Assembly: GCF_000426745.1 (NCBI RefSeq)
Contig: NZ_AUFY01000007.1
Span: 62,001 to 126,000, forward strand
DNA length: 64,000 nucleotides
From: Veillonella montpellierensis DSM 17217
GTDB lineage: Bacteria > Bacillota > Negativicutes > Veillonellales > Veillonellaceae
Direction: 5' to 3'
The notes below the pieces were generated by a model. That model had not been told where the DNA came from, did no database searches, and saw only the letters and a program-made list of their open reading frames with translations. Numbering within the stretch: position 1 is the stretch's first letter; each line of letters opens with the position of its first letter. Shown one piece after another: positions 1 through 64,000 of the stretch. The position numbers and the translations under genes were made by a program.

Positions 1-1
1 C

Positions 2-385
2 GTAAAAGGATATGCTGCGCATGAAGAAAAAAGTATTCAAGCCGTAGCCGATGCGCGTGCTAAATTAGGAGGGGCGAAAACAGTTGATGAAATGGCACAA
101 GCTGATGGTGAATTATCTAGTGCGTTGAGTCGATTGTTGATGGTAAGCGAAAATTATCCGAATTTGAAAGCGGATCAAAACTTCCGTGCCTTACAAGATG
201 AATTGGCTGGTACAGAAAATAGAATTGCGGTGGCACGTAAAGATTATAATAGTTCTGTTAAAGAGTATAATCAAGCAATTCGCACATTTCCAAAATCTAT
301 CTATGCAGGTATAATGGGCTTTACACAAAAAGATTATTTCCAAGCTGAGCAAAATGCTAACGCGGCTCCAAAGGTATCTTTCTAA
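2..385 (+). CDS. lemA: LemA family protein, C-terminal part
   Basis: The reading frame is open from the left edge of the window, so only about the last 127 residues are present. The sequence is a soluble helical LemA tail: a segment containing [20 protein letters not shown], then the [11 protein letters not shown] and YNQAIRTFP motifs typical of the family. LemA proteins are usually anchored by one N-terminal membrane segment, which lies outside this window; their function is poorly defined. The TPM-domain gene starts 18 bases downstream, and the LemA plus TPM pair is a common two-gene unit, which supports both calls. Confidence 0.9.
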
Positions 386-403
386 CTATGAGGAGAGCGT
401 TAT

Positions 404-1183
404 ATGATACTAACAAATAAGAAGTGGCGTTGGTGGGGATGTATTGCTCTATTGGTAGTAATTTTTTCTTGTTGTCATGGCATGGGACAAGCGGCGATTC
501 CTGCTAAACCTAGTGCGGGCACTTATGTGGTCGATCAAGCACAAGTGCTATCAGAAACAACGAAACAAACTATCAATGCCATGGCGGCTGAACTTGATGA
601 GAAAACATCGGCACAAGTGGCCGTTGTTACAGTTGACTCATTGGACGGACATACAGCAGATGACTATGCACTGTCTATATTGCGTGATTGGGGCGTAGGC
701 ACTAAGAAAGATAACAACGGGTTAGTATTCTTGTTAGCACCTAAGGATAAACGCGTGTATATTAGCGTTGGATATGGATTAGAAGGAATACTTAATGATG
801 CGAAGGCTGGACAAATTATCGATGACTATGGGCTAGCTTTATTTAAAAACAATAAATTTGATGCAGGCACGTTAGCCGTGTCAAAAGTATTGATGTCAGT
901 GATTGCTCAAGATAAAGGCGTTGATTTGACGGGTCATGTAAAAGTTAATAAGAAATATATGGCATCGCCACAGGCACAGCCTCTTTCCATATGGGAACTG
1001 CTGATAGGTGGACTCATCGTTGGGTGTTTAGTAGTGGTTGACTTTAAATTCTTTGGCGGTACCATAACGTACTTAATTATTTCCCTCATACTATCTGGCA
1101 GAGGCGGTGGCTCTAATCGTGGGTCTGGTCGAGGTTTTGGCGGCGGATCCGGTGGTGGCGGTGGCGCTGGCCGTGGATGGTAA
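404..1183 (+). CDS. TPM-domain membrane protein (YgcG/TPM_phosphatase family)
   Basis: 259 residues. The N-terminus has a hydrophobic signal segment (about residues 11-31) ending in a cleavable-looking AIPAKP region. A TPM domain follows (about 35-160), with family motifs such as YVVDQAQVLS, VVTVDSLDG and ISVGYGLEGILND. A hydrophobic membrane stretch lies near 198-230, and the last 28 residues are almost all Gly, Ser and Arg. This order of signal, TPM domain, membrane segment and Gly-rich tail is standard for the family. The biochemical role is not settled; some TPM domains are reported as phosphatases or photosystem repair factors. It is probably co-transcribed with the LemA gene. The start is backed by a GAGGAGAG site just upstream. 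Confidence 0.85.
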   Translation: MILTNKKWRWWGCIALLVVIFSCCHGMGQAAIPAKPSAGTYVVDQAQVLSETTKQTINAMAAELDEKTSAQVAVVTVDSLDGHTADDYALSILRDWGVGTKKDNNGLVFLLAPKDKRVYISVGYGLEGILNDAKAGQIIDDYGLALFKNNKFDAGTLAVSKVLMSVIAQDKGVDLTGHVKVNKKYMASPQAQPLSIWELLIGGLIVGCLVVVDFKFFGGTITYLIISLILSGRGGGSNRGSGRGFGGGSGGGGGAGRGW

Positions 1184-1339
1184 CCATGATAGATTATTTT
1201 GCACTAGGTATACAGAATAGAATATGAAAAAAACATTAATATGGGTATATATAACCAATGATTGCCCGTATAACAGGTAAATAGAATAGAATATTCGTAA
1301 AAGGCATATTCAAATTCATATAAATATATGTATAAAGTA

Positions 1340-1368
1340 TTGGAAAATTTCGATATTATTGTTATACT
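1340..1368 (+). promoter_or_regulatory. Sigma-70-type promoter for rubredoxin
   Basis: TTGGAA at 1340-1345 and TATACT at 1363-1368 are separated by 17 bases. The predicted transcription start is near 1375, giving a leader of about 75 bases before the rubredoxin gene. Read directly from sequence; not tested. Confidence 0.6.
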
Positions 1369-1450
1369 AAGGTTAGATAGTAAATAGTTTATAAAAGTAC
1401 TTAGATAAGTATCTTTAGGATATGTTATATGGATGAAGGGAGTTCCTATT

Positions 1451-1585
1451 ATGAAAAAGTACGTATGTGTCGTATGTGGTTGGGTATATGATCCAGAAGT
1501 AGAAGGTATGGCTTTTGAAGATCAACCAGATGATTATGTTTGCCCATTATGCGGGGTTGGCAAAGATCAATTTGAAGAAATGTAA
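1451..1585 (+). CDS. Rubredoxin
   Basis: 44 residues, a small one-iron electron carrier. Two CxxC knuckles are present, VCVVCGW at residues 5-11 and VCPLCGVG at 30-37, which bind the single Fe. The C-terminal GKDQFE is a rubredoxin signature. The protein is shorter than the usual 52 residues because the loop between the knuckles is about eight residues shorter, as in the short-loop rubredoxins of some anaerobes. In strict anaerobes rubredoxins carry electrons in oxygen and peroxide detoxification; the partner is not encoded nearby. It stands alone, with its own promoter upstream and a strong terminator directly after the stop. The start follows a GAAGGGAG site. Confidence 0.95.
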
Positions 1586-1587
1586 TC

Positions 1588-1623
1588 GAAAAAGCTGCTA
1601 GAGATTTTCTCTAGCAGCTTTTT
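1588..1623 (+). terminator. Rho-independent terminator after rubredoxin
   Basis: A near-perfect stem (AAAAAGCTGCTAGAGA pairing with its complement) around a TTTT loop, ending in a T run. It begins a few bases after the rubredoxin stop codon. Confidence 0.9.
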
Positions 1624-1634
1624 AATGGCGTATA

Positions 1635-1663
1635 TTGACAAATAGACGCTTAATCGATATAAT
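1635..1663 (+). promoter_or_regulatory. Consensus sigma-70 promoter for yceD-rpmF
   Basis: A perfect TTGACA at 1635-1640 and a perfect TATAAT at 1658-1663 with 17-base spacing. The start codon of the next gene is only 21 bases after the -10 box, so the leader is very short. The strength fits a ribosomal protein operon. Confidence 0.85.
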
Positions 1664-1684
1664 ATCATAGTCGAGGTAAAAATT

Positions 1685-2206
1685 ATGAAACTGCAAGTAG
1701 AGCAAGCAAAAGAACATATGGGAAAGAAATTTCCTTATAGTTATACAGAACCAGCTATTGTGCTTGGGGATGTAACTGCTTTTCCTTGGAGCGGTCATGA
1801 TATAACCATTAGTGGTGAGTTTTGGTATGATGGTCAGAACTATATTGTTACTGGTACAGTAGGCACTGTAGGCACCTATGAATGCACTCGCTGTTTAACA
1901 CCGGTGGAACATAGAGCTACAGTCCCTTATGAAGAAGTATTTGTTCCTTTTTCAAAAGAAATAAGAGGTATTAGTGCTGATGTAGAGGCCACTTCATTTG
2001 ATGGAGAATGCATTGATTTAACAGAACTCATACGGGATACATTAATCATCAATGAACCCTCTCAAGTGTTATGTCAGGATGATTGCAAAGGATTGTGCGT
2101 TCATTGCGGAGCAAATTTAAATGTTTCACCTTGTTCTTGTGAATCCTTTGTGGTAGATCCTCGATTGGCAGTGTTACGAACATTGCTTGATACAGATGAT
2201 GATTAA
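1685..2206 (+). CDS. yceD: YceD family (DUF177) protein
   Basis: 173 residues, DUF177/YceD family, which is nearly always encoded directly before the L32 gene, as here (35 bases to rpmF). It carries YECTRCLTPVEH and a C-terminal cysteine group (CQDDCKGLCVHCGANLN), the typical Cys-rich signature of the family and probably a metal site. YceD homologues have been linked to accumulation of 23S rRNA and large-subunit assembly; that role is taken from the family. A consensus promoter lies immediately upstream. Confidence 0.88.
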   Translation: MKLQVEQAKEHMGKKFPYSYTEPAIVLGDVTAFPWSGHDITISGEFWYDGQNYIVTGTVGTVGTYECTRCLTPVEHRATVPYEEVFVPFSKEIRGISADVEATSFDGECIDLTELIRDTLIINEPSQVLCQDDCKGLCVHCGANLNVSPCSCESFVVDPRLAVLRTLLDTDDD

Positions 2207-2241
2207 TTTAACCTAATGATTATGTTAAGGAGGTGCAGATA

Positions 2242-2418
2242 ATGGCAGTACCAAAACGTAGATTATCAAAATGTCGTCGCGACCGTCGTCGTGCTAACTG
2301 GAAATTGGAAGCTCCTGGTTACGTAGCTTGTCCACAATGCCACGAACCAATGATGCCTCATCGAGTTTGCCCTACATGTGGCTATTATAAAGGAACTCAA
2401 GTAGTTGCTAAAGCGTAA
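2242..2418 (+). CDS. rpmF: 50S ribosomal protein L32
   Basis: 58 residues starting [14 protein letters not shown], the standard L32 opening. The zinc-binding ribbon is CPQCH at about residues 31-35 and CPTCGYYKG at about 43-51, so this is the four-cysteine zinc-binding form. An upstream in-frame ATG is ignored because the AAGGAGG site (2226-2232) is correctly spaced for the ATG at 2242. It is in an operon with yceD and is followed by a terminator. Confidence 0.97.
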
Positions 2419-2433
2419 TACGCCGATATGTAT

Positions 2434-2467
2434 AATCCTTGTAAGCATAGTGCTTACAAGGATTTTT
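2434..2467 (+). terminator. Terminator after rpmF
   Basis: A perfect 14-base stem, AATCCTTGTAAGCA pairing with TGCTTACAAGGATT around a TAG loop, followed by a T run. Confidence 0.92.
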
Positions 2468-2656
2468 TGCATACTATCGTTGTATGAGTCGTAGCATATC
2501 TCGTATACTCTGTAAGAGACAAGAAAATTGATGAGAAGTATTATTTTCACAGCATGCACATTCGTTATACTTTGGGGAATGGATGATATATGTTTTGTAG
2601 AGAAACCTTATTATATTGGCTTGTTATAGAAAGGAATAAAAATGAATAAAATAAAA

Positions 2657-2680
2657 GAGGCTCGCTTAAAAGCGAGTCTC
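2657..2680. repeat. Near-perfect palindrome inside the HTH gene start
   Basis: The arms GAGGCTCGCTT and AAGCGAGTCTC differ from perfect complementarity by one base and are separated by two bases. The palindrome lies in codons 6-13 of the frameshifted HTH gene, where a repressor could bind its own gene, or where the mRNA could fold over the start region. Confidence 0.6.
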
Positions 2681-2802
2681 ACAATCAGAACAACAGCTGA
2701 AAGCTTAGGTATCCCCCAACGCACATATGAATCGTGGGGGGCAACGTAAGCCTACAGAATATGTTTTACGTCATCTTTTAGATGACATAGAAAAGTTAGG
2801 AG

Positions 2803-2837
2803 AAAAAAGGACTATCGAATATGATAGTCCTTTTTTT
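2803..2837 (+). terminator. Terminator at the end of the HTH gene
   Basis: GGACTATC (2809-2816) pairs with GATAGTCC (2823-2830) and is followed by seven T. It is preceded by A-rich sequence, so it may work in both directions. It overlaps the 3' end of the frameshifted frame. Confidence 0.8.
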
Positions 2838-2852
2838 GATGGCAAAAACTAA

Positions 2853-3465
2853 TTGTATTATATTGATATTTAGTGAATGAATTTTAAATATTGAATTTTG
2901 GCCATTAAGTTATTTTAAATAGTTTTATTACATTTTAATGAAATTGGGTTTTACAGTAAAATATATTCAACATATGAGAAAGAGAAAAATATGTTATACT
3001 TGATAACTGAAGAAAGTTAGCGATAGATAATAATTATTCATGGTACTTTATCATTGTGGCTTTGAATATATAATGCATTTATATGATTGGATTGGACAGC
3101 ATAGTGTGATTCGACCATTTTTATTGTATAAACTACAAATAAGTAATCTCTATGACCTGTGAAACAATTCTAATAAAAAGCCTGCCTTGTACATTGCACA
3201 AGGCAGGCTTTTGTATGTTTTGTAAATAAGATTAGTATTTTTTTATTATGGATGTATGGGTATGAGATATATGTATTTTAATTAATAGATTTTTATATGA
3301 TTTATCTATTAACCCTGTGTACTATTTATCAAGTGGGAAGATTAGTAGGAACATATCAACTGATAATAGATCGTAAGAGATTCTATTGATGAAGATAGCT
3401 AGTAATTTCAAGATTTATAGAAAGAATGTGTGGATTGAGTCAATTTTTCTAATACGGATGTTTTA
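2853..3465. other. Gene-free stretch with an orphan hairpin
   Basis: No reading frame with a credible ribosome site is seen in these about 610 bases. The sequence is very AT-rich. The only strong signal is the intrinsic-terminator hairpin listed separately near 3176-3213. Confidence 0.5.
3176..3213 (+). terminator. Strong orphan terminator hairpin
   Basis: AAAAGCCTGCCTTGT pairs perfectly with ACAAGGCAGGCTTTT around a short loop. Both flanks are A-rich or T-rich, so it can terminate in either direction. No coding region ends at it on the plus strand; the nearest minus-strand gene ends at 3466 and is not read through here. It may mark the end of a small RNA or of a lost gene. Confidence 0.75.
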
Positions 3466-5556
3466 TCAGAACTTCCATTCAGCACCAATATTCCATTGAT
3501 ATCCATCTAAATAAATATCTTTCACTTTTTTGTTTAAGATATTATCAATGCCAGCATATATAGAAAAATTAGTATTGAATTTTTTGTATACGGATAGATT
3601 TAAGGTATTATAGCTATATTGATTATTGTTATAAATATAGTTGCTATAGATTTCATTCCACAATACGGCATGTGTTCCTTGTTTTTTTAGATTATCGTAC
3701 TCTAGCATAATTTTTGTTAGATGACGTACACGGTTATCTAGTCGCTCGTGCGTATTTTTATTGATAGCGTCAATAAAGTTATGAGTGAATTTTATGGTCC
3801 AATGTGGATCTAAGTGGCGACCAACCATAAATTCTAAGCCGTTTATTTGAGCTTTTTCAATATTTTGATATTGATAAACAAGATGAGGCCGTCTCATTGG
3901 AGGACGAGCAGGTGAAGAAGGTTGATTTGGAGTACCGTGAGGCATTCCTGTTGAAGGATGAGCAGAAGAAGAGTCTGGTTGTGCTGCGATTAGATTAGTT
4001 ATTAAATTGTTGTAATAGGTAATCTTACCAAAGCTTTTCCCACGATCTTCTTCAATGCTGAAATCAAAGCTACGAGATTTTTCAGGATTTAAATTTTCGT
4101 TCCCAAGAATAGTAACAAATCCATGATCCCAATTCATATATAGTTCACTAATGCTTGGAGCCTTATAGCCATAGCCATAATTTGCTTTGAATCGCGTGTG
4201 AGGAGTTATAGTATATGTGATGCCTAATTTGGAGGTAGCGTTGCTACCAAATTGACTATTGTAATCAAAACGAACAGATGGAGTCACAAATAATTTAGAG
4301 TTAATGTGCCACATATCTTCAATATAGGCTGCTAATGTAGTAATAGTATGTTTTTTTAGCAAGCCTCGTATTTTTGAAACACGGGTACCTTTGTAAGTAC
4401 TAGTTTGAATATTTCCACCTGCAGTAATCGTATGCTTATCGTTTACATAGGATGTATTTTTTCCTTCTAAAGCCCAAGTATAATAATTGGCATAATCAAT
4501 ATCGTTAGGATAGAAAATATCTTTTTTTATATCATTCGTATATTTAGTTTCTTTATCCATTTGATTAAAATAAGTTTGAATCTGATAATCGTTATTTTTA
4601 GTTTTTCCTGTATAAGTGACATCAAAACTATAACCATTATTATGGAAGATATTAGCGTAATTCTTCTTAGAGTATTTGTTGGTAGATTTTGTTTTAACGT
4701 CAGCAAATGTGGTTTTCATTCGCTCTGTAAAATAATTATATCCAACTCGCAACTTATTTTTATTAGTGTTTTGTAAGTCATAAATGAGATCTAGATTATA
4801 ATAACGTTGTTGTCCAAAATAATGTTGATCATAACCTTCAAATACTTTGATTGTTTTCATAGGTCCATGTGCTTCTTCTACTTCTCCAGATGCATCATGT
4901 TTTTGAGGTCTAACATTAGTCAGACGCGTATTGAAAGAAAGTTGCCAAGGTCCAACCTTTCCTGTAGTATAACCAAACGCTAGATTCTGATTGTCTGACC
5001 CGGTAGAAATATTAAACCGCGTTTGTTCTGTATGTGGGATTTTAGTGATTATATTAATAACACCACCCATTGCATCTGAACCATAGAGAGAACTGGAAGG
5101 TCCACGTACAATTTCGATGCGATCAATGATATCTATATTATTGCGATTCAAGGCGTATACATTGGTGGTAGAGCCGCTATCTTCGCCAGCAATACGTTTA
5201 CCATCTACTAATAGTAGCGTATGCCTGGTGTCAAGTCCACGAATCATTACTTGATTACCGGTCATCCCTGCTTTTGTGACACTAATGTTATCAGCCATAC
5301 GTAATGCTTGCCTTACGTCGGTGGCTGAAAATGTATGAATTTTCTCTTGGTCGATTGTTTCTACAGCTTGCGGAACGATTTTGGCTAATTGTTCTGTTCT
5401 ATTAGCGGTTACAACAATACTATTTAATTGATGGTTGTTTGGTGTAACACTATCCATAGCAGATACTGAAGATGTATAACAAATGGAAGTACCAAGGGCC
5501 ATAAAAATGCCAGCGTGAAGTATTCTTTTTTTAGACTTATAAGATAAATAATTCAT
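3466..5556 (-). CDS. TonB-dependent outer-membrane receptor
   Basis: 696 residues with a signal peptide (hydrophobic stretch about 15-33, cut after VSAMD). A TonB-box-like NSIVVTANR comes next, then a plug domain (about 50-165) with VMIRGLDTRHTLLLVDG, RIEIVRGPSSSLYGSDAMG and GGVINIITK. The rest is a 22-strand barrel ending in a terminal aromatic strand (NIGAEWKF), as outer-membrane insertion requires. It sits downstream of a FecCD/BtuF-type ABC importer on the same strand, pointing to uptake of an iron chelate, haem or a similar compound; the ligand cannot be told from sequence. One extracellular loop (about 525-560) is unusually rich in Pro, Ser and His. The 265-base gap before it suggests it can have its own promoter. 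Confidence 0.93.
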   Translation of the reverse strand: MNYLSYKSKKRILHAGIFMALGTSICYTSSVSAMDSVTPNNHQLNSIVVTANRTEQLAKIVPQAVETIDQEKIHTFSATDVRQALRMADNISVTKAGMTGNQVMIRGLDTRHTLLLVDGKRIAGEDSGSTTNVYALNRNNIDIIDRIEIVRGPSSSLYGSDAMGGVINIITKIPHTEQTRFNISTGSDNQNLAFGYTTGKVGPWQLSFNTRLTNVRPQKHDASGEVEEAHGPMKTIKVFEGYDQHYFGQQRYYNLDLIYDLQNTNKNKLRVGYNYFTERMKTTFADVKTKSTNKYSKKNYANIFHNNGYSFDVTYTGKTKNNDYQIQTYFNQMDKETKYTNDIKKDIFYPNDIDYANYYTWALEGKNTSYVNDKHTITAGGNIQTSTYKGTRVSKIRGLLKKHTITTLAAYIEDMWHINSKLFVTPSVRFDYNSQFGSNATSKLGITYTITPHTRFKANYGYGYKAPSISELYMNWDHGFVTILGNENLNPEKSRSFDFSIEEDRGKSFGKITYYNNLITNLIAAQPDSSSAHPSTGMPHGTPNQPSSPARPPMRRPHLVYQYQNIEKAQINGLEFMVGRHLDPHWTIKFTHNFIDAINKNTHERLDNRVRHLTKIMLEYDNLKKQGTHAVLWNEIYSNYIYNNNQYSYNTLNLSVYKKFNTNFSIYAGIDNILNKKVKDIYLDGYQWNIGAEWKF

Positions 5557-5821
5557 TTTTTACATCCTTTCTATGATAGAAAAATAAGTTATGGAATGTC
5601 TATACTTATAAACATAGATTGGAACTGTGATAGTGAATACTTACAATATTGCAATTTTCTATATATACTACATACTTTAATCTTGTTTTGTTAAATACTT
5701 ATTAGTATAGTTGATAGTAATGCTTATTATATAGTTGTCACCTTATGGTATACTTTCGAGATAGATTATATTATAAGAAGATTTTTTTATAGTTTGTAAA
5801 TACCTGATTTGGATAGGCAAT

Positions 5822-6613
5822 TTATATAATTTCATAAGGAATACAAACTGGATAGGATATATCTTTTTGCTGTCGCCATAGAATATCTACTCGCAACCCA
5901 AACCACTTGGCAATGGCATCTTCTGTTATGAGTGTGGAGGGAGGACCATCTCCAACGATTGTGCCATCCTTGATAGCAATAATGCGATGACTATATTTAC
6001 ATGCTAAGTTTAAGTCGTGTAAGACCATGATAATGGAAATGTTTCTCTTTTTATAGGTTGATTCGATTAGTTTCATTAGTGCTAGTTGATGATATCCATC
6101 TAAATATGTAGTAGGTTCATCTAGTAACAGTATCTGAGGTTCTTGAGCTAAACTTAGGGCTAGCCATACTCTTTGTCGTTCGCCACCAGATAATGAGTAT
6201 AGAGGAGTGTGGCGATACTGAAATACATCTGTTGCACGCATGGCATTATAGATAATCTCTATATCTGCATCATTTATATTTTTGAAAAAGGGTTTATATG
6301 GATTGCGTCCCATGGTTACTAATTGCTCTACTGTCATATCTTCAGGTGCTAGTGTTATTTGTGGTAGCAATGCAATTTTTCTTGCTACTTGTTTAGAAGA
6401 TTCTCGATAAATGTCTCTTTCGTCCAGTAAGACAGTACCACTGTGAGGTTTTAGTAACCGTGCCATTGATTTTAAAAGAGTGGATTTTCCTGAACCGTTA
6501 GGACCAATAATTGAAACGATTTCTGGCTTAGTAAATGTTAGTGTTAAATTCTGGAGTACTACTTTTTTGTTGTAGGTAGCAATTAGTTCGTTAATTTCTA
6601 GTTTTGTACTCAT
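5822..6613 (-). CDS. Iron-type ABC transporter ATP-binding protein (FepC/BtuD family)
   Basis: 263 residues. Walker A GPNGSGKST lies near residues 38-46, the signature YSLSGGERQRVWLALSLAQ near 138-156, and Walker B ILLLDEPTTYLD near 161-172, followed by the H-loop VLHDLNLA. This is the full FepC-like ATPase that powers import of siderophores, haem or cobalamin. Its start overlaps the permease stop by four bases (ATGA-type coupling), so it is translated with the permease. It is the last gene of the binding protein-permease-ATPase unit before the TonB receptor. Confidence 0.93.
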   Translation of the reverse strand: MSTKLEINELIATYNKKVVLQNLTLTFTKPEIVSIIGPNGSGKSTLLKSMARLLKPHSGTVLLDERDIYRESSKQVARKIALLPQITLAPEDMTVEQLVTMGRNPYKPFFKNINDADIEIIYNAMRATDVFQYRHTPLYSLSGGERQRVWLALSLAQEPQILLLDEPTTYLDGYHQLALMKLIESTYKKRNISIIMVLHDLNLACKYSHRIIAIKDGTIVGDGPPSTLITEDAIAKWFGLRVDILWRQQKDISYPVCIPYEII

Positions 6614-7683
6614 CGTTTTCCTACTCCTTTTAGTAAATATAAGAAAAAGGGGGCCCCTAGAAAACTCATTAATATGCCAACTGGAATTTCTGCAGGAGGC
6701 ATGATTAATCTTGCAAAAGTATCAGCAAAAATAATTAATACACCGCCTAATATTGTAGTGGTGGGTAAAAGATAACGATAGTCTGAACCAACTAGTAATC
6801 TCGTTACATGTGGGACAATTAACCCAACAAATCCTAGCATTCCAGCCACACTGACTGCAGAGGCGGATAACAGTCCTGCTAATATGAGCAATATGAGCCT
6901 AGCACGCTCCACATGTAACCCTAATGTTTTTGATACTTCGTCACCAAGATTTAGTAGCGTTAATGATTGAATAGAGAACATAGAAGCAATAATACCAATA
7001 ATAGTATAGGGTAAGATTAGCCAAATATCATTCCAACTTCGGCCTACAAAACCACCAGCCATCCAACTAACAGTACCCTGAATACGATCCGGGAAAAATA
7101 CAGCTAGAATTGTATTAAATCCCCCTAAAAATGTGGCGACTGCAACACCAGCTAAAATTAAGCGTAATGGATTTAAACCACCTTGCCAAGAAATACCATA
7201 TACTAAAAAAGCTGCTAGTATAGCACCTAAAAAAGCACCTATGGGGACTAAGGATACAAAAGAAGGAAATAGAATCATAATAACCATAGCAGCTAAACCA
7301 GCGCCCGAAGTAATTCCAATGATTCCTGGATCAGCAAGTGGGTTTCTTAAAATACCTTGTAAAATACATCCTGCTAATGCTAAATTCATGCCTGTTAAAA
7401 ATCCGATAATGATGCGAGGTAGTCGTATATTATAGAGAACCTGTGCAGTTTTTGGAGAATCTCCATATATTATTATGTTATATAGATCGGTCCATGAAAT
7501 AGAAATAGCACCTAATTTTATACTTAAAATTAAGCCTAGCATAAAAAGAAAAATTAATATAGGAAACATAAGTACAGAAGTTTTCTTTGTGCTAAGGCCA
7601 TAGTCAACATAGCAAGTAGCCCTCTTTTTATAAGATTGTTTTTTCTTAGATCTTTTAGTGTCATATATATTATTATTTTTCAT
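6610..7683 (-). CDS. FecCD-family ABC transporter permease
   Basis: 357 residues, FecCD/BtuC family with about ten membrane helices. Family motifs include RLPRIIIGFLTGMNLALAG, GILRNPLADPGIIGITSGA, GGFVGRSWNDIW and GFVGLIVPHVTRLLVG. The N-terminal 35 residues are Lys-rich and cytoplasmic before the first helix; the long basic tail is unusual for the family, so a later start is possible. The ATG overlaps the end of the binding-protein gene by eleven bases, consistent with coupled translation. One such permease forms a homodimer in this class. Confidence 0.93.
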   Translation of the reverse strand: MKNNNIYDTKRSKKKQSYKKRATCYVDYGLSTKKTSVLMFPILIFLFMLGLILSIKLGAISISWTDLYNIIIYGDSPKTAQVLYNIRLPRIIIGFLTGMNLALAGCILQGILRNPLADPGIIGITSGAGLAAMVIMILFPSFVSLVPIGAFLGAILAAFLVYGISWQGGLNPLRLILAGVAVATFLGGFNTILAVFFPDRIQGTVSWMAGGFVGRSWNDIWLILPYTIIGIIASMFSIQSLTLLNLGDEVSKTLGLHVERARLILLILAGLLSASAVSVAGMLGFVGLIVPHVTRLLVGSDYRYLLPTTTILGGVLIIFADTFARLIMPPAEIPVGILMSFLGAPFFLYLLKGVGKR

Positions 7684-8659
7684 ACAATACCTTTTCTGCT
7701 GCCCACATTACTTCATCCATTCTTGCGGTTGTAACAAATGTAAATAAGTTGCTTGGGAGTACTTTGAAATTTCCTTTTTGAACTGCTGGAATATTATTCC
7801 ACGCAGGAGTGCGAAATGCATTTTTAAAGTTGTCAATTTCCTGTTTAGAGTTCCCGTAAACAACTAGATACACTTCATCACAATCTAATAATGCCATCGT
7901 TTCTAAGTTTAAAGGAATGAATCCAGACATGATATCGTTGGATTGGGAGGGTTTATTTTTATTGAGTATAAATTGATCAGCCACATTTTCGGCACCAATT
8001 TGCTTAAATAAATCACCTATATATGTATTAGATGTTGCTAATTGATAACTAGTAGGACTACCAAAAACAATTATTATTTTTTTCTTTGGTGTATCTTTGT
8101 GTTTACTCTGAATATTCTTTAAAACTTTCTGATAATGCGTAACTAATGATTGTGCTTTTTCCGTATATCCCGTTATGTATCCTACGGTGAGAATATGATT
8201 AAAACTGTCATTTAAACTATTAGACACATGGAAGATAGTAGGAATATTGTTGGCTTGAAAAATGGGTTTTGCTGCTGTTTGAAATGGAAGGTTAACTCCT
8301 AGTAATAAATCTGGATCTGATTGGATAATTTTTTCTATATTGGGAGTTATAGCCGTATTCATGACATTTCGCTTATTAATTTCTTTTTGCACAGAATTAG
8401 GTAATTCTTTAGAGTTAACTAGTCCTACAGGTTCGATACCTAAAGCAAGCAATAATTCACTATCTGATGAAGAAATAGCCACTATACGTTTAGTAGGAAT
8501 ATTAACTGTAATGGATCCATTATAGTTGTCCGAAATAGTCGTAATTGTAGTTGCATTTGTTTTGCTCTGAGAATTAGAATGACTTATATTTTGATAATAT
8601 AGAGAACAAAGGCCTAAAAAAAAAGTGAGGATAGCTAAACAAAGCATTTGCTGATTCAT
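7673..8659 (-). CDS. Periplasmic iron-chelate/cobalamin-type binding protein
   Basis: 328 residues, helical-backbone binding protein of the FepB/BtuF class. The N-terminus is a membrane signal (about residues 5-22) containing LGLC, a poor lipobox, so it could be a lipoprotein or simply exported. The mature part has VNIPTKRIVAISSSDSELLLALG, DPDLLLGVNLPF and the C-lobe FVTTARMDEVMW. It is the first gene of the minus-strand uptake operon and has a Fur-like palindrome 37-55 bases before its start. The substrate is inferred to be iron-related from that site; B12 remains an alternative, although no cobalamin riboswitch was seen. Confidence 0.88.
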   Translation of the reverse strand: MNQQMLCLAILTFFLGLCSLYYQNISHSNSQSKTNATTITTISDNYNGSITVNIPTKRIVAISSSDSELLLALGIEPVGLVNSKELPNSVQKEINKRNVMNTAITPNIEKIIQSDPDLLLGVNLPFQTAAKPIFQANNIPTIFHVSNSLNDSFNHILTVGYITGYTEKAQSLVTHYQKVLKNIQSKHKDTPKKKIIIVFGSPTSYQLATSNTYIGDLFKQIGAENVADQFILNKNKPSQSNDIMSGFIPLNLETMALLDCDEVYLVVYGNSKQEIDNFKNAFRTPAWNNIPAVQKGNFKVLPSNLFTFVTTARMDEVMWAAEKVLYEK

Positions 8660-8695
8660 AATAGGCTCCTGTGAGTATTGGAAATAGAATTAAAT

Positions 8696-8714
8696 AATGA
8701 TAAATTTTATCATT
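8696..8714. promoter_or_regulatory. Fur-like operator palindrome
   Basis: AATGATAAATTTTATCATT is a perfect 9-1-9 inverted repeat. It resembles the 7-1-7 Fur box form (TGATAAT-N-ATTATCA) in its TGATAA and TTATCA half-sites. It lies just upstream of the binding-protein start, in the expected promoter region of the importer operon. Binding by Fur is inferred. Confidence 0.7.
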
Positions 8715-9009
8715 TACAGATAATTATATTTTAATATGAGGAATATGTCTAGATTTTGTTATATTGATTATTAATAGGGCATGATCAATGTATATCTTAC
8801 TGAAATATATAGAAAATATTAAAAATTATAAAAGTAAAATAGTATCTAGTAAGTGAAAAGAAAAGTTAAATTAATTTACATATAGATTGAGGTAGACTAT
8901 ATATAAGTCCAATTTTTTGATAGGCTTAAATAAAAACTTGTTGATACGTATTATATTCTTTTATTAATTTAGAGATATAAAAAATTTATTATAGTACAAT
9001 TCTTGTGAC

Positions 9010-9038
9010 TTGCCTTATTCTCAAAATTTTGTTATAGT
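9010..9038 (+). promoter_or_regulatory. Promoter of the fapR-fab operon
   Basis: TTGCCT at 9010-9015 and TATAGT at 9033-9038, spaced by 17 bases. The predicted start of transcription is about 9045, so the FapR-like site at 9053-9067 lies just inside the transcript. Confidence 0.6.
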
Positions 9039-9052
9039 AAGTAGGAAGTATT

Positions 9053-9067
9053 ATTACTAGGTCATAA
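9053..9067. promoter_or_regulatory. Candidate FapR operator
   Basis: ATTACTAGGTCATAA matches 11 of 15 positions of the reverse complement of the Bacillus FapR consensus (TTAGTACCTAGTCTTAATT), including the central CTAGGT. Its position between the -10 box and the fapR start suits autorepression relieved by malonyl-CoA. The match was made by eye. Confidence 0.55.
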
Positions 9068-9078
9068 AAGGTGGTCTC

Positions 9079-9639
9079 ATGAGTCGGTTAAAAAAACAAG
9101 AGCGACAACAGCTGTTAATTGAAAAACTAAATACAGTGCCTTTTGTTACAGATGAAGAGTTAGCAAATACATTTAACGTCAGTGTGCCAACAATTCGTTT
9201 GGACCGATTGGAATTAGGGATTCCCGAATTGCGTGAGCGGATTAAAGCTATGGCTCAGGAACATACCGTCGGTTCAACGTTGGCTAACCATGCAGAAGTG
9301 GTTGGTGATCTTGTAGACTTGATAGAAGGCGAACAAGGATTATCCATATTAAGAACAACAGACAGTATGCTAGATCAATCAGGCTATATTGATCCTCAAT
9401 ACTTGTTTGCTCAGGCTAATTCGTTGGCTAAAGTGGTAATGGGAGTGCCATCTGCTGTAGCAGGCGTAGGTAATATTAAGCAAAAAACGCTTGTGAAAGC
9501 AAATTGTAATTTAGTAGCTAAAGCAGAAGTGGTTCGGCGACGAGGTACTAAATACTTTATATGGGTTACCATTAAAAATCGAGTGAAAGAAGTCTTTAGA
9601 GCTAAATTTATTATGGAGTCCGTAGAAATTAAGGTGTAA
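9079..9639 (+). CDS. fapR: Fatty-acid biosynthesis repressor FapR
   Basis: 186 residues. The N-terminal DeoR-like HTH (about 1-60) reads RQQLLIEKLNTVPFVTDEEL then NVSVPTIRLDRLELGIPELR, characteristic of FapR. A hot-dog fold domain follows (about 75-186) that in Bacillus and Staphylococcus FapR binds malonyl-CoA, releasing DNA. It is the first gene of the fatty-acid operon, four bases before plsX, matching the Bacillus fapR-plsX-fabD-fabG order. An AAAGGTGG site precedes the ATG. A FapR-like operator just upstream suggests it regulates its own operon. Confidence 0.95.
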   Translation: MSRLKKQERQQLLIEKLNTVPFVTDEELANTFNVSVPTIRLDRLELGIPELRERIKAMAQEHTVGSTLANHAEVVGDLVDLIEGEQGLSILRTTDSMLDQSGYIDPQYLFAQANSLAKVVMGVPSAVAGVGNIKQKTLVKANCNLVAKAEVVRRRGTKYFIWVTIKNRVKEVFRAKFIMESVEIKV

Positions 9640-9643
9640 GAAT

Positions 9644-10672
9644 ATGAAAATAGCAGTAGATGCAATGGGTGGAGATTTTGCACCCTTAGAAACCGTACGA
9701 GGTGCTATTGCAGCAGTGAGTGAACAGGATGATATTCATGTGGTCCTCGTGGGGAATGAAAAACAGATTTTCGAAATCTTAGAAGCAGAAGGCGAACGAA
9801 ATAATAGCAGATTGTCAGTACATCATGCTAGCGAAGTTATAGAAATGGACGAGCATCCTGGAGTCGCATTGCGTAAGAAAAAAGATTCTTCAATAGTAGT
9901 GGCTACATCGTTGGTTAAAAATAAAGTGTGTGATGCGGTGGTGGCACCTGGAAGTACTGGAGCTGCTGTAGCAGCAGCACTGTTTGGATTAGGACGCATT
10001 AAAGGCATTGATAGACCTACAATTGCTACACCGATTCCTACGAGGAAGGGCATTACCGTTATGTTAGATTCTGGTGCTAATGCGAATAGCAAACCTAAAC
10101 ATTTAATTCAAGGGGCTATTATGGGTACCGAATATGCTAAATTATTGCTTGGTAAAGATAATCCCACTGTAGGACTATTAAATATAGGAGAAGAATCTAC
10201 TAAAGGCAATGATGTGGTGTTAAGTACCTATCCTGTGTTAGAAAATATGAAGAGTATTAATTTCTATGGCAATGTGGAAGGACGGGACATTCCAAAAGGC
10301 ACTGTTGATGTAGTTGTATGCGATGGCTTTGTGGGAAATGTAGTCCTTAAATTTGCAGAAGGCTTAATTACGCAATGTGTGGAATTGATTAAAGATGCTA
10401 TTATGTCTGGTGGTATTTTTGCTAAATTGGGCGCATTGATGGTTAAGCCGGCTTTAAAAAAACTAGCGAAACGATTAGATTATACAGAAAATGGCGGAGC
10501 TCCTTTGTTAGGCGTTAATGGCGTTTTCCTAATCTCTCATGGTAGTTCGAAAGCGAAAGAAATTAAAACGGCTATAACGATTGGTAATGATTTAGTAAAA
10601 CGTAAAATTATTGAGCATATCGCTGATCGTATCGGTAAAGAAGGAGCAAATGATAATGAGTATGCTGAGTAA
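9644..10672 (+). CDS. plsX: Phosphate acyltransferase PlsX
   Basis: 342 residues, full length for PlsX, which converts acyl-ACP to acyl-phosphate for phospholipid synthesis. Landmarks are MKIAVDAMGGDFAPLETVRG at the N-terminus, a central SGANANSKPKHLIQGAIMG and the C-terminal DYTENGGAPLLGVNGVFLIS. It is a peripheral membrane enzyme that works with PlsY. Its 3' end overlaps the fabH start by 17 bases, so the two are translationally linked. Confidence 0.97.
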   Translation: MKIAVDAMGGDFAPLETVRGAIAAVSEQDDIHVVLVGNEKQIFEILEAEGERNNSRLSVHHASEVIEMDEHPGVALRKKKDSSIVVATSLVKNKVCDAVVAPGSTGAAVAAALFGLGRIKGIDRPTIATPIPTRKGITVMLDSGANANSKPKHLIQGAIMGTEYAKLLLGKDNPTVGLLNIGEESTKGNDVVLSTYPVLENMKSINFYGNVEGRDIPKGTVDVVVCDGFVGNVVLKFAEGLITQCVELIKDAIMSGGIFAKLGALMVKPALKKLAKRLDYTENGGAPLLGVNGVFLISHGSSKAKEIKTAITIGNDLVKRKIIEHIADRIGKEGANDNEYAE

Positions 10673-11651
10673 ATCAATTGGCATTATAGGAACGGGCCAT
10701 TTTGTGCCTGATAATGTAGTGACAAATTTTGATTTAGAAAAAATGGTAGATACGACGGATGAATGGATTCGTACACGTACAGGCATTAAAGAACGACGTA
10801 TTGCTCCTGAAGGAATGAATACATCGGATATGGCTACAGAGGCTGCAAAGCGTGCGTTAGAACGTGCCCATATGACAGCGGACGATTTAGATATGATTAT
10901 TGTAGCTACACTGACGAGTGACATGTCGATTCCTTCTTGTGCTTGTTTAGTACAGGCTAATTTAGGAGCTACAAAAGCGGCTGCCTATGATTTACATGCA
11001 GCATGTTCTGGCTTTGTATATGGATTGATTACAGCTGCTAGTTATATCAATACAGGCGTTTGTAAAAATGTATTGATCATTGGTGCCGAAATTCTATCGC
11101 GTGTAGTGAATTGGAAAGATCGAAGTACATGCGTTCTCTTTGGTGATGGCGCTGGTGCTGCGGTGGTATCTGCTGTTGATGAAGGCTATGGAATTAAAGG
11201 CGTCGATTTTGGTTCTGATGGCGCTGGTGGTATGGCTTTATGCATCCCTTCAAGTGGTACTAAACTGATGCCTAATGATCAACGAATTGAGGAAGGCTTA
11301 ACGTTTATTCATATGGAAGGCCCTGAAGTTTATAAATTTGCCGTTAAAACAATGGGAAAAACAGTGTTGACGTCGTTAGATAAAGCAGGGATGGCATTGG
11401 AAGAACTTGATTATTTTATTCCACATCAAGCGAATAAACGAATTATCGACTCTGCTGCGCACAAACTAAAATTACCAGCAGATAAGGTATTTGTAAATTT
11501 GCCTAAGTATGGAAATACATCTGGCGCATCGGTGGGGATTGCTCTTGACGAAGCGGTACGGAGTGGATTAATAAAAACAGGTGATAATGTGGCATTAGCT
11601 GGCTTTGGTGCTGGATTAACATGGGCTAGTTTAGTTATGAAATGGTGTTAA
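10656..11651 (+). CDS. fabH: 3-oxoacyl-ACP synthase III (FabH)
   Basis: 331 residues from the chosen ATG. The catalytic triad is visible: Cys117 in HAACSGFVYG, His in IPHQANKRI and Asn in YGNTSGASVG. FabH starts fatty-acid chains by condensing acetyl- or branched acyl-CoA with malonyl-ACP. The open frame extends upstream to 10611, but the AAGGAG at 10641-10646 and the family start (KSIGIIGTGHFVP) favour the ATG at 10656 (10650 is also possible). It overlaps the plsX stop. Confidence 0.96.
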   Translation: MSMLSKSIGIIGTGHFVPDNVVTNFDLEKMVDTTDEWIRTRTGIKERRIAPEGMNTSDMATEAAKRALERAHMTADDLDMIIVATLTSDMSIPSCACLVQANLGATKAAAYDLHAACSGFVYGLITAASYINTGVCKNVLIIGAEILSRVVNWKDRSTCVLFGDGAGAAVVSAVDEGYGIKGVDFGSDGAGGMALCIPSSGTKLMPNDQRIEEGLTFIHMEGPEVYKFAVKTMGKTVLTSLDKAGMALEELDYFIPHQANKRIIDSAAHKLKLPADKVFVNLPKYGNTSGASVGIALDEAVRSGLIKTGDNVALAGFGAGLTWASLVMKWC

Positions 11652-11663
11652 GGAGGAACAATA

Positions 11664-12608
11664 ATGATTAAAACTGATATTTGTGATTTATTACAAATAG
11701 AATATCCTATATTGCAAGGCGGTATGGCTTGGATTGGCACAGCGGAATTAGCAGCAGCTGTCTCTGAAGCAGGTGGTCTTGGCATTATCGGTGCCGGTCA
11801 TATGCCTCCTGACGTGTTTCGTAATGAAATCCATAAATTAAAAGAACGTACGAGCAAACCATTTGGTTGTAACATCATGTTGATGTCCCCTTTTGTAAAG
11901 GAAGTTATGCAAGTTGTATTGGATGAACGAGTTCCAGTAGTAACTACTGGTGCAGGCAATCCGAGTACCTATGTACCAGCTTTAAAAGATATTGGTAGTA
12001 AAGTTATACCTGTTGTGGCATCGCCTCTATTAGCAAAGCGTTTGTTGCGTGGTGGTATTGATGCAGTTATTGCAGAAGGTACTGAATCGGGCGGACACGT
12101 AGGAGAAATTACCACTATGTGTTTGTTACCACAAGTATTAGATGCAGTGAATGTACCTGTTATAGCAGCTGGCGGTATTGCTGATGGACGAGGTATGGCA
12201 GCAGCTTTGACAATTGGTGCTCAAGCTGTACAAATGGGAACGCGTTTTGTACTTTCAGAAGAATGTATTGCTCATAGTAACTATAAAGAAGCCGTGTTGA
12301 AAGCAAAAGATCGTTCTACCATTGTTACCGGATTAACAACAGGTCATCCTGTACGTATTTTACAAAATGCCTTAGCACATCAATATCAAAGCTTAGAATT
12401 CAGTGGTGCGCCTAAAGAAGCATTAGAAAATTTGGGAACAGGCACACTTCGCGCAGCGGCTATTGATGGCAATGTTAAAGATGGTTCTGTGATGATTGGT
12501 CAAATTTCTGGCATGTTGCAAGATATTAAACCATGTAAGGCAATTATTCAAGATATTATGAGAGAAACAGAAATGGTTCTTTCTAAGGCACAATCATTAA
12601 TACGATAA
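11664..12608 (+). CDS. fabK: Enoyl-ACP reductase II (FabK)
   Basis: 314 residues, FMN-dependent TIM-barrel enoyl-ACP reductase of the FabK type. It has the family opening CDLLQIEYPILQGGMAWIG, ESGGHVGEIT for FMN phosphate binding, and PVIAAGGIADGRG. It does the last reduction of each elongation cycle. Its place between fabH and fabD is the standard Firmicute position for fabK, and no FabI-type short-chain reductase is seen nearby, so this is probably the main enoyl reductase. FabK enzymes are naturally insensitive to triclosan (family knowledge). An AAGGAGG site is 6-7 bases upstream. Confidence 0.94.
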   Translation: MIKTDICDLLQIEYPILQGGMAWIGTAELAAAVSEAGGLGIIGAGHMPPDVFRNEIHKLKERTSKPFGCNIMLMSPFVKEVMQVVLDERVPVVTTGAGNPSTYVPALKDIGSKVIPVVASPLLAKRLLRGGIDAVIAEGTESGGHVGEITTMCLLPQVLDAVNVPVIAAGGIADGRGMAAALTIGAQAVQMGTRFVLSEECIAHSNYKEAVLKAKDRSTIVTGLTTGHPVRILQNALAHQYQSLEFSGAPKEALENLGTGTLRAAAIDGNVKDGSVMIGQISGMLQDIKPCKAIIQDIMRETEMVLSKAQSLIR

Positions 12609-12629
12609 TCGCTATAAAGGAGTTATATT

Positions 12630-13571
12630 ATGAAAACAGCATTTGTGTTTCCAGGACAGGGATCCCAAAAAGTTGGTATGATGCAGGACTTATATAATGC
12701 GTATCCGATTGTAAAACAACGATTTGAAGAAGCTGATGAAGCATTAGGTTATTCTATTACAAAGCTATGCTTTGAAGGACCGGACACAGAACTTGTGAAG
12801 ACTGCTAATACACAACCAGCTATTTTAACAGCGAGTGTAGCCTGTTATGAAGTGTTAAAAGAGAAAGGCTATACACCTGATATTGTCGGGGGACATAGCT
12901 TGGGCGAATATAGTGCCCTAGTAGCAGCAGGCGTACTAGATTTTAAAGATGCCGTATATTTAGTTCATAAACGTGGTCAATATATGCAGGAAGCGGTACC
13001 ATTAGGAGAAGGTTCCATGGCTGCAATTTTAGCATTGCCTCGGGAAAAAGTTATTGCTATATGTGCTGAAGTTGATGCAACAGTAGGATCGGTACAAGCA
13101 GTTAACTTTAATTGCCCTGGTCAAATTGTTATTGCGGGCGCAACGAAAGCTGTAGAAATAGCAGCAGAAAAAATGAAAGCTGCCGGTGCTAAACGCGCCG
13201 TTATTCTACCAGTCAGTGCACCATTCCATAGTCGATTAATGGAACCAGCAGCACTTCGTTTAGAAGAAGAATTAAATACAATTACAATACATGATGCACA
13301 GATACCTGTTGTGGCTAATGTGACAGCCTCTATTTTGACAAAAGGCGCTGATATTAAGAAGTCTTTGGTAGTGCAAGCTGCACATCCTGTATTGTGGGAA
13401 GATTGTGTAATGCAGATGGTTAACTATGGTGTGGAAGTGTTCGTAGAAGTAGGACCAGGCAAGGTGTTAACTGGTTTCACTAAGAAAATTAATAAAGCTA
13501 TGCAACTATCCAATGTGGAAGATATTGCATCATTAGATAAAACTCTTGAATTTTTAGAAGGGGTTCGATAA
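12630..13571 (+). CDS. fabD: Malonyl-CoA:ACP transacylase FabD
   Basis: 313 residues. The opening FVFPGQGSQKVGM and the nucleophile elbow GGHSLGEYSAL (Ser90) are diagnostic, with the catalytic His in APFHSRLM near residue 200 and the C-terminal EVGPGKVLTGF. It loads malonate onto ACP. It is preceded by AAAGGAG and is one base short of touching fabG. Confidence 0.97.
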   Translation: MKTAFVFPGQGSQKVGMMQDLYNAYPIVKQRFEEADEALGYSITKLCFEGPDTELVKTANTQPAILTASVACYEVLKEKGYTPDIVGGHSLGEYSALVAAGVLDFKDAVYLVHKRGQYMQEAVPLGEGSMAAILALPREKVIAICAEVDATVGSVQAVNFNCPGQIVIAGATKAVEIAAEKMKAAGAKRAVILPVSAPFHSRLMEPAALRLEEELNTITIHDAQIPVVANVTASILTKGADIKKSLVVQAAHPVLWEDCVMQMVNYGVEVFVEVGPGKVLTGFTKKINKAMQLSNVEDIASLDKTLEFLEGVR

Positions 13572-13572
13572 A

Positions 13573-14316
13573 ATGCATTTAGAAGGTAAAGTAGCTCTTG
13601 TTACAGGAGCATCTCGTGGTATAGGTCGTGCCGTAGCCATTGGTATGGCTAGAAATGGAGCCGATGTGATTGTCAACTATAGTGGGAATGTAGAAGCTGC
13701 TCAAGAAACAGTGGATGCGATTACAGCACTAGGACGCAAGGCACTTATGATTAAGGCTAATGTGGCGAATCCTGAAGAAGTAGCAGCTATGGTTGAAATG
13801 GGTCATACAGAGTTTGGCCATATTGATATACTCGTAAACAATGCAGGAATTACTCGTGACGGCTTGCTTATGCGTATGAAAGATGAAGATTTTGACGATG
13901 TTATCGATATTAATTTGAAAGGTGTTTATTTAGTTACTAAAGCAGTTTCTAAGATCATGATGAAACAACGCTCCGGTTCGATTGTCAATATGACATCAGT
14001 AGTTGGCGTCATGGGTAATGCGGGGCAGACTAATTATGCTGCTTCTAAAGCAGGCGTTATTGGATTTACAAAAGCCTGTGCGAAAGAAATGGCGTCACGT
14101 GGTATTCGTGTAAACGCTATTGCACCGGGTTTTATTCATACTGATATGACAGACGTATTATCTGATAAAGTACGTGAAGCTATGATTCATGAAATTCCAT
14201 TAAAACGCATGGCTGAAGCCGATGAAGTGGCTAATGTAGTCATATTCCTTGCCAGTGACTTAGCAGGCTATGTAACTGGACAAGTGATTAATGTTGATGG
14301 TGGCATGGTTATGTAA
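13573..14316 (+). CDS. fabG: 3-oxoacyl-ACP reductase FabG
   Basis: 247 residues, classical short-chain dehydrogenase. The NADPH-binding loop is TGASRGIGRA (11-20), NNAG follows near 89-92, and the catalytic set is Ser142, Tyr155 and Lys159 in NYAASKAG. The C-terminal GQVINVDGGMVM is typical of FabG. It reduces 3-ketoacyl-ACP. The start lies one base after the fabD stop, so translation is coupled. Confidence 0.97.
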   Translation: MHLEGKVALVTGASRGIGRAVAIGMARNGADVIVNYSGNVEAAQETVDAITALGRKALMIKANVANPEEVAAMVEMGHTEFGHIDILVNNAGITRDGLLMRMKDEDFDDVIDINLKGVYLVTKAVSKIMMKQRSGSIVNMTSVVGVMGNAGQTNYAASKAGVIGFTKACAKEMASRGIRVNAIAPGFIHTDMTDVLSDKVREAMIHEIPLKRMAEADEVANVVIFLASDLAGYVTGQVINVDGGMVM

Positions 14317-14362
14317 TTCCATCATATAGATACATTCCTATTTGAAAGGAGGTGAACCACCA

Positions 14363-14593
14363 ATGAACACTTTTGATAAAGTTAAAGCGATCGTTGTGGA
14401 ACAATTAGGCGTTGATGAAGCTGAAGTTACAATAGATTCTACATTTATCGATGATTTAGGCGCTGACTCCTTGGATATCGTTGAATTAATTATGGCATTT
14501 GAAGAAGAATTCAACGTTGAAATCCCTGATGATGTTGCTGAAAAAATTAAAACCGTTAAAGATACAGTAGAATACATTGATTCTGCTAAATAA
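14363..14593 (+). CDS. acpP: Acyl carrier protein
   Basis: 76 residues, acidic. The phosphopantetheine attachment Ser36 sits in [10 protein letters not shown]. An upstream in-frame ATG at 14342 is rejected, because AAGGAGGTGA at 14346-14355 is a near-perfect ribosome site for the ATG at 14363 and the family begins there. High expression is expected from that ribosome site. A short GC hairpin follows the gene and may uncouple its level from the downstream genes. Confidence 0.97.
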
Positions 14594-14620
14594 GCTTAGT
14601 AGCTTACTCATATACTGGAT

Positions 14621-14638
14621 GGGAGGTTTCGGCCTCCC
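14621..14638 (+). promoter_or_regulatory. Intercistronic hairpin after acpP
   Basis: GGGAGG pairs with CCTCCC around TTTCGG-type loop sequence, but no T run follows. It is better seen as an mRNA-stabilising or processing hairpin between acpP and the downstream genes than as a terminator. Confidence 0.6.
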
Positions 14639-14668
14639 AAAAGGTTTAGTTAACAGGAGGAATTGATA

Positions 14669-15625
14669 GTGAAGCTCCCTGAACTTCGCATTGGTAATTT
14701 AATTGCGAAAGTGCCTATTATTCAAGGCGGTATGGCGATTAGATTATCTACAGCTCGCTTGGCAGCAGCTGTTGCTAATGAAGGCGGTATTGGCCTTATT
14801 GCGGCATCTGGTATGCCGTTTGATGAATTACGATATGAAATACAATTAGCTAGAAAATTATCACCTACGGGGATTATTGGTATAAATGCGATGGTAGCAG
14901 CCACTCAATTTGCAGGGCTCGTTAAAACCGCCATCGAAGAAGGCATTGATTTGGTAGTAGCTGGTGCAGGCTTCTCCAGAGATATGTTTGCAATGGGTAG
15001 AGAATCTGGTACACCAATTGTGCCAATTGTTTCCTCTGCTAAATTGGCAAGAATTTCTGAAGGATTGGGTGCTTCTGCAGTGATTGTAGAGGGCAGCGAA
15101 GCGGGTGGTCATTTAGGTACTGACCGCTCCTCAAGAGATATTGTGCCAGAAGTAGTGGCAGCAGTGAAAAAAATTCCAGTTATTGGTGCTGGTGGCGTAC
15201 TAGAAGGTAAAGACATTGTAGAAATGATGAAATTGGGAGCAAACGGTGTACAAATGGGTAGTCGTTTTGCTGCTAGTGAAGAATGTAATGCATCGGATGA
15301 ATTAAAAAAGATGTATGTACGTGCTACAGAACCAGAAGATATAGTGTTAATTCAGAGTCCTGTGGGATTACCTGGACAAGCCATTAACAATAAATTTGCT
15401 CAATCTGTTTTAGATGGTACAGTACCGCCACCTACAGTGTGCGATAACTGTTTAAAACATTGTTCACATAAATTTTGTATTATTCGTGCTTTATCTCGTG
15501 CACAACAAGGTGATGTTGAAACGGGTCTAGTATTTTCTGGTAATAATATGCGTAAAGTAGAGAAAATATTATCAGTGAAAGATATTTTTGCAAAATTATT
15601 AAAAGAAGTTGCTGAAATTGATTAA
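14669..15625 (+). CDS. FabK/nitronate monooxygenase-like flavoprotein
   Basis: 318 residues from a GTG start that is eight bases after AGGAGG (a TTG at 14663 is too close). It is a TIM-barrel FMN protein with VPIIQGGMAIRLS, VEGSEAGGHLGTD and PVIGAGGVLEGKD. It is a paralogue of the fabK gene 2 kb upstream but clearly diverged. Unlike FabK it has a cysteine cluster near the C-terminus (CDNCLKHCSHKFC) that could bind a metal or a cluster. Database naming is usually nitronate monooxygenase; a role as a second enoyl reductase or in detoxifying nitro or oxidised compounds is equally possible. Its position between acpP and fabF argues for a lipid role. Confidence 0.85.
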   Translation: MKLPELRIGNLIAKVPIIQGGMAIRLSTARLAAAVANEGGIGLIAASGMPFDELRYEIQLARKLSPTGIIGINAMVAATQFAGLVKTAIEEGIDLVVAGAGFSRDMFAMGRESGTPIVPIVSSAKLARISEGLGASAVIVEGSEAGGHLGTDRSSRDIVPEVVAAVKKIPVIGAGGVLEGKDIVEMMKLGANGVQMGSRFAASEECNASDELKKMYVRATEPEDIVLIQSPVGLPGQAINNKFAQSVLDGTVPPPTVCDNCLKHCSHKFCIIRALSRAQQGDVETGLVFSGNNMRKVEKILSVKDIFAKLLKEVAEID

Positions 15626-15661
15626 TATATAGCAATAATTCCTAATTAAGAGGTGGAAGAA

Positions 15662-16906
15662 GTGAAAAAACGCGTTGTAATTACTGGTTTAGGTGCAATT
15701 ACACCTGTAGGTAATGGTAAAGAAGCATTTTATAATGCCCTATTAGCTGGTAAATCTGGCATTGGGCGCATTACTCGATTTGATTCGACAAATTTTGCAA
15801 CACAAATTGCAGGGGAAGTTAAAGATTTTGATGTCACTGACTATGGTATTGATAAAAAAGAAGCTCGTCGAATGGACCGTTGTACAGCATTAGCTGTTGG
15901 CGCTGCGGTTATGGCTGTTGAAGATGCAGGACTTGATTTAGAGAGAGAAGACCGCGATCGTTGTGGTACTGTTGTTGGTACTGGTATTGGCGGTATTAAC
16001 TCCATTCATGAAGTATATAAAACATTATTTGATAAAGGACCAAGTCGTGTTAGTCCATTTGCAGTACCGATGATGATTGCCAACATGGTTTCTGGTCGTG
16101 TATCCATTCGCTTAGGATTAAACGGTCCATGTATTACCGATGTAACTGCTTGTGCATCAGGTACTAACTCGATTGGTGATGCATTCCGTGTCATTGCCTA
16201 TGGTGATGCAGATATTATGATAGCTGGTGGTACAGAAGCAGCTGTGGAAGAAGGCGCTGTAGCTGGCTTTGCTTCTATGAAAGCCATGTCAACACGCAAT
16301 GATGAACCAGAAAAAGCATCTCGTCCATTCTCGGCAGATCGTGATGGATTTGTTATGGGGGAAGGTGCTGGTATCGTAGTTCTTGAAGAATTAGAACATG
16401 CAAAAGCACGAGGCGCTCATATTTATGCGGAAGTGGTTGGCTATGGTAGCAATGCAGATGCGTACCACATTACAGCACCAGCACCAGGCGGAGTGCAAGC
16501 TAAAAAATGTATGGCTATGGCCATCAAAGATGCGGGGATAGCACTTGAAGATGTTAACTATATTAACGCACACGGCACATCTACTGGTTTGAATGATAAG
16601 AATGAAACATTAGCTATTAAAGATTTATTTGGTGACCATGCGTACCATATCGCGGTTAACTCTACTAAATCTATGACTGGTCATTTACTAGGTGCTGCTG
16701 GCGCAATTGAAACTGTAGTAGTTGCTATGGCAATTGAAACAGGCAAAGTACATCCTACTATCAATTTAGAAAATCCAGATCCTGAATTAGACTTAGATTA
16801 TGTAACAGAAGGTGCTCGTGATTTAGAAGTAACCTGTGCTCTTTCAAATTCTTTCGGATTTGGTGGTCATAATGCGACACTTTGTGTACGTCGCTATGAG
16901 GACTAA
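15662..16906 (+). CDS. fabF: 3-oxoacyl-ACP synthase II (FabF)
   Basis: 414 residues from a GTG six bases after AGAGGTGG; the GTG at 15653 overlaps that site and is less likely. The Cys-His-His catalytic set is visible in TDVTACASGTNS, NAHGTSTGLND and KSMTGHLLGAAGA. FabF performs chain elongation by condensing acyl-ACP with malonyl-ACP. The C-terminal NSFGFGGHNATLCVRR is typical. It abuts rnc directly. Confidence 0.96.
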   Translation: MKKRVVITGLGAITPVGNGKEAFYNALLAGKSGIGRITRFDSTNFATQIAGEVKDFDVTDYGIDKKEARRMDRCTALAVGAAVMAVEDAGLDLEREDRDRCGTVVGTGIGGINSIHEVYKTLFDKGPSRVSPFAVPMMIANMVSGRVSIRLGLNGPCITDVTACASGTNSIGDAFRVIAYGDADIMIAGGTEAAVEEGAVAGFASMKAMSTRNDEPEKASRPFSADRDGFVMGEGAGIVVLEELEHAKARGAHIYAEVVGYGSNADAYHITAPAPGGVQAKKCMAMAIKDAGIALEDVNYINAHGTSTGLNDKNETLAIKDLFGDHAYHIAVNSTKSMTGHLLGAAGAIETVVVAMAIETGKVHPTINLENPDPELDLDYVTEGARDLEVTCALSNSFGFGGHNATLCVRRYED

Positions 16907-17650
16907 TTGAAGGCCCGGAGAAACCATAAGGCGATGATAGCTCGAGCTCGTGAAGCTGCTCTTCATGAGCTTGTAGTGCGTTTACATCTTCCTGTTACAG
17001 ATGTTGGTTTATTAGATCGAGCGTTTACTCATACGTCTTATGCGAATGAACATAAGGAACGGTCAGTTCAACATAATGAACGGCTTGAATTCTTAGGAGA
17101 TGCGGTACTTGATTTAATTATTGGAGAATACTTGTTTAAAACATATCCTCAAATGACTGAGGGTGAACTAACAAAAACAAAAGCGGCTATTGTTTGTGAG
17201 TCATCACTAGCGTCTTGTAGTGGTGCTCTAGGCTTTGGCAAGTATTTGTTGTTAGGAAAAGGGGAAGCTACGTCTGGTGGCAGACAACGGGCCTCTATAT
17301 TAGCAGATACCTTTGAATCTGTAGTTGGGGCCTTATATTTACACACATCCTATAAAGTAGCTACCGAGTTTGTTTTGAGTCATTTGCAAGGATATATTAA
17401 ACAAGCCATATTAGGCAATTTAGGAAAAGATTTCAAAACATTATTGCAAGAATTTGTACAACAAGATGGGGAGAAACATATTCAGTATTCCCTAGTTGGA
17501 GAATCAGGACCGGATCATGATAAAGTATTTCTAATGGAAGTGTGCATTGATGGCATTTCTTACGGCAGTGGATCTGGTAAAAATAAAAAAGAAGCTGAGC
17601 AACATGCAGCACAAGAAGCATTAGAGCATATAAAAAACTCAACCATATAG
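16907..17650 (+). CDS. rnc: Ribonuclease III
   Basis: 247 residues. The RNase III signature NERLEFLGDAVLDL is near residues 57-70, the second acidic pair is in LADTFESVVGALYL, and a double-stranded RNA-binding domain lies at about 165-242. It processes rRNA precursors and dsRNA. The start is a TTG directly after the fabF stop, with GAGG at 16898-16901; an ATG at 16934 is an alternative that loses nine residues outside the core. The fabF-rnc-smc-ftsY order is common in Firmicutes. Confidence 0.95.
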   Translation: MKARRNHKAMIARAREAALHELVVRLHLPVTDVGLLDRAFTHTSYANEHKERSVQHNERLEFLGDAVLDLIIGEYLFKTYPQMTEGELTKTKAAIVCESSLASCSGALGFGKYLLLGKGEATSGGRQRASILADTFESVVGALYLHTSYKVATEFVLSHLQGYIKQAILGNLGKDFKTLLQEFVQQDGEKHIQYSLVGESGPDHDKVFLMEVCIDGISYGSGSGKNKKEAEQHAAQEALEHIKNSTI

Positions 17651-17722
17651 TAGTAAATCATACAATTTGCATGTATATTATGGATATTTCATAGAATAAG
17701 TACAATAGTATAGAGAAAATAT

Positions 17723-17757
17723 ATGAGGTGGCATACGTATCATGTTACCTCATTTTT
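17723..17757 (+). terminator. Terminator after rnc
   Basis: ATGAGGTGGCAT pairs with ATGTTACCTCAT (two G-T pairs) around a seven-base loop, followed by a T run. It ends the fatty-acid/rnc operon and separates it from the radical SAM-smc unit. Confidence 0.8.
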
Positions 17758-17860
17758 TATTGTAGGCCTCTATTAGGCTAGATGCTCTATATGGCGTGTA
17801 GCGATATAGGGATCAGTGTATAGATAGGGGATAGATGAATTATGAAAGTAGTAGTCGATA

Positions 17861-18994
17861 ATGAAAGATATAGTAAAGGACTTTGATAGGAGTCAACCTA
17901 TAGTAGAAAAGAATAGTGTAAGAAATAAGAAAAATAAGCATAAAATTATTCCGTTTTTTATTCCTCATATTGGATGTCCACACATTTGTGTGTTTTGCAA
18001 TCAGCCTCATATTACAGGACAATCTATGCCAGTTAAGGCGTCTATGATCGCACAAGTGATAGAAGAATATGTCACATCAATAAAGACGGATACGCATTGG
18101 GAAGTGGCCTTTTTCGGAGGGAGTTTTTCTGCCATTCCGCGGTCGATACAAAAAGAATTGTTAACACCTGCATACGCTGCTTGGAAAGAAGGCTTGATTG
18201 ATGCAATTCGTTGCTCTACCCGTCCTGATGCAGTAGATGATGAAGAACTTGATTTTTTATATATGCATGGATTGAGGACTGTTGAATTAGGTGTACAGTC
18301 GATGGATGATGAGATATTAGTACGGTCAAAACGTGGGCATACGAGTGAACAAGTAAAAGAGGCAGTACAACGCCTACGGCAACGAGGATTTCAAGTAGGA
18401 TTGCAATTATTACCAGGACTACCTGGAGAAACGTGGACTACGCTCATTCGTACAGCCGTTGCCATTTCCGCATTACAACCAGATTTTGTGAGAATATATC
18501 CCGTGTTAGTCATTGAACATACAGAATTGGCAGATATGTATAGAGCAGGATCCTATACACCACTATCTATAAAAGAAGCAGTGGCCTATAGTGCTTTTTT
18601 AAAGTCTTGGTTTGAAATGCATCACATTCGAGTAATTAGAACAGGATTACAAAGCACGGAAGACTTGGATGCAGGAACTCATTTAGTAGCAGGACCCTAT
18701 GAACCAGCCATGGGTGAATTAGTGATTAATCAGCAATGGAAAGAGAGACTGTTACAATGTATAGACCAGTATATGGAGGTATATAATGATAGACCACGTA
18801 CTATTACTATCGGGTATCCTAGTCGATTGACATCGCAAGTTCGTGGTGTAGGACGGAAGAATATGATAGAATTACAAGCCAAATATCCAACCGTACAATG
18901 GGTGTGGCGAGAAACAGATGTGTGTCACTTGGATCGTATGATTACCTGTACGATTGATGGGAGTACCTATATATTGCATCGTTTTATGCTATAA
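17861..18994 (+). CDS. Elp3-like radical SAM protein upstream of smc
   Basis: 377 residues. The radical SAM cluster motif CPHICVFC (CX3CX2C) is near residue 39, followed by HITGQ, VAFFGGSFSAIP and GVQSMDDEIL, then QLLPGLPGET. These match the radical SAM half of the Elp3/COG1243 group. The acetyltransferase half of true Elp3 is absent, and the C-terminal 90 residues are a different small domain. In Negativicutes and Clostridia this gene commonly precedes smc; its substrate is unknown, with tRNA modification the usual guess. No strong ribosome site is seen at the ATG. Confidence 0.82.
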   Translation: MKDIVKDFDRSQPIVEKNSVRNKKNKHKIIPFFIPHIGCPHICVFCNQPHITGQSMPVKASMIAQVIEEYVTSIKTDTHWEVAFFGGSFSAIPRSIQKELLTPAYAAWKEGLIDAIRCSTRPDAVDDEELDFLYMHGLRTVELGVQSMDDEILVRSKRGHTSEQVKEAVQRLRQRGFQVGLQLLPGLPGETWTTLIRTAVAISALQPDFVRIYPVLVIEHTELADMYRAGSYTPLSIKEAVAYSAFLKSWFEMHHIRVIRTGLQSTEDLDAGTHLVAGPYEPAMGELVINQQWKERLLQCIDQYMEVYNDRPRTITIGYPSRLTSQVRGVGRKNMIELQAKYPTVQWVWRETDVCHLDRMITCTIDGSTYILHRFML

Positions 18995-19049
18995 TTAAAG
19001 GATAGAAAGTATTCGTTATAATAAGATTGATTTGGAGGAATGGTAGGGT

Positions 19050-22000
19050 ATGCAACTTCTGCGGTTAGAGATGAAAGGGTTTAAATCCTTTGCTGATAAA
19101 ACTGTAGTCACATTTTCACCAGGCATGACTGCCATTGTAGGTCCTAATGGTAGCGGTAAAAGTAATATTACCGATGCCATACGCTGGGTATTAGGAGAAT
19201 CAAATATTAGAAATTTACGCGGGCAAAAAGCGGAAGATATTATTTTTTCTGGTACTGAACGACGGCGTTCCCTAGGTGCAGCGGAAGTAACACTGGTATT
19301 TGATAATACAGATGGACAATTGGGTGAAGAACTGGCAGAAGTCGCTCTGTGTAGGCGTATTTATCGTACAGGAGAAAGTGAATTTTTTATTAATAAACGC
19401 GCTTGTCGACTAAAAGATATTCACCTATTGTTGGCAGATACTGGTTTGGGAAAAGATTCCATGGCGATTATTGGTCAGAATCGGATTGATGCTATTTTAA
19501 ATAGTAAACCAGAAGAAAGACGACTTATTTTTGAAGATGTAGCTGGCATATCTAGATTTAAACTTAATAAAGAAGATGCATTGCGACGGATTCATGGGAC
19601 TGAACGGAATATGGAACGGATACAAGATATTCTGATTACCTTAGAAGAACAATTGGATCCATTACGTGAAAAGGCAGACAAGACAAGACAATACATGGCT
19701 TGGAGCCGCGAAAAACGATTGATTGATGGAGCACTCGCATTTCATAATTACAAGACCGCAGATCGTTTATACACACGGTTTGAAAATGATAATTTATCAT
19801 ATATTGCAGAAATAAATGAATTAGAAGCAGAAAAAACGCGGCTAGATGCGGATCGACAAGACTTACAAAGTGAGATGAGTCGGGGGCAGGAACAACTGAA
19901 AGAATGGGAAGCATCGTTTGCCTCTCAGCAACGAGAAGAAGCACGCTTAGCGGGAGAACGTAAGTTACTAGAGGAACAATGTAAAACGGCAGAACGAGAT
20001 AAGACGAATTGTGAGCATCGTATTAGTGAATTAGAAGCTACAAGAAAAGCAGAAGTACAGCAAATTCTCATTTTACAACATATGTTGACCGATGAACGAC
20101 AGACCTTAGAAAGACAGCAAAATGAGACGGTAATGCTAGAAAATAAGTATCGAGAAGCGTCTATTACCTTGCAAGAAGCACAAGAAAATCTACGACAATA
20201 TCAAGAAACATCAGATTCTCGTCATCAACAACACATTGAACTTGTGGCGGCTATGGAAACGAATAAATCTGATATGAAATCGCTTGTAACTCGTATCGAA
20301 GAAAGTAAAGAATTAGAAAAAAATATAATAGCTGAAACGAAAGATTTAGAAATTAAGTTGGCTAAGGCGAGAGCGGAACATGAACAGATTACAGAACAAT
20401 ATGAATCGAGTAAAGCCAATAGAATCAGCTATATAGAACGAGATAAAGCACTGACTAGCCGGATGAAAGATATGAATCAACAATTGCAAACGATACGGCG
20501 AACGCTACAGAAAACAGAAGGTCGTTTAGAATTATTGACACAATGGGAAGAACAACATGAAGGCTATGTAGAAGGCACTAAAAATATTTTAAAAGCAACG
20601 GCGCCGTGGAGAAATCAGGTTAAAGGTGCTGTAGGCGAGTTGTTTACGGTGCAAGAAACCTATGCTATGGCGATTGAAATAGCATTAGGCGGTAGTATAA
20701 ATCATATTGTTACTACCTCCTCATCAGTGGCGGCGGATTGTGTACGCTACCTAAAAGATACACAAGGTGGACGCATTACATTGCTTCCTATGGAAACGGT
20801 GCACGGTCGTGTGATACATACAGAAGCGTTACAAGAAGAAGGTGTTAAAGGGTTAGCCGTTGATTGTATTCACTTTGATGAAGCATACAGAGGCATTTTT
20901 ACCTATTTATTGGGACGCATTCTCGTGGTAGATTCTATGACACGAGCGATTGAGATTCAAAAAAAGTATCATCAACAATTGCGAATTGTCACCTTAACGG
21001 GGGAACAATTTTCTCCCGGTGGTTCTTTAACAGGCGGTACTAGTAAAAAAAGAAAAGGATCCGTGGTGGCTCGTAAAGAAGAAATGCGTCACTTAGAACA
21101 AACGATGACATCCCTACAAGAACAGCAAGCACAATTAGTAGAAACGCTAGCTGCTTCTGAAAGGGAACAGGAGGCATTGCAACAAGACCGCAAAGAGATA
21201 GATGATAGACTTCAACAGTTGCATTTAGTATATACATCGGGTGAAACAAAGATCGATACGTTGACGCAACAGAGAAAGAGAAACAAAGAAACCTTAGAAG
21301 CACACAGAGAGAAATGTGAAGTATATACTAAGACAATCAAACAATTGCAAGAAACCGTCGATCATTGTCAAGGTGAAATAGATGATATACTCTCTTCTAA
21401 TCGGGAGCAAGACATGTCGCAACAGATGATGGCTAAGGTAGAGGAATTACAAGCTATACAGCAATCAGCCTATGAATCATTTACAACGATGCGTATATCT
21501 TGTGAAACGTTAGAAAAAACGATACATGACCGCGAGAAGGAAATGCAACAAAAGGAAGAAACTCTTGTTTCTTTAGCAGAGCGCATGGCACCCTTAGCTA
21601 ACGAAGTCTCATCCTTAGAACATCGTATGATAGAGGTATTGCCACAACAGATGGAAGAATTACAAAAACAATTAGAACAAGTAGCTTCTGAAACGAAACG
21701 ATTGGCAATAGGACGCCAAGATGCCTATACTATGGCTACCAATAGACAAGCCTCTATGGAAGAGATGATAGAAAAGCAGCAGACGTTAGATAAACGATAT
21801 AAGCGCGTGCAACAACAATTATTAGACATGGAAAGCCGCTTAACGCGCTATAAGCTAGATTGTGAACGATCGGTTGCATCGCTGGATGAATTAGGGTTTA
21901 CCTTAGAAGAGGCACAAGCGATTATGATGAGTGGATCGGTTAGTGAATGGAAAGCAAGTCAAGCTGATTTATTGGCTCGTATTACAGAATTAGGACCTAT

Positions 22001-22604
22001 TAATCCAGCGGCCATAGAAGAATTTGAAGAAGCTAAGGAAAGACATCACTTTTTACAAACCCAGTTGGATGATCTTGATACAGCTAAACATCAGTTAGAA
22101 GATGTTATTGTTGAAATGGATACGGCTATGAGTACGCAACTAGTGGACGTGTTACATGTAGTAGGTGAGCAATTTCAACGTGTGTTTAGTCAACTTTTCA
22201 ATGGTGGTACAGCACAAATTGTACAAACGGATCCAGATAATATTTTGACCAGCGGCATTGATTTTTACATTCAGCCACCAGGGAAAAAACGGCAACAATT
22301 GACATTACTTTCTGGTGGAGAACGGGCATTAACGGTGATTGCCTTATTATTCTCATTTCTTTTCTATCGGCCAGCTCCATTTTGCGTATTGGACGAAGTG
22401 GATGCGGCACTTGATGAAGCTAATGTGGAACGATTTAGTCAGTATTTGCGGCAGTTGGATCAGGCCACACAATTTATCGTTGTTTCTCATCGTAAAACAA
22501 CGATGGAAGCAGCCGAAGTCTTACAAGGTGTTACTATGGTAGAACAAGGTATATCACGATTGTTAACAGTGGCCTTTGAAGATGTTAAGGAGGATTTAAC
22601 ATAA
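19050..22604 (+). CDS. smc: Chromosome segregation protein SMC
   Basis: 1184 residues, full length. Walker A GPNGSGKSN is at 31-39, then two long coiled coils (about 170-500 and 680-1020) flank a hinge (about 515-650, with GAVGELFTV and GGRITLLPME). The C-terminal ABC signature is LLSGGERALT, with Walker B FCVLDEVDAALDEANV. SMC with ScpA and ScpB organises and segregates the chromosome. GGAGG lies 12 bases before the ATG, somewhat far. The stop overlaps the ftsY start by one base. Confidence 0.98.
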   Translation: MQLLRLEMKGFKSFADKTVVTFSPGMTAIVGPNGSGKSNITDAIRWVLGESNIRNLRGQKAEDIIFSGTERRRSLGAAEVTLVFDNTDGQLGEELAEVALCRRIYRTGESEFFINKRACRLKDIHLLLADTGLGKDSMAIIGQNRIDAILNSKPEERRLIFEDVAGISRFKLNKEDALRRIHGTERNMERIQDILITLEEQLDPLREKADKTRQYMAWSREKRLIDGALAFHNYKTADRLYTRFENDNLSYIAEINELEAEKTRLDADRQDLQSEMSRGQEQLKEWEASFASQQREEARLAGERKLLEEQCKTAERDKTNCEHRISELEATRKAEVQQILILQHMLTDERQTLERQQNETVMLENKYREASITLQEAQENLRQYQETSDSRHQQHIELVAAMETNKSDMKSLVTRIEESKELEKNIIAETKDLEIKLAKARAEHEQITEQYESSKANRISYIERDKALTSRMKDMNQQLQTIRRTLQKTEGRLELLTQWEEQHEGYVEGTKNILKATAPWRNQVKGAVGELFTVQETYAMAIEIALGGSINHIVTTSSSVAADCVRYLKDTQGGRITLLPMETVHGRVIHTEALQEEGVKGLAVDCIHFDEAYRGIFTYLLGRILVVDSMTRAIEIQKKYHQQLRIVTLTGEQFSPGGSLTGGTSKKRKGSVVARKEEMRHLEQTMTSLQEQQAQLVETLAASEREQEALQQDRKEIDDRLQQLHLVYTSGETKIDTLTQQRKRNKETLEAHREKCEVYTKTIKQLQETVDHCQGEIDDILSSNREQDMSQQMMAKVEELQAIQQSAYESFTTMRISCETLEKTIHDREKEMQQKEETLVSLAERMAPLANEVSSLEHRMIEVLPQQMEELQKQLEQVASETKRLAIGRQDAYTMATNRQASMEEMIEKQQTLDKRYKRVQQQLLDMESRLTRYKLDCERSVASLDELGFTLEEAQAIMMSGSVSEWKASQADLLARITELGPINPAAIEEFEEAKERHHFLQTQLDDLDTAKHQLEDVIVEMDTAMSTQLVDVLHVVGEQFQRVFSQLFNGGTAQIVQTDPDNILTSGIDFYIQPPGKKRQQLTLLSGGERALTVIALLFSFLFYRPAPFCVLDEVDAALDEANVERFSQYLRQLDQATQFIVVSHRKTTMEAAEVLQGVTMVEQGISRLLTVAFEDVKEDLT

Positions 22605-23521
22605 TGGCATTTGGATTTTTGAATAGTATAAAAGAAGGATTAGAAAAAACACGGAAACAGTTTGTGAGTAATGTAGAACATGTGATTATTGGATACGCAC
22701 AAATTGACGATGAATTTTTAGATGACTTAGAATCTGTTATGTTGACAGGTGATCTAGGAGTTAAGACAACGGAATATTTAATGAAAGAAATTCGCCGTGG
22801 CGTTACAGAAGGTATTATTAATGATACTCGTGATGTTATGCCATTTATGGAAGCACGCATTTCGGAAATATTAGATAGTCAAGAAGAAGAATTACCTCTA
22901 CATCATCCAGAAGTTATTTTGGTAGTAGGCGTTAATGGGGTAGGTAAAACGACTACCATTGCTAAGCTAGCACATTACTATACAAAACAAGGGAAAAAAG
23001 TTGTTATTGCTGCAGCGGATACATTTCGTGCGGCCGCAGCGGAACAATTATGTGTATGGGGAGAACGAGTAGGTGTTCCTGTTATTAAACATAAAGAGGG
23101 GGCAGATCCAGCTGCCGTTGTCTATGATGCGATGGAATCGGCCCTAGCTCGTAATGCGGACATCGTGATTGTAGATACGGCTGGCCGATTGCATACAAAA
23201 GTTAATTTGATGGAAGAACTTAAAAAAATTGGTCGTGTTGCCAGCCATCATGTAGAAGGAGCTCCTCATCAGACGTTATTAGTATTGGACGGTACAACGG
23301 GTCAAAATGCGGTAAGCCAAGCTAAATTGTTCGGGCAAGCGGTCCCTGTGAACGGCATCGTAGTTACGAAACTTGATGGCACTGCGAAAGGCGGTGTTGT
23401 GATTTCTATTAAAGAAGAATTAGGCGTACCCGTTCGATGGATTGGCGTAGGTGAAGGTATGGATGATTTACATCCTTTCAATGCAAAAGATTTTACAAAT
23501 GCATTATTTGATAAGGTGTAA
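22604..23521 (+). CDS. ftsY: Signal recognition particle receptor FtsY
   Basis: 305 residues, the NG core without the long acidic A-domain found in enterics. The GTPase motifs are [10 protein letters not shown] (G1), [20 protein letters not shown] and [10 protein letters not shown]. It docks ribosome-SRP complexes at the membrane. It is translationally coupled to smc through TAATG, with AAGGAGG upstream inside the smc end. Confidence 0.97.
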
Positions 23522-23526
23522 CTACT

Positions 23527-23922
23527 ATGAGTCAACCTACACATACCATCAATCACACCTTTTTGTTAGACTATGTGAGCCGAGAAAATACACATCATAA
23601 GTGGCATATTACTGATGAAAACATTCAGCGTATCGTGGCCATCATTGAATATTTTGATGTGAACCTATATAGACCGATGACGCGCTTATTGTTGTGTAAT
23701 TGGCATGAGATTAGTGAACGCCTTGCCAGATATACTGATAAACAGTGGCACTCAATCGAGCAAATTGAAGAAGAAATACACAAGAAACTCGATCGAGTTT
23801 CCATTGCCATCCTCTTAGAAGTGTTTGATGGTGACGATACACGACAACAATATGAAAGTCAAACATCATCAACGGTAGAAGAACAATTGGCGTATATTAG
23901 AAATATACATAAAGACGGATAG
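23527..23922 (+). CDS. Conserved-looking hypothetical protein between ftsY and uvrB
   Basis: 131 residues, not recognised. It is hydrophilic and mostly helical by composition, His-rich at the N-terminus (HTINH and ENTHHKWHI), with no signal, membrane segment or clear motif. It is 5 bases after ftsY and one base before uvrB, so it is very probably translated as part of this operon. Codon use matches its neighbours. Function cannot be assigned. Confidence 0.75.
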
Positions 23923-23923
23923 T

Positions 23924-26098
23924 ATGAATCAACAAGATATAGAAAAAATCAATCCTTTTAAAGTAGTAGCACCCTTTGAACCCATGGGCGATCAGCCAGC
24001 GGCGATTGATTCATTGGTGAATGGCATCAATCGTGGCGATTGGGCGCAAGTGTTATTAGGTGCTACAGGTACGGGTAAAACCTATACTATGGCAAAGGTG
24101 ATTGAAGCAGTGCAAAAACCTACGTTAATCATCGCGCATAATAAAACATTAGCAGCTCAACTATGCAGTGAATTTAAAAGCTTCTTTCCCAATAATGCAG
24201 TAGAATATTTCGTTTCCTATTATGACTTTTATCAACCAGAAGCGTATATCCCATCTAGTGATACATATATTGAAAAAGATGCTTCTATTAATGATGAAAT
24301 TGATAAATTACGCCATAGTGCTACTATGAGCTTATTTGAACGACAGGATGTGATTATTGTCGCATCGGTTAGTTGCATTTACGGGTTAGGAAATCCAGAG
24401 GATTATAGCGAATTAGTGTTGTCATTGCGGTTGGGGCAAGAAAAAAGTAGAGAGGAAATCTTACATAAGCTAGTAGATATTCAATATACACGCAATGATA
24501 TCAATTTTACGCGCGGTACGTTCCGTGTAAAAGGGGATACGATTGAGATTTTTCCCGCCGCCTATAGTGAACGAGTCGTGCGTGTAGAGCTGTTTGGTGA
24601 TGAAATTGATCGGCTCTTAGAAATTGATGCACTTACAGGAGCCATCATTACAGAACGAAAGCACATTGCTATCTATCCTGCATCGCATTATGTAACAACG
24701 AAAGATAAGCTACATACGGCGATTCAAAGAATTGAAGATGAATTAGATGCACAACTTGCCATGTTAAAAAAAGCCGATCGCCTATTAGAAGCACAACGAT
24801 TAGAACAGAGAACACGCTATGATATAGAAATGATGCAAGAAATGGGCTATTGCTCGGGCATTGAAAATTATTCACGCCATATGTCAAATCGACAGGCTGG
24901 TGATGCACCGTATACATTAATTGACTATTTCCCCGATGATTTTTTGATTATCGTTGATGAATCGCATGTAACGGTTCCTCAAATACGTGCTATGTATAAT
25001 GGGGATCGAGCTAGAAAAGAATCGCTCATTGAATATGGATTTAGATTGCCCTCGGCACTCGATAATAGACCTCTCACATTTGATGAATTTGTTCAGCGAA
25101 TCAATCAAATTATCTATGTATCGGCTACGCCTGGACCTTATGAAATGGAAGTAGAAACAAATGTGGCGGAACAAATTATTAGGCCTACAGGATTATTGGA
25201 TCCATCTATTGAGATTAGGCCGATACAAGGACAAATGGATGATTTGCTAGGAGAAATTAAAGCCTCTGTTACACGTGATGAACGGGTTCTCATTACTACG
25301 TTGACTAAAAAAATGGCGGAAGACTTAACAGATTATTTAAAAGAAATGGATATTCGTGTTCGCTATCTTCATTCAGATATTGCCACGATTGAACGGGCTG
25401 ATATCATTCGCGATTTGCGAGCAGGCGTATTTGATGTGCTAGTAGGCATTAATTTATTGCGAGAAGGACTTGATATGCCGGAAGTGGCTCTCGTGGTGAT
25501 TTTAGATGCAGATAAGGAAGGTTTTTTACGGTCCGATACAGCTATGATTCAAACGATTGGACGCGCTGCTCGTAATGAGCATGGACGAGTGATTATGTAT
25601 GCAGATCGTGTTACGGGGTCGATGAAACGGGCGATGACAGAAACAGAACGCCGCCGTCATATACAAGAGGCGTATAATGAAGAACATGGCATTGTGCCTA
25701 CTTCCATTCGTAAGGATGTTAAAGATTTAATTGAACTGACTAAATTTGATGAAGAGGCAACCTATGCAGATGGTACATCGAAACTGGGACAACCAATAAA
25801 ACAGAAGGCACAATCACATGACACATCTACGGTACATACGGATCAAGTGGATGCTGAGCCATATGAAGCATCTGATAGAGTAGCACTGCCAGATATATCA
25901 CCAGAGGATTTGTATAATCAAATTGAAAAAGTCAATCAGGATATGCGCAATGCGGCGAAGAGGTTAGAATTTGAACAGGCGGCTATGTTGCGCGATCAGT
26001 TGAGTGTATTACGCCAACAGTGGGCCCATATGCATGAAGCCAAGGATAGTCGGATTCATAAACCTTCTAAGCGTAGAAAGTCACCTAAGAAAGAGTAG
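23924..26098 (+). CDS. uvrB: Excinuclease ABC subunit B
   Basis: 724 residues. Walker [11 protein letters not shown] is near residues 45-54, the damage-probing beta-hairpin is [12 protein letters not shown], the DEAD-type motif is VDESHVT, and the helicase motifs [12 protein letters not shown] and [11 protein letters not shown] follow. A UVR domain ([20 protein letters not shown]) at about 660-695 contacts UvrC. A poorly conserved linker of about 50 residues before the UVR domain is slightly long. UvrB verifies DNA damage in nucleotide excision repair. uvrB, uvrA and uvrC are consecutive here. Confidence 0.98.
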
Positions 26099-26176
26099 TA
26101 TATCCCTATAGGAATATAGTTATCCCTATGTAGGTTACTAGGTATATAACGATGTAAAGATTAGTAGAGAAAGGAC

Positions 26177-29056
26177 ATGATGTATGTATACATCATTATA
26201 TCAGTCATGAGAGACGAATTAATTATAAAAGGAGCAAGACAACATAATTTAAAGAACATAGATATTTCATTACCTCGCAATGCGTTGATTGTATTGACTG
26301 GCTTGTCTGGATCGGGTAAGTCATCGTTAGCATTCGACACGATTTATGCAGAAGGTCAACGGCGATATGTGGAGTCCTTATCGGCTTATGCACGACAATT
26401 TTTAGGACAAATGGATAAACCAGATGTGGATTATATTGAAGGCTTATCTCCAGCTATTTCGATTGATCAAAAAACGACGAGTCGTAATCCGCGATCTACT
26501 GTGGGTACTGTGACAGAAATTTATGATTATTTACGATTATTATTTGCGCGTATTGGACATGCCCACTGTCCAAGTTGTGGTAAGCCAATCACATCGCAGA
26601 CGATACAACAAATGACAGATGATGTAATGAGTTTACCAGAACGGACAAAAATTATGGTAGAGGCACCCTTGATTCGTGGCAAAAAAGGAGAGCATAAAGC
26701 CTTATTGGAGCGTATGCGTAAAGAGGGCTTTGCCCGTGTTTGTATTGATGGTACCGTATTTCCTTTGGATGAGGATATTCAATTAGATAAAAATAAAAAA
26801 CATGATATAGAAGTAGTCATTGACCGTCTTGTGGTGAAACCAGGTATTGAAACTCGCTTAGCCGACTCGATGGAAACCGCTGCACAATGGGGCGATGGAC
26901 TCGTATTAGTGCAAGAGGTAGATGGATTGCAGCATATGTATAGTCAACATTTTGCATGTCCCGATTGTCATATTTCGATGCCTAAGATTGAACCACGCAT
27001 GTTTTCCTTCAATAGTCCTTTTGGTGCTTGTCCTGCTTGCGCTGGATTGGGAAGTACTATGGAAGTTGATGAACAGCGCGTCATACCAGATAAGACAATA
27101 CCATTTAGAGATGGGGCGGTAGTTGCGTTAAGTGCCAATCCTAATGCTTGGTTTATGCGTCAATTAGAAGGCTTGTTAGTACAACATGGGTATAGCTTAG
27201 ATAATTCATTTCAAGACCTTTCAAAATCATTGCAGAAACAAGTTATGCATGGATCTACAGAAAAAGTTACGTTTGACTATGAAAATATGCGTGGTGAAGT
27301 AAAGAGCTTTCATACAGAGTACGAAGGTATTTTGCCGATGATAAAACGTCGTCACAGTGAGGCTACAAGTGATTCTCTTCGTGAAGAATTTGAAAAATTT
27401 ATGTCTGTGAAACCTTGTACTACTTGTCATGGAGCGCGATTGAAATCAGAAGCACTATCCATTTTAGTAGGGCATAAGACGATTGAAGAAGTAACGAATT
27501 TTACCATTCAAGAAGCGGTCGCTTTTTTTGATCAATTAGTATTAACCGATCGCGAATTAGTGATTGGAGAACAGATTTTAAAAGAAATTAAAGCACGGTT
27601 AGGCTTTTTAAATAATGTGGGATTAGATTATTTAACACTTAGCCGTAGTGCAGGTACTTTGTCTGGTGGTGAGGCACAACGCATTCGGTTGGCTACACAG
27701 ATTGGGTCTGGACTAGTGGGAGTATTATATATCTTGGATGAACCTTCTATCGGGCTACATCAACGTGATAATGATCGCTTAATTGCTACTTTACAAGGTC
27801 TGCGTGATTTAGGTAATACTGTATTAGTTGTTGAGCATGATGAAGATACTATGCGTGCAGCAGATTATTTAGTGGACATTGGGCCAGATGCAGGAGAACA
27901 TGGTGGACAAGTAGTAGCAGCAGGTACGGTAACAGAAGTGATGAACTGTAAGAATTCTATTACAGGTCAATATTTATGTGGTCATCGGTATATTGCATTA
28001 CCAGAAACTAGGCGAAAAGTTGGCAAGGAATGTATTGAAATTCGTGGAGCTAAAGAGAATAACTTACAGAATATGACGGTTAAATTTCCTATAGGCGTGT
28101 TGACTGTTGTTACGGGCGTTAGTGGGTCAGGTAAATCGACGTTGGTTAACGATATATTATATAAAGCCTTATCAAATCGTTTACATAGAACATATCATCC
28201 TGTAGGATCCTATAAAGACATTAGAGGAATAGACTATGTAGATAAAGTGATTAATATTGACCAAAGTCCTATTGGGCGTACACCACGATCAAACCCTGCT
28301 ACGTATACGGGTGTTTTTGATGCCATTCGCGAATTATATAGTCAAACGCCAGAAGCTAAAATGCGTGGCTATAAGCAAGGACGATTTAGTTTTAATGTAA
28401 AAGGTGGTCGTTGTGAAGCTTGTCGAGGCGATGGCATTATAAAGATTGAAATGCATTTTTTACCAGATGTGTATGTACCTTGTGAAGTCTGCAAAGGGGC
28501 TCGTTATAATAGAGAAACCTTAGAAGTGACGTATAAAGGCAAGTCCATTGCCGATGTGTTAGATATGACCGTAGATGATGCAGTAGAGTTTTTTGCCTCA
28601 ATTCCTAAAATTTATCGTAAATTAGTGACCTTACAAGAGGTAGGGTTAGGTTATATTCGATTAGGACAACCAGCCACTACTTTGTCGGGAGGCGAAGCAC
28701 AACGTGTTAAATTGGCTACAGAATTAGCACGCCGTAGTACAGGAAAGACCGTATATATTTTAGATGAGCCAACGACGGGGCTTCATGCAGAAGATATTAG
28801 AAAGCTTTTATATGTATTGCAACAATTAGTTGATGCAGGGGATACAGTCATTGTTATTGAGCATAACCTGGATGTGATTAAAACAGCAGATCATATTATT
28901 GACTTAGGGCCAGAGGGGGGAAGCCGTGGTGGCAAAATTGTGGCCACTGGTACACCAGAAGAAATTGCTATGGTAAAAGAAAGTTATACAGGGAGATTTT
29001 TAGGCCCTGTATTAGAACGAACTAAGGCGTATATGAAAGAAAATGCTAACGAGTAG
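26177..29056 (+). CDS. uvrA: Excinuclease ABC subunit A
   Basis: Up to 959 residues. Two ABC modules are present: Walker [13 protein letters not shown] in the first and [12 protein letters not shown] in the second, with signatures [13 protein letters not shown] and [13 protein letters not shown]. Zinc knuckles include CPSCGKP, CPDCH with CPACAG, and CEACRGDG with CEVCKG. It is the damage-recognition dimer of nucleotide excision repair. The start is uncertain: GAAAGGA supports ATG 26177 or 26180, but family alignment begins at [14 protein letters not shown] (ATG 26207), which has no ribosome site. Confidence 0.97.
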
Positions 29057-29190
29057 ATAATTATCTATGTATTATTTTACGATGGTGGATTACAATCTAG
29101 TACTATCTATAGGGCATGTTGCCTTGCATCAATCGATAGGCATACCTGCTATTAGACAGTAGCCGTAGCTTTCATGAAAGGAGGGAAGCG

Positions 29191-31032
29191 ATGATAACGA
29201 ATGAATTATTAGAAAAGGTACGTCATTTACCGACAACGCCGGGAGTGTATTTATGGCATGATGCATATAAACGCATTATTTATGTGGGAAAAGCGATTAA
29301 TATACGCAATCGTGTGCGTTCCTATATTCGGCAAGATAGTAATCGCTCTCCTAAAGTGGCAGCTATGATGAAGCATGCTGTGGATGTGGAAATTATACAA
29401 ACAAAAACAGAGATGGAAGCATTAATTTTAGAATGTACCTTAATTAAAGAACATCAGCCTAAATATAATATTATGCTGCGAGACGATAAGACCTATCCGT
29501 ATATAAAAGTCACGGTAGAGGAAGAATTTCCTCGTGTGTTTATGACACGGCAGATGAAGCGGGATGGGGCTAAATATTTTGGCCCCTTTACAGATGTTAC
29601 CGCCGTACATCAAACATTAAAAATCATTCATCAAACATTTCCCATTCGCACCTGTAAATCGATGCAAGTAGATAGACCTTGTTTGCAGTACCATATGGGA
29701 TATTGTAAGGCTCCCTGTGCAAAGTATGTTACGGCTGATACGTATAGAACCTATATTGATCAAATCATACAACTCTTTGAAGGAAAATCAATTTCTTTAG
29801 TAGATGATATACGAAAAAAGATGGAACAGGCTGCAGAAGAATTAGATTTTGAAACAGCCGCTGTATATAGAAATCAGTGGCAAAGCATTCAAAAAATACA
29901 AGAGAAGCAAAGAATGGTTACACAACGCGGTGATATGGATGTGCTAGGAATCGCTTCTGATGATCATTTAGTATGCGTACAGTTATTTTTTATACGGGCT
30001 GGACGCGTATTGGGTAGACAAAATTATTTTACTCATACGAATGGCGATAGTGAAGAAGTGATTATGACAGAATTCATTAAACAATATTACGGGGCGTCTA
30101 CATTTATTCCGAAAGAATTATTATTACCTATGATGAGTTCTGAACAAGCGTTATTGAGTGAATGGTTTTCTCATAGAAAAGGGCAACAAGTAGAAGTATC
30201 AGTACCGCAACGAGGCTATAAAAAAGATGTATTGCAAATGGCAACGGCGAATGCGCAGTCATTTTTACAGGAAAGAAGGCGACAGTGGCAACATCAGATT
30301 GATAAAACGGAAGGCGCTGTAAAACGGTTAGCACAAGTGCTGGATTTGCCGCGTTTGCCAGAGCGGATGGAGTGTTTTGATATTTCTCATACGCAGGGAG
30401 CTGAAACGGTGGCCTCTATGGTAGTATTTGAAGGGGGCAAACCAGCGAAGAAAGAATATCGACGATTTAAACTGAAAACGGTACAGGGCAAACCAGATGA
30501 TTTTAAGTCGATGGCAGAAATTATGGAGCGCAGATATGGCAATGAGGTGGATTGGCCCAAACCAGATTTAATTATCATTGATGGCGGTAAAGGTCAATTA
30601 CACGCATCCATACCATTAATTCGCCAAGTAGGCGTTACCGATGTACCAGTTATTTCGCTGGCCAAGCGCATTGAAGAAGTTTTTGTGGAAGGGCAATCAG
30701 AAAGTATCATCTTATCACACCATTCTCCTGAATTACAGCTATTACAACAAATACGAGATGAAGCACATCGATTTGCTATCACCTATCATAGAAAATTGCG
30801 CGGTAAGAGAAACTTAGTCTCTGTGTTAGATCATATTGAGGGGATTGGACCAAAACGTCGGAAAGGATTGCATAAGGCGTTTCCTACATTGCAAGCCATG
30901 CGAGAAGCTAGCGTAGAAGAATTGGCACAGGCAGAAGGAATGAATAAGGCTAGTGCGGAAAAAGTGTATCAATTCTTTCGTTTATCAAAAGTGGATAAAC
31001 AAGAAGTATTAGATAGAAAAGCTAAGATATGA
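29191..31032 (+). CDS. uvrC: Excinuclease ABC subunit C
   Basis: 613 residues. The GIY-YIG nuclease starts at TPGVYLWHDAYKRIIYVGKA (17-36), the Cys patch CLQYHMGYCKAPC follows near 170, and a UVR domain (about 205-240) binds UvrB. The RNase H-like second nuclease contains ECFDISHTQG and LIIIDGGKGQL. A C-terminal double HhH (IEGIGPKRRKGL and GMNKASAEKVY) closes it. It cuts on both sides of the lesion. AAAGGAGGG is placed well for the ATG. Confidence 0.98.
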   Translation: MITNELLEKVRHLPTTPGVYLWHDAYKRIIYVGKAINIRNRVRSYIRQDSNRSPKVAAMMKHAVDVEIIQTKTEMEALILECTLIKEHQPKYNIMLRDDKTYPYIKVTVEEEFPRVFMTRQMKRDGAKYFGPFTDVTAVHQTLKIIHQTFPIRTCKSMQVDRPCLQYHMGYCKAPCAKYVTADTYRTYIDQIIQLFEGKSISLVDDIRKKMEQAAEELDFETAAVYRNQWQSIQKIQEKQRMVTQRGDMDVLGIASDDHLVCVQLFFIRAGRVLGRQNYFTHTNGDSEEVIMTEFIKQYYGASTFIPKELLLPMMSSEQALLSEWFSHRKGQQVEVSVPQRGYKKDVLQMATANAQSFLQERRRQWQHQIDKTEGAVKRLAQVLDLPRLPERMECFDISHTQGAETVASMVVFEGGKPAKKEYRRFKLKTVQGKPDDFKSMAEIMERRYGNEVDWPKPDLIIIDGGKGQLHASIPLIRQVGVTDVPVISLAKRIEEVFVEGQSESIILSHHSPELQLLQQIRDEAHRFAITYHRKLRGKRNLVSVLDHIEGIGPKRRKGLHKAFPTLQAMREASVEELAQAEGMNKASAEKVYQFFRLSKVDKQEVLDRKAKI

Positions 31033-31136
31033 TGGCTATAGACGGATAGGTTTTACATACTTACTATTATAGTAATATGATGCATGACCGTAGTATGATC
31101 ATGTATCCATTTCAAGCTCTAAGTTACATATTACAT

Positions 31137-31188
31137 GACCACCGTATGATGCAATTAGTACTATATATGCATCATACGGTGGTCTTTT
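31137..31188 (+). terminator. Terminator after uvrC
   Basis: A 17-base perfect stem, GACCACCGTATGATGCA pairing with TGCATCATACGGTGGTC, followed by TTTT. Confidence 0.85.
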
Positions 31189-31333
31189 ATATATCTGTGA
31201 TTAATAGAGAAATGAAAGTGTCGCTAACGGAGTAATCTTGTCTCATAAAAATATGTAACTTTTATATATCTGGCATTAATAGAGGATGAAAGGGCGACTA
31301 GGTCATTGACTAGAAAAATGGCAATAAGTGACA

Positions 31334-31399
31334 TAAAAATCACCTATCTCAGTATACTAGCGGTGTATGAGTCGTAGTATACAAATTAGATAGGTGATT
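31334..31399 (-). terminator. Terminator for the MATE gene (minus strand)
   Basis: AATCACCTATCT (31338-31349) pairs with AGATAGGTGATT (31388-31399). Read on the minus strand, the stem runs into a T run (GGTGATTTTTATG). A nested GTATAC pairing lies inside the long loop. Confidence 0.7.
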
Positions 31400-31446
31400 A
31401 TAAAATCTACAGTATTGTAAGAGTATAATTGGAGGTATAGAAACGA

Positions 31447-32817
31447 TTATTGTATCCTGTTTTTATGAGATAGTGGGAAAATCTTGTGTTGAATATAGTA
31501 GGTACGGAACGTGAATAAAACACCGGCCATGATGACACTGCTCAATAGACCTACCCAAATACCATAGGGACCAAATGATGGAGTGCGACTAAGAAAATAA
31601 GCAATTGGTAAGCCGACGCCATAATAGGAGAAAATGGCAATATAGGAAATGATTTTCACATCTTTATAGCCTCGTAAAATGCCTTGTAATGGGGTGCCGA
31701 ATGCATCGATGACGGCAAAGAATACGGCATAACTTAAGAAACTAATGATTAATGTGGCTACGGTACTATCATTGGTAAACATATGGGCGATAGTTTCCAT
31801 ATGGGTAAATGTATAAGAACATATAGCGATGGCAATGACAATGGCCAATCCACGAGCTACATAGGAGTAGTGCAAGGCGTCTTTAGGCCGATTAGCGCCT
31901 AATTCAAAGGCGACGGCAATCGTAGAAGCCATGCTAATACTTAAAGGAAAACAGTAAAATAAATTAGTAAATCCTAACGCAGCTTGATGAGCAGCTACAT
32001 AATTGGTGCCAAAATGAACCATGAGGAGACCAGCAATAGAAAAAATACTTACTTCCATGAAAATAGATATACCGATGGGGATACCCATTTTTAATTGTTC
32101 TCGAATATAGGTCCATTGTGGTGAGACCCAGTGCGTGAAAATTTTATAATGGCGAAAGGCTTTATTGTATGTAAGAATAGCGCAATAGATGAGAAAGTTA
32201 AGCCATACAGAAAGAGCGGTTGCGAAACCAGCACCCATTCCGCCCAGCGCAGGCAACCCAAATCGCCCAGCAATAAAAATATAGTTAAATATGATATTAA
32301 TAATACAAGTAAATACAGTGACATACATAGAGTAGTGTGTGTATCCATGAGAATCTACCGTGTTTCTAAGAACACATACCCATAGCAAAGGAAGAATAGC
32401 AAACGCGATACCACCTAAATATTTTAGAGCGACTACATAGGCATCATATTCCATATGTAAAAAGGTTAGAAAATTATCCATACATAAGCCACAAACAAGC
32501 AATAGGAAAATTCCCATAGCAGTAGCTACATATAAACCGTGCTGAATAATCGTGCGCATAGATTCTAACTTATTAGCTCCTAATAAATGAGATATAATAG
32601 GAGTAATCCCTAAGAGAATTCCCATGCACCCTGTATAAATAGAAATCCAAATATTATAGCCAATGGATACACCGGCTAAATCAGCTGTACTATATTGACC
32701 ACTTAAAAATAAAGCTACGAAGGATCCAGCCAATAAGGAAAACTGTGTAATAGCCATAGGCGTAAATAGTTTTAAAAACTGAATGATCTTTTGTAGATAC
32801 GTATAGGTTTGTTTCAT
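31447..32817 (-). CDS. MATE family efflux transporter
   Basis: 456 residues from the chosen ATG, with about 12 membrane helices and MATE/NorM motifs: LTPMAITQFSLLAGSFVALF, LGITPIISHLLGA and FGTPLQGILRGYKD. MATE proteins export cationic drugs or metabolites in exchange for Na+ or H+. The frame is open upstream to a TTG at 32883, but neither start has a good ribosome site; the ATG at 32817 places about 20 residues before the first helix, as in the family. The leader contains a strong hairpin that may control expression. Confidence 0.9.
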   Translation of the reverse strand: MKQTYTYLQKIIQFLKLFTPMAITQFSLLAGSFVALFLSGQYSTADLAGVSIGYNIWISIYTGCMGILLGITPIISHLLGANKLESMRTIIQHGLYVATAMGIFLLLVCGLCMDNFLTFLHMEYDAYVVALKYLGGIAFAILPLLWVCVLRNTVDSHGYTHYSMYVTVFTCIINIIFNYIFIAGRFGLPALGGMGAGFATALSVWLNFLIYCAILTYNKAFRHYKIFTHWVSPQWTYIREQLKMGIPIGISIFMEVSIFSIAGLLMVHFGTNYVAAHQAALGFTNLFYCFPLSISMASTIAVAFELGANRPKDALHYSYVARGLAIVIAIAICSYTFTHMETIAHMFTNDSTVATLIISFLSYAVFFAVIDAFGTPLQGILRGYKDVKIISYIAIFSYYGVGLPIAYFLSRTPSFGPYGIWVGLLSSVIMAGVLFTFRTYYIQHKIFPLSHKNRIQ

Positions 32818-32849
32818 ATATAAGTATTTTGTATAGTCTATAACTATAC

Positions 32850-32939
32850 AGTCCTTTCTAATAGATTGATAATAGGCAAACAAGAAAAGGACTTAGTTGT
32901 CACATTGTTACATAGAAATGATGACAATAGTAAGTCCTT
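32850..32939 (-). promoter_or_regulatory. Attenuator-like leader hairpin of the MATE gene
   Basis: AAGGACTTA at 32887-32895 and TAAGTCCTT at 32931-32939 pair perfectly, extended by TTGTCA (32897-32902) with TGACAA (32922-32927). Read on the minus strand the stem is followed by TTTTCTTGTTT, as in an intrinsic terminator. A third partial copy, AGTCCTTTCT at 32850-32859 (AGAAAGGACT in the mRNA), could pair with the 3' arm instead, giving two exclusive folds. Confidence 0.5.
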
Positions 32940-33126
32940 ACAATACATATTATTGTAACAAAAAATAATCATTTCTGCAATGAATTGATAGGCCGATACA
33001 GTGTATTTCTCTGTAGTAGTCAAACATGTATGACACATGTTACTATCAATACATATGGCATATGGAGAAGTATTCTAGTAAGTTCAATGATGCATTGAAA
33101 CTAAGAATTATATAGTATTGCTTTAG

Positions 33127-33190
33127 TATTTACATATTATAGTGGTTTTTATATAATAGTATTTACATATTTTTCATATATTATTTACAT
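33127..33190. repeat. Three phased TATTTACAT repeats
   Basis: TATTTACAT occurs at 33127-33135, 33160-33168 and 33182-33190. The distances are 33 and 22 bases, both multiples of about one helical turn, so all copies face the same side of DNA. The first two extend to AGTATTTACATATT. They lie just upstream of the ADP-ribosylglycohydrolase ribosome site. Confidence 0.6.
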
Positions 33191-33207
33191 GTTAAGGAGG
33201 GGATACT

Positions 33208-34002
33208 ATGATTGGTGCAGTTATTGGTGATATTGTGGGGTCACGTTTTGAATGGCACAATATCAAAACGAAAGAATTTGATTTTTTTGGTAAACGATGT
33301 CGATTTACTGATGACACAGTGATGACCTTAGCTGTTTGTGACGCATTAATGACTTGCGACAACTATGATGAATTATCATCGTATGCCATTAAGAGCATGC
33401 AAGAACTTGGTAAAGCATATCCACGTGCAGGATATGGGAAACGTTTTAAAGCGTGGATAAAAAGTAAAACACCAGAGCCATATAATAGTTGGGGGAATGG
33501 TGCAGCTATGCGTGTCGGTGGATGCGGTTATGCAGGGGAGTCGATAGAAGAAGTAATGAATCTGGCACAGACAGTGACGGCTGTGACGCACGATCATCCA
33601 GAAGGCATTAAAGCGGCCAAAGCGGTAGCGGTTGCCGTATTTTTAGCGCGTACGGGCAAGAGTATGGATGAAATATATACATATATTAATGATACCTATT
33701 ATTCTATCGATTTTACATTAGATGCGATACGAGATACCTATAAGTTTGATGTTTCTTGTCAAGGCAGTGTACCACAAGCATTCGCAGCTTTTTTTGAATC
33801 TAAAAATTTTGAGGATGCCATTCGTAATGCCATTTCTATCGGTGGTGATAGCGATACGATTGCAGCTATTACGGGTAGTATAGCAGAGGCCTATTATGGT
33901 GTACCAGATGCTATTAGACAACAAGCAGGTACATTTCTTGATGAACGATTAACTCGTATTTTAACAGCCTTTGAAATTAAATATACTGCTCATAAAAAGT
34001 AG
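33208..34002 (+). CDS. ADP-ribosylglycohydrolase family protein
   Basis: 264 residues, DraG/ADP-ribosylhydrolase family (all-helical, two Mg). The metal-binding motifs are visible: GDIVGSRFEW near the N-terminus, RFTDDTVMT near residue 34 and GGDSDTIAAITGSIAEAYYG near 211-230. Members remove ADP-ribose from Arg or other targets, or act on free ADP-ribosyl compounds. The gene stands alone with a strong AAGGAGGGG site. The substrate is unknown; no partner ADP-ribosyltransferase is seen in the window. Confidence 0.92.
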   Translation: MIGAVIGDIVGSRFEWHNIKTKEFDFFGKRCRFTDDTVMTLAVCDALMTCDNYDELSSYAIKSMQELGKAYPRAGYGKRFKAWIKSKTPEPYNSWGNGAAMRVGGCGYAGESIEEVMNLAQTVTAVTHDHPEGIKAAKAVAVAVFLARTGKSMDEIYTYINDTYYSIDFTLDAIRDTYKFDVSCQGSVPQAFAAFFESKNFEDAIRNAISIGGDSDTIAAITGSIAEAYYGVPDAIRQQAGTFLDERLTRILTAFEIKYTAHKK

Positions 34003-34140
34003 AATCGTATAGGTAGTGTATAGCGTATGGCATGAAGATACTTACATCTAACGTAGGTGCTATAGGCATTATATGCTAACGTCTTGTCATATGCAGTCAT
34101 AGAGCGTTAACGAATGACAATGCAGTACAAATAATTGTAG

Positions 34141-34212
34141 GTATGCCTATGGGTATGTTGATACCATTATCCGTGTTGATAAGGGTATAACTACTGTAGG
34201 CATACTATTTTT
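34141..34212 (+). terminator. Terminator after the ADP-ribosylglycohydrolase gene
   Basis: GTATGCCTA (34141-34149) pairs with TAGGCATAC (34197-34205), followed by T-rich sequence. Smaller hairpins (GGTAT/ATACC and TTATC/GATAA) are nested in the loop. The rest of the roughly 300-base gap before the next gene shows nothing coding. Confidence 0.65.
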
Positions 34213-34308
34213 ATATGTGACGGGCTATGAATCATGGTATAATAAAACTATCGATGATGTTCGATGTATGGGAGTGGATACGCCATAATTATGGATGGAG
34301 GATACAAC

Positions 34309-34971
34309 ATGGAAATGTTTTCGTTAACCGGGTTATTAGTATTATTGCAAATTTTAATCATTGATATTTTATTGGCCGGCGATAATGCGATTGTTATCGG
34401 TATGGCGGCTAAAAATTTACAACCAAAATATCAAAAACGTGCTATTTTTTGGGGCACTGTTGGTGCCATCCTATTGCGCTTGGTAATGGCATTTCTTTTT
34501 ATAGAAGCAATTAATACAATTCCTGCATTGCGATTGGTCGGCGGTGTGTTGTTACTTTGGATAGCCTATAAATTATTATTAGATCAAAACTCAGAACATA
34601 CAGTACAAGCAAAAGATAGTTTATTAGGAGCTATTACAACGATTATTATTGCTGATGGTATTATGGGTGTTGATAATGTGCTAGGCGTTGTAGGCGCTGC
34701 GGATGGACACATGACCTTTGTAGCCGTTGGCATGTTGATTACCGTACCTATTATTGTATGGGGGAGTACCTTATTTGTAGATCTCATTGAACGGTACCCT
34801 ATTATTTTATATGTAGGTGGTGCTATATTAGCTTGGGTTGGAGCAGGTATGATGTTAGAAGTCCCAATTGTAGAAAGCATGCTATCGGCGTATCAAACCA
34901 TCATTAGCATTGCTTGTGTTATCCTAGTGGTCGGTGCTGCCATCATTACCAATCGTTTGAAAAAAGCATAA
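34309..34971 (+). CDS. TerC family integral membrane protein (copy 1)
   Basis: 220 residues, TerC/YkoY/YjbE type, with about seven membrane helices. The paired acidic motifs in membrane segments are clear: IIDILLAGDNAIVIGMAA near residue 20 and IIADGIMGVDNVLGVVGAA near 110. Members export Mn2+ or other metals, some feeding metal to secreted enzymes. The frame is open to 34264, but GGAGG at 34297-34301 fits the ATG at 34309. A second, similar gene follows 177 bases later. No yybP-ykoY riboswitch was recognised upstream. Confidence 0.9.
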   Translation: MEMFSLTGLLVLLQILIIDILLAGDNAIVIGMAAKNLQPKYQKRAIFWGTVGAILLRLVMAFLFIEAINTIPALRLVGGVLLLWIAYKLLLDQNSEHTVQAKDSLLGAITTIIIADGIMGVDNVLGVVGAADGHMTFVAVGMLITVPIIVWGSTLFVDLIERYPIILYVGGAILAWVGAGMMLEVPIVESMLSAYQTIISIACVILVVGAAIITNRLKKA

Positions 34972-35148
34972 ATACCTATCTATAGGTGATATAATCGATA
35001 GAAGTACATCGCTCATTAGATTGTGCGTATAGTGATACTATGCGTAATGGTATATAATAAATATATACTACATGTGTAACGCTCTCTTTACGAGGCTATG
35101 GTAAGTGGATGTTACAGCGACAAGTGGATAGAATAGAGAGGAAAGAGT

Positions 35149-35829
35149 ATGACTGAATTTTTAGAAATCGCCACGTGGTTAGTCATTGGTAAAATCATTA
35201 TTATTGATATTTTGTTAGCAGGAGATAATGCGGTTGTTATCGGTATGGCTGCTGGAAAATTGCATCCAGATTTACAGAAAAAAGCTATCTTTTGGGGGAC
35301 ATTTGGTGCTATTGCCTTACGATTGTTGATGGCGACTGTATTAGTAGAAGCCTTACATATTATTCCGGCCTTACATATCATTGGTGGACTCGTACTGTTA
35401 TGGATTGCTATACAACTGTTAGCAGATAGCGATGAAACCAAAGATATTAAAGCTAGAAACTCGTTGCGTGGTGCTATTATCACAATTGTTATGGCTGATG
35501 CGATGATGAGTATTGACAATGTATTGGCCGTTGTGGCGGCGGCACAAGGGCATTTAGAACTTGTTATTGTAGGCATGTTGATTACCGTCCCTATCATTAT
35601 TTTCAGTTCCGCTTTATTTGCCAAGATTATTAATCGATTTCCAATTATTCTGTATGCCGGTGGTGCTTTATTAGGTTGGGTTGCAGGCGAAATGATTATA
35701 GAAGATGCCTTATTACAACCCTACATTATAGGGTATGAAATATGGATTAAGGTGCTTTGCATCATTATAGTATTACTACTTGCTTCTATTGTTAAGTATA
35801 AAAATAGAATTGGTGAAAGTCATGACTAA
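35149..35829 (+). CDS. TerC family integral membrane protein (copy 2)
   Basis: 226 residues, homologous to the preceding gene over its full length (IIIDILLAGDNAVVIGMAAG, then VMADAMMSIDNVLAVVAAAQ and GMLITVPIIIFSSALF). The pair looks like an old tandem duplication, because identity is clear but moderate. Seven membrane helices and two DN motifs mark metal-ion transport. It has an AGAGGAAAGAG site. Its 3' end overlaps the RNA methyltransferase start by eight bases. Confidence 0.9.
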   Translation: MTEFLEIATWLVIGKIIIIDILLAGDNAVVIGMAAGKLHPDLQKKAIFWGTFGAIALRLLMATVLVEALHIIPALHIIGGLVLLWIAIQLLADSDETKDIKARNSLRGAIITIVMADAMMSIDNVLAVVAAAQGHLELVIVGMLITVPIIIFSSALFAKIINRFPIILYAGGALLGWVAGEMIIEDALLQPYIIGYEIWIKVLCIIIVLLLASIVKYKNRIGESHD

Positions 35830-37264
35830 GCATATGAAAGTACGTAAAAAAACAAAAAAAAGTAAATCTACATGTACAAGCACTGGGACGGCGAATCACT
35901 TGCCAGCTCCAGTGCTTGTTGGCCATACCTATATCGTATCTGTTCATGGCATGGGGACTAGTGGTGAAGGAGTAGGACGCATCGATAACTTTACTATATT
36001 TATACCTTTCGCCTTACCACATGAAGTGGTGGAATGCCAAATTCAAGTGGTGAAAAAGAACTATGCCACGGCAAGGTTGATTCGTGTCATAGAACCTAGT
36101 AAAGAACGAGTAGAGCCTATGTGTGACATATATGGCAACTGTGGGGGCTGTCAATTGCAACATATTTCCTATCATGGCCAATTAGACTTGAAGACACAAA
36201 AAGTAAAGGATATGGTGGAACGTATGGGACATATGTGTCCTGACGTGGTGCAACCTACATTGGGACCTACTAGCCCATGGCATTATCGGAATAAAATGCA
36301 AATGCCTGTAGGCGGTACAATCGATACGATTCGTATGGGATTTTATGCAACGGGATCACACGATATCGTGCAAGGTACATCGTGTCATATTCAAAGAGAA
36401 GAAAATAATCAGATTGCACAGGTTTGCTATGATATTGCATGTCAATTACAGATTGAACCATATAATGAAACTACGGGAACAGGTGTTTTGAGACATATTG
36501 TTGGACGTATTGGTCATGATGCATGGATGATTATATTGGTAACGGCTACTAGTACATTGCCTCAAGCGGATACATGGGTATCGATGATTCGTGAACGATT
36601 GCCAAAAGTTACATCGATTGTACAAAACTATAATCCTAAACGGACAAATGTGATTATGGGGCCCACAAACACCTTATTATATGGCAATGAAACCATTGAG
36701 GATACTATCGATAATTTAACATTTACCTTGTCACCCCATTCGTTCTTTCAAGTGAATCCAGAACAAACACGCGTTCTATACCAAACAGCCTTAGAATTGG
36801 CAGAGTTAACTGGTAATGAAACGGTTATCGATGCGTACTGTGGAACGGGAACGATATCGTTACTATTGGCTAAACAGGCAAAGCGTGTTATTGGTATTGA
36901 AATTGTAGAGCCAGCCATTATTGATGCGAGAGCAAATGCCAAGACCAATGGCTTTTCTAACTGTGAATTTATTGTTGGTGATGCGGCAGACGTAATGCCA
37001 CAACTGTATAAAAAAGGCGTTCGCCCAGATGTGATTGTCTTTGACCCCATTCGGGCAGGCTGTAAAGAACCAGTATTGCTAGCAGCTGTAGCCATGCAGC
37101 CTAGTAGATTGGTATATGTATCCTGTAATCCTGCGTCTATGGTGCGTGATATAGCAATTTTAAAAGAATACGGCTATGTAACAAAACTCATTCAACCAGT
37201 GGATATGTTCCCTATGACGAGTCATGTTGAGTGCGTAAGTTTGTTGACTAAAGTACAGAATTAA
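35822..37264 (+). CDS. TrmA/RlmD family RNA (uracil-5-)-methyltransferase
   Basis: 480 residues. A basic N-terminal tail is followed by a TRAM domain (about 40-95), then the 4Fe-4S cysteines (CDIYGNCGGCQLQH near 101) and a SAM-binding fold with VIDAYCGTGTISLLLA. The uracil-binding FDPIRAGC and catalytic YVSCNPASM motifs are present, as in RlmD. It makes m5U in rRNA (or tRNA) on the 5-carbon. ATG 35822 overlaps the TerC stop; the ATG at 35834 is an alternative. This is the last core gene before the accessory island. Confidence 0.93.
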   Translation: MTKHMKVRKKTKKSKSTCTSTGTANHLPAPVLVGHTYIVSVHGMGTSGEGVGRIDNFTIFIPFALPHEVVECQIQVVKKNYATARLIRVIEPSKERVEPMCDIYGNCGGCQLQHISYHGQLDLKTQKVKDMVERMGHMCPDVVQPTLGPTSPWHYRNKMQMPVGGTIDTIRMGFYATGSHDIVQGTSCHIQREENNQIAQVCYDIACQLQIEPYNETTGTGVLRHIVGRIGHDAWMIILVTATSTLPQADTWVSMIRERLPKVTSIVQNYNPKRTNVIMGPTNTLLYGNETIEDTIDNLTFTLSPHSFFQVNPEQTRVLYQTALELAELTGNETVIDAYCGTGTISLLLAKQAKRVIGIEIVEPAIIDARANAKTNGFSNCEFIVGDAADVMPQLYKKGVRPDVIVFDPIRAGCKEPVLLAAVAMQPSRLVYVSCNPASMVRDIAILKEYGYVTKLIQPVDMFPMTSHVECVSLLTKVQN

Positions 37265-37371
37265 AAGTGTGTAAAAGCTTAGTAAACATAGGTTTTTCGA
37301 AGACTTGATGTGGCCAAAATTTGAGATGGAAAAATGGCCTGAAAACCGTATAAAGTCTGAGGCTTTTTGAA

Positions 37372-37421
37372 GGTTGTATAGATAAAACTGTTGAAGTAGG
37401 TTGTATCGACAAAAATGTTGA
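37372..37421. repeat. Two imperfect 23-base direct repeats at the island edge
   Basis: A 23-base unit starting GGTTGTAT and ending TGTTGA occurs at 37372-37394 and 37399-37421 (period 27) with three mismatches. The copies lie about 110 bases after the last core gene. A GTAGGTT/AACCTAC inverted pair overlaps the second copy and sequence near 37460. They could be recombinase or transposase binding sites. Confidence 0.5.
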
Positions 37422-37516
37422 GATACTTTTTAGACGATATTTAAGTGGAAAAATAACCTACTTAACATATAAATATAAGTGCAAAACATAGTAGACTATT
37501 TTAGAGGTAAACGATT

Positions 37517-37627
37517 ATGCCAGGCGAGGTAAGAGCGATGCCTGCTCATAAAATAGGAAAGCTTTGGAAATTTAAGAGGTCTGAGCTGGAAGAGTGGGTA
37601 AAGAGTGGAGATAGCGCTTTGAAATGA
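37517..37627 (+). pseudogene. Truncated excisionase-type HTH protein
   Basis: The 36-residue frame ends with MPAHKIGKLWKFKRSELEEW then VKSGDSALK, which is the C-terminal half of the HTH_17/excisionase-family DNA-binding proteins. The N-terminal half (helix one and the recognition helix) is missing, and an in-frame stop lies at 37508-37510. Its stop overlaps the start of the glycosylase gene (ATGA), so it was probably the first, regulatory gene of the operon and may still couple translation. Confidence 0.7.
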
Positions 37628-38274
37628 ATAAAGCACATAAAATCACTTTGGTCGCGGACAGCAAAGCGATAGTATATCTAAAGACAAAAGATAGAAGAAT
37701 TGCATGGCTGATAGATAAAATTGGATATATCGAATGTTCTTACCATGACAATCAGTACGATTTTGTAATAGAAGAAATAATTGGACAGATGCTTTCAAAC
37801 AAAGTTGCAGCAATTATTACTAAAAGACTAATTGGTTTATGCAACGGTGATGTAACTCCAAATCACGTAAAGGCATTGAGTTATGAGCAATTGCGTTTAA
37901 TTGGTTTGTCTAATTCAAAGACCAACTATATTCAAATATTTACTGATGCAGTCTTAAATTGTGACATTAATTTGGCAGAATTAGACTCCTACGATGATCA
38001 AGAAGTGATACAAAGGCTAACAGCTATCAGAGGCATTGGTCCATGGACTGCCAAGATGTATCTGTTGTTTGATCTTCAGCGATTAGACATTTTACCGACA
38101 GAGGATGCTGCATTCTTACAAGCATACAAATGGCTGTATGATTTAGATGAAATATCAAAGCAAGATTTGTCCCCAAAATGTTCTATATGGAGCCCTTACT
38201 CATCTATAGCTGCAAGGTATTTATATAGAGCGTTGGATAGTGGACTTACAAAAATTGAAAGATATGAGGAATAA
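37624..38274 (+). CDS. AlkA-like DNA glycosylase (HhH-GPD family)
   Basis: 216 residues. The helix-hairpin-helix LTAIRGIGPWTAKMYLL lies at about 132-148, and the catalytic Asp is residue 161 in LPTEDAAF, as in AlkA/Ogg HhH-GPD glycosylases. It lacks the N-terminal TBP-like domain of E. coli AlkA and has no C-terminal 4Fe-4S cysteines as in EndoIII/MutY. It is the first complete gene of an operon with a cytosine methyltransferase (2 bases away) and McrBC-like genes, so it probably repairs damage linked to methylation, such as 3-methylcytosine or deaminated 5-methylcytosine; that role is inference. Confidence 0.85.
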   Translation: MNKAHKITLVADSKAIVYLKTKDRRIAWLIDKIGYIECSYHDNQYDFVIEEIIGQMLSNKVAAIITKRLIGLCNGDVTPNHVKALSYEQLRLIGLSNSKTNYIQIFTDAVLNCDINLAELDSYDDQEVIQRLTAIRGIGPWTAKMYLLFDLQRLDILPTEDAAFLQAYKWLYDLDEISKQDLSPKCSIWSPYSSIAARYLYRALDSGLTKIERYEE

Positions 38275-38276
38275 TT

Positions 38277-39419
38277 ATGTTAAAACATTTGTCGTTATTT
38301 GCCGGGTGTGGTGGTATTGATTTGGGATTTCAATGGGCTGGATTTGAGACAGTAGCAGGTGTGGAAATCAAGCAGTTTGCTTGTGATACGTTAAAGATGA
38401 ATCATCCCAATATTAAAGTTTTCGGCCCACCTGATTGTGATGGTGATGTCAGAAAGTTTTCCCTTGAAACGTTAAAGGAAATGCTTGGGGATACTGAAAT
38501 TGATATTATCAGTGGAGGCCCCCCTTGTCAGCCTTTTAGCGTGGCGGCTTCTCAACGTTTTTTTAAAGATGACGAGAGGTATAAAAGAAAAGGAGACCTG
38601 GATAGTGAGAAAGGAAATCTGCTGCCTGAATATATCAGGCTCATTAATGAAATTCGTCCAAAGGTATTTGTGATTGAAAATGTTGCAGCACTGATTTCCT
38701 GGAATGATGGCAAATTCCTTTCTGAATCACTAAAAGCCTTGAATCCAGATTATGTATATTCAACTCCATGTGCTGTTCATGCACATGTTTTTGGAGTTCC
38801 ACAGTACAGAGAGAGAATGATAGTAATTGGTACTCGTATTAAAGGGAAAATTCCAATGTTTAATGATGAGACAGTAAAGATGGATAGAATTTTTACCGTG
38901 GATGATGCATTAGCAGATTTTCCGAGCAATCCTCTTAACCATCAGCTTAGGAAACATACTCCTGAATCAATCGCGAGATATGACAAGTTGAAATATGGTG
39001 AGCGGGATTATAAAGGAAGAGTTGACCGCTTAGACCCTCATCGGCCAGCAAAAACAGTAATTGCTGGTGGTGAAAATGGTGGAGGAAGATCACATCTACA
39101 CCCTTATCTACCGCGGACAACTTCTCCGAGAGAATGCGCTCGATTTCAGACATTTCCTGATGATTTTGAATTATGCGGCACAATGTCAAGACAGTTTACA
39201 CAAGTAGGAAATGCGGTTCCCCCGTTGTTGGCATATTTTATTGCCTCTTATGTGAAGTCGTACATTTTGGATATGGATGTTGATTTTGACGCAGATCTCA
39301 GAAAAGTTCAGCATCCAGTTGTGAAAGAAGTTCCAAAGCATATTGTAAAGTTTAATGCAATTGGAGGGAACAAAGAACCTAAGCAATTAACATTGATGGA
39401 TTATATGGGAGAAGTGTAA
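38277..39419 (+). CDS. DNA (cytosine-5-)-methyltransferase of a restriction-type operon
   Basis: 380 residues. Motif I is LFAGCGGIDLGFQWAGF (7-23), motif IV is SGGPPCQPFSVAAS with catalytic Cys84, motif VI is VFVIENV, motif VIII is QYRERMIVIG, and motif X is QVGNAVPP. The target-recognition region between VIII and IX is short. It would methylate a specific DNA sequence to 5-methylcytosine and so protect host DNA from the partner nuclease. It lies between the glycosylase and an unrecognised protein with no gaps, supporting one operon. The recognition sequence cannot be read from the protein. Confidence 0.95.
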   Translation: MLKHLSLFAGCGGIDLGFQWAGFETVAGVEIKQFACDTLKMNHPNIKVFGPPDCDGDVRKFSLETLKEMLGDTEIDIISGGPPCQPFSVAASQRFFKDDERYKRKGDLDSEKGNLLPEYIRLINEIRPKVFVIENVAALISWNDGKFLSESLKALNPDYVYSTPCAVHAHVFGVPQYRERMIVIGTRIKGKIPMFNDETVKMDRIFTVDDALADFPSNPLNHQLRKHTPESIARYDKLKYGERDYKGRVDRLDPHRPAKTVIAGGENGGGRSHLHPYLPRTTSPRECARFQTFPDDFELCGTMSRQFTQVGNAVPPLLAYFIASYVKSYILDMDVDFDADLRKVQHPVVKEVPKHIVKFNAIGGNKEPKQLTLMDYMGEV

Positions 39420-40283
39420 ATGATAGAATGGCAATTTGAACACTTCAAGACTTTTACTCCCTATGAAATAATTCAGCAAGCCGCGGCCTCTCTTTTGTTA
39501 TTTGAGGGCGAGAATACAGACGGTGCGAATTCTAAAATGAGCCGTCTTACAGATGAGCTTACGTTGAATACTGGACATCCGGCATGGATGCCAGATCGAG
39601 AGAGTGGAAATCTTGATATTAACAACGAAGGGTCTGTTTTTAGAAACAAGGCAAGACTGTTTAGTGCTTTTTATATTTGCGTTCCGCCAGACTTGCTTAA
39701 AACTGAAGGTTATGGAAAACAAATCATGATGACAGGATTTGGAAGAGCTTTAGCCGAAGGCAGAGTTAGTGAACAAGAATTCTATAAATATATTATTAAG
39801 ACATTTGCTTATCCGCATCTTGCGTATTCTGATTGTGAAGCCTGGGTGGAATCTGGACGTCGAATTAGACCGCTGTTGTTGATAATAAAAGCGTTAGTGA
39901 CTTTGTTTGAAAAGAAAGGAAGAGACGCTTCATATATAACCGCAGCAGAGATTTACTCTTTTCTGCAACCTCTTCCTACAGAGGATTGTAGTGAGGCAGT
40001 GGACAAAATTATTGATGCTCGAGAGGTTGGAAATGGCTCCGCGTTTAGTTCGGATAAGGTAAGAAAAATCAATGAGATGTTAGCTTTCTTAGCTATAGCA
40101 GGATATGTGTATATAGATTCAACAGAAAGAAATGAGGATAAATACTGGTTGAATCTAATAATGAAACATCCAAAAGAAAAGACTTTTTTTTACCTTCAGA
40201 GATCAGCTGGCGGGGCAGGAACTGGAACAAGTAAAGAAAAAGTTAATATTGTTGACATATATAAAAGTTTATGGGAGGAGTAA
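39420..40283 (+). CDS. Unrecognised protein, possible specificity subunit
   Basis: 287 residues, not confidently recognised. It is soluble and mixed alpha/beta, starting MIEWQFEHFKTFTPYEIIQQ. The central part (about 75-160) has SVFRNKARLFSAFYIC, a GYGKQIMMTGFGRALAEG stretch and a helical segment ending in PLLLIIKALVTLF. This layout recalls the N-terminal DNA-contact regions of some type II enzymes, but no nuclease motif is seen. The ATG directly abuts the methyltransferase stop (TAAATG), and a McrB-like gene follows after two bases. A site-recognition partner for the McrB/McrC pair is the most economical guess. Confidence 0.7.
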   Translation: MIEWQFEHFKTFTPYEIIQQAAASLLLFEGENTDGANSKMSRLTDELTLNTGHPAWMPDRESGNLDINNEGSVFRNKARLFSAFYICVPPDLLKTEGYGKQIMMTGFGRALAEGRVSEQEFYKYIIKTFAYPHLAYSDCEAWVESGRRIRPLLLIIKALVTLFEKKGRDASYITAAEIYSFLQPLPTEDCSEAVDKIIDAREVGNGSAFSSDKVRKINEMLAFLAIAGYVYIDSTERNEDKYWLNLIMKHPKEKTFFYLQRSAGGAGTGTSKEKVNIVDIYKSLWEE

Positions 40284-40285
40284 TA

Positions 40286-41266
40286 ATGCCAAATAAAGTA
40301 GAGCAATTTTTACAACAGGCAGAGTTTAGTGCCGTAAGCATAGAAAATAAAATTGAAAATACAGATATCAATCAGTTGGTAGATGTGGTTCTAGGTAGAA
40401 GTGATTGTATCTTGTTTGGACCTCCTGGAACAAGTAAAACTTTCATGATTGATTCTCTGGCTGATAGATTAGGAAACAATCTTGGTCTGTTTAAAATAAT
40501 CCAGTTTCACACAGGTTATTCTTATGAAGAATTTATCGAAGGTATAGTTCCGGATGTAGATAAAGGTGGCTTTAAATATGAAAGTGGTGTATTTTTAAAT
40601 TTTTGTATTGAGGCGGCAAAGAATGAGTATAAGGATAAGATTTGTTTATTTGTAATTGATGAAATAAATAGAGCAAATGTAACTGCTGTTTTTGGTGAAA
40701 TAATGTATCTCATGGAAAACAAGGGTAGGCGTTCTTTGAAAACATCAAAACAAAAAATAGATTTTATAATTCCTCAAAATGTTGTGATTGTAGGTACTAT
40801 GAACACAGCGGACAAAACATTGGCTAAGTTAGATTTTGCATTTAGAAGACGTTTTAGATTCTTGGCAGTATATCCGTCTGATACAGTGCTACATACTATA
40901 GTTTCTAAGGCGTCTTTTGCACCTGAACTTGACTTGACAATCGAGGAGTATGTGGATTGTTTTAATATTTTGAATGCAAAAATTACAAGGCATCCGCTGT
41001 TAGGTAAAAATCTTACGTTGGGGCATGTGTTATGGATTCGCAAGAATGACATGATTACTCCATATACAAAAGAAGACATTGGAAGAATATTTACTGAGAC
41101 TATTTTTCCTCAAATTGAGAGTTATTGCGGATTTAATAAAGAGGTATTAGGTGCTTTGCTTGGACCAAAACTCAGGGACAAAATTATGTATGGATATTCT
41201 ATTAACTGTGATGAAGTTATAGAATTCTTATCTGGGTTAAAGAATAGCAAGGCGGTGAATGCATAG
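40286..41266 (+). CDS. McrB-type AAA+ NTPase
   Basis: 326 residues, nearly only the AAA+ module. Walker A is GPPGTSKT (45-52), Walker B is LFVIDEINRANV, and the McrB-specific MNTADKTLAKLDFAFRRRF carries the guanine-binding NTAD motif and the sensor/Arg finger region. McrB proteins form GTP-driven hexamers that translocate DNA and activate McrC. E. coli McrB has an N-terminal methyl-DNA-binding domain; here only about 40 residues precede Walker A, so recognition must come from elsewhere. The start is chosen from GGAGGAG at 40274-40280. Confidence 0.93.
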   Translation: MPNKVEQFLQQAEFSAVSIENKIENTDINQLVDVVLGRSDCILFGPPGTSKTFMIDSLADRLGNNLGLFKIIQFHTGYSYEEFIEGIVPDVDKGGFKYESGVFLNFCIEAAKNEYKDKICLFVIDEINRANVTAVFGEIMYLMENKGRRSLKTSKQKIDFIIPQNVVIVGTMNTADKTLAKLDFAFRRRFRFLAVYPSDTVLHTIVSKASFAPELDLTIEEYVDCFNILNAKITRHPLLGKNLTLGHVLWIRKNDMITPYTKEDIGRIFTETIFPQIESYCGFNKEVLGALLGPKLRDKIMYGYSINCDEVIEFLSGLKNSKAVNA

Positions 41267-42567
41267 TGTTACTAAATATAAAACAATGGGAAAGTAAGTA
41301 TCTTCGTGATTTTGATGCTGTAAAAAATGGCGAGATGTCGGAAGAAATATTATATCGAATTGTTACTGCAATGTATTTTGACTACGTCAGTACAAATGGA
41401 ATAGAACCTTTTACTATTTCATATGGAAGAGGAAAAGGCTTTTGCATGAATGCCAATTCCCACGTGGGTGTAATTGTTTATGACGAAGTAACGTTATTTA
41501 TTAATTCAATGATTCCAGAGTTGACACTTGGCAAGATTTTGTATCTTCAATCGCAAGCAGAGGACGTCTCATCTGCAGCAGACACGAAAAAGGTTATTGT
41601 CGATAATTTGAACGATGAAGAGAACATCGCTGCTGTAGATTACTTTGTTGTTTCATTACTTCAAGCAACAGAGGAGATTTATGCGAATGGTTTGTTAACG
41701 GAGATTGACTGTAACAATACTATTAGTCAGAGAATAACTGGAAGACTAAATATTCAGAAACAGGTCGATAAGAATCCGGCTTATGATTCATTTCATGTTC
41801 AAAAATCAGAATCCGTAAAGAATATTCTAATTAACCAGGTGATTAAAAAGGCACTTCTGTTTTCAGCTGAATTGACCCAATTAGAATGGATTCGACCACT
41901 TTTGTTATGTGCCGCTGATTATTTCGAAGATGTGGAAATAATCGATGAAGTGGTAAAAGACGAATTTCCAAATGTAAGTGATGCCACAGCGTTGTCAAGA
42001 GATGACTATGAGAAAGCATTACGTTTTTCAAAATTCATCCTTTTGGGCTATGACCCTTTAGCTGGAAGCGGGGCGTCAAATTTCCCAGAGTTTCTTCTAG
42101 ATATGAATGAAGTGTTTGAATTCTATGTTAACGTAGGTCTAAAACGAATCTATAAAGATGGATTTGAAAAAAAGAAGACTTTTACATTAGGGGTTGGTCC
42201 TGTAGACATTCCGATTGATAAGAAAAATATAGAACTGGATGGCTATTATGATAAAGACTCCCATCGAGTTGTTATTGATACAAAGAATAAGTACCGAAAT
42301 GTATTAGATAGGGATGTGCCAGATTTTATTGCTGCAAATCCAGATATCTATCAGCAGTATTATTATGCGTCTCGTGTAAATGCAAATAGCATTGTTCTCG
42401 TATATCCAGCAAGTAGAAAGAGAACGGCACCAATCGGCCAATATCAATTAAATTTTGCCGGAAATAAAGATATAAATTTATACTTTTGGGCTTTGCAGAT
42501 AACAGCTACACCAAAAGAAAATAAGAGAGCTTTAATTAATCTTGCTAAGTTTATTGAAGCTCTGTGA
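41266..42567 (+). CDS. McrC-type restriction nuclease subunit
   Basis: 433 residues, McrC family (LlaJI type). A N-terminal region (about 1-130) would bind the McrB hexamer. The C-terminal PD-(D/E)xK nuclease is visible as ELDGYYD with Asp325, then VVIDTKNKY with Asp338 and Lys340, and the downstream QQYYYASR helix. The start is GTG, overlapping the mcrB stop by one base (TAGTG), so the two subunits are made together. It should cut DNA when driven by the McrB motor. It ends the operon; an IS remnant follows. Confidence 0.92.
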   Translation: MLLNIKQWESKYLRDFDAVKNGEMSEEILYRIVTAMYFDYVSTNGIEPFTISYGRGKGFCMNANSHVGVIVYDEVTLFINSMIPELTLGKILYLQSQAEDVSSAADTKKVIVDNLNDEENIAAVDYFVVSLLQATEEIYANGLLTEIDCNNTISQRITGRLNIQKQVDKNPAYDSFHVQKSESVKNILINQVIKKALLFSAELTQLEWIRPLLLCAADYFEDVEIIDEVVKDEFPNVSDATALSRDDYEKALRFSKFILLGYDPLAGSGASNFPEFLLDMNEVFEFYVNVGLKRIYKDGFEKKKTFTLGVGPVDIPIDKKNIELDGYYDKDSHRVVIDTKNKYRNVLDRDVPDFIAANPDIYQQYYYASRVNANSIVLVYPASRKRTAPIGQYQLNFAGNKDINLYFWALQITATPKENKRALINLAKFIEAL

Positions 42568-42638
42568 GGTGGGCTACTCCTATGTCAAGATTTTGTGAAA
42601 ACTAAAATGAGATTCCTTGGATATAAAAAAATGCTTGA

Positions 42639-42800
42639 TTAAGTAATTTTTAACTGTTTTTGTAGCTTCTTTCGGTAGAACTTTTCAAACTCCGCAATGG
42701 ACATATAATTGCAATGGCCTTATATCCTAACGGTGTTGTAAAAAGACTCTATATACTCGAAAATCAGCTTTTTAGCCTAGTTGTAATCATGGATATATAC
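42639..42800 (-). pseudogene. IS3-family transposase C-terminal remnant
   Basis: On the minus strand, the frame reads AKKLIFEYIESFYNTVRI, a stop, then NYMSIAEFEKFYRKKLQKQL and a stop. FEYIESFYN and SxAEFEKF are the end motifs of IS3/IS150-type OrfB integrase domains. Only this end is left, with at least one in-frame stop. No intact inverted repeats were identified, so it marks an old insertion between the McrC gene and the minus-strand cluster. The rest of the 42568-42917 gap holds no gene. Confidence 0.75.
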
Positions 42801-42917
42801 CCACTTATAAATCTGTAAGTAGTGTCAAGTACTTTACAACGAAAACATTGACCACTGTTATATATTTTTTTAAAATTAAAGTCATCAGTGATAGATACAA
42901 TCATAAAACCGTCTCAA

Positions 42918-43121
42918 TTAATCTTTTATAGTTTCCATGATATCTTCTAATTTACAATCCATAGCTTCACAGATTTTAAGTAGAACATCGGTAGTGATAT
43001 TTGCACCCTTACCAAGTTTTGCAATAGATGCTGCACTGATTCCAGCCGCTTCCTTTAAATCGTTTTTATTCATTTCTTTGTCTATTAACATTTTCCATAA
43101 TTTGTTATAGCTGATTCGCAT
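42918..43121 (-). CDS. Small XRE-family HTH regulator (YozG-like)
   Basis: 67 residues, a complete Cro/CI-type HTH: YNKLWKMLIDKEMNKNDLKE, then AGISAASIAKLGKGANITTD and a C-terminal KICEAMDCKLEDIM. This compact form is common as a stand-alone regulator near mobile genes and toxin-antitoxin or defence genes. It lies 14 bases after the end of the ATPase remnant on the same strand, so it may be the last gene of that unit. The target is unknown. Confidence 0.85.
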   Translation of the reverse strand: MRISYNKLWKMLIDKEMNKNDLKEAAGISAASIAKLGKGANITTDVLLKICEAMDCKLEDIMETIKD

Positions 43122-43135
43122 TTTATATTCTCCAA

Positions 43136-43529
43136 TTAATCTGTAACATCCATAAGGAATCCGTATCTGCCTGGTTCAAAACCTTTTGTAAAGGTGATAA
43201 CATTGGCTCCTGTGGATTCAAAGTCTATATCCGGAACATTATTCATATTATCAAGAAGTATTACTTGGCCACAATCTTGATGATTTGTGAAGAAGGTGTA
43301 TAAGGCTGTTCTCATGCTTTCAGGGGACAAATCAGATACACCTTGGTCTAATCCCAGAAGAGGCGTATCTATCACAAGGAATCCGGGGTCGTGGACTGCT
43401 TTTTTTGCAAGATATTGCCTGAAGGTCATTGCTGTAATCTGGTTATTTACATTAATATTATGTCCCTCCTGTTTGTTGGACAGTCGGTGGGGCAGAAGTA
43501 TCGGTTATTAGAGTATCTTTAGTATCCAT
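43136..43529 (-). pseudogene. Internally deleted AAA/SMC-like ATPase gene
   Basis: A start at 43529, with AGGAG upstream, opens a 23-residue frame (MDTKDTLITDTSAPP) that stops at 43458. In another frame, from about 43507 to 43136, runs the tail of an ATPase: LPHRLSNKQEGHN, NQITAMTFRQYLAKKA, then the Walker B-like FLVIDTPLLGLDQG and a final ITFTKGFEPGRYGFL. Such tails belong to ATPases of several hundred residues with an N-terminal Walker A, which is absent here. The simplest reading is an internal deletion that fused the gene start out of frame to its end. Confidence 0.65.
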
Positions 43530-43540
43530 TACGAATGCTC

Positions 43541-44800
43541 CTACAACTTAATGGTTAAAGTTTCGTTATTTGTCATGTTGACATTAGTATTTCCGTTTTG
43601 AATGATATTAGTTTGTTGTTGAATAGTGGTATTTTCAATCTTGGTATCATCTTCAGGAAGAGGATATAAACGTATATATAAGTTGCGCATCTCTGTCCTT
43701 AATCGAATCGTTTCAGGACGAAGCACTTCTCGTAGCTGTTGGCCTTCTTCTGCTGATTCATTTCTAAACCATAGGAAATTTTTGGAATGATGTAAGCGTA
43801 AGAATTTATCAGAAATATAATATGTGTATTCATCGAATACTTTCATAATATCATTTAACAAAGAACGAAGCGTGAAATTACTTATTTCACGAATTTCGTA
43901 TTGCCAATCATGATTAAAAGCAGAAAGTTCATCAGAAAGTGACAGTTTAGTGTATTGCCCAGTAGGATCGGTATCAATACAATATTTTAATAGAGGCTTA
44001 GCCTGTTTTCTGATTTGTTTTAAATATTGGAGGTCTTCTTTATTTAGCTCATCAATATTTAATGTTAGTTTTTTTGTAGATACAGGTTCAGTATAGTTTT
44101 CTATAGTTTCTGCCGATTTACTAGAGTCGCTGCTCATGATTACGTTTATTGGAGAACTTATAGTATTACCAATATTACTAATATATACCCATTGGGATTT
44201 TGTGCTTTTTTGCTCATGCCAAGCTTCAAATGTTGCACGCCCTTTAGTATTATCGGCTCGCTCATTTAAAATGAAATTCAAAACGGAAAGTAATAAGAAA
44301 GGAAGCTCGACCTTTGTAATACTTTGTATGTCCTTTTTCGTTATATTCGTAGTTGCTGAAATCATGAAATTAGTATTATCTTGGATTTCAGTATCATTTT
44401 GCAGCATTTCTAGAATAGCCTTAACTAGCCATTCAGCCTTTTTCTCATTAATAAATTTTTCTATAAACCCTGTTATTCTTTTTAGAAGAACAGGGTCTTT
44501 TTTATTTGTTAGAGTTCTAAAAGAGTTGATAACTAAAGGATCAGTGAATGGAATATAAGTTGTCCCGTAATCCTGGCAAGTTTTGAACATTGTAGTGCAT
44601 TTACTAAAAGTTGAACCTTGTGCATTATCAAAACAATTACCTGTCACTACTTCGACTAACCCCATCATTACATCGGTGTCTTTCAAACCGTCAGATCCAC
44701 CTTTAAGTTTATTTCTAGCTTTTGTTCGTGGTTTTCTTGCTTGAAGGATCAGTGAAAATAGTATTCCTCCGCAAAGATATGGTGTATTTATTGGGGTCAT
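43541..44800 (-). CDS. Hypothetical protein of a multi-component ATPase system
   Basis: 419 residues, not assigned to a named family. The first 25 residues are mildly hydrophobic (TPYLCGGILFSLIL); the middle is helical; the C-terminus is Asn- and Thr-rich, with IIQNGNTNVNMTNNETLTI, a short beta-type tail seen in several Firmicute defence-associated proteins. A good AAGGAGG site lies 6-8 bases before the ATG. It is followed on the same strand by a broken AAA/SMC-like ATPase gene and a small HTH gene; with the ATPase it resembles ABC three-component type gene sets, but this is inference. With the ATPase broken, the system is probably not functional. Confidence 0.65.
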   Translation of the reverse strand: MTPINTPYLCGGILFSLILQARKPRTKARNKLKGGSDGLKDTDVMMGLVEVVTGNCFDNAQGSTFSKCTTMFKTCQDYGTTYIPFTDPLVINSFRTLTNKKDPVLLKRITGFIEKFINEKKAEWLVKAILEMLQNDTEIQDNTNFMISATTNITKKDIQSITKVELPFLLLSVLNFILNERADNTKGRATFEAWHEQKSTKSQWVYISNIGNTISSPINVIMSSDSSKSAETIENYTEPVSTKKLTLNIDELNKEDLQYLKQIRKQAKPLLKYCIDTDPTGQYTKLSLSDELSAFNHDWQYEIREISNFTLRSLLNDIMKVFDEYTYYISDKFLRLHHSKNFLWFRNESAEEGQQLREVLRPETIRLRTEMRNLYIRLYPLPEDDTKIENTTIQQQTNIIQNGNTNVNMTNNETLTIKL

Positions 44801-44823
44801 CTTTACAACCTCCTTAAATTAGT

Positions 44824-44850
44824 AAGCTTAGAAAGCTTAGAAAGCTAAAA
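44824..44850. repeat. Tandem AAGCTTAGA repeats upstream of the 419-residue gene
   Basis: AAGCTTAGA occurs twice in tandem and is followed by AAGCTAAAA. The array lies 24-50 bases before the minus-strand start, between divergent genes, so it could be an operator. The rest of the 266-base divergent gap has no gene. Confidence 0.45.
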
Positions 44851-45066
44851 ACAGCATTTTTACTTGTTGACGGAAACCTTAGCTACTATAGGTTTATAAG
44901 TGAAGATTGAGATAGCGTAGTTCAGTTTTACCGTATTAGTCACTTTAAAATTATTATATCTTAAAAATATGTGTAAATCTACATTCTGCAATATAAACTA
45001 CGTAAATGCGAAGAAATACTCGTGAAAATAATAAAAATCTTCAAAAAGAAAGTGAGGTGGATGGCA

Positions 45067-45207
45067 ATGGCTAAGAACTCAAAGCAAACATCCAAAACAG
45101 TTGTTTCTAAAGCAAGTAAAGTTCTTCGTGATGGACGCTACAGTAAGACATCAAAATCTGTAGCAGGAAGTGCGTTAGCACAGACAAGAGCAAGCAGACG
45201 TAAGTAA
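45067..45207 (+). CDS. Small basic conserved hypothetical protein
   Basis: 46 residues beginning MAKNSKQTSKTVVSKASKVL, rich in Lys, Ser and Arg. Proteins with this repeated SK-A-SKVL and SVAGSALAQT pattern are widespread on phages and plasmids; their role is unknown, with nucleic-acid binding plausible from charge. GAGGTGG at 45054-45060 supports the ATG at 45067 over the upstream starts at 45022 and 45061. It marks the left end of the phage-like segment. Confidence 0.7.
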   Translation: MAKNSKQTSKTVVSKASKVLRDGRYSKTSKSVAGSALAQTRASRRK

Positions 45208-45370
45208 GTATGGTAATTATCGTGGCCAGTGACAGATTTGATAATCAGCCTGTCCACTTCCCGTTAGGGAAAATATTAAATAATAAATATCGCCAAGGCC
45301 TGATTAGCTATAAGGGCATTGGGATACAGATATCGGTACCATCTATAGAAAATCTATGGATGAGTACGGA

Positions 45371-45447
45371 TAGAAGTACCCTTAGTTCCTTATGTCTAAT
45401 TTAGGCGTCTTAGACTTTTTAGGTCGGTACTTCTATAGGTACCGGCC
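45371..45447 (+). promoter_or_regulatory. Candidate transcription attenuator before the phage genes
   Basis: GGTCGGTAC (45422-45430) pairs with GTACCGGCC (45439-45447) to make a terminator stem followed by TTTATTTGTTT. TAGAAGTACC at 45371-45380 is perfectly complementary to GGTACTTCTA at 45426-45435, which overlaps the terminator's 5' arm, so the two folds exclude each other. A second small hairpin, GTCTAA (45394-45399) with TTAGAC (45410-45415) plus a T run, lies between. The arrangement is that of an anti-terminator/terminator switch. Confidence 0.6.
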
Positions 45448-45502
45448 TTTATTTGTTTCCTATGCCCCTCTGCAAGAACCAGGCAGAAAGGGTAGGAACA
45501 CT

Positions 45503-46018
45503 ATGAAGATTAAGATGCGTTACGAGAATGCATACCAGACCATTGAAGTTGAAACAACGGAGCTTGAAGAATGGTTGAACATCTCTATCTCAGAAGATGA
45601 AAGTGAAGAGGATTACGAAAAGAGAATCCAAGAAGAAATTGAAGTTCAATTCAATAGACCCGACTACAACAGTTGGCATAAGTTTGACCGTCATAGAGGG
45701 AATAGTAATGCACAACTTAATGATGATGCTGATAGCTTGGATGTTTCTGAACCTTTGATGGATGAAGTTATTGATTCTAGGATTTTTTGCAAAGAATCTA
45801 TTGAGCGTGAAAATCAGTGGGAGTATGAATCTGTTTGTAAAAAAATTCGTGAAGTCTTAAAGCCTGATATAGCAGATATGGTTATTGCTATTGTACTTGA
45901 CGGACAAACTGTGGGTGAATATGCAGCCTCTATCAAGGATAGTGCTAATAATGTCAGTCATCGATATAGACGTGCTCTCAATACATTAAAAAAAGTTTTT
46001 TCAAAAACGTCCTTTTGA
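45503..46018 (+). CDS. Phage sigma-factor-like regulatory protein
   Basis: 171 residues from the ATG at 45503, preceded by TAGGAA; upstream in-frame starts cross the attenuator hairpin and are rejected. The N-terminus (MKIKMRYENAYQTIEVETTE, then EEWLNISI) is acidic, and the last 60 residues form a sigma region-4-like HTH (ADMVIAIVLDGQTVGEYAAS then VSHRYRRALNTLKK). Such proteins are frequent first genes in Clostridia-type prophage replication modules and in conjugative elements. It may direct polymerase to phage promoters. Confidence 0.75.
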   Translation: MKIKMRYENAYQTIEVETTELEEWLNISISEDESEEDYEKRIQEEIEVQFNRPDYNSWHKFDRHRGNSNAQLNDDADSLDVSEPLMDEVIDSRIFCKESIERENQWEYESVCKKIREVLKPDIADMVIAIVLDGQTVGEYAASIKDSANNVSHRYRRALNTLKKVFSKTSF

Positions 46019-46092
46019 CCCTTTTCCCAAGGCTACTAAGTAGGAGGGAAAAGACCCTCCAATCATTTGATTTGATTAAGGAGGTAATTCGA

Positions 46093-46860
46093 ATGGAATT
46101 ACAAGTATTTAACAATGCTGAGTTTGGCTCTGTAAGAACCGCAACGGTAAATGGTGAGGTTATGTTTGTCGGTAAGGATGTGGCAGCTATCCTCGGGTAC
46201 CAAAACGGTAGTCGAGATATTAACCGTCATGTTGCAGTAGAGAATCGACTCAAGACCATGATTTTTGATGGTAATCAGAATAAGGACACAACTCTTATTA
46301 ACGAATCGGGACTTTACAGTCTTATCCTGTCCAGTAAGATGCCGAATGCTAGAAAGTTTAAGCACTGGGTAACGGCAGAAGTTCTTCCGTCTATCCGCAA
46401 GCATGGTATGTATGCTATTGATGAGATTTTGGAAAATCCAGACTTTGCCATCGCGGCTTTTACCCGGCTTAAGGAAGAACGGGAGAAACGAAAACAGTTT
46501 GAATGCTTAAGTTTAGCTCAGCAACAACAAATAGCGGAAATGCAACCAAAAGCAAGTTACTATGATTTGATTTTGCAGAATACGAATACTGTACCGATTA
46601 CACAAATTGCAAAAGATTATGGAATGAGCGGTCAAAGATTCAATGCGTTACTTCATGCTCTCGGTGTTCAGTATAAGTTTAGAAAGACCTGGCTTTTATA
46701 TCAGCATTATGCAACGTGTGGCTATACGCAGTCCAGAACCTATGCTATCGATGAGAACAGAAGTGTGATGCATACCTATTGGACGCAAAAGGGTAGATTG
46801 TTCCTATATGACCTTCTTAAGAGTGAAAATATTTATCCGCTAATCGAACGGGAGGACTAG
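46093..46860 (+). CDS. Phage antirepressor (BRO-N and KilA C-terminal domain)
   Basis: 255 residues from the ATG at 46093 (AAGGAGG at 46079-46085; the upstream frame to 46015 is not supported). A BRO-N domain spans about 1-105 (FVGKDVAAILGYQNGSRDIN, SGLYSLILSSKMPNARKFKH and VLPSIRKHGMY). A KilAC-type DNA-binding domain follows from about 155 (ITQIAKDYGMSGQRFNALLH). Antirepressors counter the phage repressor on induction. It stands at the head of the replication genes. Confidence 0.92.
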   Translation: MELQVFNNAEFGSVRTATVNGEVMFVGKDVAAILGYQNGSRDINRHVAVENRLKTMIFDGNQNKDTTLINESGLYSLILSSKMPNARKFKHWVTAEVLPSIRKHGMYAIDEILENPDFAIAAFTRLKEEREKRKQFECLSLAQQQQIAEMQPKASYYDLILQNTNTVPITQIAKDYGMSGQRFNALLHALGVQYKFRKTWLLYQHYATCGYTQSRTYAIDENRSVMHTYWTQKGRLFLYDLLKSENIYPLIERED

Positions 46861-46865
46861 GCTAT

Positions 46866-47306
46866 ATGAGCATTGATAAGTTTAACTCTGAGGGTTATTA
46901 CGACCCGACCACCTATGAGGCACTTACCAATATTTATCGTGAGGAAACGGTAGCTGATAAAAAGGCTGCCTACCTTCCCTTGGTATATGTATGTAGCCCC
47001 TATGCAGGTGACGTGGAAAACAATGTAGCTAATGCTAAGAAATATAGTCGTTTTACAATGGATAGTCATGCCATTCCTGTAACGCCACATCTTTTGTACC
47101 CACAATTTATGGATGATGCCAATGACTCAGAACGAGAACTAGCCATGCACTTTAACTATGTACTTCTTGGTAAATGTACAGAGCTTTGGGTCTTTGGTGG
47201 TATTGTAAGCCGGGGTATGGCTCATGAGATTGGTCTTGCCAGGAAGCGGAGAATGAAGACCAGATGGTTTGACCATGCCATGACGGAGGTAGAGGCATAT
47301 GCTTGA
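46866..47306 (+). CDS. DUF4406-like nucleotide-binding fold protein
   Basis: 146 residues. From residue 37, PLVYVCSPYAGDVENNVANA, then PHLLYPQFMDDANDSERELA and CTELWVFGGIVSRGMAHEI match the nucleoside 2-deoxyribosyltransferase-like fold of DUF4406/DUF7768 phage proteins. The catalytic state is unknown; a role in phage nucleotide metabolism is possible. It overlaps the start of the primase gene by eight bases. Confidence 0.8.
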   Translation: MSIDKFNSEGYYDPTTYEALTNIYREETVADKKAAYLPLVYVCSPYAGDVENNVANAKKYSRFTMDSHAIPVTPHLLYPQFMDDANDSERELAMHFNYVLLGKCTELWVFGGIVSRGMAHEIGLARKRRMKTRWFDHAMTEVEAYA

Positions 47307-49554
47307 TTTTACACTTTATACAGCAGACTGTACCGGTAACAGTGGGAATTGTCTGTATCCTAATAAGATGTGTATTACAGATAAAGACTCTTTTAGCAAG
47401 GCTACGAAAATGGATCATGTGACGGCCAAGTATAAAGGTTACTACCGCAGTAAAGACAATTTTGAAGAGTCGGATTGTATTCCCTTTGATTGTGATAATG
47501 ACCATTCGGAGAACCCGGAAGAATGGCTGACGCCTTTTGATATCGCATTATCGATTCCGGAAGTCGCCTTTGCAGCCTCCTATAGCAGACATCATAACTT
47601 GGCGAAGGGAGATAAAGTCGCAAGACCTAGGTTTCATGTATTCTTCCCTATTTCAAAGGTGACTGATGAAGAAACGTATGCAGCCTTGAAACGAAAGGTT
47701 GCCCAGGTTTTTCCGTATTACGATACCAACGCTTTAGATTCCGCCAGGTTTCTCTATGGCAATGATTCTAACAATGTAGAAATCTATGAAGGCAACAAGA
47801 CAATTATTGAATATCTGGAAGAAGATGAGTTTGCAGATTTTGATGCGGCTACAGAAGAAATCAAAGAAGGCAGCCGTAACAGTACCATGAGCCATATTGC
47901 AGGGAGAATTATTAAGCGGTTTGGCAATACAGCTGAGGCTTATCAGTTGTTTCTTAAAAAAGCTGAACATTGTAATCCGCCATTGCCGGATAGTGAACTT
48001 CAAGTTATCTGGCGCAGTGCATCCAAGTTCGGTGATAAGGTCAGCTTGCAGGAAGGATATATTCCGCCCGAACGGTACAATTCCGGATGCAGGTTAAAGC
48101 CCGAAGATTTTTCTGATGTAGGGCAGGCACTGGTTTTGGCTAATGAATATAAAGATATTCTTCGCTATTCTCCGTCCACGGACTATATGGTCTATAACGG
48201 GAGCTTTTGGGAAGAATCGAAACCGAAGGCACAAGGTGTTTCACAAAATTTGACGGAACGACAGCTGCAAGAGGCTGAAACCGAAATGCAGAAAGCCATG
48301 GAGGAGATGGTTAAGAATGGCGGTATGGAGATTTTAGTGTCGGTCGGTGCGAAAAAGGCGGCTCAAATGATGAGTAAACCGCAGGTTCATGCCTATGACA
48401 TGTATGAAGATGCGGTAGCGTATAAGAAGTATGCCATCAAGCGAAGGGATTCCAAGAATATCGCAGCTACCTTAAAAGAGGCACGGCCGATGCTGGAAGT
48501 AGAGCAACGTACTCTGGATGCCGATGAGTTTCTGTTAAATACACCCACTTATACCTATGACCTTCGCCGGGGCATCCATGCTCCCCTGGAACATAAGCCG
48601 GAGCATTTTATTACGAAACAGACAACGGTTGATCCGTCAGAGGTTGGGGCTGATATCTGGAAGGCGGCACTGGATACATTCTTCTTAGGTGATGAAGATC
48701 TCATCGAGTATGTGCAGAAAATGGTCGGATTATCCGCTATCGGTAAAGTCTATGTGGAAGCCCTTATTATTGCCTACGGAGAAGGACGAAACGGTAAGTC
48801 GACTTTCTGGAACGTGATAGCCAGAGTCCTAGGTACCTATTCGGGAAACATCTCCGCCGATATGCTGACCGTAGGATGCCGGAGAAATGTCAAACCGGAA
48901 CTGGCAGAGGCTAAGGGAAAACGGATGCTGATTGCGGCGGAACTTGAAGAAGGTATGCGTCTTAATACCGCCAATGTAAAACAGCTTTGTTCGACTGATG
49001 AAATCTATGCCGAGAAGAAGTATAAAGATCCTTTCTCCTATACGCCGACTCATACACTGGTACTGTATACAAATCATCTGCCAAAGGTAGGCGCCATTGA
49101 CAAAGGGACATGGCGAAGACTTATCGTTATTCCTTTCGATGCCAAGATAGAAGGCAGTGCGGATATTAAGAATTATGCGGATTATCTGTTTGAGCAGGCA
49201 GGTGGGGTCATTCTTGCCTGGGTCATTGAGGGAGCAAGAAAGGTGATTACGGACAACTACAGAATAGAACCGCCACAGAAGGTGCATGATGCCATTGAGC
49301 ATTATAAGGAAAATAATGACTGGCTTTCAAATTTTATAGCTGAGCGTTGCGAAGTAGATGCAAAATATTTTGAGAAATCCGGTGACGTATATAACGAGTA
49401 TCGTATTTTCTGTAATCAGATGGGTGAGTATGCAAGAAGTACATCCGATTTTTATACCGCCTTGGAAGTAGCTGGTTATGACAGGTTTCGAGACAGAAAA
49501 GGCAGATACATCAAGGGGTTAAAATTGAAAGCTGACTTTATAGAAGAAACGTAA
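47299..49554 (+). CDS. Phage/plasmid primase-helicase (P4 family)
   Basis: 751 residues. The N-terminal part (about 1-200) holds a primase-like region with YKGYYRSKDNFEESDCIPFD, a middle PriCT/D5_N region follows, and the C-terminal superfamily 3 helicase has Walker A GEGRNGKSTF (about 494-503), then LAEAKGKRMLIAAELEEG and LYTNHLPKVGAIDKGTWRRL. This is the complete gp55/D5-type replication protein that primes and unwinds phage DNA. It is GC-richer than flanking core genes. Confidence 0.92.
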   Translation: MLDFTLYTADCTGNSGNCLYPNKMCITDKDSFSKATKMDHVTAKYKGYYRSKDNFEESDCIPFDCDNDHSENPEEWLTPFDIALSIPEVAFAASYSRHHNLAKGDKVARPRFHVFFPISKVTDEETYAALKRKVAQVFPYYDTNALDSARFLYGNDSNNVEIYEGNKTIIEYLEEDEFADFDAATEEIKEGSRNSTMSHIAGRIIKRFGNTAEAYQLFLKKAEHCNPPLPDSELQVIWRSASKFGDKVSLQEGYIPPERYNSGCRLKPEDFSDVGQALVLANEYKDILRYSPSTDYMVYNGSFWEESKPKAQGVSQNLTERQLQEAETEMQKAMEEMVKNGGMEILVSVGAKKAAQMMSKPQVHAYDMYEDAVAYKKYAIKRRDSKNIAATLKEARPMLEVEQRTLDADEFLLNTPTYTYDLRRGIHAPLEHKPEHFITKQTTVDPSEVGADIWKAALDTFFLGDEDLIEYVQKMVGLSAIGKVYVEALIIAYGEGRNGKSTFWNVIARVLGTYSGNISADMLTVGCRRNVKPELAEAKGKRMLIAAELEEGMRLNTANVKQLCSTDEIYAEKKYKDPFSYTPTHTLVLYTNHLPKVGAIDKGTWRRLIVIPFDAKIEGSADIKNYADYLFEQAGGVILAWVIEGARKVITDNYRIEPPQKVHDAIEHYKENNDWLSNFIAERCEVDAKYFEKSGDVYNEYRIFCNQMGEYARSTSDFYTALEVAGYDRFRDRKGRYIKGLKLKADFIEET

Positions 49555-49694
49555 TAACTATAGGTGTGTCACTTTATGACAGCTATTTACTATCCTTTTC
49601 TATAGAGCTAAAAAATAAGTCTATATATAAGTATAGGAAATGACAGTCGTAGGGTGGCACCACCCTTAATAAATTACTGATGGAGGTGGCACGA

Positions 49695-49976
49695 ATGCGT
49701 GAAAAAGACATAGAACAAAAGCTTGTACAGACTGTAAAACTGGCAGGCGGTATGTGCCTTAAATTTACATCTCCCGGGTTTGATGGCGTGCCTGACAGAT
49801 TGGTACTTCTTCCCTTGGGGAGAATGGCTTTTATTGAACTTAAAGCTCCCGGGCGGAAACCGAGAGCCTTACAGAAACGAAGAATCAAGCAACTGACAAT
49901 GTTAGGTTTTTCTTGTTATGTAGTGGATAATCGGGAGATGATTGGAGGTGTCATTGATGCAATACAAGCCTCATGA
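49695..49976 (+). CDS. VRR-NUC domain nuclease
   Basis: 93 residues, a stand-alone VRR-NUC (PD-(D/E)xK fold): EKDIEQKLVQTVKLAGGMC, PGFDGVPDRLVLLP, then AFIELKAPGRKPRALQKRR with catalytic Glu and Lys. In phages it is typically coupled with the SNF2-like helicase that follows. GGAGGTGG at 49682-49689 supports ATG 49695. It overlaps the helicase start by 20 bases. Confidence 0.92.
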   Translation: MREKDIEQKLVQTVKLAGGMCLKFTSPGFDGVPDRLVLLPLGRMAFIELKAPGRKPRALQKRRIKQLTMLGFSCYVVDNREMIGGVIDAIQAS

Positions 49977-51318
49977 GTACCAGCAATATGCTACGAACTT
50001 TGTACTCAAGCATCCTGTGGCGGCAGTATTCCTTGATTGCGGTATGGGGAAGAGCGTCATAGCCCTGACAGCTATCTACGATTTGATGTTTAACTCATTC
50101 GATGTGAGTAAGGTTTTGGTTATTGCTCCATTACGGGTTGCCAGAGATACATGGCCCAGTGAAATTAATAAGTGGAATCACTTGAAAGGGCTAACCTATT
50201 CGGTTGTAGTAGGGAGTGAAACGGAAAGAAAAGAAGCACTCAGAAGAAAGGCAGATATCTATATTACTAACCGTGAAAATGTGGAATGGCTGGTGAGTAA
50301 GAGTGGATTTCCTTTTGACTTCGATATGGTTGTCATTGATGAATTATCGTCATTCAAGTCAGCATCGGCGAAACGATTCAAGAGCCTTTTGAAAGTCAGA
50401 TCTAAGGTTAAACGGATTGTTGGCTTGACGGGAACACCCGGCAGTAACGGACTCATGGATTTATGGGCAGAGTTCAGACTGCTTGACAGGGGAGAACGGT
50501 TGGGACGATATATTACCCATTATAGAAATGCCTTCTTTGTGCCGGATAAACGAAATCAGCAGATGATATTCTCCTATAAGCCACGCCCTGGTGCGGAGGA
50601 TGCCATCTACCGTCTGATAGCGGATATGACCATTTCCATGAAATCAGTGGACTTTCTTAACTTACCGCCATGCATGATGAACGAAGTGGAGGTCACCCTT
50701 TCCGATAGGGAACGTGCGGTGTATGATGCCTTTAGAAAGGAAATGGTGGTGGCGTTAGGTGACGAAGAAATTAATGCAGCCAATGCGGCTACGCTTTCGG
50801 GAAAACTCTTGCAGATGGCTAACGGTGCTGTCTACAGTGAGGATAAAACAGCCGTACATATTCATGATCGTAAGCTGGATGCGCTTGAAGATATTATCGA
50901 AGGTGCTAACGGCAAACCTGTACTGGTAGCCTATTGGTATCATCATGATTTGGAGCGAATACGGAAGAGGTTTCATGTTCGTGAAATAAAAACCTCAAAG
51001 GATATCAGGGATTGGAATGAGGGTACTGTTCCTGTGGCCGTGATTCATCCTGCCGGTGCAGGTCACGGCTTAAATCTACAAAGCGGCGGTTCTACACTGG
51101 TATGGTTTGGACTTACCTGGTCCTTGGAACTCTATCAGCAGACCAATGCGAGATTATGGCGACAAGGGCAGAGGGATACTGTTGTTATTCATCATATTAT
51201 TGTCAAAGATACGATTGATGAAGATGTCATGCGGGTGTTACGGATGAAAGCGAAAACACAAGACGATTTGATTCAGGCCGTTAAAGCAAGAATCGGTGGA
51301 GGTCATGATGGAGTCTAA
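49957..51318 (+). CDS. Phage SNF2/DEAD-type helicase
   Basis: 453 residues. Motif I is FLDCGMGKSVIALTAIYDL, motif II is MVVIDELSSFKS, motif III is VGLTGTPGSNGLMD, and motif VI is QQTNARLWRQGQRD. This is the short SNF2-like helicase of phage replication modules, usually next to VRR-NUC as here, acting on recombination or replication intermediates. The ATG at 49957 fits GGAGGTG at 49944-49950. It overlaps the next gene by 11 bases. Confidence 0.92.
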   Translation: MQYKPHEYQQYATNFVLKHPVAAVFLDCGMGKSVIALTAIYDLMFNSFDVSKVLVIAPLRVARDTWPSEINKWNHLKGLTYSVVVGSETERKEALRRKADIYITNRENVEWLVSKSGFPFDFDMVVIDELSSFKSASAKRFKSLLKVRSKVKRIVGLTGTPGSNGLMDLWAEFRLLDRGERLGRYITHYRNAFFVPDKRNQQMIFSYKPRPGAEDAIYRLIADMTISMKSVDFLNLPPCMMNEVEVTLSDRERAVYDAFRKEMVVALGDEEINAANAATLSGKLLQMANGAVYSEDKTAVHIHDRKLDALEDIIEGANGKPVLVAYWYHHDLERIRKRFHVREIKTSKDIRDWNEGTVPVAVIHPAGAGHGLNLQSGGSTLVWFGLTWSLELYQQTNARLWRQGQRDTVVIHHIIVKDTIDEDVMRVLRMKAKTQDDLIQAVKARIGGGHDGV

Positions 51319-51730
51319 GGAATTCTTGAATCGGCCCTATGTTTTGCAACGAAATATTAGCATCAAAGAGCAAAAGGTCTTGTATTATAAAGAGCTTGCC
51401 TGTTCTGTATCGCCCCCGGGATTTAAAGAACATTATGCGGCTTCACGCAATACGGAAGCACCCTTTGTAAAGTATCTGCAAAAAGCGGAAGACCTGGAGC
51501 ATGAAATTAAAGCTGATTATCTGGAGCTGGCAAGAGTAAAAGCAGAAATCGACAGTGCCATTGATGTTATTCAGGATGAGAGTGAGGCTATGGTTCTTCG
51601 ATATCGCTATATTATGCTGCTATCTATGAAGGAGATTGCCGAGAAACTGCATTATACACCCCGGTGGACACAAATGATTCATGTGAGAGCGGTTACGCAT
51701 TTTGAAACACTTCACCCCAGTTCACCCTAG
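51308..51730 (+). CDS. DUF1492/ArpU-type phage late regulator
   Basis: 140 residues. The N-terminus is helical (EFLNRPYVLQRNISIKEQKV); the C-terminus has a sigma-like HTH, MVLRYRYIMLLSMKEIAEKL followed by HYTPRWTQMIHVRAV. Proteins of this kind sit just before terminase genes and are thought to activate phage late transcription. The end of the coding region is made of 10-base TTCACCCCAG repeats. Starts at 51305 or 51308 both have GGAGG nearby; 51308 has better spacing. Confidence 0.82.
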   Translation: MESKEFLNRPYVLQRNISIKEQKVLYYKELACSVSPPGFKEHYAASRNTEAPFVKYLQKAEDLEHEIKADYLELARVKAEIDSAIDVIQDESEAMVLRYRYIMLLSMKEIAEKLHYTPRWTQMIHVRAVTHFETLHPSSP

Positions 51731-51770
51731 TTCACCCCACTTCATCTAGAATTCGCAGCCTGGGGTGTGA
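51711..51770. repeat. Tandem TTCACCCYAG repeats with an inverted copy
   Basis: TTCACCCCAG, TTCACCCTAG and TTCACCCCAC follow one another at 51711-51740, spanning the stop codon of the DUF1492 gene. TGGGGTGTGA at 51761-51770 is an inverted, one-mismatch copy. The array sits just before the late (packaging) genes. Confidence 0.7.
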
Positions 51771-51799
51771 TAGTATTAGGCTAGAAAAATAGACAAAAG

Positions 51800-51840
51800 C
51801 AAAAAGCCTTCACAGGAGTAATCCTATGAGGGCTTTTATT
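51800..51840 (+). terminator. Terminator between phage early and packaging genes
   Basis: AAAAGCC pairs with GGCTTTT, with inner CAGGA/TCCTA pairing around a TAA-centred loop, followed by T-rich sequence. It would separate the DUF1492 gene from HNH and terminase. Confidence 0.65.
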
Positions 51841-51860
51841 GTAGCAAGAAGGAGGAAGAG

Positions 51861-52214
51861 ATGCCGAGAAAACCAAGGCGTCCCTGTGCTTATCCGGGGT
51901 GTGCGAGATTGGCAGAAGAAAATAGTACGTACTGTGATGAACATAAGAAAGTCATGGATAAACAGTATCAGACCTATGAGCGTCCTACCGATATTAACAA
52001 AAAGTACGGTAGAGCATGGAAACGAATTCGTGACCGTTATGTTAAAGCTCACCCATTATGTGAGATGTGCCTTCAACATGGCAAGGCAGTCCCTGTAGAG
52101 GAAGTCCATCATATTGTACCACTGTCAAAAGGAGGAACGCATAGTACAGATAACTTGATGTCCTTGTGCCAGTCATGTCACACAAAAATTCATCTTGAGA
52201 TGGGAGATAGATAA
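51861..52214 (+). CDS. Phage HNH endonuclease
   Basis: 117 residues. Two zinc-knuckle pairs (CAYPGCARLAEENSTYCDEH and CEMC with CQSCH) frame the HNH core VEEVHHIVPLSKGGTHSTDN. HNH proteins beside terminase genes assist DNA packaging cuts at cos sites. AAGGAGGAAGAG is well placed for the ATG. An overlapping frame at 51826 on the same strand is a shadow. Confidence 0.93.
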   Translation: MPRKPRRPCAYPGCARLAEENSTYCDEHKKVMDKQYQTYERPTDINKKYGRAWKRIRDRYVKAHPLCEMCLQHGKAVPVEEVHHIVPLSKGGTHSTDNLMSLCQSCHTKIHLEMGDR

Positions 52215-52321
52215 GATGGATGACGGTCGGGGGCGGTCGCATCTCTAAAATGGTTTTATGTGGACAACGGCGTGGGGTCTTACGTATAAAAACGGCGAAA
52301 TCAAAAGGGCAATTGAAGGAG

Positions 52322-52879
52322 GTGTGCAAAATACCTACAAAATCAAATAATATTGGAGGCCGTGGAGGAGCCAGACCGGGTGCCGGACGAAAGAAGTCGG
52401 CTGTTAAAGATAAAGCAAACAATGGGAATCCGGGAGGTAGGAAATTAGAGGTCTTGGATATTCCCGAGGTGGAAGGTGTGGATATGCCGAAACCGCATGA
52501 TTTTTTATCGGCTGAGCAGCGTGATGGTTCACAGCTGCAGGCATCGGAAATTTATGAGGAAACATGGCGGTGGCTCAAGAAAATTGGCTGTGCATCTAAA
52601 GTATCGACACAATTGATTGAACGATACGCCATGTGTTCCGCACGTTGGATTCAGTGTGAGCAGATGACTAATAAATTGGGATTTCTGTCCAAACATCCAA
52701 CGACACAAAAGCCGATACCATCATCGTTTATTAATATTGGTATTAACTATATGAACCAGGCGGTACGGCTTTGGAATGAAATATTCCAAATTGTAAAAGA
52801 AAACTGCAGTACCGATTATGATACAGCACCGCAGGATGATTTGATGGAACGACTTTTAAGAGCCAGGGAAGGAAGGTAA
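52322..52879 (+). CDS. P27-family phage terminase small subunit
   Basis: About 185 residues. GGRGGARPGAGRKKSAVKDK is the classic basic opening of P27-type small terminases, followed by a helical DNA-binding core (SEIYEETWRWLKKIGCASKV, SFINIGINYMNQAVRLWNEI). The start is unclear: the frame is open to 52220, GTG at 52322 lies almost on top of its GAAGGAG site, and TTG at 52313 is another option. The large terminase that should follow is not present; two methyltransferases come instead. Confidence 0.8.
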   Translation: MCKIPTKSNNIGGRGGARPGAGRKKSAVKDKANNGNPGGRKLEVLDIPEVEGVDMPKPHDFLSAEQRDGSQLQASEIYEETWRWLKKIGCASKVSTQLIERYAMCSARWIQCEQMTNKLGFLSKHPTTQKPIPSSFINIGINYMNQAVRLWNEIFQIVKENCSTDYDTAPQDDLMERLLRAREGR

Positions 52880-52881
52880 TA

Positions 52882-54150
52882 ATGAGTAAGACGACAACAA
52901 AAATGCAGCTGGTATCGGTTTCTAAGCTTATCCCTTATATCAATAATGCCAGAACTCACTCTGCAGAACAAATTATGAAACTTCGTTCCAGTTTACGAGA
53001 GTTTGGTTTCATCAACCCTGTGATTATCGACAGCGAATATAACGTCATTGCCGGACACGGCAGAATTATGGCTGCAAAAGAAGAAGGCATCAAAGAAGTT
53101 CCGTGTGCCTTTGTTGACTATTTAACGGAAGCACAGAAAAAAGCTTACATTTTGGCAGATAATAGAATGGCCATGGATGCAGGATGGGATGAAGAATTGC
53201 TGCGCATTGAAATTGAGTCACTTCAAGGGGAAGGTTTTGATATTGGATTCACGGGTTTTGATGAGAGTGAGCTTGCTGATTTGTTTGGCAAGGATGATAC
53301 ATCTGACGTGAAAGACGATGACTACGATTTATCTGCAGCCCTTGAAAAAGCAGCCTTTGTGGAAAAAGGCGATATCTGGACAGTGGGAAGGCATAGGCTT
53401 ATGTGCGGGGATGCAACTGTAAGTGAAGATGTTGTGGCACTGATGGACGGTAAGAAAGCGAACCTTGTGATTACGGATCCGCCCTACAATGTAGCCTTTG
53501 AAAGTTCGGACGGACTGTCCATCAAGAATGACAAGATGGATACCGACAAATTTTATGAGTTTTTACTTTCCGCTTTTACGAATATGGCCAATCATCTGGA
53601 ACATGGCGGTTCGGCATATGTGTTCCATGCGGATACGGAAGGCTTGAATTTCAGACGGGCTTTCATTGATGCAGGTTTTCGTTTAAGCGGCTGTTGTATT
53701 TGGGTGAAAAATTCACTGGTATTAGGTAGAAGTGATTATCAGTGGCAGCATGAGCCTGTCCTTTATGGTTTCTTACCTGGTAAGCATTACTGGAGCAAGG
53801 CTGCAGGCAGAAGTCAGACTACTATTTGGAACTTTGATAAACCAAAGAAAAATAAAAATCATCCAACTTCAAAGCCGCTGGATTTACTTGCTTATCCTAT
53901 AGGAAACTCCAGTCGTGAAAATGCCATTGTTATAGATACATTTGGTGGAAGCGGTTCTACGCTGATGGCTTGTGAGAAAACGAATCGAATCTGCTGTACG
54001 ATGGAACTTGATGAAAAATATGCCTCTGTTATTCTTCGTAGATATGTGGAAGATACAGGGGATAAAGAGAATGTATTCACGATTCGAAACGGAGAAAAAT
54101 GTACTTACTCCGACCTCGTCAAAGAGGTGGAGGATATGTATGAAAAATAA
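52882..54150 (+). CDS. ParB-domain DNA (N4/N6) methyltransferase, phage
   Basis: 422 residues. The N-terminal ParB/Spo0J-type nuclease-like domain (about 8-95) has LIPYINNARTHSAEQIMKLR, NPVIIDSEYNVIAGHGRIMA and PCAFVDYLTEAQKKAYILAD. The C-terminal methyltransferase has motif IV VITDPPYNV and a SAM motif VIDTFGGSGSTLMACEK, order beta-class. Such fusions are standard in Firmicute prophages between the terminase subunits and protect phage DNA from host restriction. It overlaps the next gene by 11 bases. Confidence 0.94.
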   Translation: MSKTTTKMQLVSVSKLIPYINNARTHSAEQIMKLRSSLREFGFINPVIIDSEYNVIAGHGRIMAAKEEGIKEVPCAFVDYLTEAQKKAYILADNRMAMDAGWDEELLRIEIESLQGEGFDIGFTGFDESELADLFGKDDTSDVKDDDYDLSAALEKAAFVEKGDIWTVGRHRLMCGDATVSEDVVALMDGKKANLVITDPPYNVAFESSDGLSIKNDKMDTDKFYEFLLSAFTNMANHLEHGGSAYVFHADTEGLNFRRAFIDAGFRLSGCCIWVKNSLVLGRSDYQWQHEPVLYGFLPGKHYWSKAAGRSQTTIWNFDKPKKNKNHPTSKPLDLLAYPIGNSSRENAIVIDTFGGSGSTLMACEKTNRICCTMELDEKYASVILRRYVEDTGDKENVFTIRNGEKCTYSDLVKEVEDMYEK

Positions 54151-55069
54151 TACCGGACTAACCCTCGGAAGCTTGTTTGATGGCTCCGGGGGTTTTCCTT
54201 TAGGCGGATTACTTGCCGGTATTACTCCGATATGGAGTTCGGAAATTGAACCTTTCACGATTCGGGTTACTACCAAACGACTACCGCAGGTTAAGCATTA
54301 CGGGGATATTTCTAAGATGAACGGCGCCGACATAGAACCCGTGGATATTATTACGTTTGGCAGTCCCTGTCAGGATCTGAGTGTTGCAGGGAAACGTGAC
54401 GGTCTTGGCGGTGCCAGATCCGGTTTATTTTACGAAGCCGTTCGCATCATAAAAGAAATGAGGTATAAAACCAATGGTCACTCCCCAAGATTTATCGTCT
54501 GGGAAAATGTCCCGGGAGCATTCAGCTCCAATAAAGGAGAGGACTTCAGAGCTGTCCTCGAAGAGGTTTGTAAAATTAAAGACAAATCAGTGTCTGTGCC
54601 TAAACCTGATAAGTGGAAGTCGGCAGGCAAAATCCTGGGAGATGGTTACTCCGTTGCCTGGCGACAATTTGATGCTCAATTTTGGGGAGTTCCCCAGAGA
54701 AGAAAACGTATCTACCTTGTCGCAGATTTTGCAGATTGGTGTGCCGGAAAAATATTATTTGAGTCAGAAGGCGTGTCTGGGTATTCTGAAAAGAGCTTCC
54801 CTACGTGGAAAAATACTTCCCGCACTTTTGGAAAAGGCACTGAAGATGCAGGCTGCGGTCTGATGTTTGAAAATCACGGACAAGATGCCAGGTATAGGGG
54901 ACCTTTGACTGTATCGCAGACCGTCTTATCTACCTATGGAACAGGGGGAAATAATCAGCCTTTTATCGTAGAAGATATAAAAAGCTTTGATGTGCGATTC
55001 ACTTCTGAAGGTTCGAGAAACGCAAGACATAACGTATATGAAACAGAAAACTTTGCTCAATACCCTTGA
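54140..55069 (+). pseudogene. Phage cytosine-5 methyltransferase, 3'-truncated
   Basis: The frame starts at ATG 54140 after GAGGTGGAGG and has motif I LGSLFDGSGGFPLGGL, motif IV FGSPCQDLSVAGKRDGL, motif VI FIVWENVPGAF and motif VIII QFWGVPQRRKRIYLV. After RNARHNVYETE the sequence leaves the family and stops 7 codons later. Phage enzymes of this type continue for at least another 100 residues, including motifs IX and X. The break at about 55.036-55.047 kb is where the HerA-like gene begins in another frame, so this is a deletion or recombination joint. Likely inactive because motif X is missing. Confidence 0.85.
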
Positions 55070-57140
55070 TAGAATCGATTTGCAGTTGAAGCGGCTGGAT
55101 GAGTGTGAAAGTAGTGGTATGTGGGAATGTGCCGCATATTTTCTTTCTGATAGCCAAGAAACAGCAGAAATGGCAGCAGGAACTTATAAAGCTCTTATGA
55201 AAGGCTCAAAATCTGGTGTAGAAACTTCTGCTATTAACTATTGGGGACGTCAAAACAAAGCTAAGTTACCATTTTTGAGAGAGTACATTACAAACTTTCT
55301 TCATCCTATATTTGCTTATACAACTGAGCAGGGATACTTGCCTGTTACTGCATCTTCTCTTTTGAGCAGTAACGAATTGGCTATTCAGATGGGGCTACCG
55401 AGAAAATCTGTATGCGGTTTTCCTGTAATTGAGCACGCAGATTTTGGAAAAGAAGTTGTTTCTTATGGCAAGAGAGTAAATCAACGTGAACTGTGTCTCG
55501 GAAATATCTTCACTATGGGAACAGAAACTAATACTCCTGTAAATCTTGATATAAACTCTCTGACAATGCACACTTTTGTTACAGGGTCTACTGGCTCTGG
55601 TAAAAGTAATACCGTGTACGAGATTTTGAATCAAATCCATAATATCTATGGAATCCCGTTCCTTGTTGTGGAACCAGCAAAGGGTGAATATAAGAATATG
55701 TTCGGACAATTTGCAGACGTGTCTGTATATGGTACAAACCCTAAAAAAACTTCATTACTGAAAATCAATCCATTCAGTTTTCCAGATGATGTTCACATAT
55801 TGGAACATATGGATAGACTTGTAGAAATTTTTAATGTGTGTTGGCCCATGTATGCTGCAATGCCTGCTATTTTGAAAGATGCTATCGAACGTGCTTATGT
55901 AGCTGCAGGTTGGAATTTGGTTTCTTCGGAAAACAAAAACGGACATAAGTTCCCGAATTTCGCAGATATACTTGAGAAAATTGAAGCAGTTATCAATGAA
56001 TCTAAGTATTCCACTGACAGTAAGGGCGATTATTCTGGTGCTCTTTTAACTCGTGTTCGTTCTTTGACAACAGGACTGAATAATCTTATCTTCTGCAACG
56101 ATGAAATATCTAACGAAGACTTGTTTGACAAAAGTGTGATTGTTGATTTGAGTCGTGTTGGATCTACAGAAACTAAATCTCTCATTATGGGATTGCTCAT
56201 AATGAAGCTCAATGAATACCGGATGTCTTCTGGAAAGATCAACAGCTCCTTGTCACATATTACAGTTTTGGAAGAAGCACATAATCTGCTGAAGCGTACA
56301 TCGACTGAACAAACCTCGGAGGGGTCCAATCTTCTCGGTAAGTCTGTAGAGTTGCTTGCCAACTCAATAGCAGAGATGCGTACTTATGGTGAGGGCTTTG
56401 TTATTGCAGACCAGTCTCCTGGCTTATTGGATATGTCTGTCATTAGAAATACTAATACCAAGATCGTTCTACGTCTACCAGACCGTAGCGACCGTGAATT
56501 AGTCGGATATGCCGCAGGACTTGATGATGAACAGATTGATGAGTTGTCAAAGCTGAGACGTGGTGTTGCTGCAGTTTACCAAAATGATTGGGCTGAGCCT
56601 ATTCTTGTTCAGGTAAATAAGTGTGAACTTGATGAAAAAAACTATGACTTTTTAGTTACTGTATTGGGAACGGAAAAAAACAACATTCGTGAGCAGTTGG
56701 TAAATCTATTACTTCAGGGCAGAGTTCGTGAGAAACTTGATTATTCTATTTTGGATATTGAAAAGGGACTTGGAACACTTGCTCTTTCTACTGATAACAC
56801 AGAATTTGTCGAAGAACAAATCGCAGAGTATAAAGAGAATAAGTCCCTTAAATTATGGTCTGATGAAAAATTCTGTTGCTTATCCAGACGATTGACCGAC
56901 ATTCTTGGTGTAAGAACTAAGGTAGAAAATTGTGTTCTCACGGCAGCTGATGATGACGAGTTAACAAATATGCTCAGAAAAATTGCACTGCAGATTTCAC
57001 CAGAAGCATCTAAAGCAAAAATTATTGCGTTGAGTCAATGCTTTATGAAAGATATGAGTACTCAGCAGGACGAGAGCGAGATTAGACAGAAGCTCTATCT
57101 AAAATGGGTGAACTATATCAAAGAAAGGGGTGTAAGATAA
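55038..57140 (+). CDS. HerA/FtsK-type ATPase, 5'-truncated
   Basis: 700 residues from ATG 55038. Walker A is FVTGSTGSGKSNTVYEIL (GSTGSGKS 183-190), FLVVEPAKGEYKNMFGQF follows, Walker B is ITVLEEAHNLLKR, and RTYGEGFVIADQSPGLLD plus NTKIVLRLPD are HerA-family motifs. Members of this family normally carry a further N-terminal region of about 200 or more residues before LDRIDLQLKRLDECE; here that part is replaced by the phage methyltransferase. HerA ATPases are hexameric DNA motors. The stop overlaps the nuclease gene start (TAATG). No convincing ribosome site precedes the ATG, so expression is doubtful. Confidence 0.85.
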   Translation: MKQKTLLNTLDRIDLQLKRLDECESSGMWECAAYFLSDSQETAEMAAGTYKALMKGSKSGVETSAINYWGRQNKAKLPFLREYITNFLHPIFAYTTEQGYLPVTASSLLSSNELAIQMGLPRKSVCGFPVIEHADFGKEVVSYGKRVNQRELCLGNIFTMGTETNTPVNLDINSLTMHTFVTGSTGSGKSNTVYEILNQIHNIYGIPFLVVEPAKGEYKNMFGQFADVSVYGTNPKKTSLLKINPFSFPDDVHILEHMDRLVEIFNVCWPMYAAMPAILKDAIERAYVAAGWNLVSSENKNGHKFPNFADILEKIEAVINESKYSTDSKGDYSGALLTRVRSLTTGLNNLIFCNDEISNEDLFDKSVIVDLSRVGSTETKSLIMGLLIMKLNEYRMSSGKINSSLSHITVLEEAHNLLKRTSTEQTSEGSNLLGKSVELLANSIAEMRTYGEGFVIADQSPGLLDMSVIRNTNTKIVLRLPDRSDRELVGYAAGLDDEQIDELSKLRRGVAAVYQNDWAEPILVQVNKCELDEKNYDFLVTVLGTEKNNIREQLVNLLLQGRVREKLDYSILDIEKGLGTLALSTDNTEFVEEQIAEYKENKSLKLWSDEKFCCLSRRLTDILGVRTKVENCVLTAADDDELTNMLRKIALQISPEASKAKIIALSQCFMKDMSTQQDESEIRQKLYLKWVNYIKERGVR

Positions 57141-58039
57141 TGATCGACAATTTCAAGGATGTTACTGAAACACTCCAAAACCGTTTTGCTGAATCTCCGA
57201 TTGGAAAGCAGCTTGCGGGGATGAACTTTGATAATATTGACAACACTGATGATAGTTCGTTGGCAGCTTATGTGAGCGATATTCCTGATGAACTTTGTGA
57301 TGATAACGGTAAGCAATATCATACTGAGGATAGAGGATTGATTCCCAATAACACCTATGTGTTGAATGAGGTAAGCTACAAGACAGATGATAACGGAGAT
57401 GTCTACAGTATTGATGGCAAGCTCCAACCTAATACCACTTACGAGCTGAATGGGAATGTCTATACAACTGATGAAAATGGAAGAATTATCAGTTGCGAAG
57501 CAAAGCCTGTGCGTAGTCCAGAGAATCCTCGTGATAATGAAGCTCAACGACAGGCTGGAGGCGAAAACCGCCGTCCGAATGACCAAGGAGGCCATATCGT
57601 TGGTCGTGATATGAATGGAGATGGTGGCATTGGAAATCTCGTTGCTATGGATTCTAAAATCAACCAAAGCGACTACAAACGTATGGAAAACGATATTAAA
57701 TCTGCTTTGGATGAAGGAAAAGAAGTAACGACAAAGACTGAAATGACGTATAGCGGTGATTCTGCGAGACCTGATAAAATCACCACAATCGTTACGAATG
57801 ATGGTAAAGATACCGTGTATAAGTTTGATAACAATTTGGATGGTTCTCTTAGAGATGAAGTTCCAGAAAACGGCAAAGAAACTGTTCAAGACCGATTGGA
57901 TGAAACCGATGGTGAGATTTCTTCTATCAAGGAAGAATATGACGAAACTGGCAATCTGGTCGAAACAACGGTTTACATCACATACAAAGATGAAACTGGA
58001 ACCAACTATCGAACCAGCGTTATTATCGAAAATCAGTAA
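57140..58039 (+). CDS. DNA/RNA non-specific endonuclease domain protein
   Basis: 299 residues. Two copies of a short repeat at 69-90 and 97-118 share the pattern PNxTYxLN-VxY-TDxNG. The nuclease core follows: RRPNDQGGHIVGRDMNGDGG (145-164, His152 as the expected catalytic base), then GNLVAMDSKINQSDYKRMEN, matching the Endonuclea_NS_2/NucA-type toxin nucleases (metal-binding Asn166). The domain is known from polymorphic toxins. No signal peptide. The ATG overlaps the HerA stop, and a 92-residue gene follows 14 bases later, giving a motor-nuclease-partner set. Role in defence or competition is inference. Confidence 0.8.
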   Translation: MIDNFKDVTETLQNRFAESPIGKQLAGMNFDNIDNTDDSSLAAYVSDIPDELCDDNGKQYHTEDRGLIPNNTYVLNEVSYKTDDNGDVYSIDGKLQPNTTYELNGNVYTTDENGRIISCEAKPVRSPENPRDNEAQRQAGGENRRPNDQGGHIVGRDMNGDGGIGNLVAMDSKINQSDYKRMENDIKSALDEGKEVTTKTEMTYSGDSARPDKITTIVTNDGKDTVYKFDNNLDGSLRDEVPENGKETVQDRLDETDGEISSIKEEYDETGNLVETTVYITYKDETGTNYRTSVIIENQ

Positions 58040-58053
58040 GGAGGCGAAAAGTA

Positions 58054-58332
58054 ATGACAGAATTAGAACTTTTTGTGGCAAAACAGATAAAGACACTCGT
58101 GCCGAGCTACGATATAGTGGAATTGAATGCGACAGTAAGTGCATCCAGTTTTTCTGTGGAGTTTTTCGTAACTGCTAATGGCAAGAAAATGCAGTGCTTT
58201 GAAATGATTGATGAAGGTATTTTTACCGAGAAGAATTTCAATGCTGCATCTAAGGCTATTGCAAATTATTTTAGAGGATTGCCTGACTTTAACGCAAACG
58301 GCATCAATAAATATTCAGTGGTACTGAAATAG
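58054..58332 (+). CDS. Small acidic protein, possible immunity partner
   Basis: 92 residues, not recognised. It begins MTELELFVAKQIKTLVPSYD and is alpha/beta by pattern, with VEFFVTANGKKMQCFEMIDE and a C-terminal NGINKYSVVLK. It follows the nuclease gene by 14 bases with an AAGGAGG site, the usual position and size for an immunity protein against a nuclease toxin. No family could be named. An alternative is a small subunit of the HerA complex. Confidence 0.65.
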   Translation: MTELELFVAKQIKTLVPSYDIVELNATVSASSFSVEFFVTANGKKMQCFEMIDEGIFTEKNFNAASKAIANYFRGLPDFNANGINKYSVVLK

Positions 58333-58387
58333 AAATGGTTAATTGTATAATGAACTTGAGGGTTATAGGATAAAACGTGTTGCAAAT

Positions 58388-58995
58388 TTAATCCCATGAA
58401 TTGTTAAAATAATAATCATAATTATGCAAATTACTCCATACAATGGCATCTCCCCATGTTGGAATCGAGTTGTCTAACCTGGACTGTACAATCATGGTAT
58501 TATATATATCAGAGATACTTTTATTGGTCGGCATAACCTTAAGTATTTCTTTGAATGAAAGCGGGTTCGGTGAGTGCATATAGCACCACCAGAACACCGC
58601 TTTTATTTTTCTTTCGATTGACATACCACGATGATTTCGTAGCATAGTACGTAATTGTGCATTAATTCCACACTCAATTCGATTATTTGCAGTAGGGCAT
58701 TCAAAGCATAAAGATTCATCTAAATATGTAATGCCTGTTTATTGATTAATTTGATTAAGGAATTTTCTGCCTTTATTAAGCGTTCATGTTTAGATCGTAT
58801 CGTACCATATTCATCTATGGTTGTTTCAGCTAGAAATATTTTATGTCGAATCTTCCAAACCATTACATTTTGAATCCATACTCGAGCCTGATCTTGTGTT
58901 TTTATTGTTAATAAAGTTTTGATTAATTGTAATATGAAATTGAATGCTAAAATAGATTGTGAGTTTAAGCGTTTTTGTAAGGCTACCCACTAAAA
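58388..58995 (-). pseudogene. Frameshifted IS transposase remnant (IS1249/ISL3-like)
   Basis: On the minus strand the 5' part reads VALQKRLNSQSILAFNFIL and QDQARVWIQNVMVWKIRH, stops at about 58735, and the frame then resumes in another phase with YLDESLCFECPTANNRIECG, INAQLRTMLRNHRGMSIERK, then a FWWCYMHSP tail. PTANNRIExGxNAxLRxMLRxHRGM is the end of a DDE transposase of the IS1249/ISL3-like type. The start of the gene is missing and there is at least one frameshift. Its end lies 55 bases after the putative immunity gene. Confidence 0.75.
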
Positions 58996-59443
58996 ATTTA
59001 TTGCAAAGTGTGTTTATATAGTGTCAGGCATTTATAAGTGGTATAGTGAAGTTGTAACAGTTCTCTCTCATTCGTTACACTATGAATAAGAGAGGTGTCA
59101 GTTACACATTTTACAACAAACTAATTTTATGAGGCTATTGTATGCAAATGCTCACGATAAATATGCTCAAGCTCAAGTTATAGTCTATTATTCAGCATTA
59201 AGAATATAATAATAAACACTATGATGGGATGGAAGAAAATTATGTAGAAGGTGGACTAGCTAATGCATTGATTGCAGCTGGAGGACCAACATTAGAAGAC
59301 ACAAAAATGGGTATGAACTATACGCTAAATAAAAGTCTTAATAGCTTTACGAAATAATTATCTATTTGGTAATTGGTAAACTAACCTTGAAAAGATGGGA
59401 CAAGGAGCAGACAGAGATTTAAAAAAGAATATCAAAGACATGA
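58996..59443. other. Degenerate region with a long inverted repeat
   Basis: No convincing gene. A 42-residue frame at 59229-59357 (MEENYVEGGLANALIAAGG) has no recognised homologue. An imperfect inverted repeat lies near 59054-59106: GTAACAG and CTCTC-ATTC arms pair with GAATAAGAGAG and CAGTTAC around ten bases. Together with TTACACATTTTACAAC just after, it looks like an insertion-sequence end. The rest appears to be scrambled mobile DNA. Confidence 0.4.
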
Positions 59444-59985
59444 TTCATCACGACTCATAATGAAGAGACCGACTTTAGAATGATATCCGATATTTCTGAT
59501 GGTCAACTTTTATTTCTATTAAATGCTATGTCCAAAATGAAAAATACAGAAATGGGGTTTTGCATTGTAGAAGTGCATAATGGCTCAGCTCTTTTACTGA
59601 TGGGGGTGGTAATTTTGAATTTATATCTAAATTTTCAAGAAAATGACAAGAGTAAACTATTTGCCAATGAAGAATTTGGTTACTAGCAAGTGACAGTTGA
59701 AAGACCGCTTAGACAAAAAGTGAGTGTAAATAAAGAGATAATCTCAAAGTTTGAAGAAATCGTAAAAAAACTTGGAGTTCTTGAAGGTAAATTTGATAAA
59801 AAGAAAGTGAAAGAATTTGCTGACCTTGGAGCAAAAAACATCAAGTGGTCAAAAATCAATTGTCAGATAAAGATAAGATGATAAGCTATCTAGAAATATT
59901 AAAAGACTTACAAAGGGATGAAGACTATCTATCTTATACAATCCATGGTAAGCGATACATCAAAATCGAATGGAGCGTGAAAGAA
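59444..59985 (+). pseudogene. Type I restriction methyltransferase (hsdM) remnant
   Basis: Segments of an HsdM C-terminal half are visible: FRMISDISDGQLLFLLNAMS and VEVHNGSALL, then after a large internal deletion FQENDKSKLFANEEFGY, an in-frame TAG where the family has Trp, then QVTVERPLR and KFDKKKVKEFADLG. A frameshift near 59870 leads to LSDKDKMISYLEILKDLQ in another frame. The N-terminal SAM-binding half (with NPPF) is missing. It is a multiply broken gene, evidence that a type I restriction system once occupied this site. Confidence 0.7.
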
Positions 59986-60660
59986 GTGAACATCAAAGAA
60001 GAATTATTGGCATTGCAGGATAGTTCATATGCTGATTTTCAGGCGAAATTGGTCCCAAATATTCCGAGAAACCTATTTATAGGGGTTAGAGTTCCAGAGG
60101 CTAGAAAGCTTGCTAAAAGAATTGTAGAGGATCCAGAAACATCAAAATTTCTTAAGGATTTACCCCATAAATATTATGATGAAAATATGCTTCACGGACT
60201 CCTTATTTCTGAAATGAAAGACTATGATGCCTGTATTAAGGCGGTCGATGAATTTCTGCCTTATGTAGATAATTGGGCTGTTTGCGATAGTATGTCTCCT
60301 AAGATATTCAAGAAGAATACAACAGCACTGTTGGAAAAAATTAAAGAATGGTCTAAATCGGAAAAGGAATATACTATCCGCTTTGGGATTGAGATGTTAA
60401 TGTCTTACTTTCTTGATGATGACTTTAAACCTACCTATTTGGAAATACCTCGGTTGGTTAAAAGTGAGGAATATTATGTTCAGATGATGATTGCCTGGTT
60501 TTTTGCAACGGCCTTGGCGAAAGAGTGGGATGCGACTATACAATATTTTGAAGAACAGCGCTTAGATACATGGATTCATAATAAGGCAATACAGAAAGCA
60601 CGTGAAAGTAAGCGCATTACAACGAAACAAAAAGAATATATAAAGTCACTTAAACGATGA
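59986..60660 (+). CDS. AlkD-like DNA alkylation repair protein
   Basis: 224 residues from GTG 59986 (ELLALQDSSYADFQAKLVPN follows). It is an all-helical HEAT-like repeat protein of the AlkD/DNA alkylation repair family: IGVRVPEARKLAKRI, YDENMLHGLLISEMKDYD, then FLPYVDNWAVCDSMSPKIF, where Trp and Asp of the DNA-binding cleft occur, and RFGIEMLMSYFLDDDF. AlkD enzymes excise N3- and N7-alkylated purines without base flipping. The open frame continues upstream into hsdM debris, so the start is uncertain. The gene seems complete and may work. Confidence 0.85.
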   Translation: MNIKEELLALQDSSYADFQAKLVPNIPRNLFIGVRVPEARKLAKRIVEDPETSKFLKDLPHKYYDENMLHGLLISEMKDYDACIKAVDEFLPYVDNWAVCDSMSPKIFKKNTTALLEKIKEWSKSEKEYTIRFGIEMLMSYFLDDDFKPTYLEIPRLVKSEEYYVQMMIAWFFATALAKEWDATIQYFEEQRLDTWIHNKAIQKARESKRITTKQKEYIKSLKR

Positions 60661-61059
60661 CGAATTCCCGTTGATAGGAAGCTTTGACTTGCATCTATTA
60701 GCGCATATTTTGTGACTTTCGCCATACTAGGCCTATTATAACTCACTTTTGCAGTATGCGGACCATTTAGCCTTACACATGCCGAAATTGTTGTGTGTTA
60801 AGAAAATAGAAAATTTAAGTCGTGATAGTCAAGCCCGATGAACCATGGGAAAGTGAAATAGAGAAATAATATTATATATGATATTGTTAGCCAAAGAAGA
60901 CAGTCAGTATGTACCGTATCAAAATGAACGTATGAAACATATACATAGCGTTGATCCTTTGCGATGTAGTTTCGAACGTGGTTACAAGAAGCTCGGAATA
61001 TGAAATCAGATTTAAAAATATGTTATAGATAGATGTATGGGGGAAGTGGTGTTATAACT
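60661..61059. other. Right edge of the accessory island
   Basis: About 400 bases with no supported gene. A 41-residue frame at 60878-61003 has no good ribosome site or recognised content. No terminator or repeat matching the left edge (37.3-37.5 kb) was found. Confidence 0.4.
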
Positions 61060-61608
61060 ATGGAAATATATTTTACCAGTGATTTACATTTAGGGCATCG
61101 AGGTGTTATACAATTTCAAAATAGGCCCTTTCAGGATGTGGAATCGATGAATCGAGAAATCATTCACAATTTTAATTCGGTAGTGCATGCAAATGACATG
61201 TTATACATATTGGGTGATGTGACCCATCGCATACCAGAATCAGAGGCGAATGTGTTAATTGGGAAAATAAAAGGTCGTAAAATTTTGATTCGTGGTAATC
61301 ATGATGTGGAGTATGATGCGAGCTTGTTTGAAGATATTTGTGATTATCGAGAATTGAATCATGAAAAATTAAAATATGTCCTTATGCATTATCCTTTGAT
61401 GGAATGGAATCGGAGTCGTCATAATAGTAGCATTCATTTACATGGACATATTCATTCTGACGGACGATATAATGAGGAAAATCGTGCAAACGGTATACTT
61501 CGGTATGATGTAGGCGTAGATGCAAATCATTATTATCCAGTATCGCTTAGATACATTCAGCAGTATTTTAGAGATGCCATTCGCATACGTAAAACAGGTG
61601 GCGTTTAG
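61060..61608 (+). CDS. Metallophosphoesterase
   Basis: 182 residues, small calcineurin-like phosphoesterase. The metal motifs in order are YFTSDLHLGH (DxH), YILGDVTHRIP (GD), LIRGNHDVE (GNHD), MHYPLMEW (H) and LHGHIHSDGR (GHxH). Phage and bacterial members hydrolyse phosphodiesters, with substrates usually unknown. The ATG at 61060 is the family start; an in-frame ATG at 61033 is closer to AGATG-rich sequence but adds a non-conserved Gly-rich stretch. Confidence 0.92.
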   Translation: MEIYFTSDLHLGHRGVIQFQNRPFQDVESMNREIIHNFNSVVHANDMLYILGDVTHRIPESEANVLIGKIKGRKILIRGNHDVEYDASLFEDICDYRELNHEKLKYVLMHYPLMEWNRSRHNSSIHLHGHIHSDGRYNEENRANGILRYDVGVDANHYYPVSLRYIQQYFRDAIRIRKTGGV

Positions 61609-61931
61609 TATTAGGTAGGTTAGAGGTAGGATATGTATTGATACTTTCTTAGAGGCCATCAACGATATGCACGTAGCTATACTAGGGTGGCACAAACAGT
61701 ATCCTCTGTTATCCATCCTATGAATCGATAGAAAATCCTTACTACATCCATATTACGGGTCTGTGTCACAAATGTTTGACTACTACAGAAAAATCGCATA
61801 AAAATAGTATGAATACAATTGAAAATCATTAGATGATTACGATATAATAATAAAATAGATATTTTAAAATTGAAATTATCTAATACAGATATGTATTGTA
61901 AATAAACAACAGATAGTAGTATGGAGGTTGT
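61609..61931. other. Intergenic region before the adhesin gene
   Basis: These 323 bases hold no gene but contain the promoter and palindrome listed next. The remainder is AT-rich and otherwise unremarkable. Confidence 0.6.
61819..61848 (+). promoter_or_regulatory. Adhesin promoter with a palindrome in its spacer
   Basis: TTGAAA at 61819-61824 and TATAAT at 61843-61848, spaced 18 bases. The 6-3-6 palindrome AATCAT-TAG-ATGATT occupies 61824-61838, between the two boxes, where a bound regulator would block polymerase. Predicted leader about 77 bases. Confidence 0.6.
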
Positions 61932-64000
61932 ATGAAATCGAGTCAAATTTTCTTGGAATGTGAACGGTTTTTAAAACGGGCATTAAAGGATAAAGGACGG
62001 TATAGCAAAGGGGCGGTAATTGCCTTCTTGATTACAGGGAGTATTGGGGTCAGTGTGCCTACCATGGTACAAGCGGTCATTCCACCTTCATTGCTAGGAT
62101 TGGCGTTTGAACAAGCTGGACTGGCACCTGGCGCCACATATGGCGATACAACGAAGAAAAAGACAGAAACCATATTGAGTAAGACGCCAGCCGAATTAAA
62201 GCTTACGCTAGGACAATTGTATGCTCTATTCTATCATGAGCCATTAGCAACGAAAACGACATATTTTTCAGGTAGTAATGCACAAGGTGAGTTAGCAGTC
62301 AATCGAGGATACGTTACCTATCAGGAAAGTAATATTACTGGTGGTGAGGATACGATTATACGAGGAGCTGGGGCGATTGCATTAGGGGGGAACTCTAAAG
62401 CAATTGGTGTTGGAGCTATTGCACTAGGTCAATACGCAGATTCAGCGTCTAAAGCAATAGGTTGGGATAATCAACTTCGTAAGTTTGTGTATGCACCAGA
62501 TACGCATGATAATGTTGCCATTGGGTTTAAATCTACCTCTAAATCTAATTTTTCCGTAGCCCTAGGGGCCCGCTCTGGCGCGAATGAAGACGGTAGTAAT
62601 GCAATCGGATTTAATACACAGGCAACGGGAAAATCCTCCTTGGCAATTGGCTATAACACCTTTGCCAATACCAAGTTTGGACCACGTAACAACTTGATTT
62701 CGACAATCGAAGGAATGAGTAGTCGTTTAAACGCGAATACTCTTGATACTTTTTCTAAATTATCTGCAGAACAAGAAAACAAGAGACAACTTGAACACGA
62801 TTTATTTACTGCTACACAGAAGGGTGATACGAAGAAAGTAGAACAATTAACAGGCGCCATTAACGTATCGAATGCAAGAATCGGCTCCTACCAACAAGCA
62901 TTGGTATATTCGCCAGACTATGCGGCTCTAGTAGGCGATGCAAATTCTGCTGCAGGTGAACAGGGCGGCGATCATATATTAGCAAAGGCCTTACGAGAAC
63001 AGGGCGGTGTATCCAAATTATTGGATAAAAAACTCAATCAAGCCTATGTGGCAGACTCTACACACAATGCATTAAATTTAGACGTGGCGAAAGATATCAT
63101 ACAAAATCCGAATGTGGCAGATAATTTTATTGAAAATGTGGCGAAAGAGGGCGACAATGCCATCGCCGTTGGTAACTACACATCGGCCAGTGGGAATGCC
63201 AGTGTTGCACAGGGTGTAGGTGCCTTTACCAAAGGTGATGCTAGCATTGCCTTAGGATCTCTTGCGCATACTACGGAAAAAGCGGCTCAATCGGTGGCGA
63301 TTGGTACAGGGGCGCAAGCGTTCAATAAAAACTCCCTTGCGTTAGGCACATTGTCTAGTACGTATGGAAAGAATAATATCGCTGTAGGTAACCGAGCGGC
63401 GGTGTTAGGAGATAACTCCTCCGGTATTGGTGTAGACACGCTCGTATTATCTGAAAATAGCGTAGCCTTAGGTAATAAAAGTAGAGTAGAGCAAAATGCG
63501 AATCGTTCCATCGCTATCGGCGATAGTTCAAACGTAGAAGAAGGCGCAGAAGATAGTGTTTCGTTGGGAAGTACGGCGCGAGTAGGCACTGGTGCGAAAC
63601 GATCGATAGCGATTGGTGCTCAATCACAAACCTTGGCACAGGGCAGTGTTGGTATCGGTACCAATGTACAAGTGGATCAGAATTCGTTTCACACTGTTGC
63701 TATGGGGAATGGTATTACAACGCATTCTAAAAATTCCGTTGCCATTGGTCAATACTCCACGATTGGTTCTGCTTCAGAAAATGCGATTACCATCGGTAAT
63801 ACGTCGCATGTACAAGGGAAAGATTCAATTGCCATCGGAACGAAATCGAAAGCTTATGGCGAGGATAACGTGGTCATGGGGAACGGTGCAAGTTCTGGTA
63901 GCGTAGCTAATGGGGCGTATCAGATGGTGGACCGTGCCGTTGTAATTGGTAAAGGGGCCCATGCAGATCACGATAATAATGTGGTCCTTGGCTATGGGTC
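61932..64000 (+). CDS. Trimeric autotransporter adhesin (YadA-like), 5' part
   Basis: At least 689 residues; the frame is open to the window end. An extended signal region comes first (MKSSQIFLECERFLKRALKD, then a hydrophobic AVIAFLITGSIGVSV core). The passenger is built of YadA-type head repeats of about 14 residues with the core pattern (S/N)xAIGxxAxA, for example GAIALGGNSKAIGVGAIALG, SVALGARSGA and SVAIGTGAQAFNKN. A helical, charged insert of about 130 residues (near 255-405) interrupts the head. The stalk and membrane anchor must lie beyond the window. These adhesins form surface trimers and bind host or bacterial partners; Veillonella carries many. GGAGG at 61923-61927 fits ATG 61932. 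Confidence 0.93.
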   Translation, partial: MKSSQIFLECERFLKRALKDKGRYSKGAVIAFLITGSIGVSVPTMVQAVIPPSLLGLAFEQAGLAPGATYGDTTKKKTETILSKTPAELKLTLGQLYALFYHEPLATKTTYFSGSNAQGELAVNRGYVTYQESNITGGEDTIIRGAGAIALGGNSKAIGVGAIALGQYADSASKAIGWDNQLRKFVYAPDTHDNVAIGFKSTSKSNFSVALGARSGANEDGSNAIGFNTQATGKSSLAIGYNTFANTKFGPRNNLISTIEGMSSRLNANTLDTFSKLSAEQENKRQLEHDLFTATQKGDTKKVEQLTGAINVSNARIGSYQQALVYSPDYAALVGDANSAAGEQGGDHILAKALREQGGVSKLLDKKLNQAYVADSTHNALNLDVAKDIIQNPNVADNFIENVAKEGDNAIAVGNYTSASGNASVAQGVGAFTKGDASIALGSLAHTTEKAAQSVAIGTGAQAFNKNSLALGTLSSTYGKNNIAVGNRAAVLGDNSSGIGVDTLVLSENSVALGNKSRVEQNANRSIAIGDSSNVEEGAEDSVSLGSTARVGTGAKRSIAIGAQSQTLAQGSVGIGTNVQVDQNSFHTVAMGNGITTHSKNSVAIGQYSTIGSASENAITIGNTSHVQGKDSIAIGTKSKAYGEDNVVMGNGASSGSVANGAYQMVDRAVVIGKGAHADHDNNVVLGYG

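What the first reader, a model, noticed from the sequence alone, without database searches (positions are those of the whole stretch)
37624..42567. Five-gene operon linking a DNA glycosylase, a cytosine methyltransferase and a McrBC-type nuclease
Seen: an AlkA-like HhH-GPD protein, a C5-methyltransferase, an unrecognised protein, a McrB-type AAA+ with NTAD motif and a McrC-type PD-(D/E)xK nuclease are packed with gaps of at most two bases or one-base overlaps. Known: LlaJI-type systems pair C5-methyltransferases with McrB/McrC-like restriction subunits, and Mig.MthI is a mismatch glycosylase encoded beside a cytosine methyltransferase; C5-methyltransferases can also create 3-methylcytosine. 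Inference: this is a restriction system that cuts unmethylated DNA and carries its own repair enzyme for methylation-linked damage. I know of no description of this exact gene set.
Basis: partly seen in the sequence, partly recalled or inferred. Interest (0 to 1): 0.8.

Follow-up and report, generated by a model that had tools for sequence, protein, structure and literature searches.

The report
Restriction system with companion DNA glycosylase
A bacterial operon joins a four-gene DNA restriction-modification system to a DNA-repair-type glycosylase whose closest relatives, most of them found in viral sequences, also sit beside restriction-modification genes, which points to a little-noticed companion enzyme of these defence systems.

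Summary
They split into two parts. (1) A four-gene core: C5-methyltransferase, a rare 287-aa protein (P3), short McrB, McrC. It recurs without the glycosylase in a Clostridiaceae and a Chloroheliaceae genome. The layout is that of the three-ORF LlaI/BsuMI cassettes rather than LlaJI. P3 weakly resembles the DNA-recognition domain of BpuJI and is probably the site-recognition subunit. (2) The AlkA-like glycosylase. Distant homologs are ordinary (1 of 40 near a C5-methyltransferase), but it belongs to a tight clade of 17 distinct proteins. All 15 with enough DNA lie within 4.7 kb of DNA-methyltransferase genes: 12 C5, 3 N6/N4 type. Their restriction enzymes differ (SacI, Eco47II, HaeII, LlaJI, P3-McrBC, others). 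Twice nearly the same glycosylase sits beside a different system. The link to R-M is therefore unlikely to be accidental, but it is to R-M in general. Most likely the enzyme repairs base damage made by methyltransferases; no AlkB hit was found in 28 genomes of the host's family. An anti-phage role, suggested by its usual place before the restriction gene, or hitch-hiking in a hotspot, remains open. No activity was tested.

The parts
37517..37627 (+). 36-codon ORF, probable remnant (N-terminal half missing) of an HTH_17-type regulator, overlapping the glycosylase start by 4 bases
   Evidence: Read; [quoted passage not shown] The remnant itself was not scanned.
37624..38274 (+). AlkA-like HhH-GPD DNA glycosylase of the R-M-associated clade; predicted catalytic Asp161
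   Evidence: Pfam HhH-GPD 4.5e-9; best solved relative 2h56 1.2e-27, and 2yg8 (drAlkA2) 3.1e-21; D161 invariant in 10 of 10 aligned clade members; clade of 17 with support 100/99
38277..39419 (+). C5-cytosine DNA methyltransferase
   Evidence: DNA_methylase 5.8e-58; 690.8 bits to the homolog in L039
39420..40283 (+). P3, 287 aa, probable sequence-recognition subunit (A subunit) of the restriction cassette
   Evidence: 72% and 37% identical to proteins in the same place in L039 and L040; no Pfam match; model of low confidence whose better part aligns best with the BpuJI recognition domain, Z 8.4-9.1, then Nt.BspD6I, Z 7.3
40286..41266 (+). McrB-type AAA+ GTPase, 326 aa, too short to carry the usual N-terminal DNA-binding domain
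   Evidence: E. coli McrB GTPase 4.2e-55 by profile, matched from residue 23; AAA_5 3.8e-18
41266..42567 (+). McrC-type PD-(D/E)xK nuclease
   Evidence: McrBC PF10117 1.6e-25; solved McrC 6ut5_G 2.4e-7 by profile

Best explanation
This is a mobile Type II-like restriction-modification system plus a companion repair enzyme. Step 1 (inferred): the C5-MTase marks one site type, probably symmetric because there is only one MTase. Step 2 (inferred): P3 recognises the unmethylated site and takes the place of the DNA-binding N-terminus that other McrB proteins carry. Step 3 (inferred from homology): P3 loads the McrB GTPase ring, which with McrC translocates and cuts. Step 4 (inferred): the glycosylase belongs to a clade that travels with R-M cassettes and excises bases damaged by methyltransferase misfiring (for example N3-methylcytosine, N1-methyladenine), which hosts without AlkB, or without oxygen, cannot reverse by oxidative demethylation. 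Shown by sequence: gene order, recurrence of the four-gene core, the clade and its linkage to R-M genes. Not shown: any activity, and the oxygen relations of the window's host.
For: Core recurs in order MT-P3-McrB-McrC in L039 and as P3-McrB-McrC with a convergent MT in L040. LlaI and BsuMI have three-ORF restriction cassettes with short B subunits of 337 and 343 aa (PMC1459862, section 5 read). P3 model: first four structural matches are BpuJI recognition-domain chains (Z 8.4-9.1; two rows 112 residues at 2.8 A), then Nt.BspD6I (Z 7.3); the partner gene of the top-listed plasmid MTase (Tolypothrix, 41.5%) has a weak BpuJI_N hit, E 0.014. Glycosylase clade: 17 rows, one clade, 100/99, in a tree of 63; 15 of 15 evaluable members have a DNA MTase within 4.7 kb against 1 of 40 distant chromosomal homologs in the DNA fetched, up to about 7 kb on each side (Fisher 1.3e-12, not corrected for relatedness or for viral versus chromosomal context). 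Repair context: OGG-like second glycosylase on the MTase strand in L195 and L196, Vsr beside the glycosylase in L201. AlkB family PF13532: 0 of 28 family genomes, while 3 of 14 control genomes ring. drAlkA2, a homolog, is reported to process 1-methyladenine and 3-methylcytosine (PMC5128194, passages). DNA MTases are reported to inflict methylation damage, citing Rosic 2018 (sentence and citation seen in PMC10957082; the paper itself is not held).
Against: In 12 of 17 clade loci the glycosylase directly precedes the known or presumed REase on the same strand, and in 10 of the 11 of these where the MTase is seen it is convergent; a repair role tied to the MTase does not predict this. 3 of 15 loci have N6/N4-type MTases only. 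19 of 22 family genomes with C5-MTases show no such glycosylase. 0 of 87 other McrB loci had it by phmmer, many of them short. A review states that m1A and m3C do not appear to be removed by glycosylases (PMC11431407, passage), against the drAlkA2 report. P3's model has mean pLDDT 49.7; a second model with the L040 protein first failed (37.8). P3 shows no sequence match to BpuJI or to any PDB chain at E below 0.07. AlkB absence rests on a tool that, given PF00730, did not list the window's own HhH-GPD gene.
Confidence: 0.5

Rival explanations
1. The glycosylase is part of the attack: it excises bases (modified or alkylated) from phage DNA that escape the REase, so the cassette is a two-layer defence.
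For: It is directly upstream of and co-directional with the known or presumed REase in 12 of 17 clade loci, with gaps of 2-22 bases in 10 of the 12 (82 in L194, 162 in L192). Antiviral glycosylases exist: Brig1 excises alpha-glucosyl-hmC (PMC11078745, passages).
Against: Brig1's best structural matches are uracil glycosylases, not HhH-GPD. The nearest solved relatives of this protein are named 3-methyladenine glycosylases, and repair genes (Vsr in L201, OGG-like in L195 and L196) occupy the same cassettes.
Confidence: 0.22
2. The glycosylase is hotspot cargo: a gene that flanks a place where R-M cassettes are exchanged, with no functional tie to them.
For: L185 and L186 share a 98.2% identical glycosylase and neighbouring recombinases but carry different R-M genes; L203 and L204 are 91.4% identical with N6/N4 MTases versus a LlaJI-like set.
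Against: The linkage holds in several settings (beside recombinases in L185/L186, in phage records L187 and L188, in the island here), with gaps of a few bases to the R-M genes; in the window and in L201 the glycosylase lies inside the R-M gene run.
Confidence: 0.18
3. The nuclease is a modification-dependent (Type IV McrBC) enzyme and the MTase is a neighbour that only protects against another system.
For: McrB and McrC are homologs of McrBC subunits.
Against: A MTase is kept with P3-McrB-McrC in three distant genomes; a MTase beside a 5mC-cutting enzyme would be harmful unless their sites differ (general knowledge); the short McrB has no room for a methyl-DNA-binding N-terminus.
Confidence: 0.07

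Closest known systems
LlaI and BsuMI (three-ORF McrBC-like Type II systems)
   Same: MTase with a three-gene restriction cassette that holds a short McrB-like protein (337 and 343 aa; here 326) (PMC1459862 section 5); McrC-like partner here.
   Different: One C5-MTase here; homology of P3 to the third ORFs of LlaI/BsuMI could not be tested; a glycosylase leads the operon.
LlaJI
   Same: C5-MTase with McrB/McrC-like restriction subunits acting on unmethylated sites (reported for LlaJI, passages of PMC1459862).
   Different: LlaJI has two MTases and a long R1 with its own DNA-binding half; here one MTase and a separate P3. McrC here matches PF10117 and not RE_LlaJI PF09563. A LlaJI-type set beside the same glycosylase clade is in L204.
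BpuJI recognition domain / Nt.BspD6I
   Same: Best structural matches of the better-predicted part of P3.
   Different: P3 is too short for a fused nuclease and has no detectable sequence match; the model is poor.
drAlkA2 and other AlkA-type glycosylases
   Same: HhH-GPD by sequence, catalytic Asp aligned.
   Different: Clade on a long stem (1.2 changes per column), mobile, R-M-linked.
Mig.MthI and Vsr
   Same: Repair enzymes encoded beside cytosine MTases (Mig.MthI recalled; Vsr beside this clade in L201).
   Different: Mig.MthI is a MutY-related T:G glycosylase (recalled; abstract start in the listing); the window protein's 13 PDB matches are named 3-methyladenine or 8-oxoguanine glycosylases.
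Brig1
   Same: Prokaryotic DNA glycosylase found in defence loci.
   Different: Uracil-glycosylase-like structure and stand-alone activity (passages).

Membership tests
AlkA-type HhH-GPD glycosylase | HhH-GPD domain with catalytic Asp | tested here: met
   Pfam over cut-off; D161 aligned with the Asp of 2h56 and invariant in 10 of 10 clade rows
AlkA-type HhH-GPD glycosylase | excises alkylated bases | not testable with these tools
   needs purified protein
LlaI/BsuMI-type three-ORF McrBC-like system | MTase plus three-ORF restriction cassette with a short McrB-like subunit | tested here: met
   against the description in PMC1459862
LlaI/BsuMI-type three-ORF McrBC-like system | third subunit homologous to that of LlaI or BsuMI | not tested
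LlaI/BsuMI-type three-ORF McrBC-like system | restricts unmethylated DNA | not testable with these tools
   needs phage or plasmid assays
LlaJI | two C5-MTases | tested here: not met
   one MTase in the operon
LlaJI | DNA-binding domain fused to the McrB-like subunit | tested here: not met
   326-aa McrB whose profile match to the McrB GTPase starts at residue 23
Type IV McrBC | no cognate MTase | tested here: not met
   MTase kept with the core in window, L039 and L040; that it is cognate is inferred
BpuJI-type recognition domain (for P3) | same fold | tested here: inconclusive
   top rows, but Z about 9 on a model of mean pLDDT 49.7
BpuJI-type recognition domain (for P3) | sequence similarity (BpuJI_N, PDB chains) | tested here: not met
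   no match
Brig1 | uracil-glycosylase-like structure | tested here: not met
   HhH-GPD instead by sequence; Brig1 description from passages

The most novel reading that the evidence does not exclude
Phages and prophages carry a dedicated class of oxygen-independent base-excision enzymes as a standing accessory of Type II restriction-modification cassettes, found with at least seven kinds of restriction enzyme, whose job in anaerobic or AlkB-less hosts is to erase off-target N1/N3 methylation made by the cassettes' own methyltransferases: a third kind of R-M accessory beside controller proteins and Vsr.
Probability: 0.3. Interest if true: 0.8.

Novelty: new variant of a known kind. Interest (0 to 1): 0.62.

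Why it matters
DNA methyltransferases are reported to damage DNA as a by-product, but how hosts without AlkB deal with this is open. A glycosylase clade that keeps company with many different R-M systems offers a directly testable answer, or else a new antiviral glycosylase. The P3 protein is a candidate free-standing recognition subunit of an McrBC-type motor nuclease.

Tried and rejected
Accidental adjacency: suggested at first by 1 of 40 distant homologs near a C5-MTase and by the glycosylase-free core in L039/L040, then judged unlikely for the close clade. Linkage to C5-MTases only: rejected by L199, L200 and L203. Vsr-like T:G repair as the only role: less likely, since L201 carries Vsr as well. 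P3 by sequence: no Pfam, PADLOC (best E 0.021), NCBIfam or convincing PDB match, no match in plasmids or phages; viral contigs gave only the identical contig and nothing with the L040 protein; 28 family genomes only its own; 398 same-phylum genomes one broken chance-like hit besides its own; a profile over 249 genomes six short weak hits, E 2.8e-4 to 0.049, taken as chance. P3 against the Tolypothrix partner by hhalign: probability 0.2%. Promoters in 37200-42900: 21 found, 21.3 expected. Repeats bounding the island in 36900-45500: only three short imperfect pairs. Clade members in 398 same-phylum genomes by profile: best match 190 bits; the places are of the distant kind. Recognition site of the MTase: not found.

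Counts and dropped rows: L193 (copy of L185) and L202 (copy of L203) were left out of the 17; L188 and L198 are cut before an MTase position and left out of the 15. L192 has a glycosylase ORF that ends early (189 aa) and was kept. Of the 65 other genomes with a match, 40 neighbourhoods were fetched; they are the matches at E 3.9e-18 or better except three (G295, G090, G129). 26 of the 40 have the full 15 kb, the rest are cut by contig ends or shorter; none of the 26 has a C5-MTase. Of four plasmid homologs, also outside the clade, one (L037, Aeromonas) lies beside a D12-type MTase and a gene annotated as a SacI-family REase, so loose R-M links exist outside the clade too. Of 154 neighbour proteins 149 were scanned and 25 of 183 families shown; among them Uma2 (putative restriction endonuclease) in 2 and Ada_Zn_binding in 2. 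The clade was looked for mainly in viral collections, so 'mostly viral' partly reflects where I searched.

Folding: the second structure job was too poor to search with.
Full report
OBSERVATION. The five ORFs lie at the stated places with gaps of 2, 0, 2 and -1 bases. Pfam names four of them: HhH-GPD 4.5e-9, DNA_methylase 5.8e-58, AAA_5 3.8e-18, McrBC 1.6e-25; the 287-aa protein P3 has no match. McrB matches the E. coli McrB GTPase domain at 4.2e-55 by a three-row profile and McrC a solved McrC at 2.4e-7. The window is part of a 1.87-Mb genome. No call establishes the species; genus Veillonella is a guess.

THE CORE. A scan of genome contigs with McrB kept the 80 best of 375 relatives. In the DNA held, only two carry P3: L039, a Clostridiaceae MAG (McrB 72% identical), in the order HTH_17-MT-P3-McrB-McrC, and L040, a Chloroheliaceae MAG (39%), with P3-McrB-McrC and a convergent MT. 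Neither has the glycosylase. Of 87 McrB loci other than the window's own contig (80, 7), 0 gave a glycosylase hit; many of these loci are short. P3 is thus part of the system and the glycosylase is not fixed to it. The published LlaJI study notes that LlaI and BsuMI, unlike LlaJI, have short B subunits (337 and 343 aa) in three-ORF restriction cassettes (PMC1459862, section 5 read); the window has that layout.

P3. AlphaFold on three sequences gave mean pLDDT 49.7, with ten-residue blocks of 54-88 from residue 151 to 250. Foldseek found nothing at E 0.001 or better. VIA-align ranked four BpuJI recognition-domain chains first (Z 8.4-9.1; two rows 112 residues, 2.8 A, 22% identity), then Nt.BspD6I (Z 7.3), then general winged-helix proteins at Z 7.1 and below. 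The tool warns that Z under 8 may mean only a common arrangement, and 9 is only a little above that. A hint from elsewhere: the top-listed plasmid relative of the MTase (Tolypothrix, 41.5%) is followed by a protein with a weak BpuJI_N match, E 0.014; that protein and P3 do not align significantly. I infer that P3 is a winged-helix recognition subunit that replaces the N-terminal DNA-binding domain of other McrB proteins. A model with the L040 protein first failed (37.8).

THE GLYCOSYLASE: FIRST IMPRESSION. Of 299 same-phylum genomes 66, its own included, have a match. I fetched 40 neighbourhoods, 26 of them with the full 15 kb: 1 of 40 has a C5-MTase in the DNA fetched (L131, about 4 kb away), and a wider set of MTase queries again found only that one. 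Their neighbours look mostly ordinary (149 of 154 scanned, 25 of 183 families shown; Uma2 in 2, Ada_Zn_binding in 2). This looked like an accidental neighbour.

THE GLYCOSYLASE: CLOSE RELATIVES. Within the bacterial family 3 of 28 genomes have it: the window's own, G026 and G001, the latter two at 48% identity, and all three have a C5-MTase beside it. In L185 (G026) and L186 (G001) the glycosylases are 98.2% identical and lie between lysis-type phage genes (by eye) and the same recombinases, yet the R-M genes differ: SacI-type (PF09566 1.5e-128) versus a 238-aa REase (PADLOC REase_II 8.5e-37). Phage and IMG/VR searches added L187, L188, L191-L198 and L199-L204. Partners: SacI in L185, L191, L192, L195; Eco47II in L194 (1.2e-77); HaeII with Vsr in L201 (8.2e-143 and 4.8e-21); RE_LlaJI (6.5e-48), an McrB-like protein and two C5-MTases in L204; a split REase_II in L187; proteins without a family match in the REase place in L188, L196, L197 and L199, and one with only a chance-level match in L200; N6/N4-type MTases in L199, L200, L203.

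LINKAGE. Seventeen distinct members form one clade (100/99, stem 1.2) in a tree of 63 (the first 12 gave 100/100). Two are cut at the record end. All 15 others have a DNA-MTase gene within 4.7 kb: 12 C5, 3 N6/N4. Against 1 of 40 this gives Fisher p 1.3e-12, but the two sets differ in origin (mostly viral versus chromosomal) and rows are related, so the number is only a guide. No unbiased control of random phage genes was run; L189 and L190, from phage records but outside the clade, show no MTase. One of four plasmid homologs outside the clade, L037, does lie beside an R-M pair. A second swap, L203 versus L204 (91.4% identical glycosylases, unrelated R-M genes), repeats the L185/L186 pattern.

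ORIENTATION. In 12 of 17 loci (L185, L186, L187, L188, L191, L192, L194-L197, L199, L200) the glycosylase directly precedes the known or presumed REase on the same strand; in 10 of the 11 of these where the MTase is seen it is convergent (L194 is the exception). In L203 and L204 the glycosylase is itself convergent with the R-M genes. In the window it precedes the MTase; in L201 it lies between REase and Vsr. This favours co-expression with the restriction arm and speaks for the attack rival.

FUNCTION. For repair: AlkA-type sequence with the catalytic Asp; drAlkA2, a homolog, is reported to take 1-methyladenine and 3-methylcytosine (PMC5128194, passages); DNA MTases are reported to inflict methylation damage (PMC10957082, passage citing Rosic 2018); no AlkB family hit in 28 family genomes; other repair genes share the cassettes, namely Vsr in L201 and an OGG_N/HhH-GPD protein in L195 and L196, with a matching piece at the end of L188 and a weak one in L191. 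Against: 19 of 22 family genomes with C5-MTases show no such glycosylase; N6/N4 systems have it too; a review says m1A and m3C are apparently not removed by glycosylases (PMC11431407, passage). N6/N4 systems would fit if the lesion class were N1/N3 methylation in general (my inference). That the hosts are anaerobes is my reading of the named ones (Terrisporobacter, Christensenellales); hosts of the IMG/VR contigs are not known to me.

NOVELTY. The listings of searches of the held open-access library showed no paper that by title or abstract start describes this gene set or an R-M-linked AlkA-like clade; subscription papers and REBASE were not searched. The McrBC census (PMC11090510) notes MTase-associated McrB GTPases, and the word glycosylase does not occur in its main text (passages). 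Brig1 is a different structure.

SITE. In 8 of 8 genus relatives compared, homology stops at the end of the rRNA methyltransferase gene (window 37218-37231) and other genes follow, so the operon sits in a variable spot beside a prophage-like region. An identical IMG/VR viral contig begins exactly at the MTase.

Noticed in passing
window 43136-43429 (-) and 43541-44800 (-): C-terminal fragment of Lamassu LmuB (1.7e-36) and a 419-aa ORF with a weak HamA match (3.7e-5): a decayed defence system beside the operon.
   Followed up: no
window about 54164-54727 (+): Second C5-MTase match of the genome, in pieces, inside the prophage-like region (G000:C6:116164-116727).
   Followed up: no
window 45300-49651: Prophage-like stretch of about 4.2 kb 76% identical to Ruminococcus phages NatCom.
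   Followed up: no
L201 4813-8080: Cassette on a viral contig with C5-MTase, HaeII-type REase, glycosylase and Vsr in a row: two different repair genes in one R-M cassette.
   Followed up: partly
L195 8762-9574 (-), L196 10306-11133 (-), L188 8830-9111 (-), L191 8745-9098 (-): An OGG_N/HhH-GPD glycosylase beside the MTase of the same R-M cassettes (L195, L196); L188 ends in a matching piece and L191 has a weak one: a second base-excision enzyme.
   Followed up: partly
L171 3600-7125: McrB/McrC-like pair embedded between BREX genes on a Runella plasmid.
   Followed up: no
L062 and L084, about 4.4-10.3 kb: Short McrB preceded by a 255-257-aa protein not detectably related to P3 (weak HVO_A0261_N match in L062) and, in L062, a D12-type MTase: another M-A-B-C layout.
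   Followed up: no
L205-L212 after the rRNA methyltransferase gene: The same chromosomal spot holds other gene sets in 8 relatives, some looking by eye like Type III R-M or nucleotidyltransferase defence genes.
   Followed up: no
The genome search by PF00730 listed two HhH-GPD genes but not the window's own, so absences from that tool are soft.
   Followed up: no
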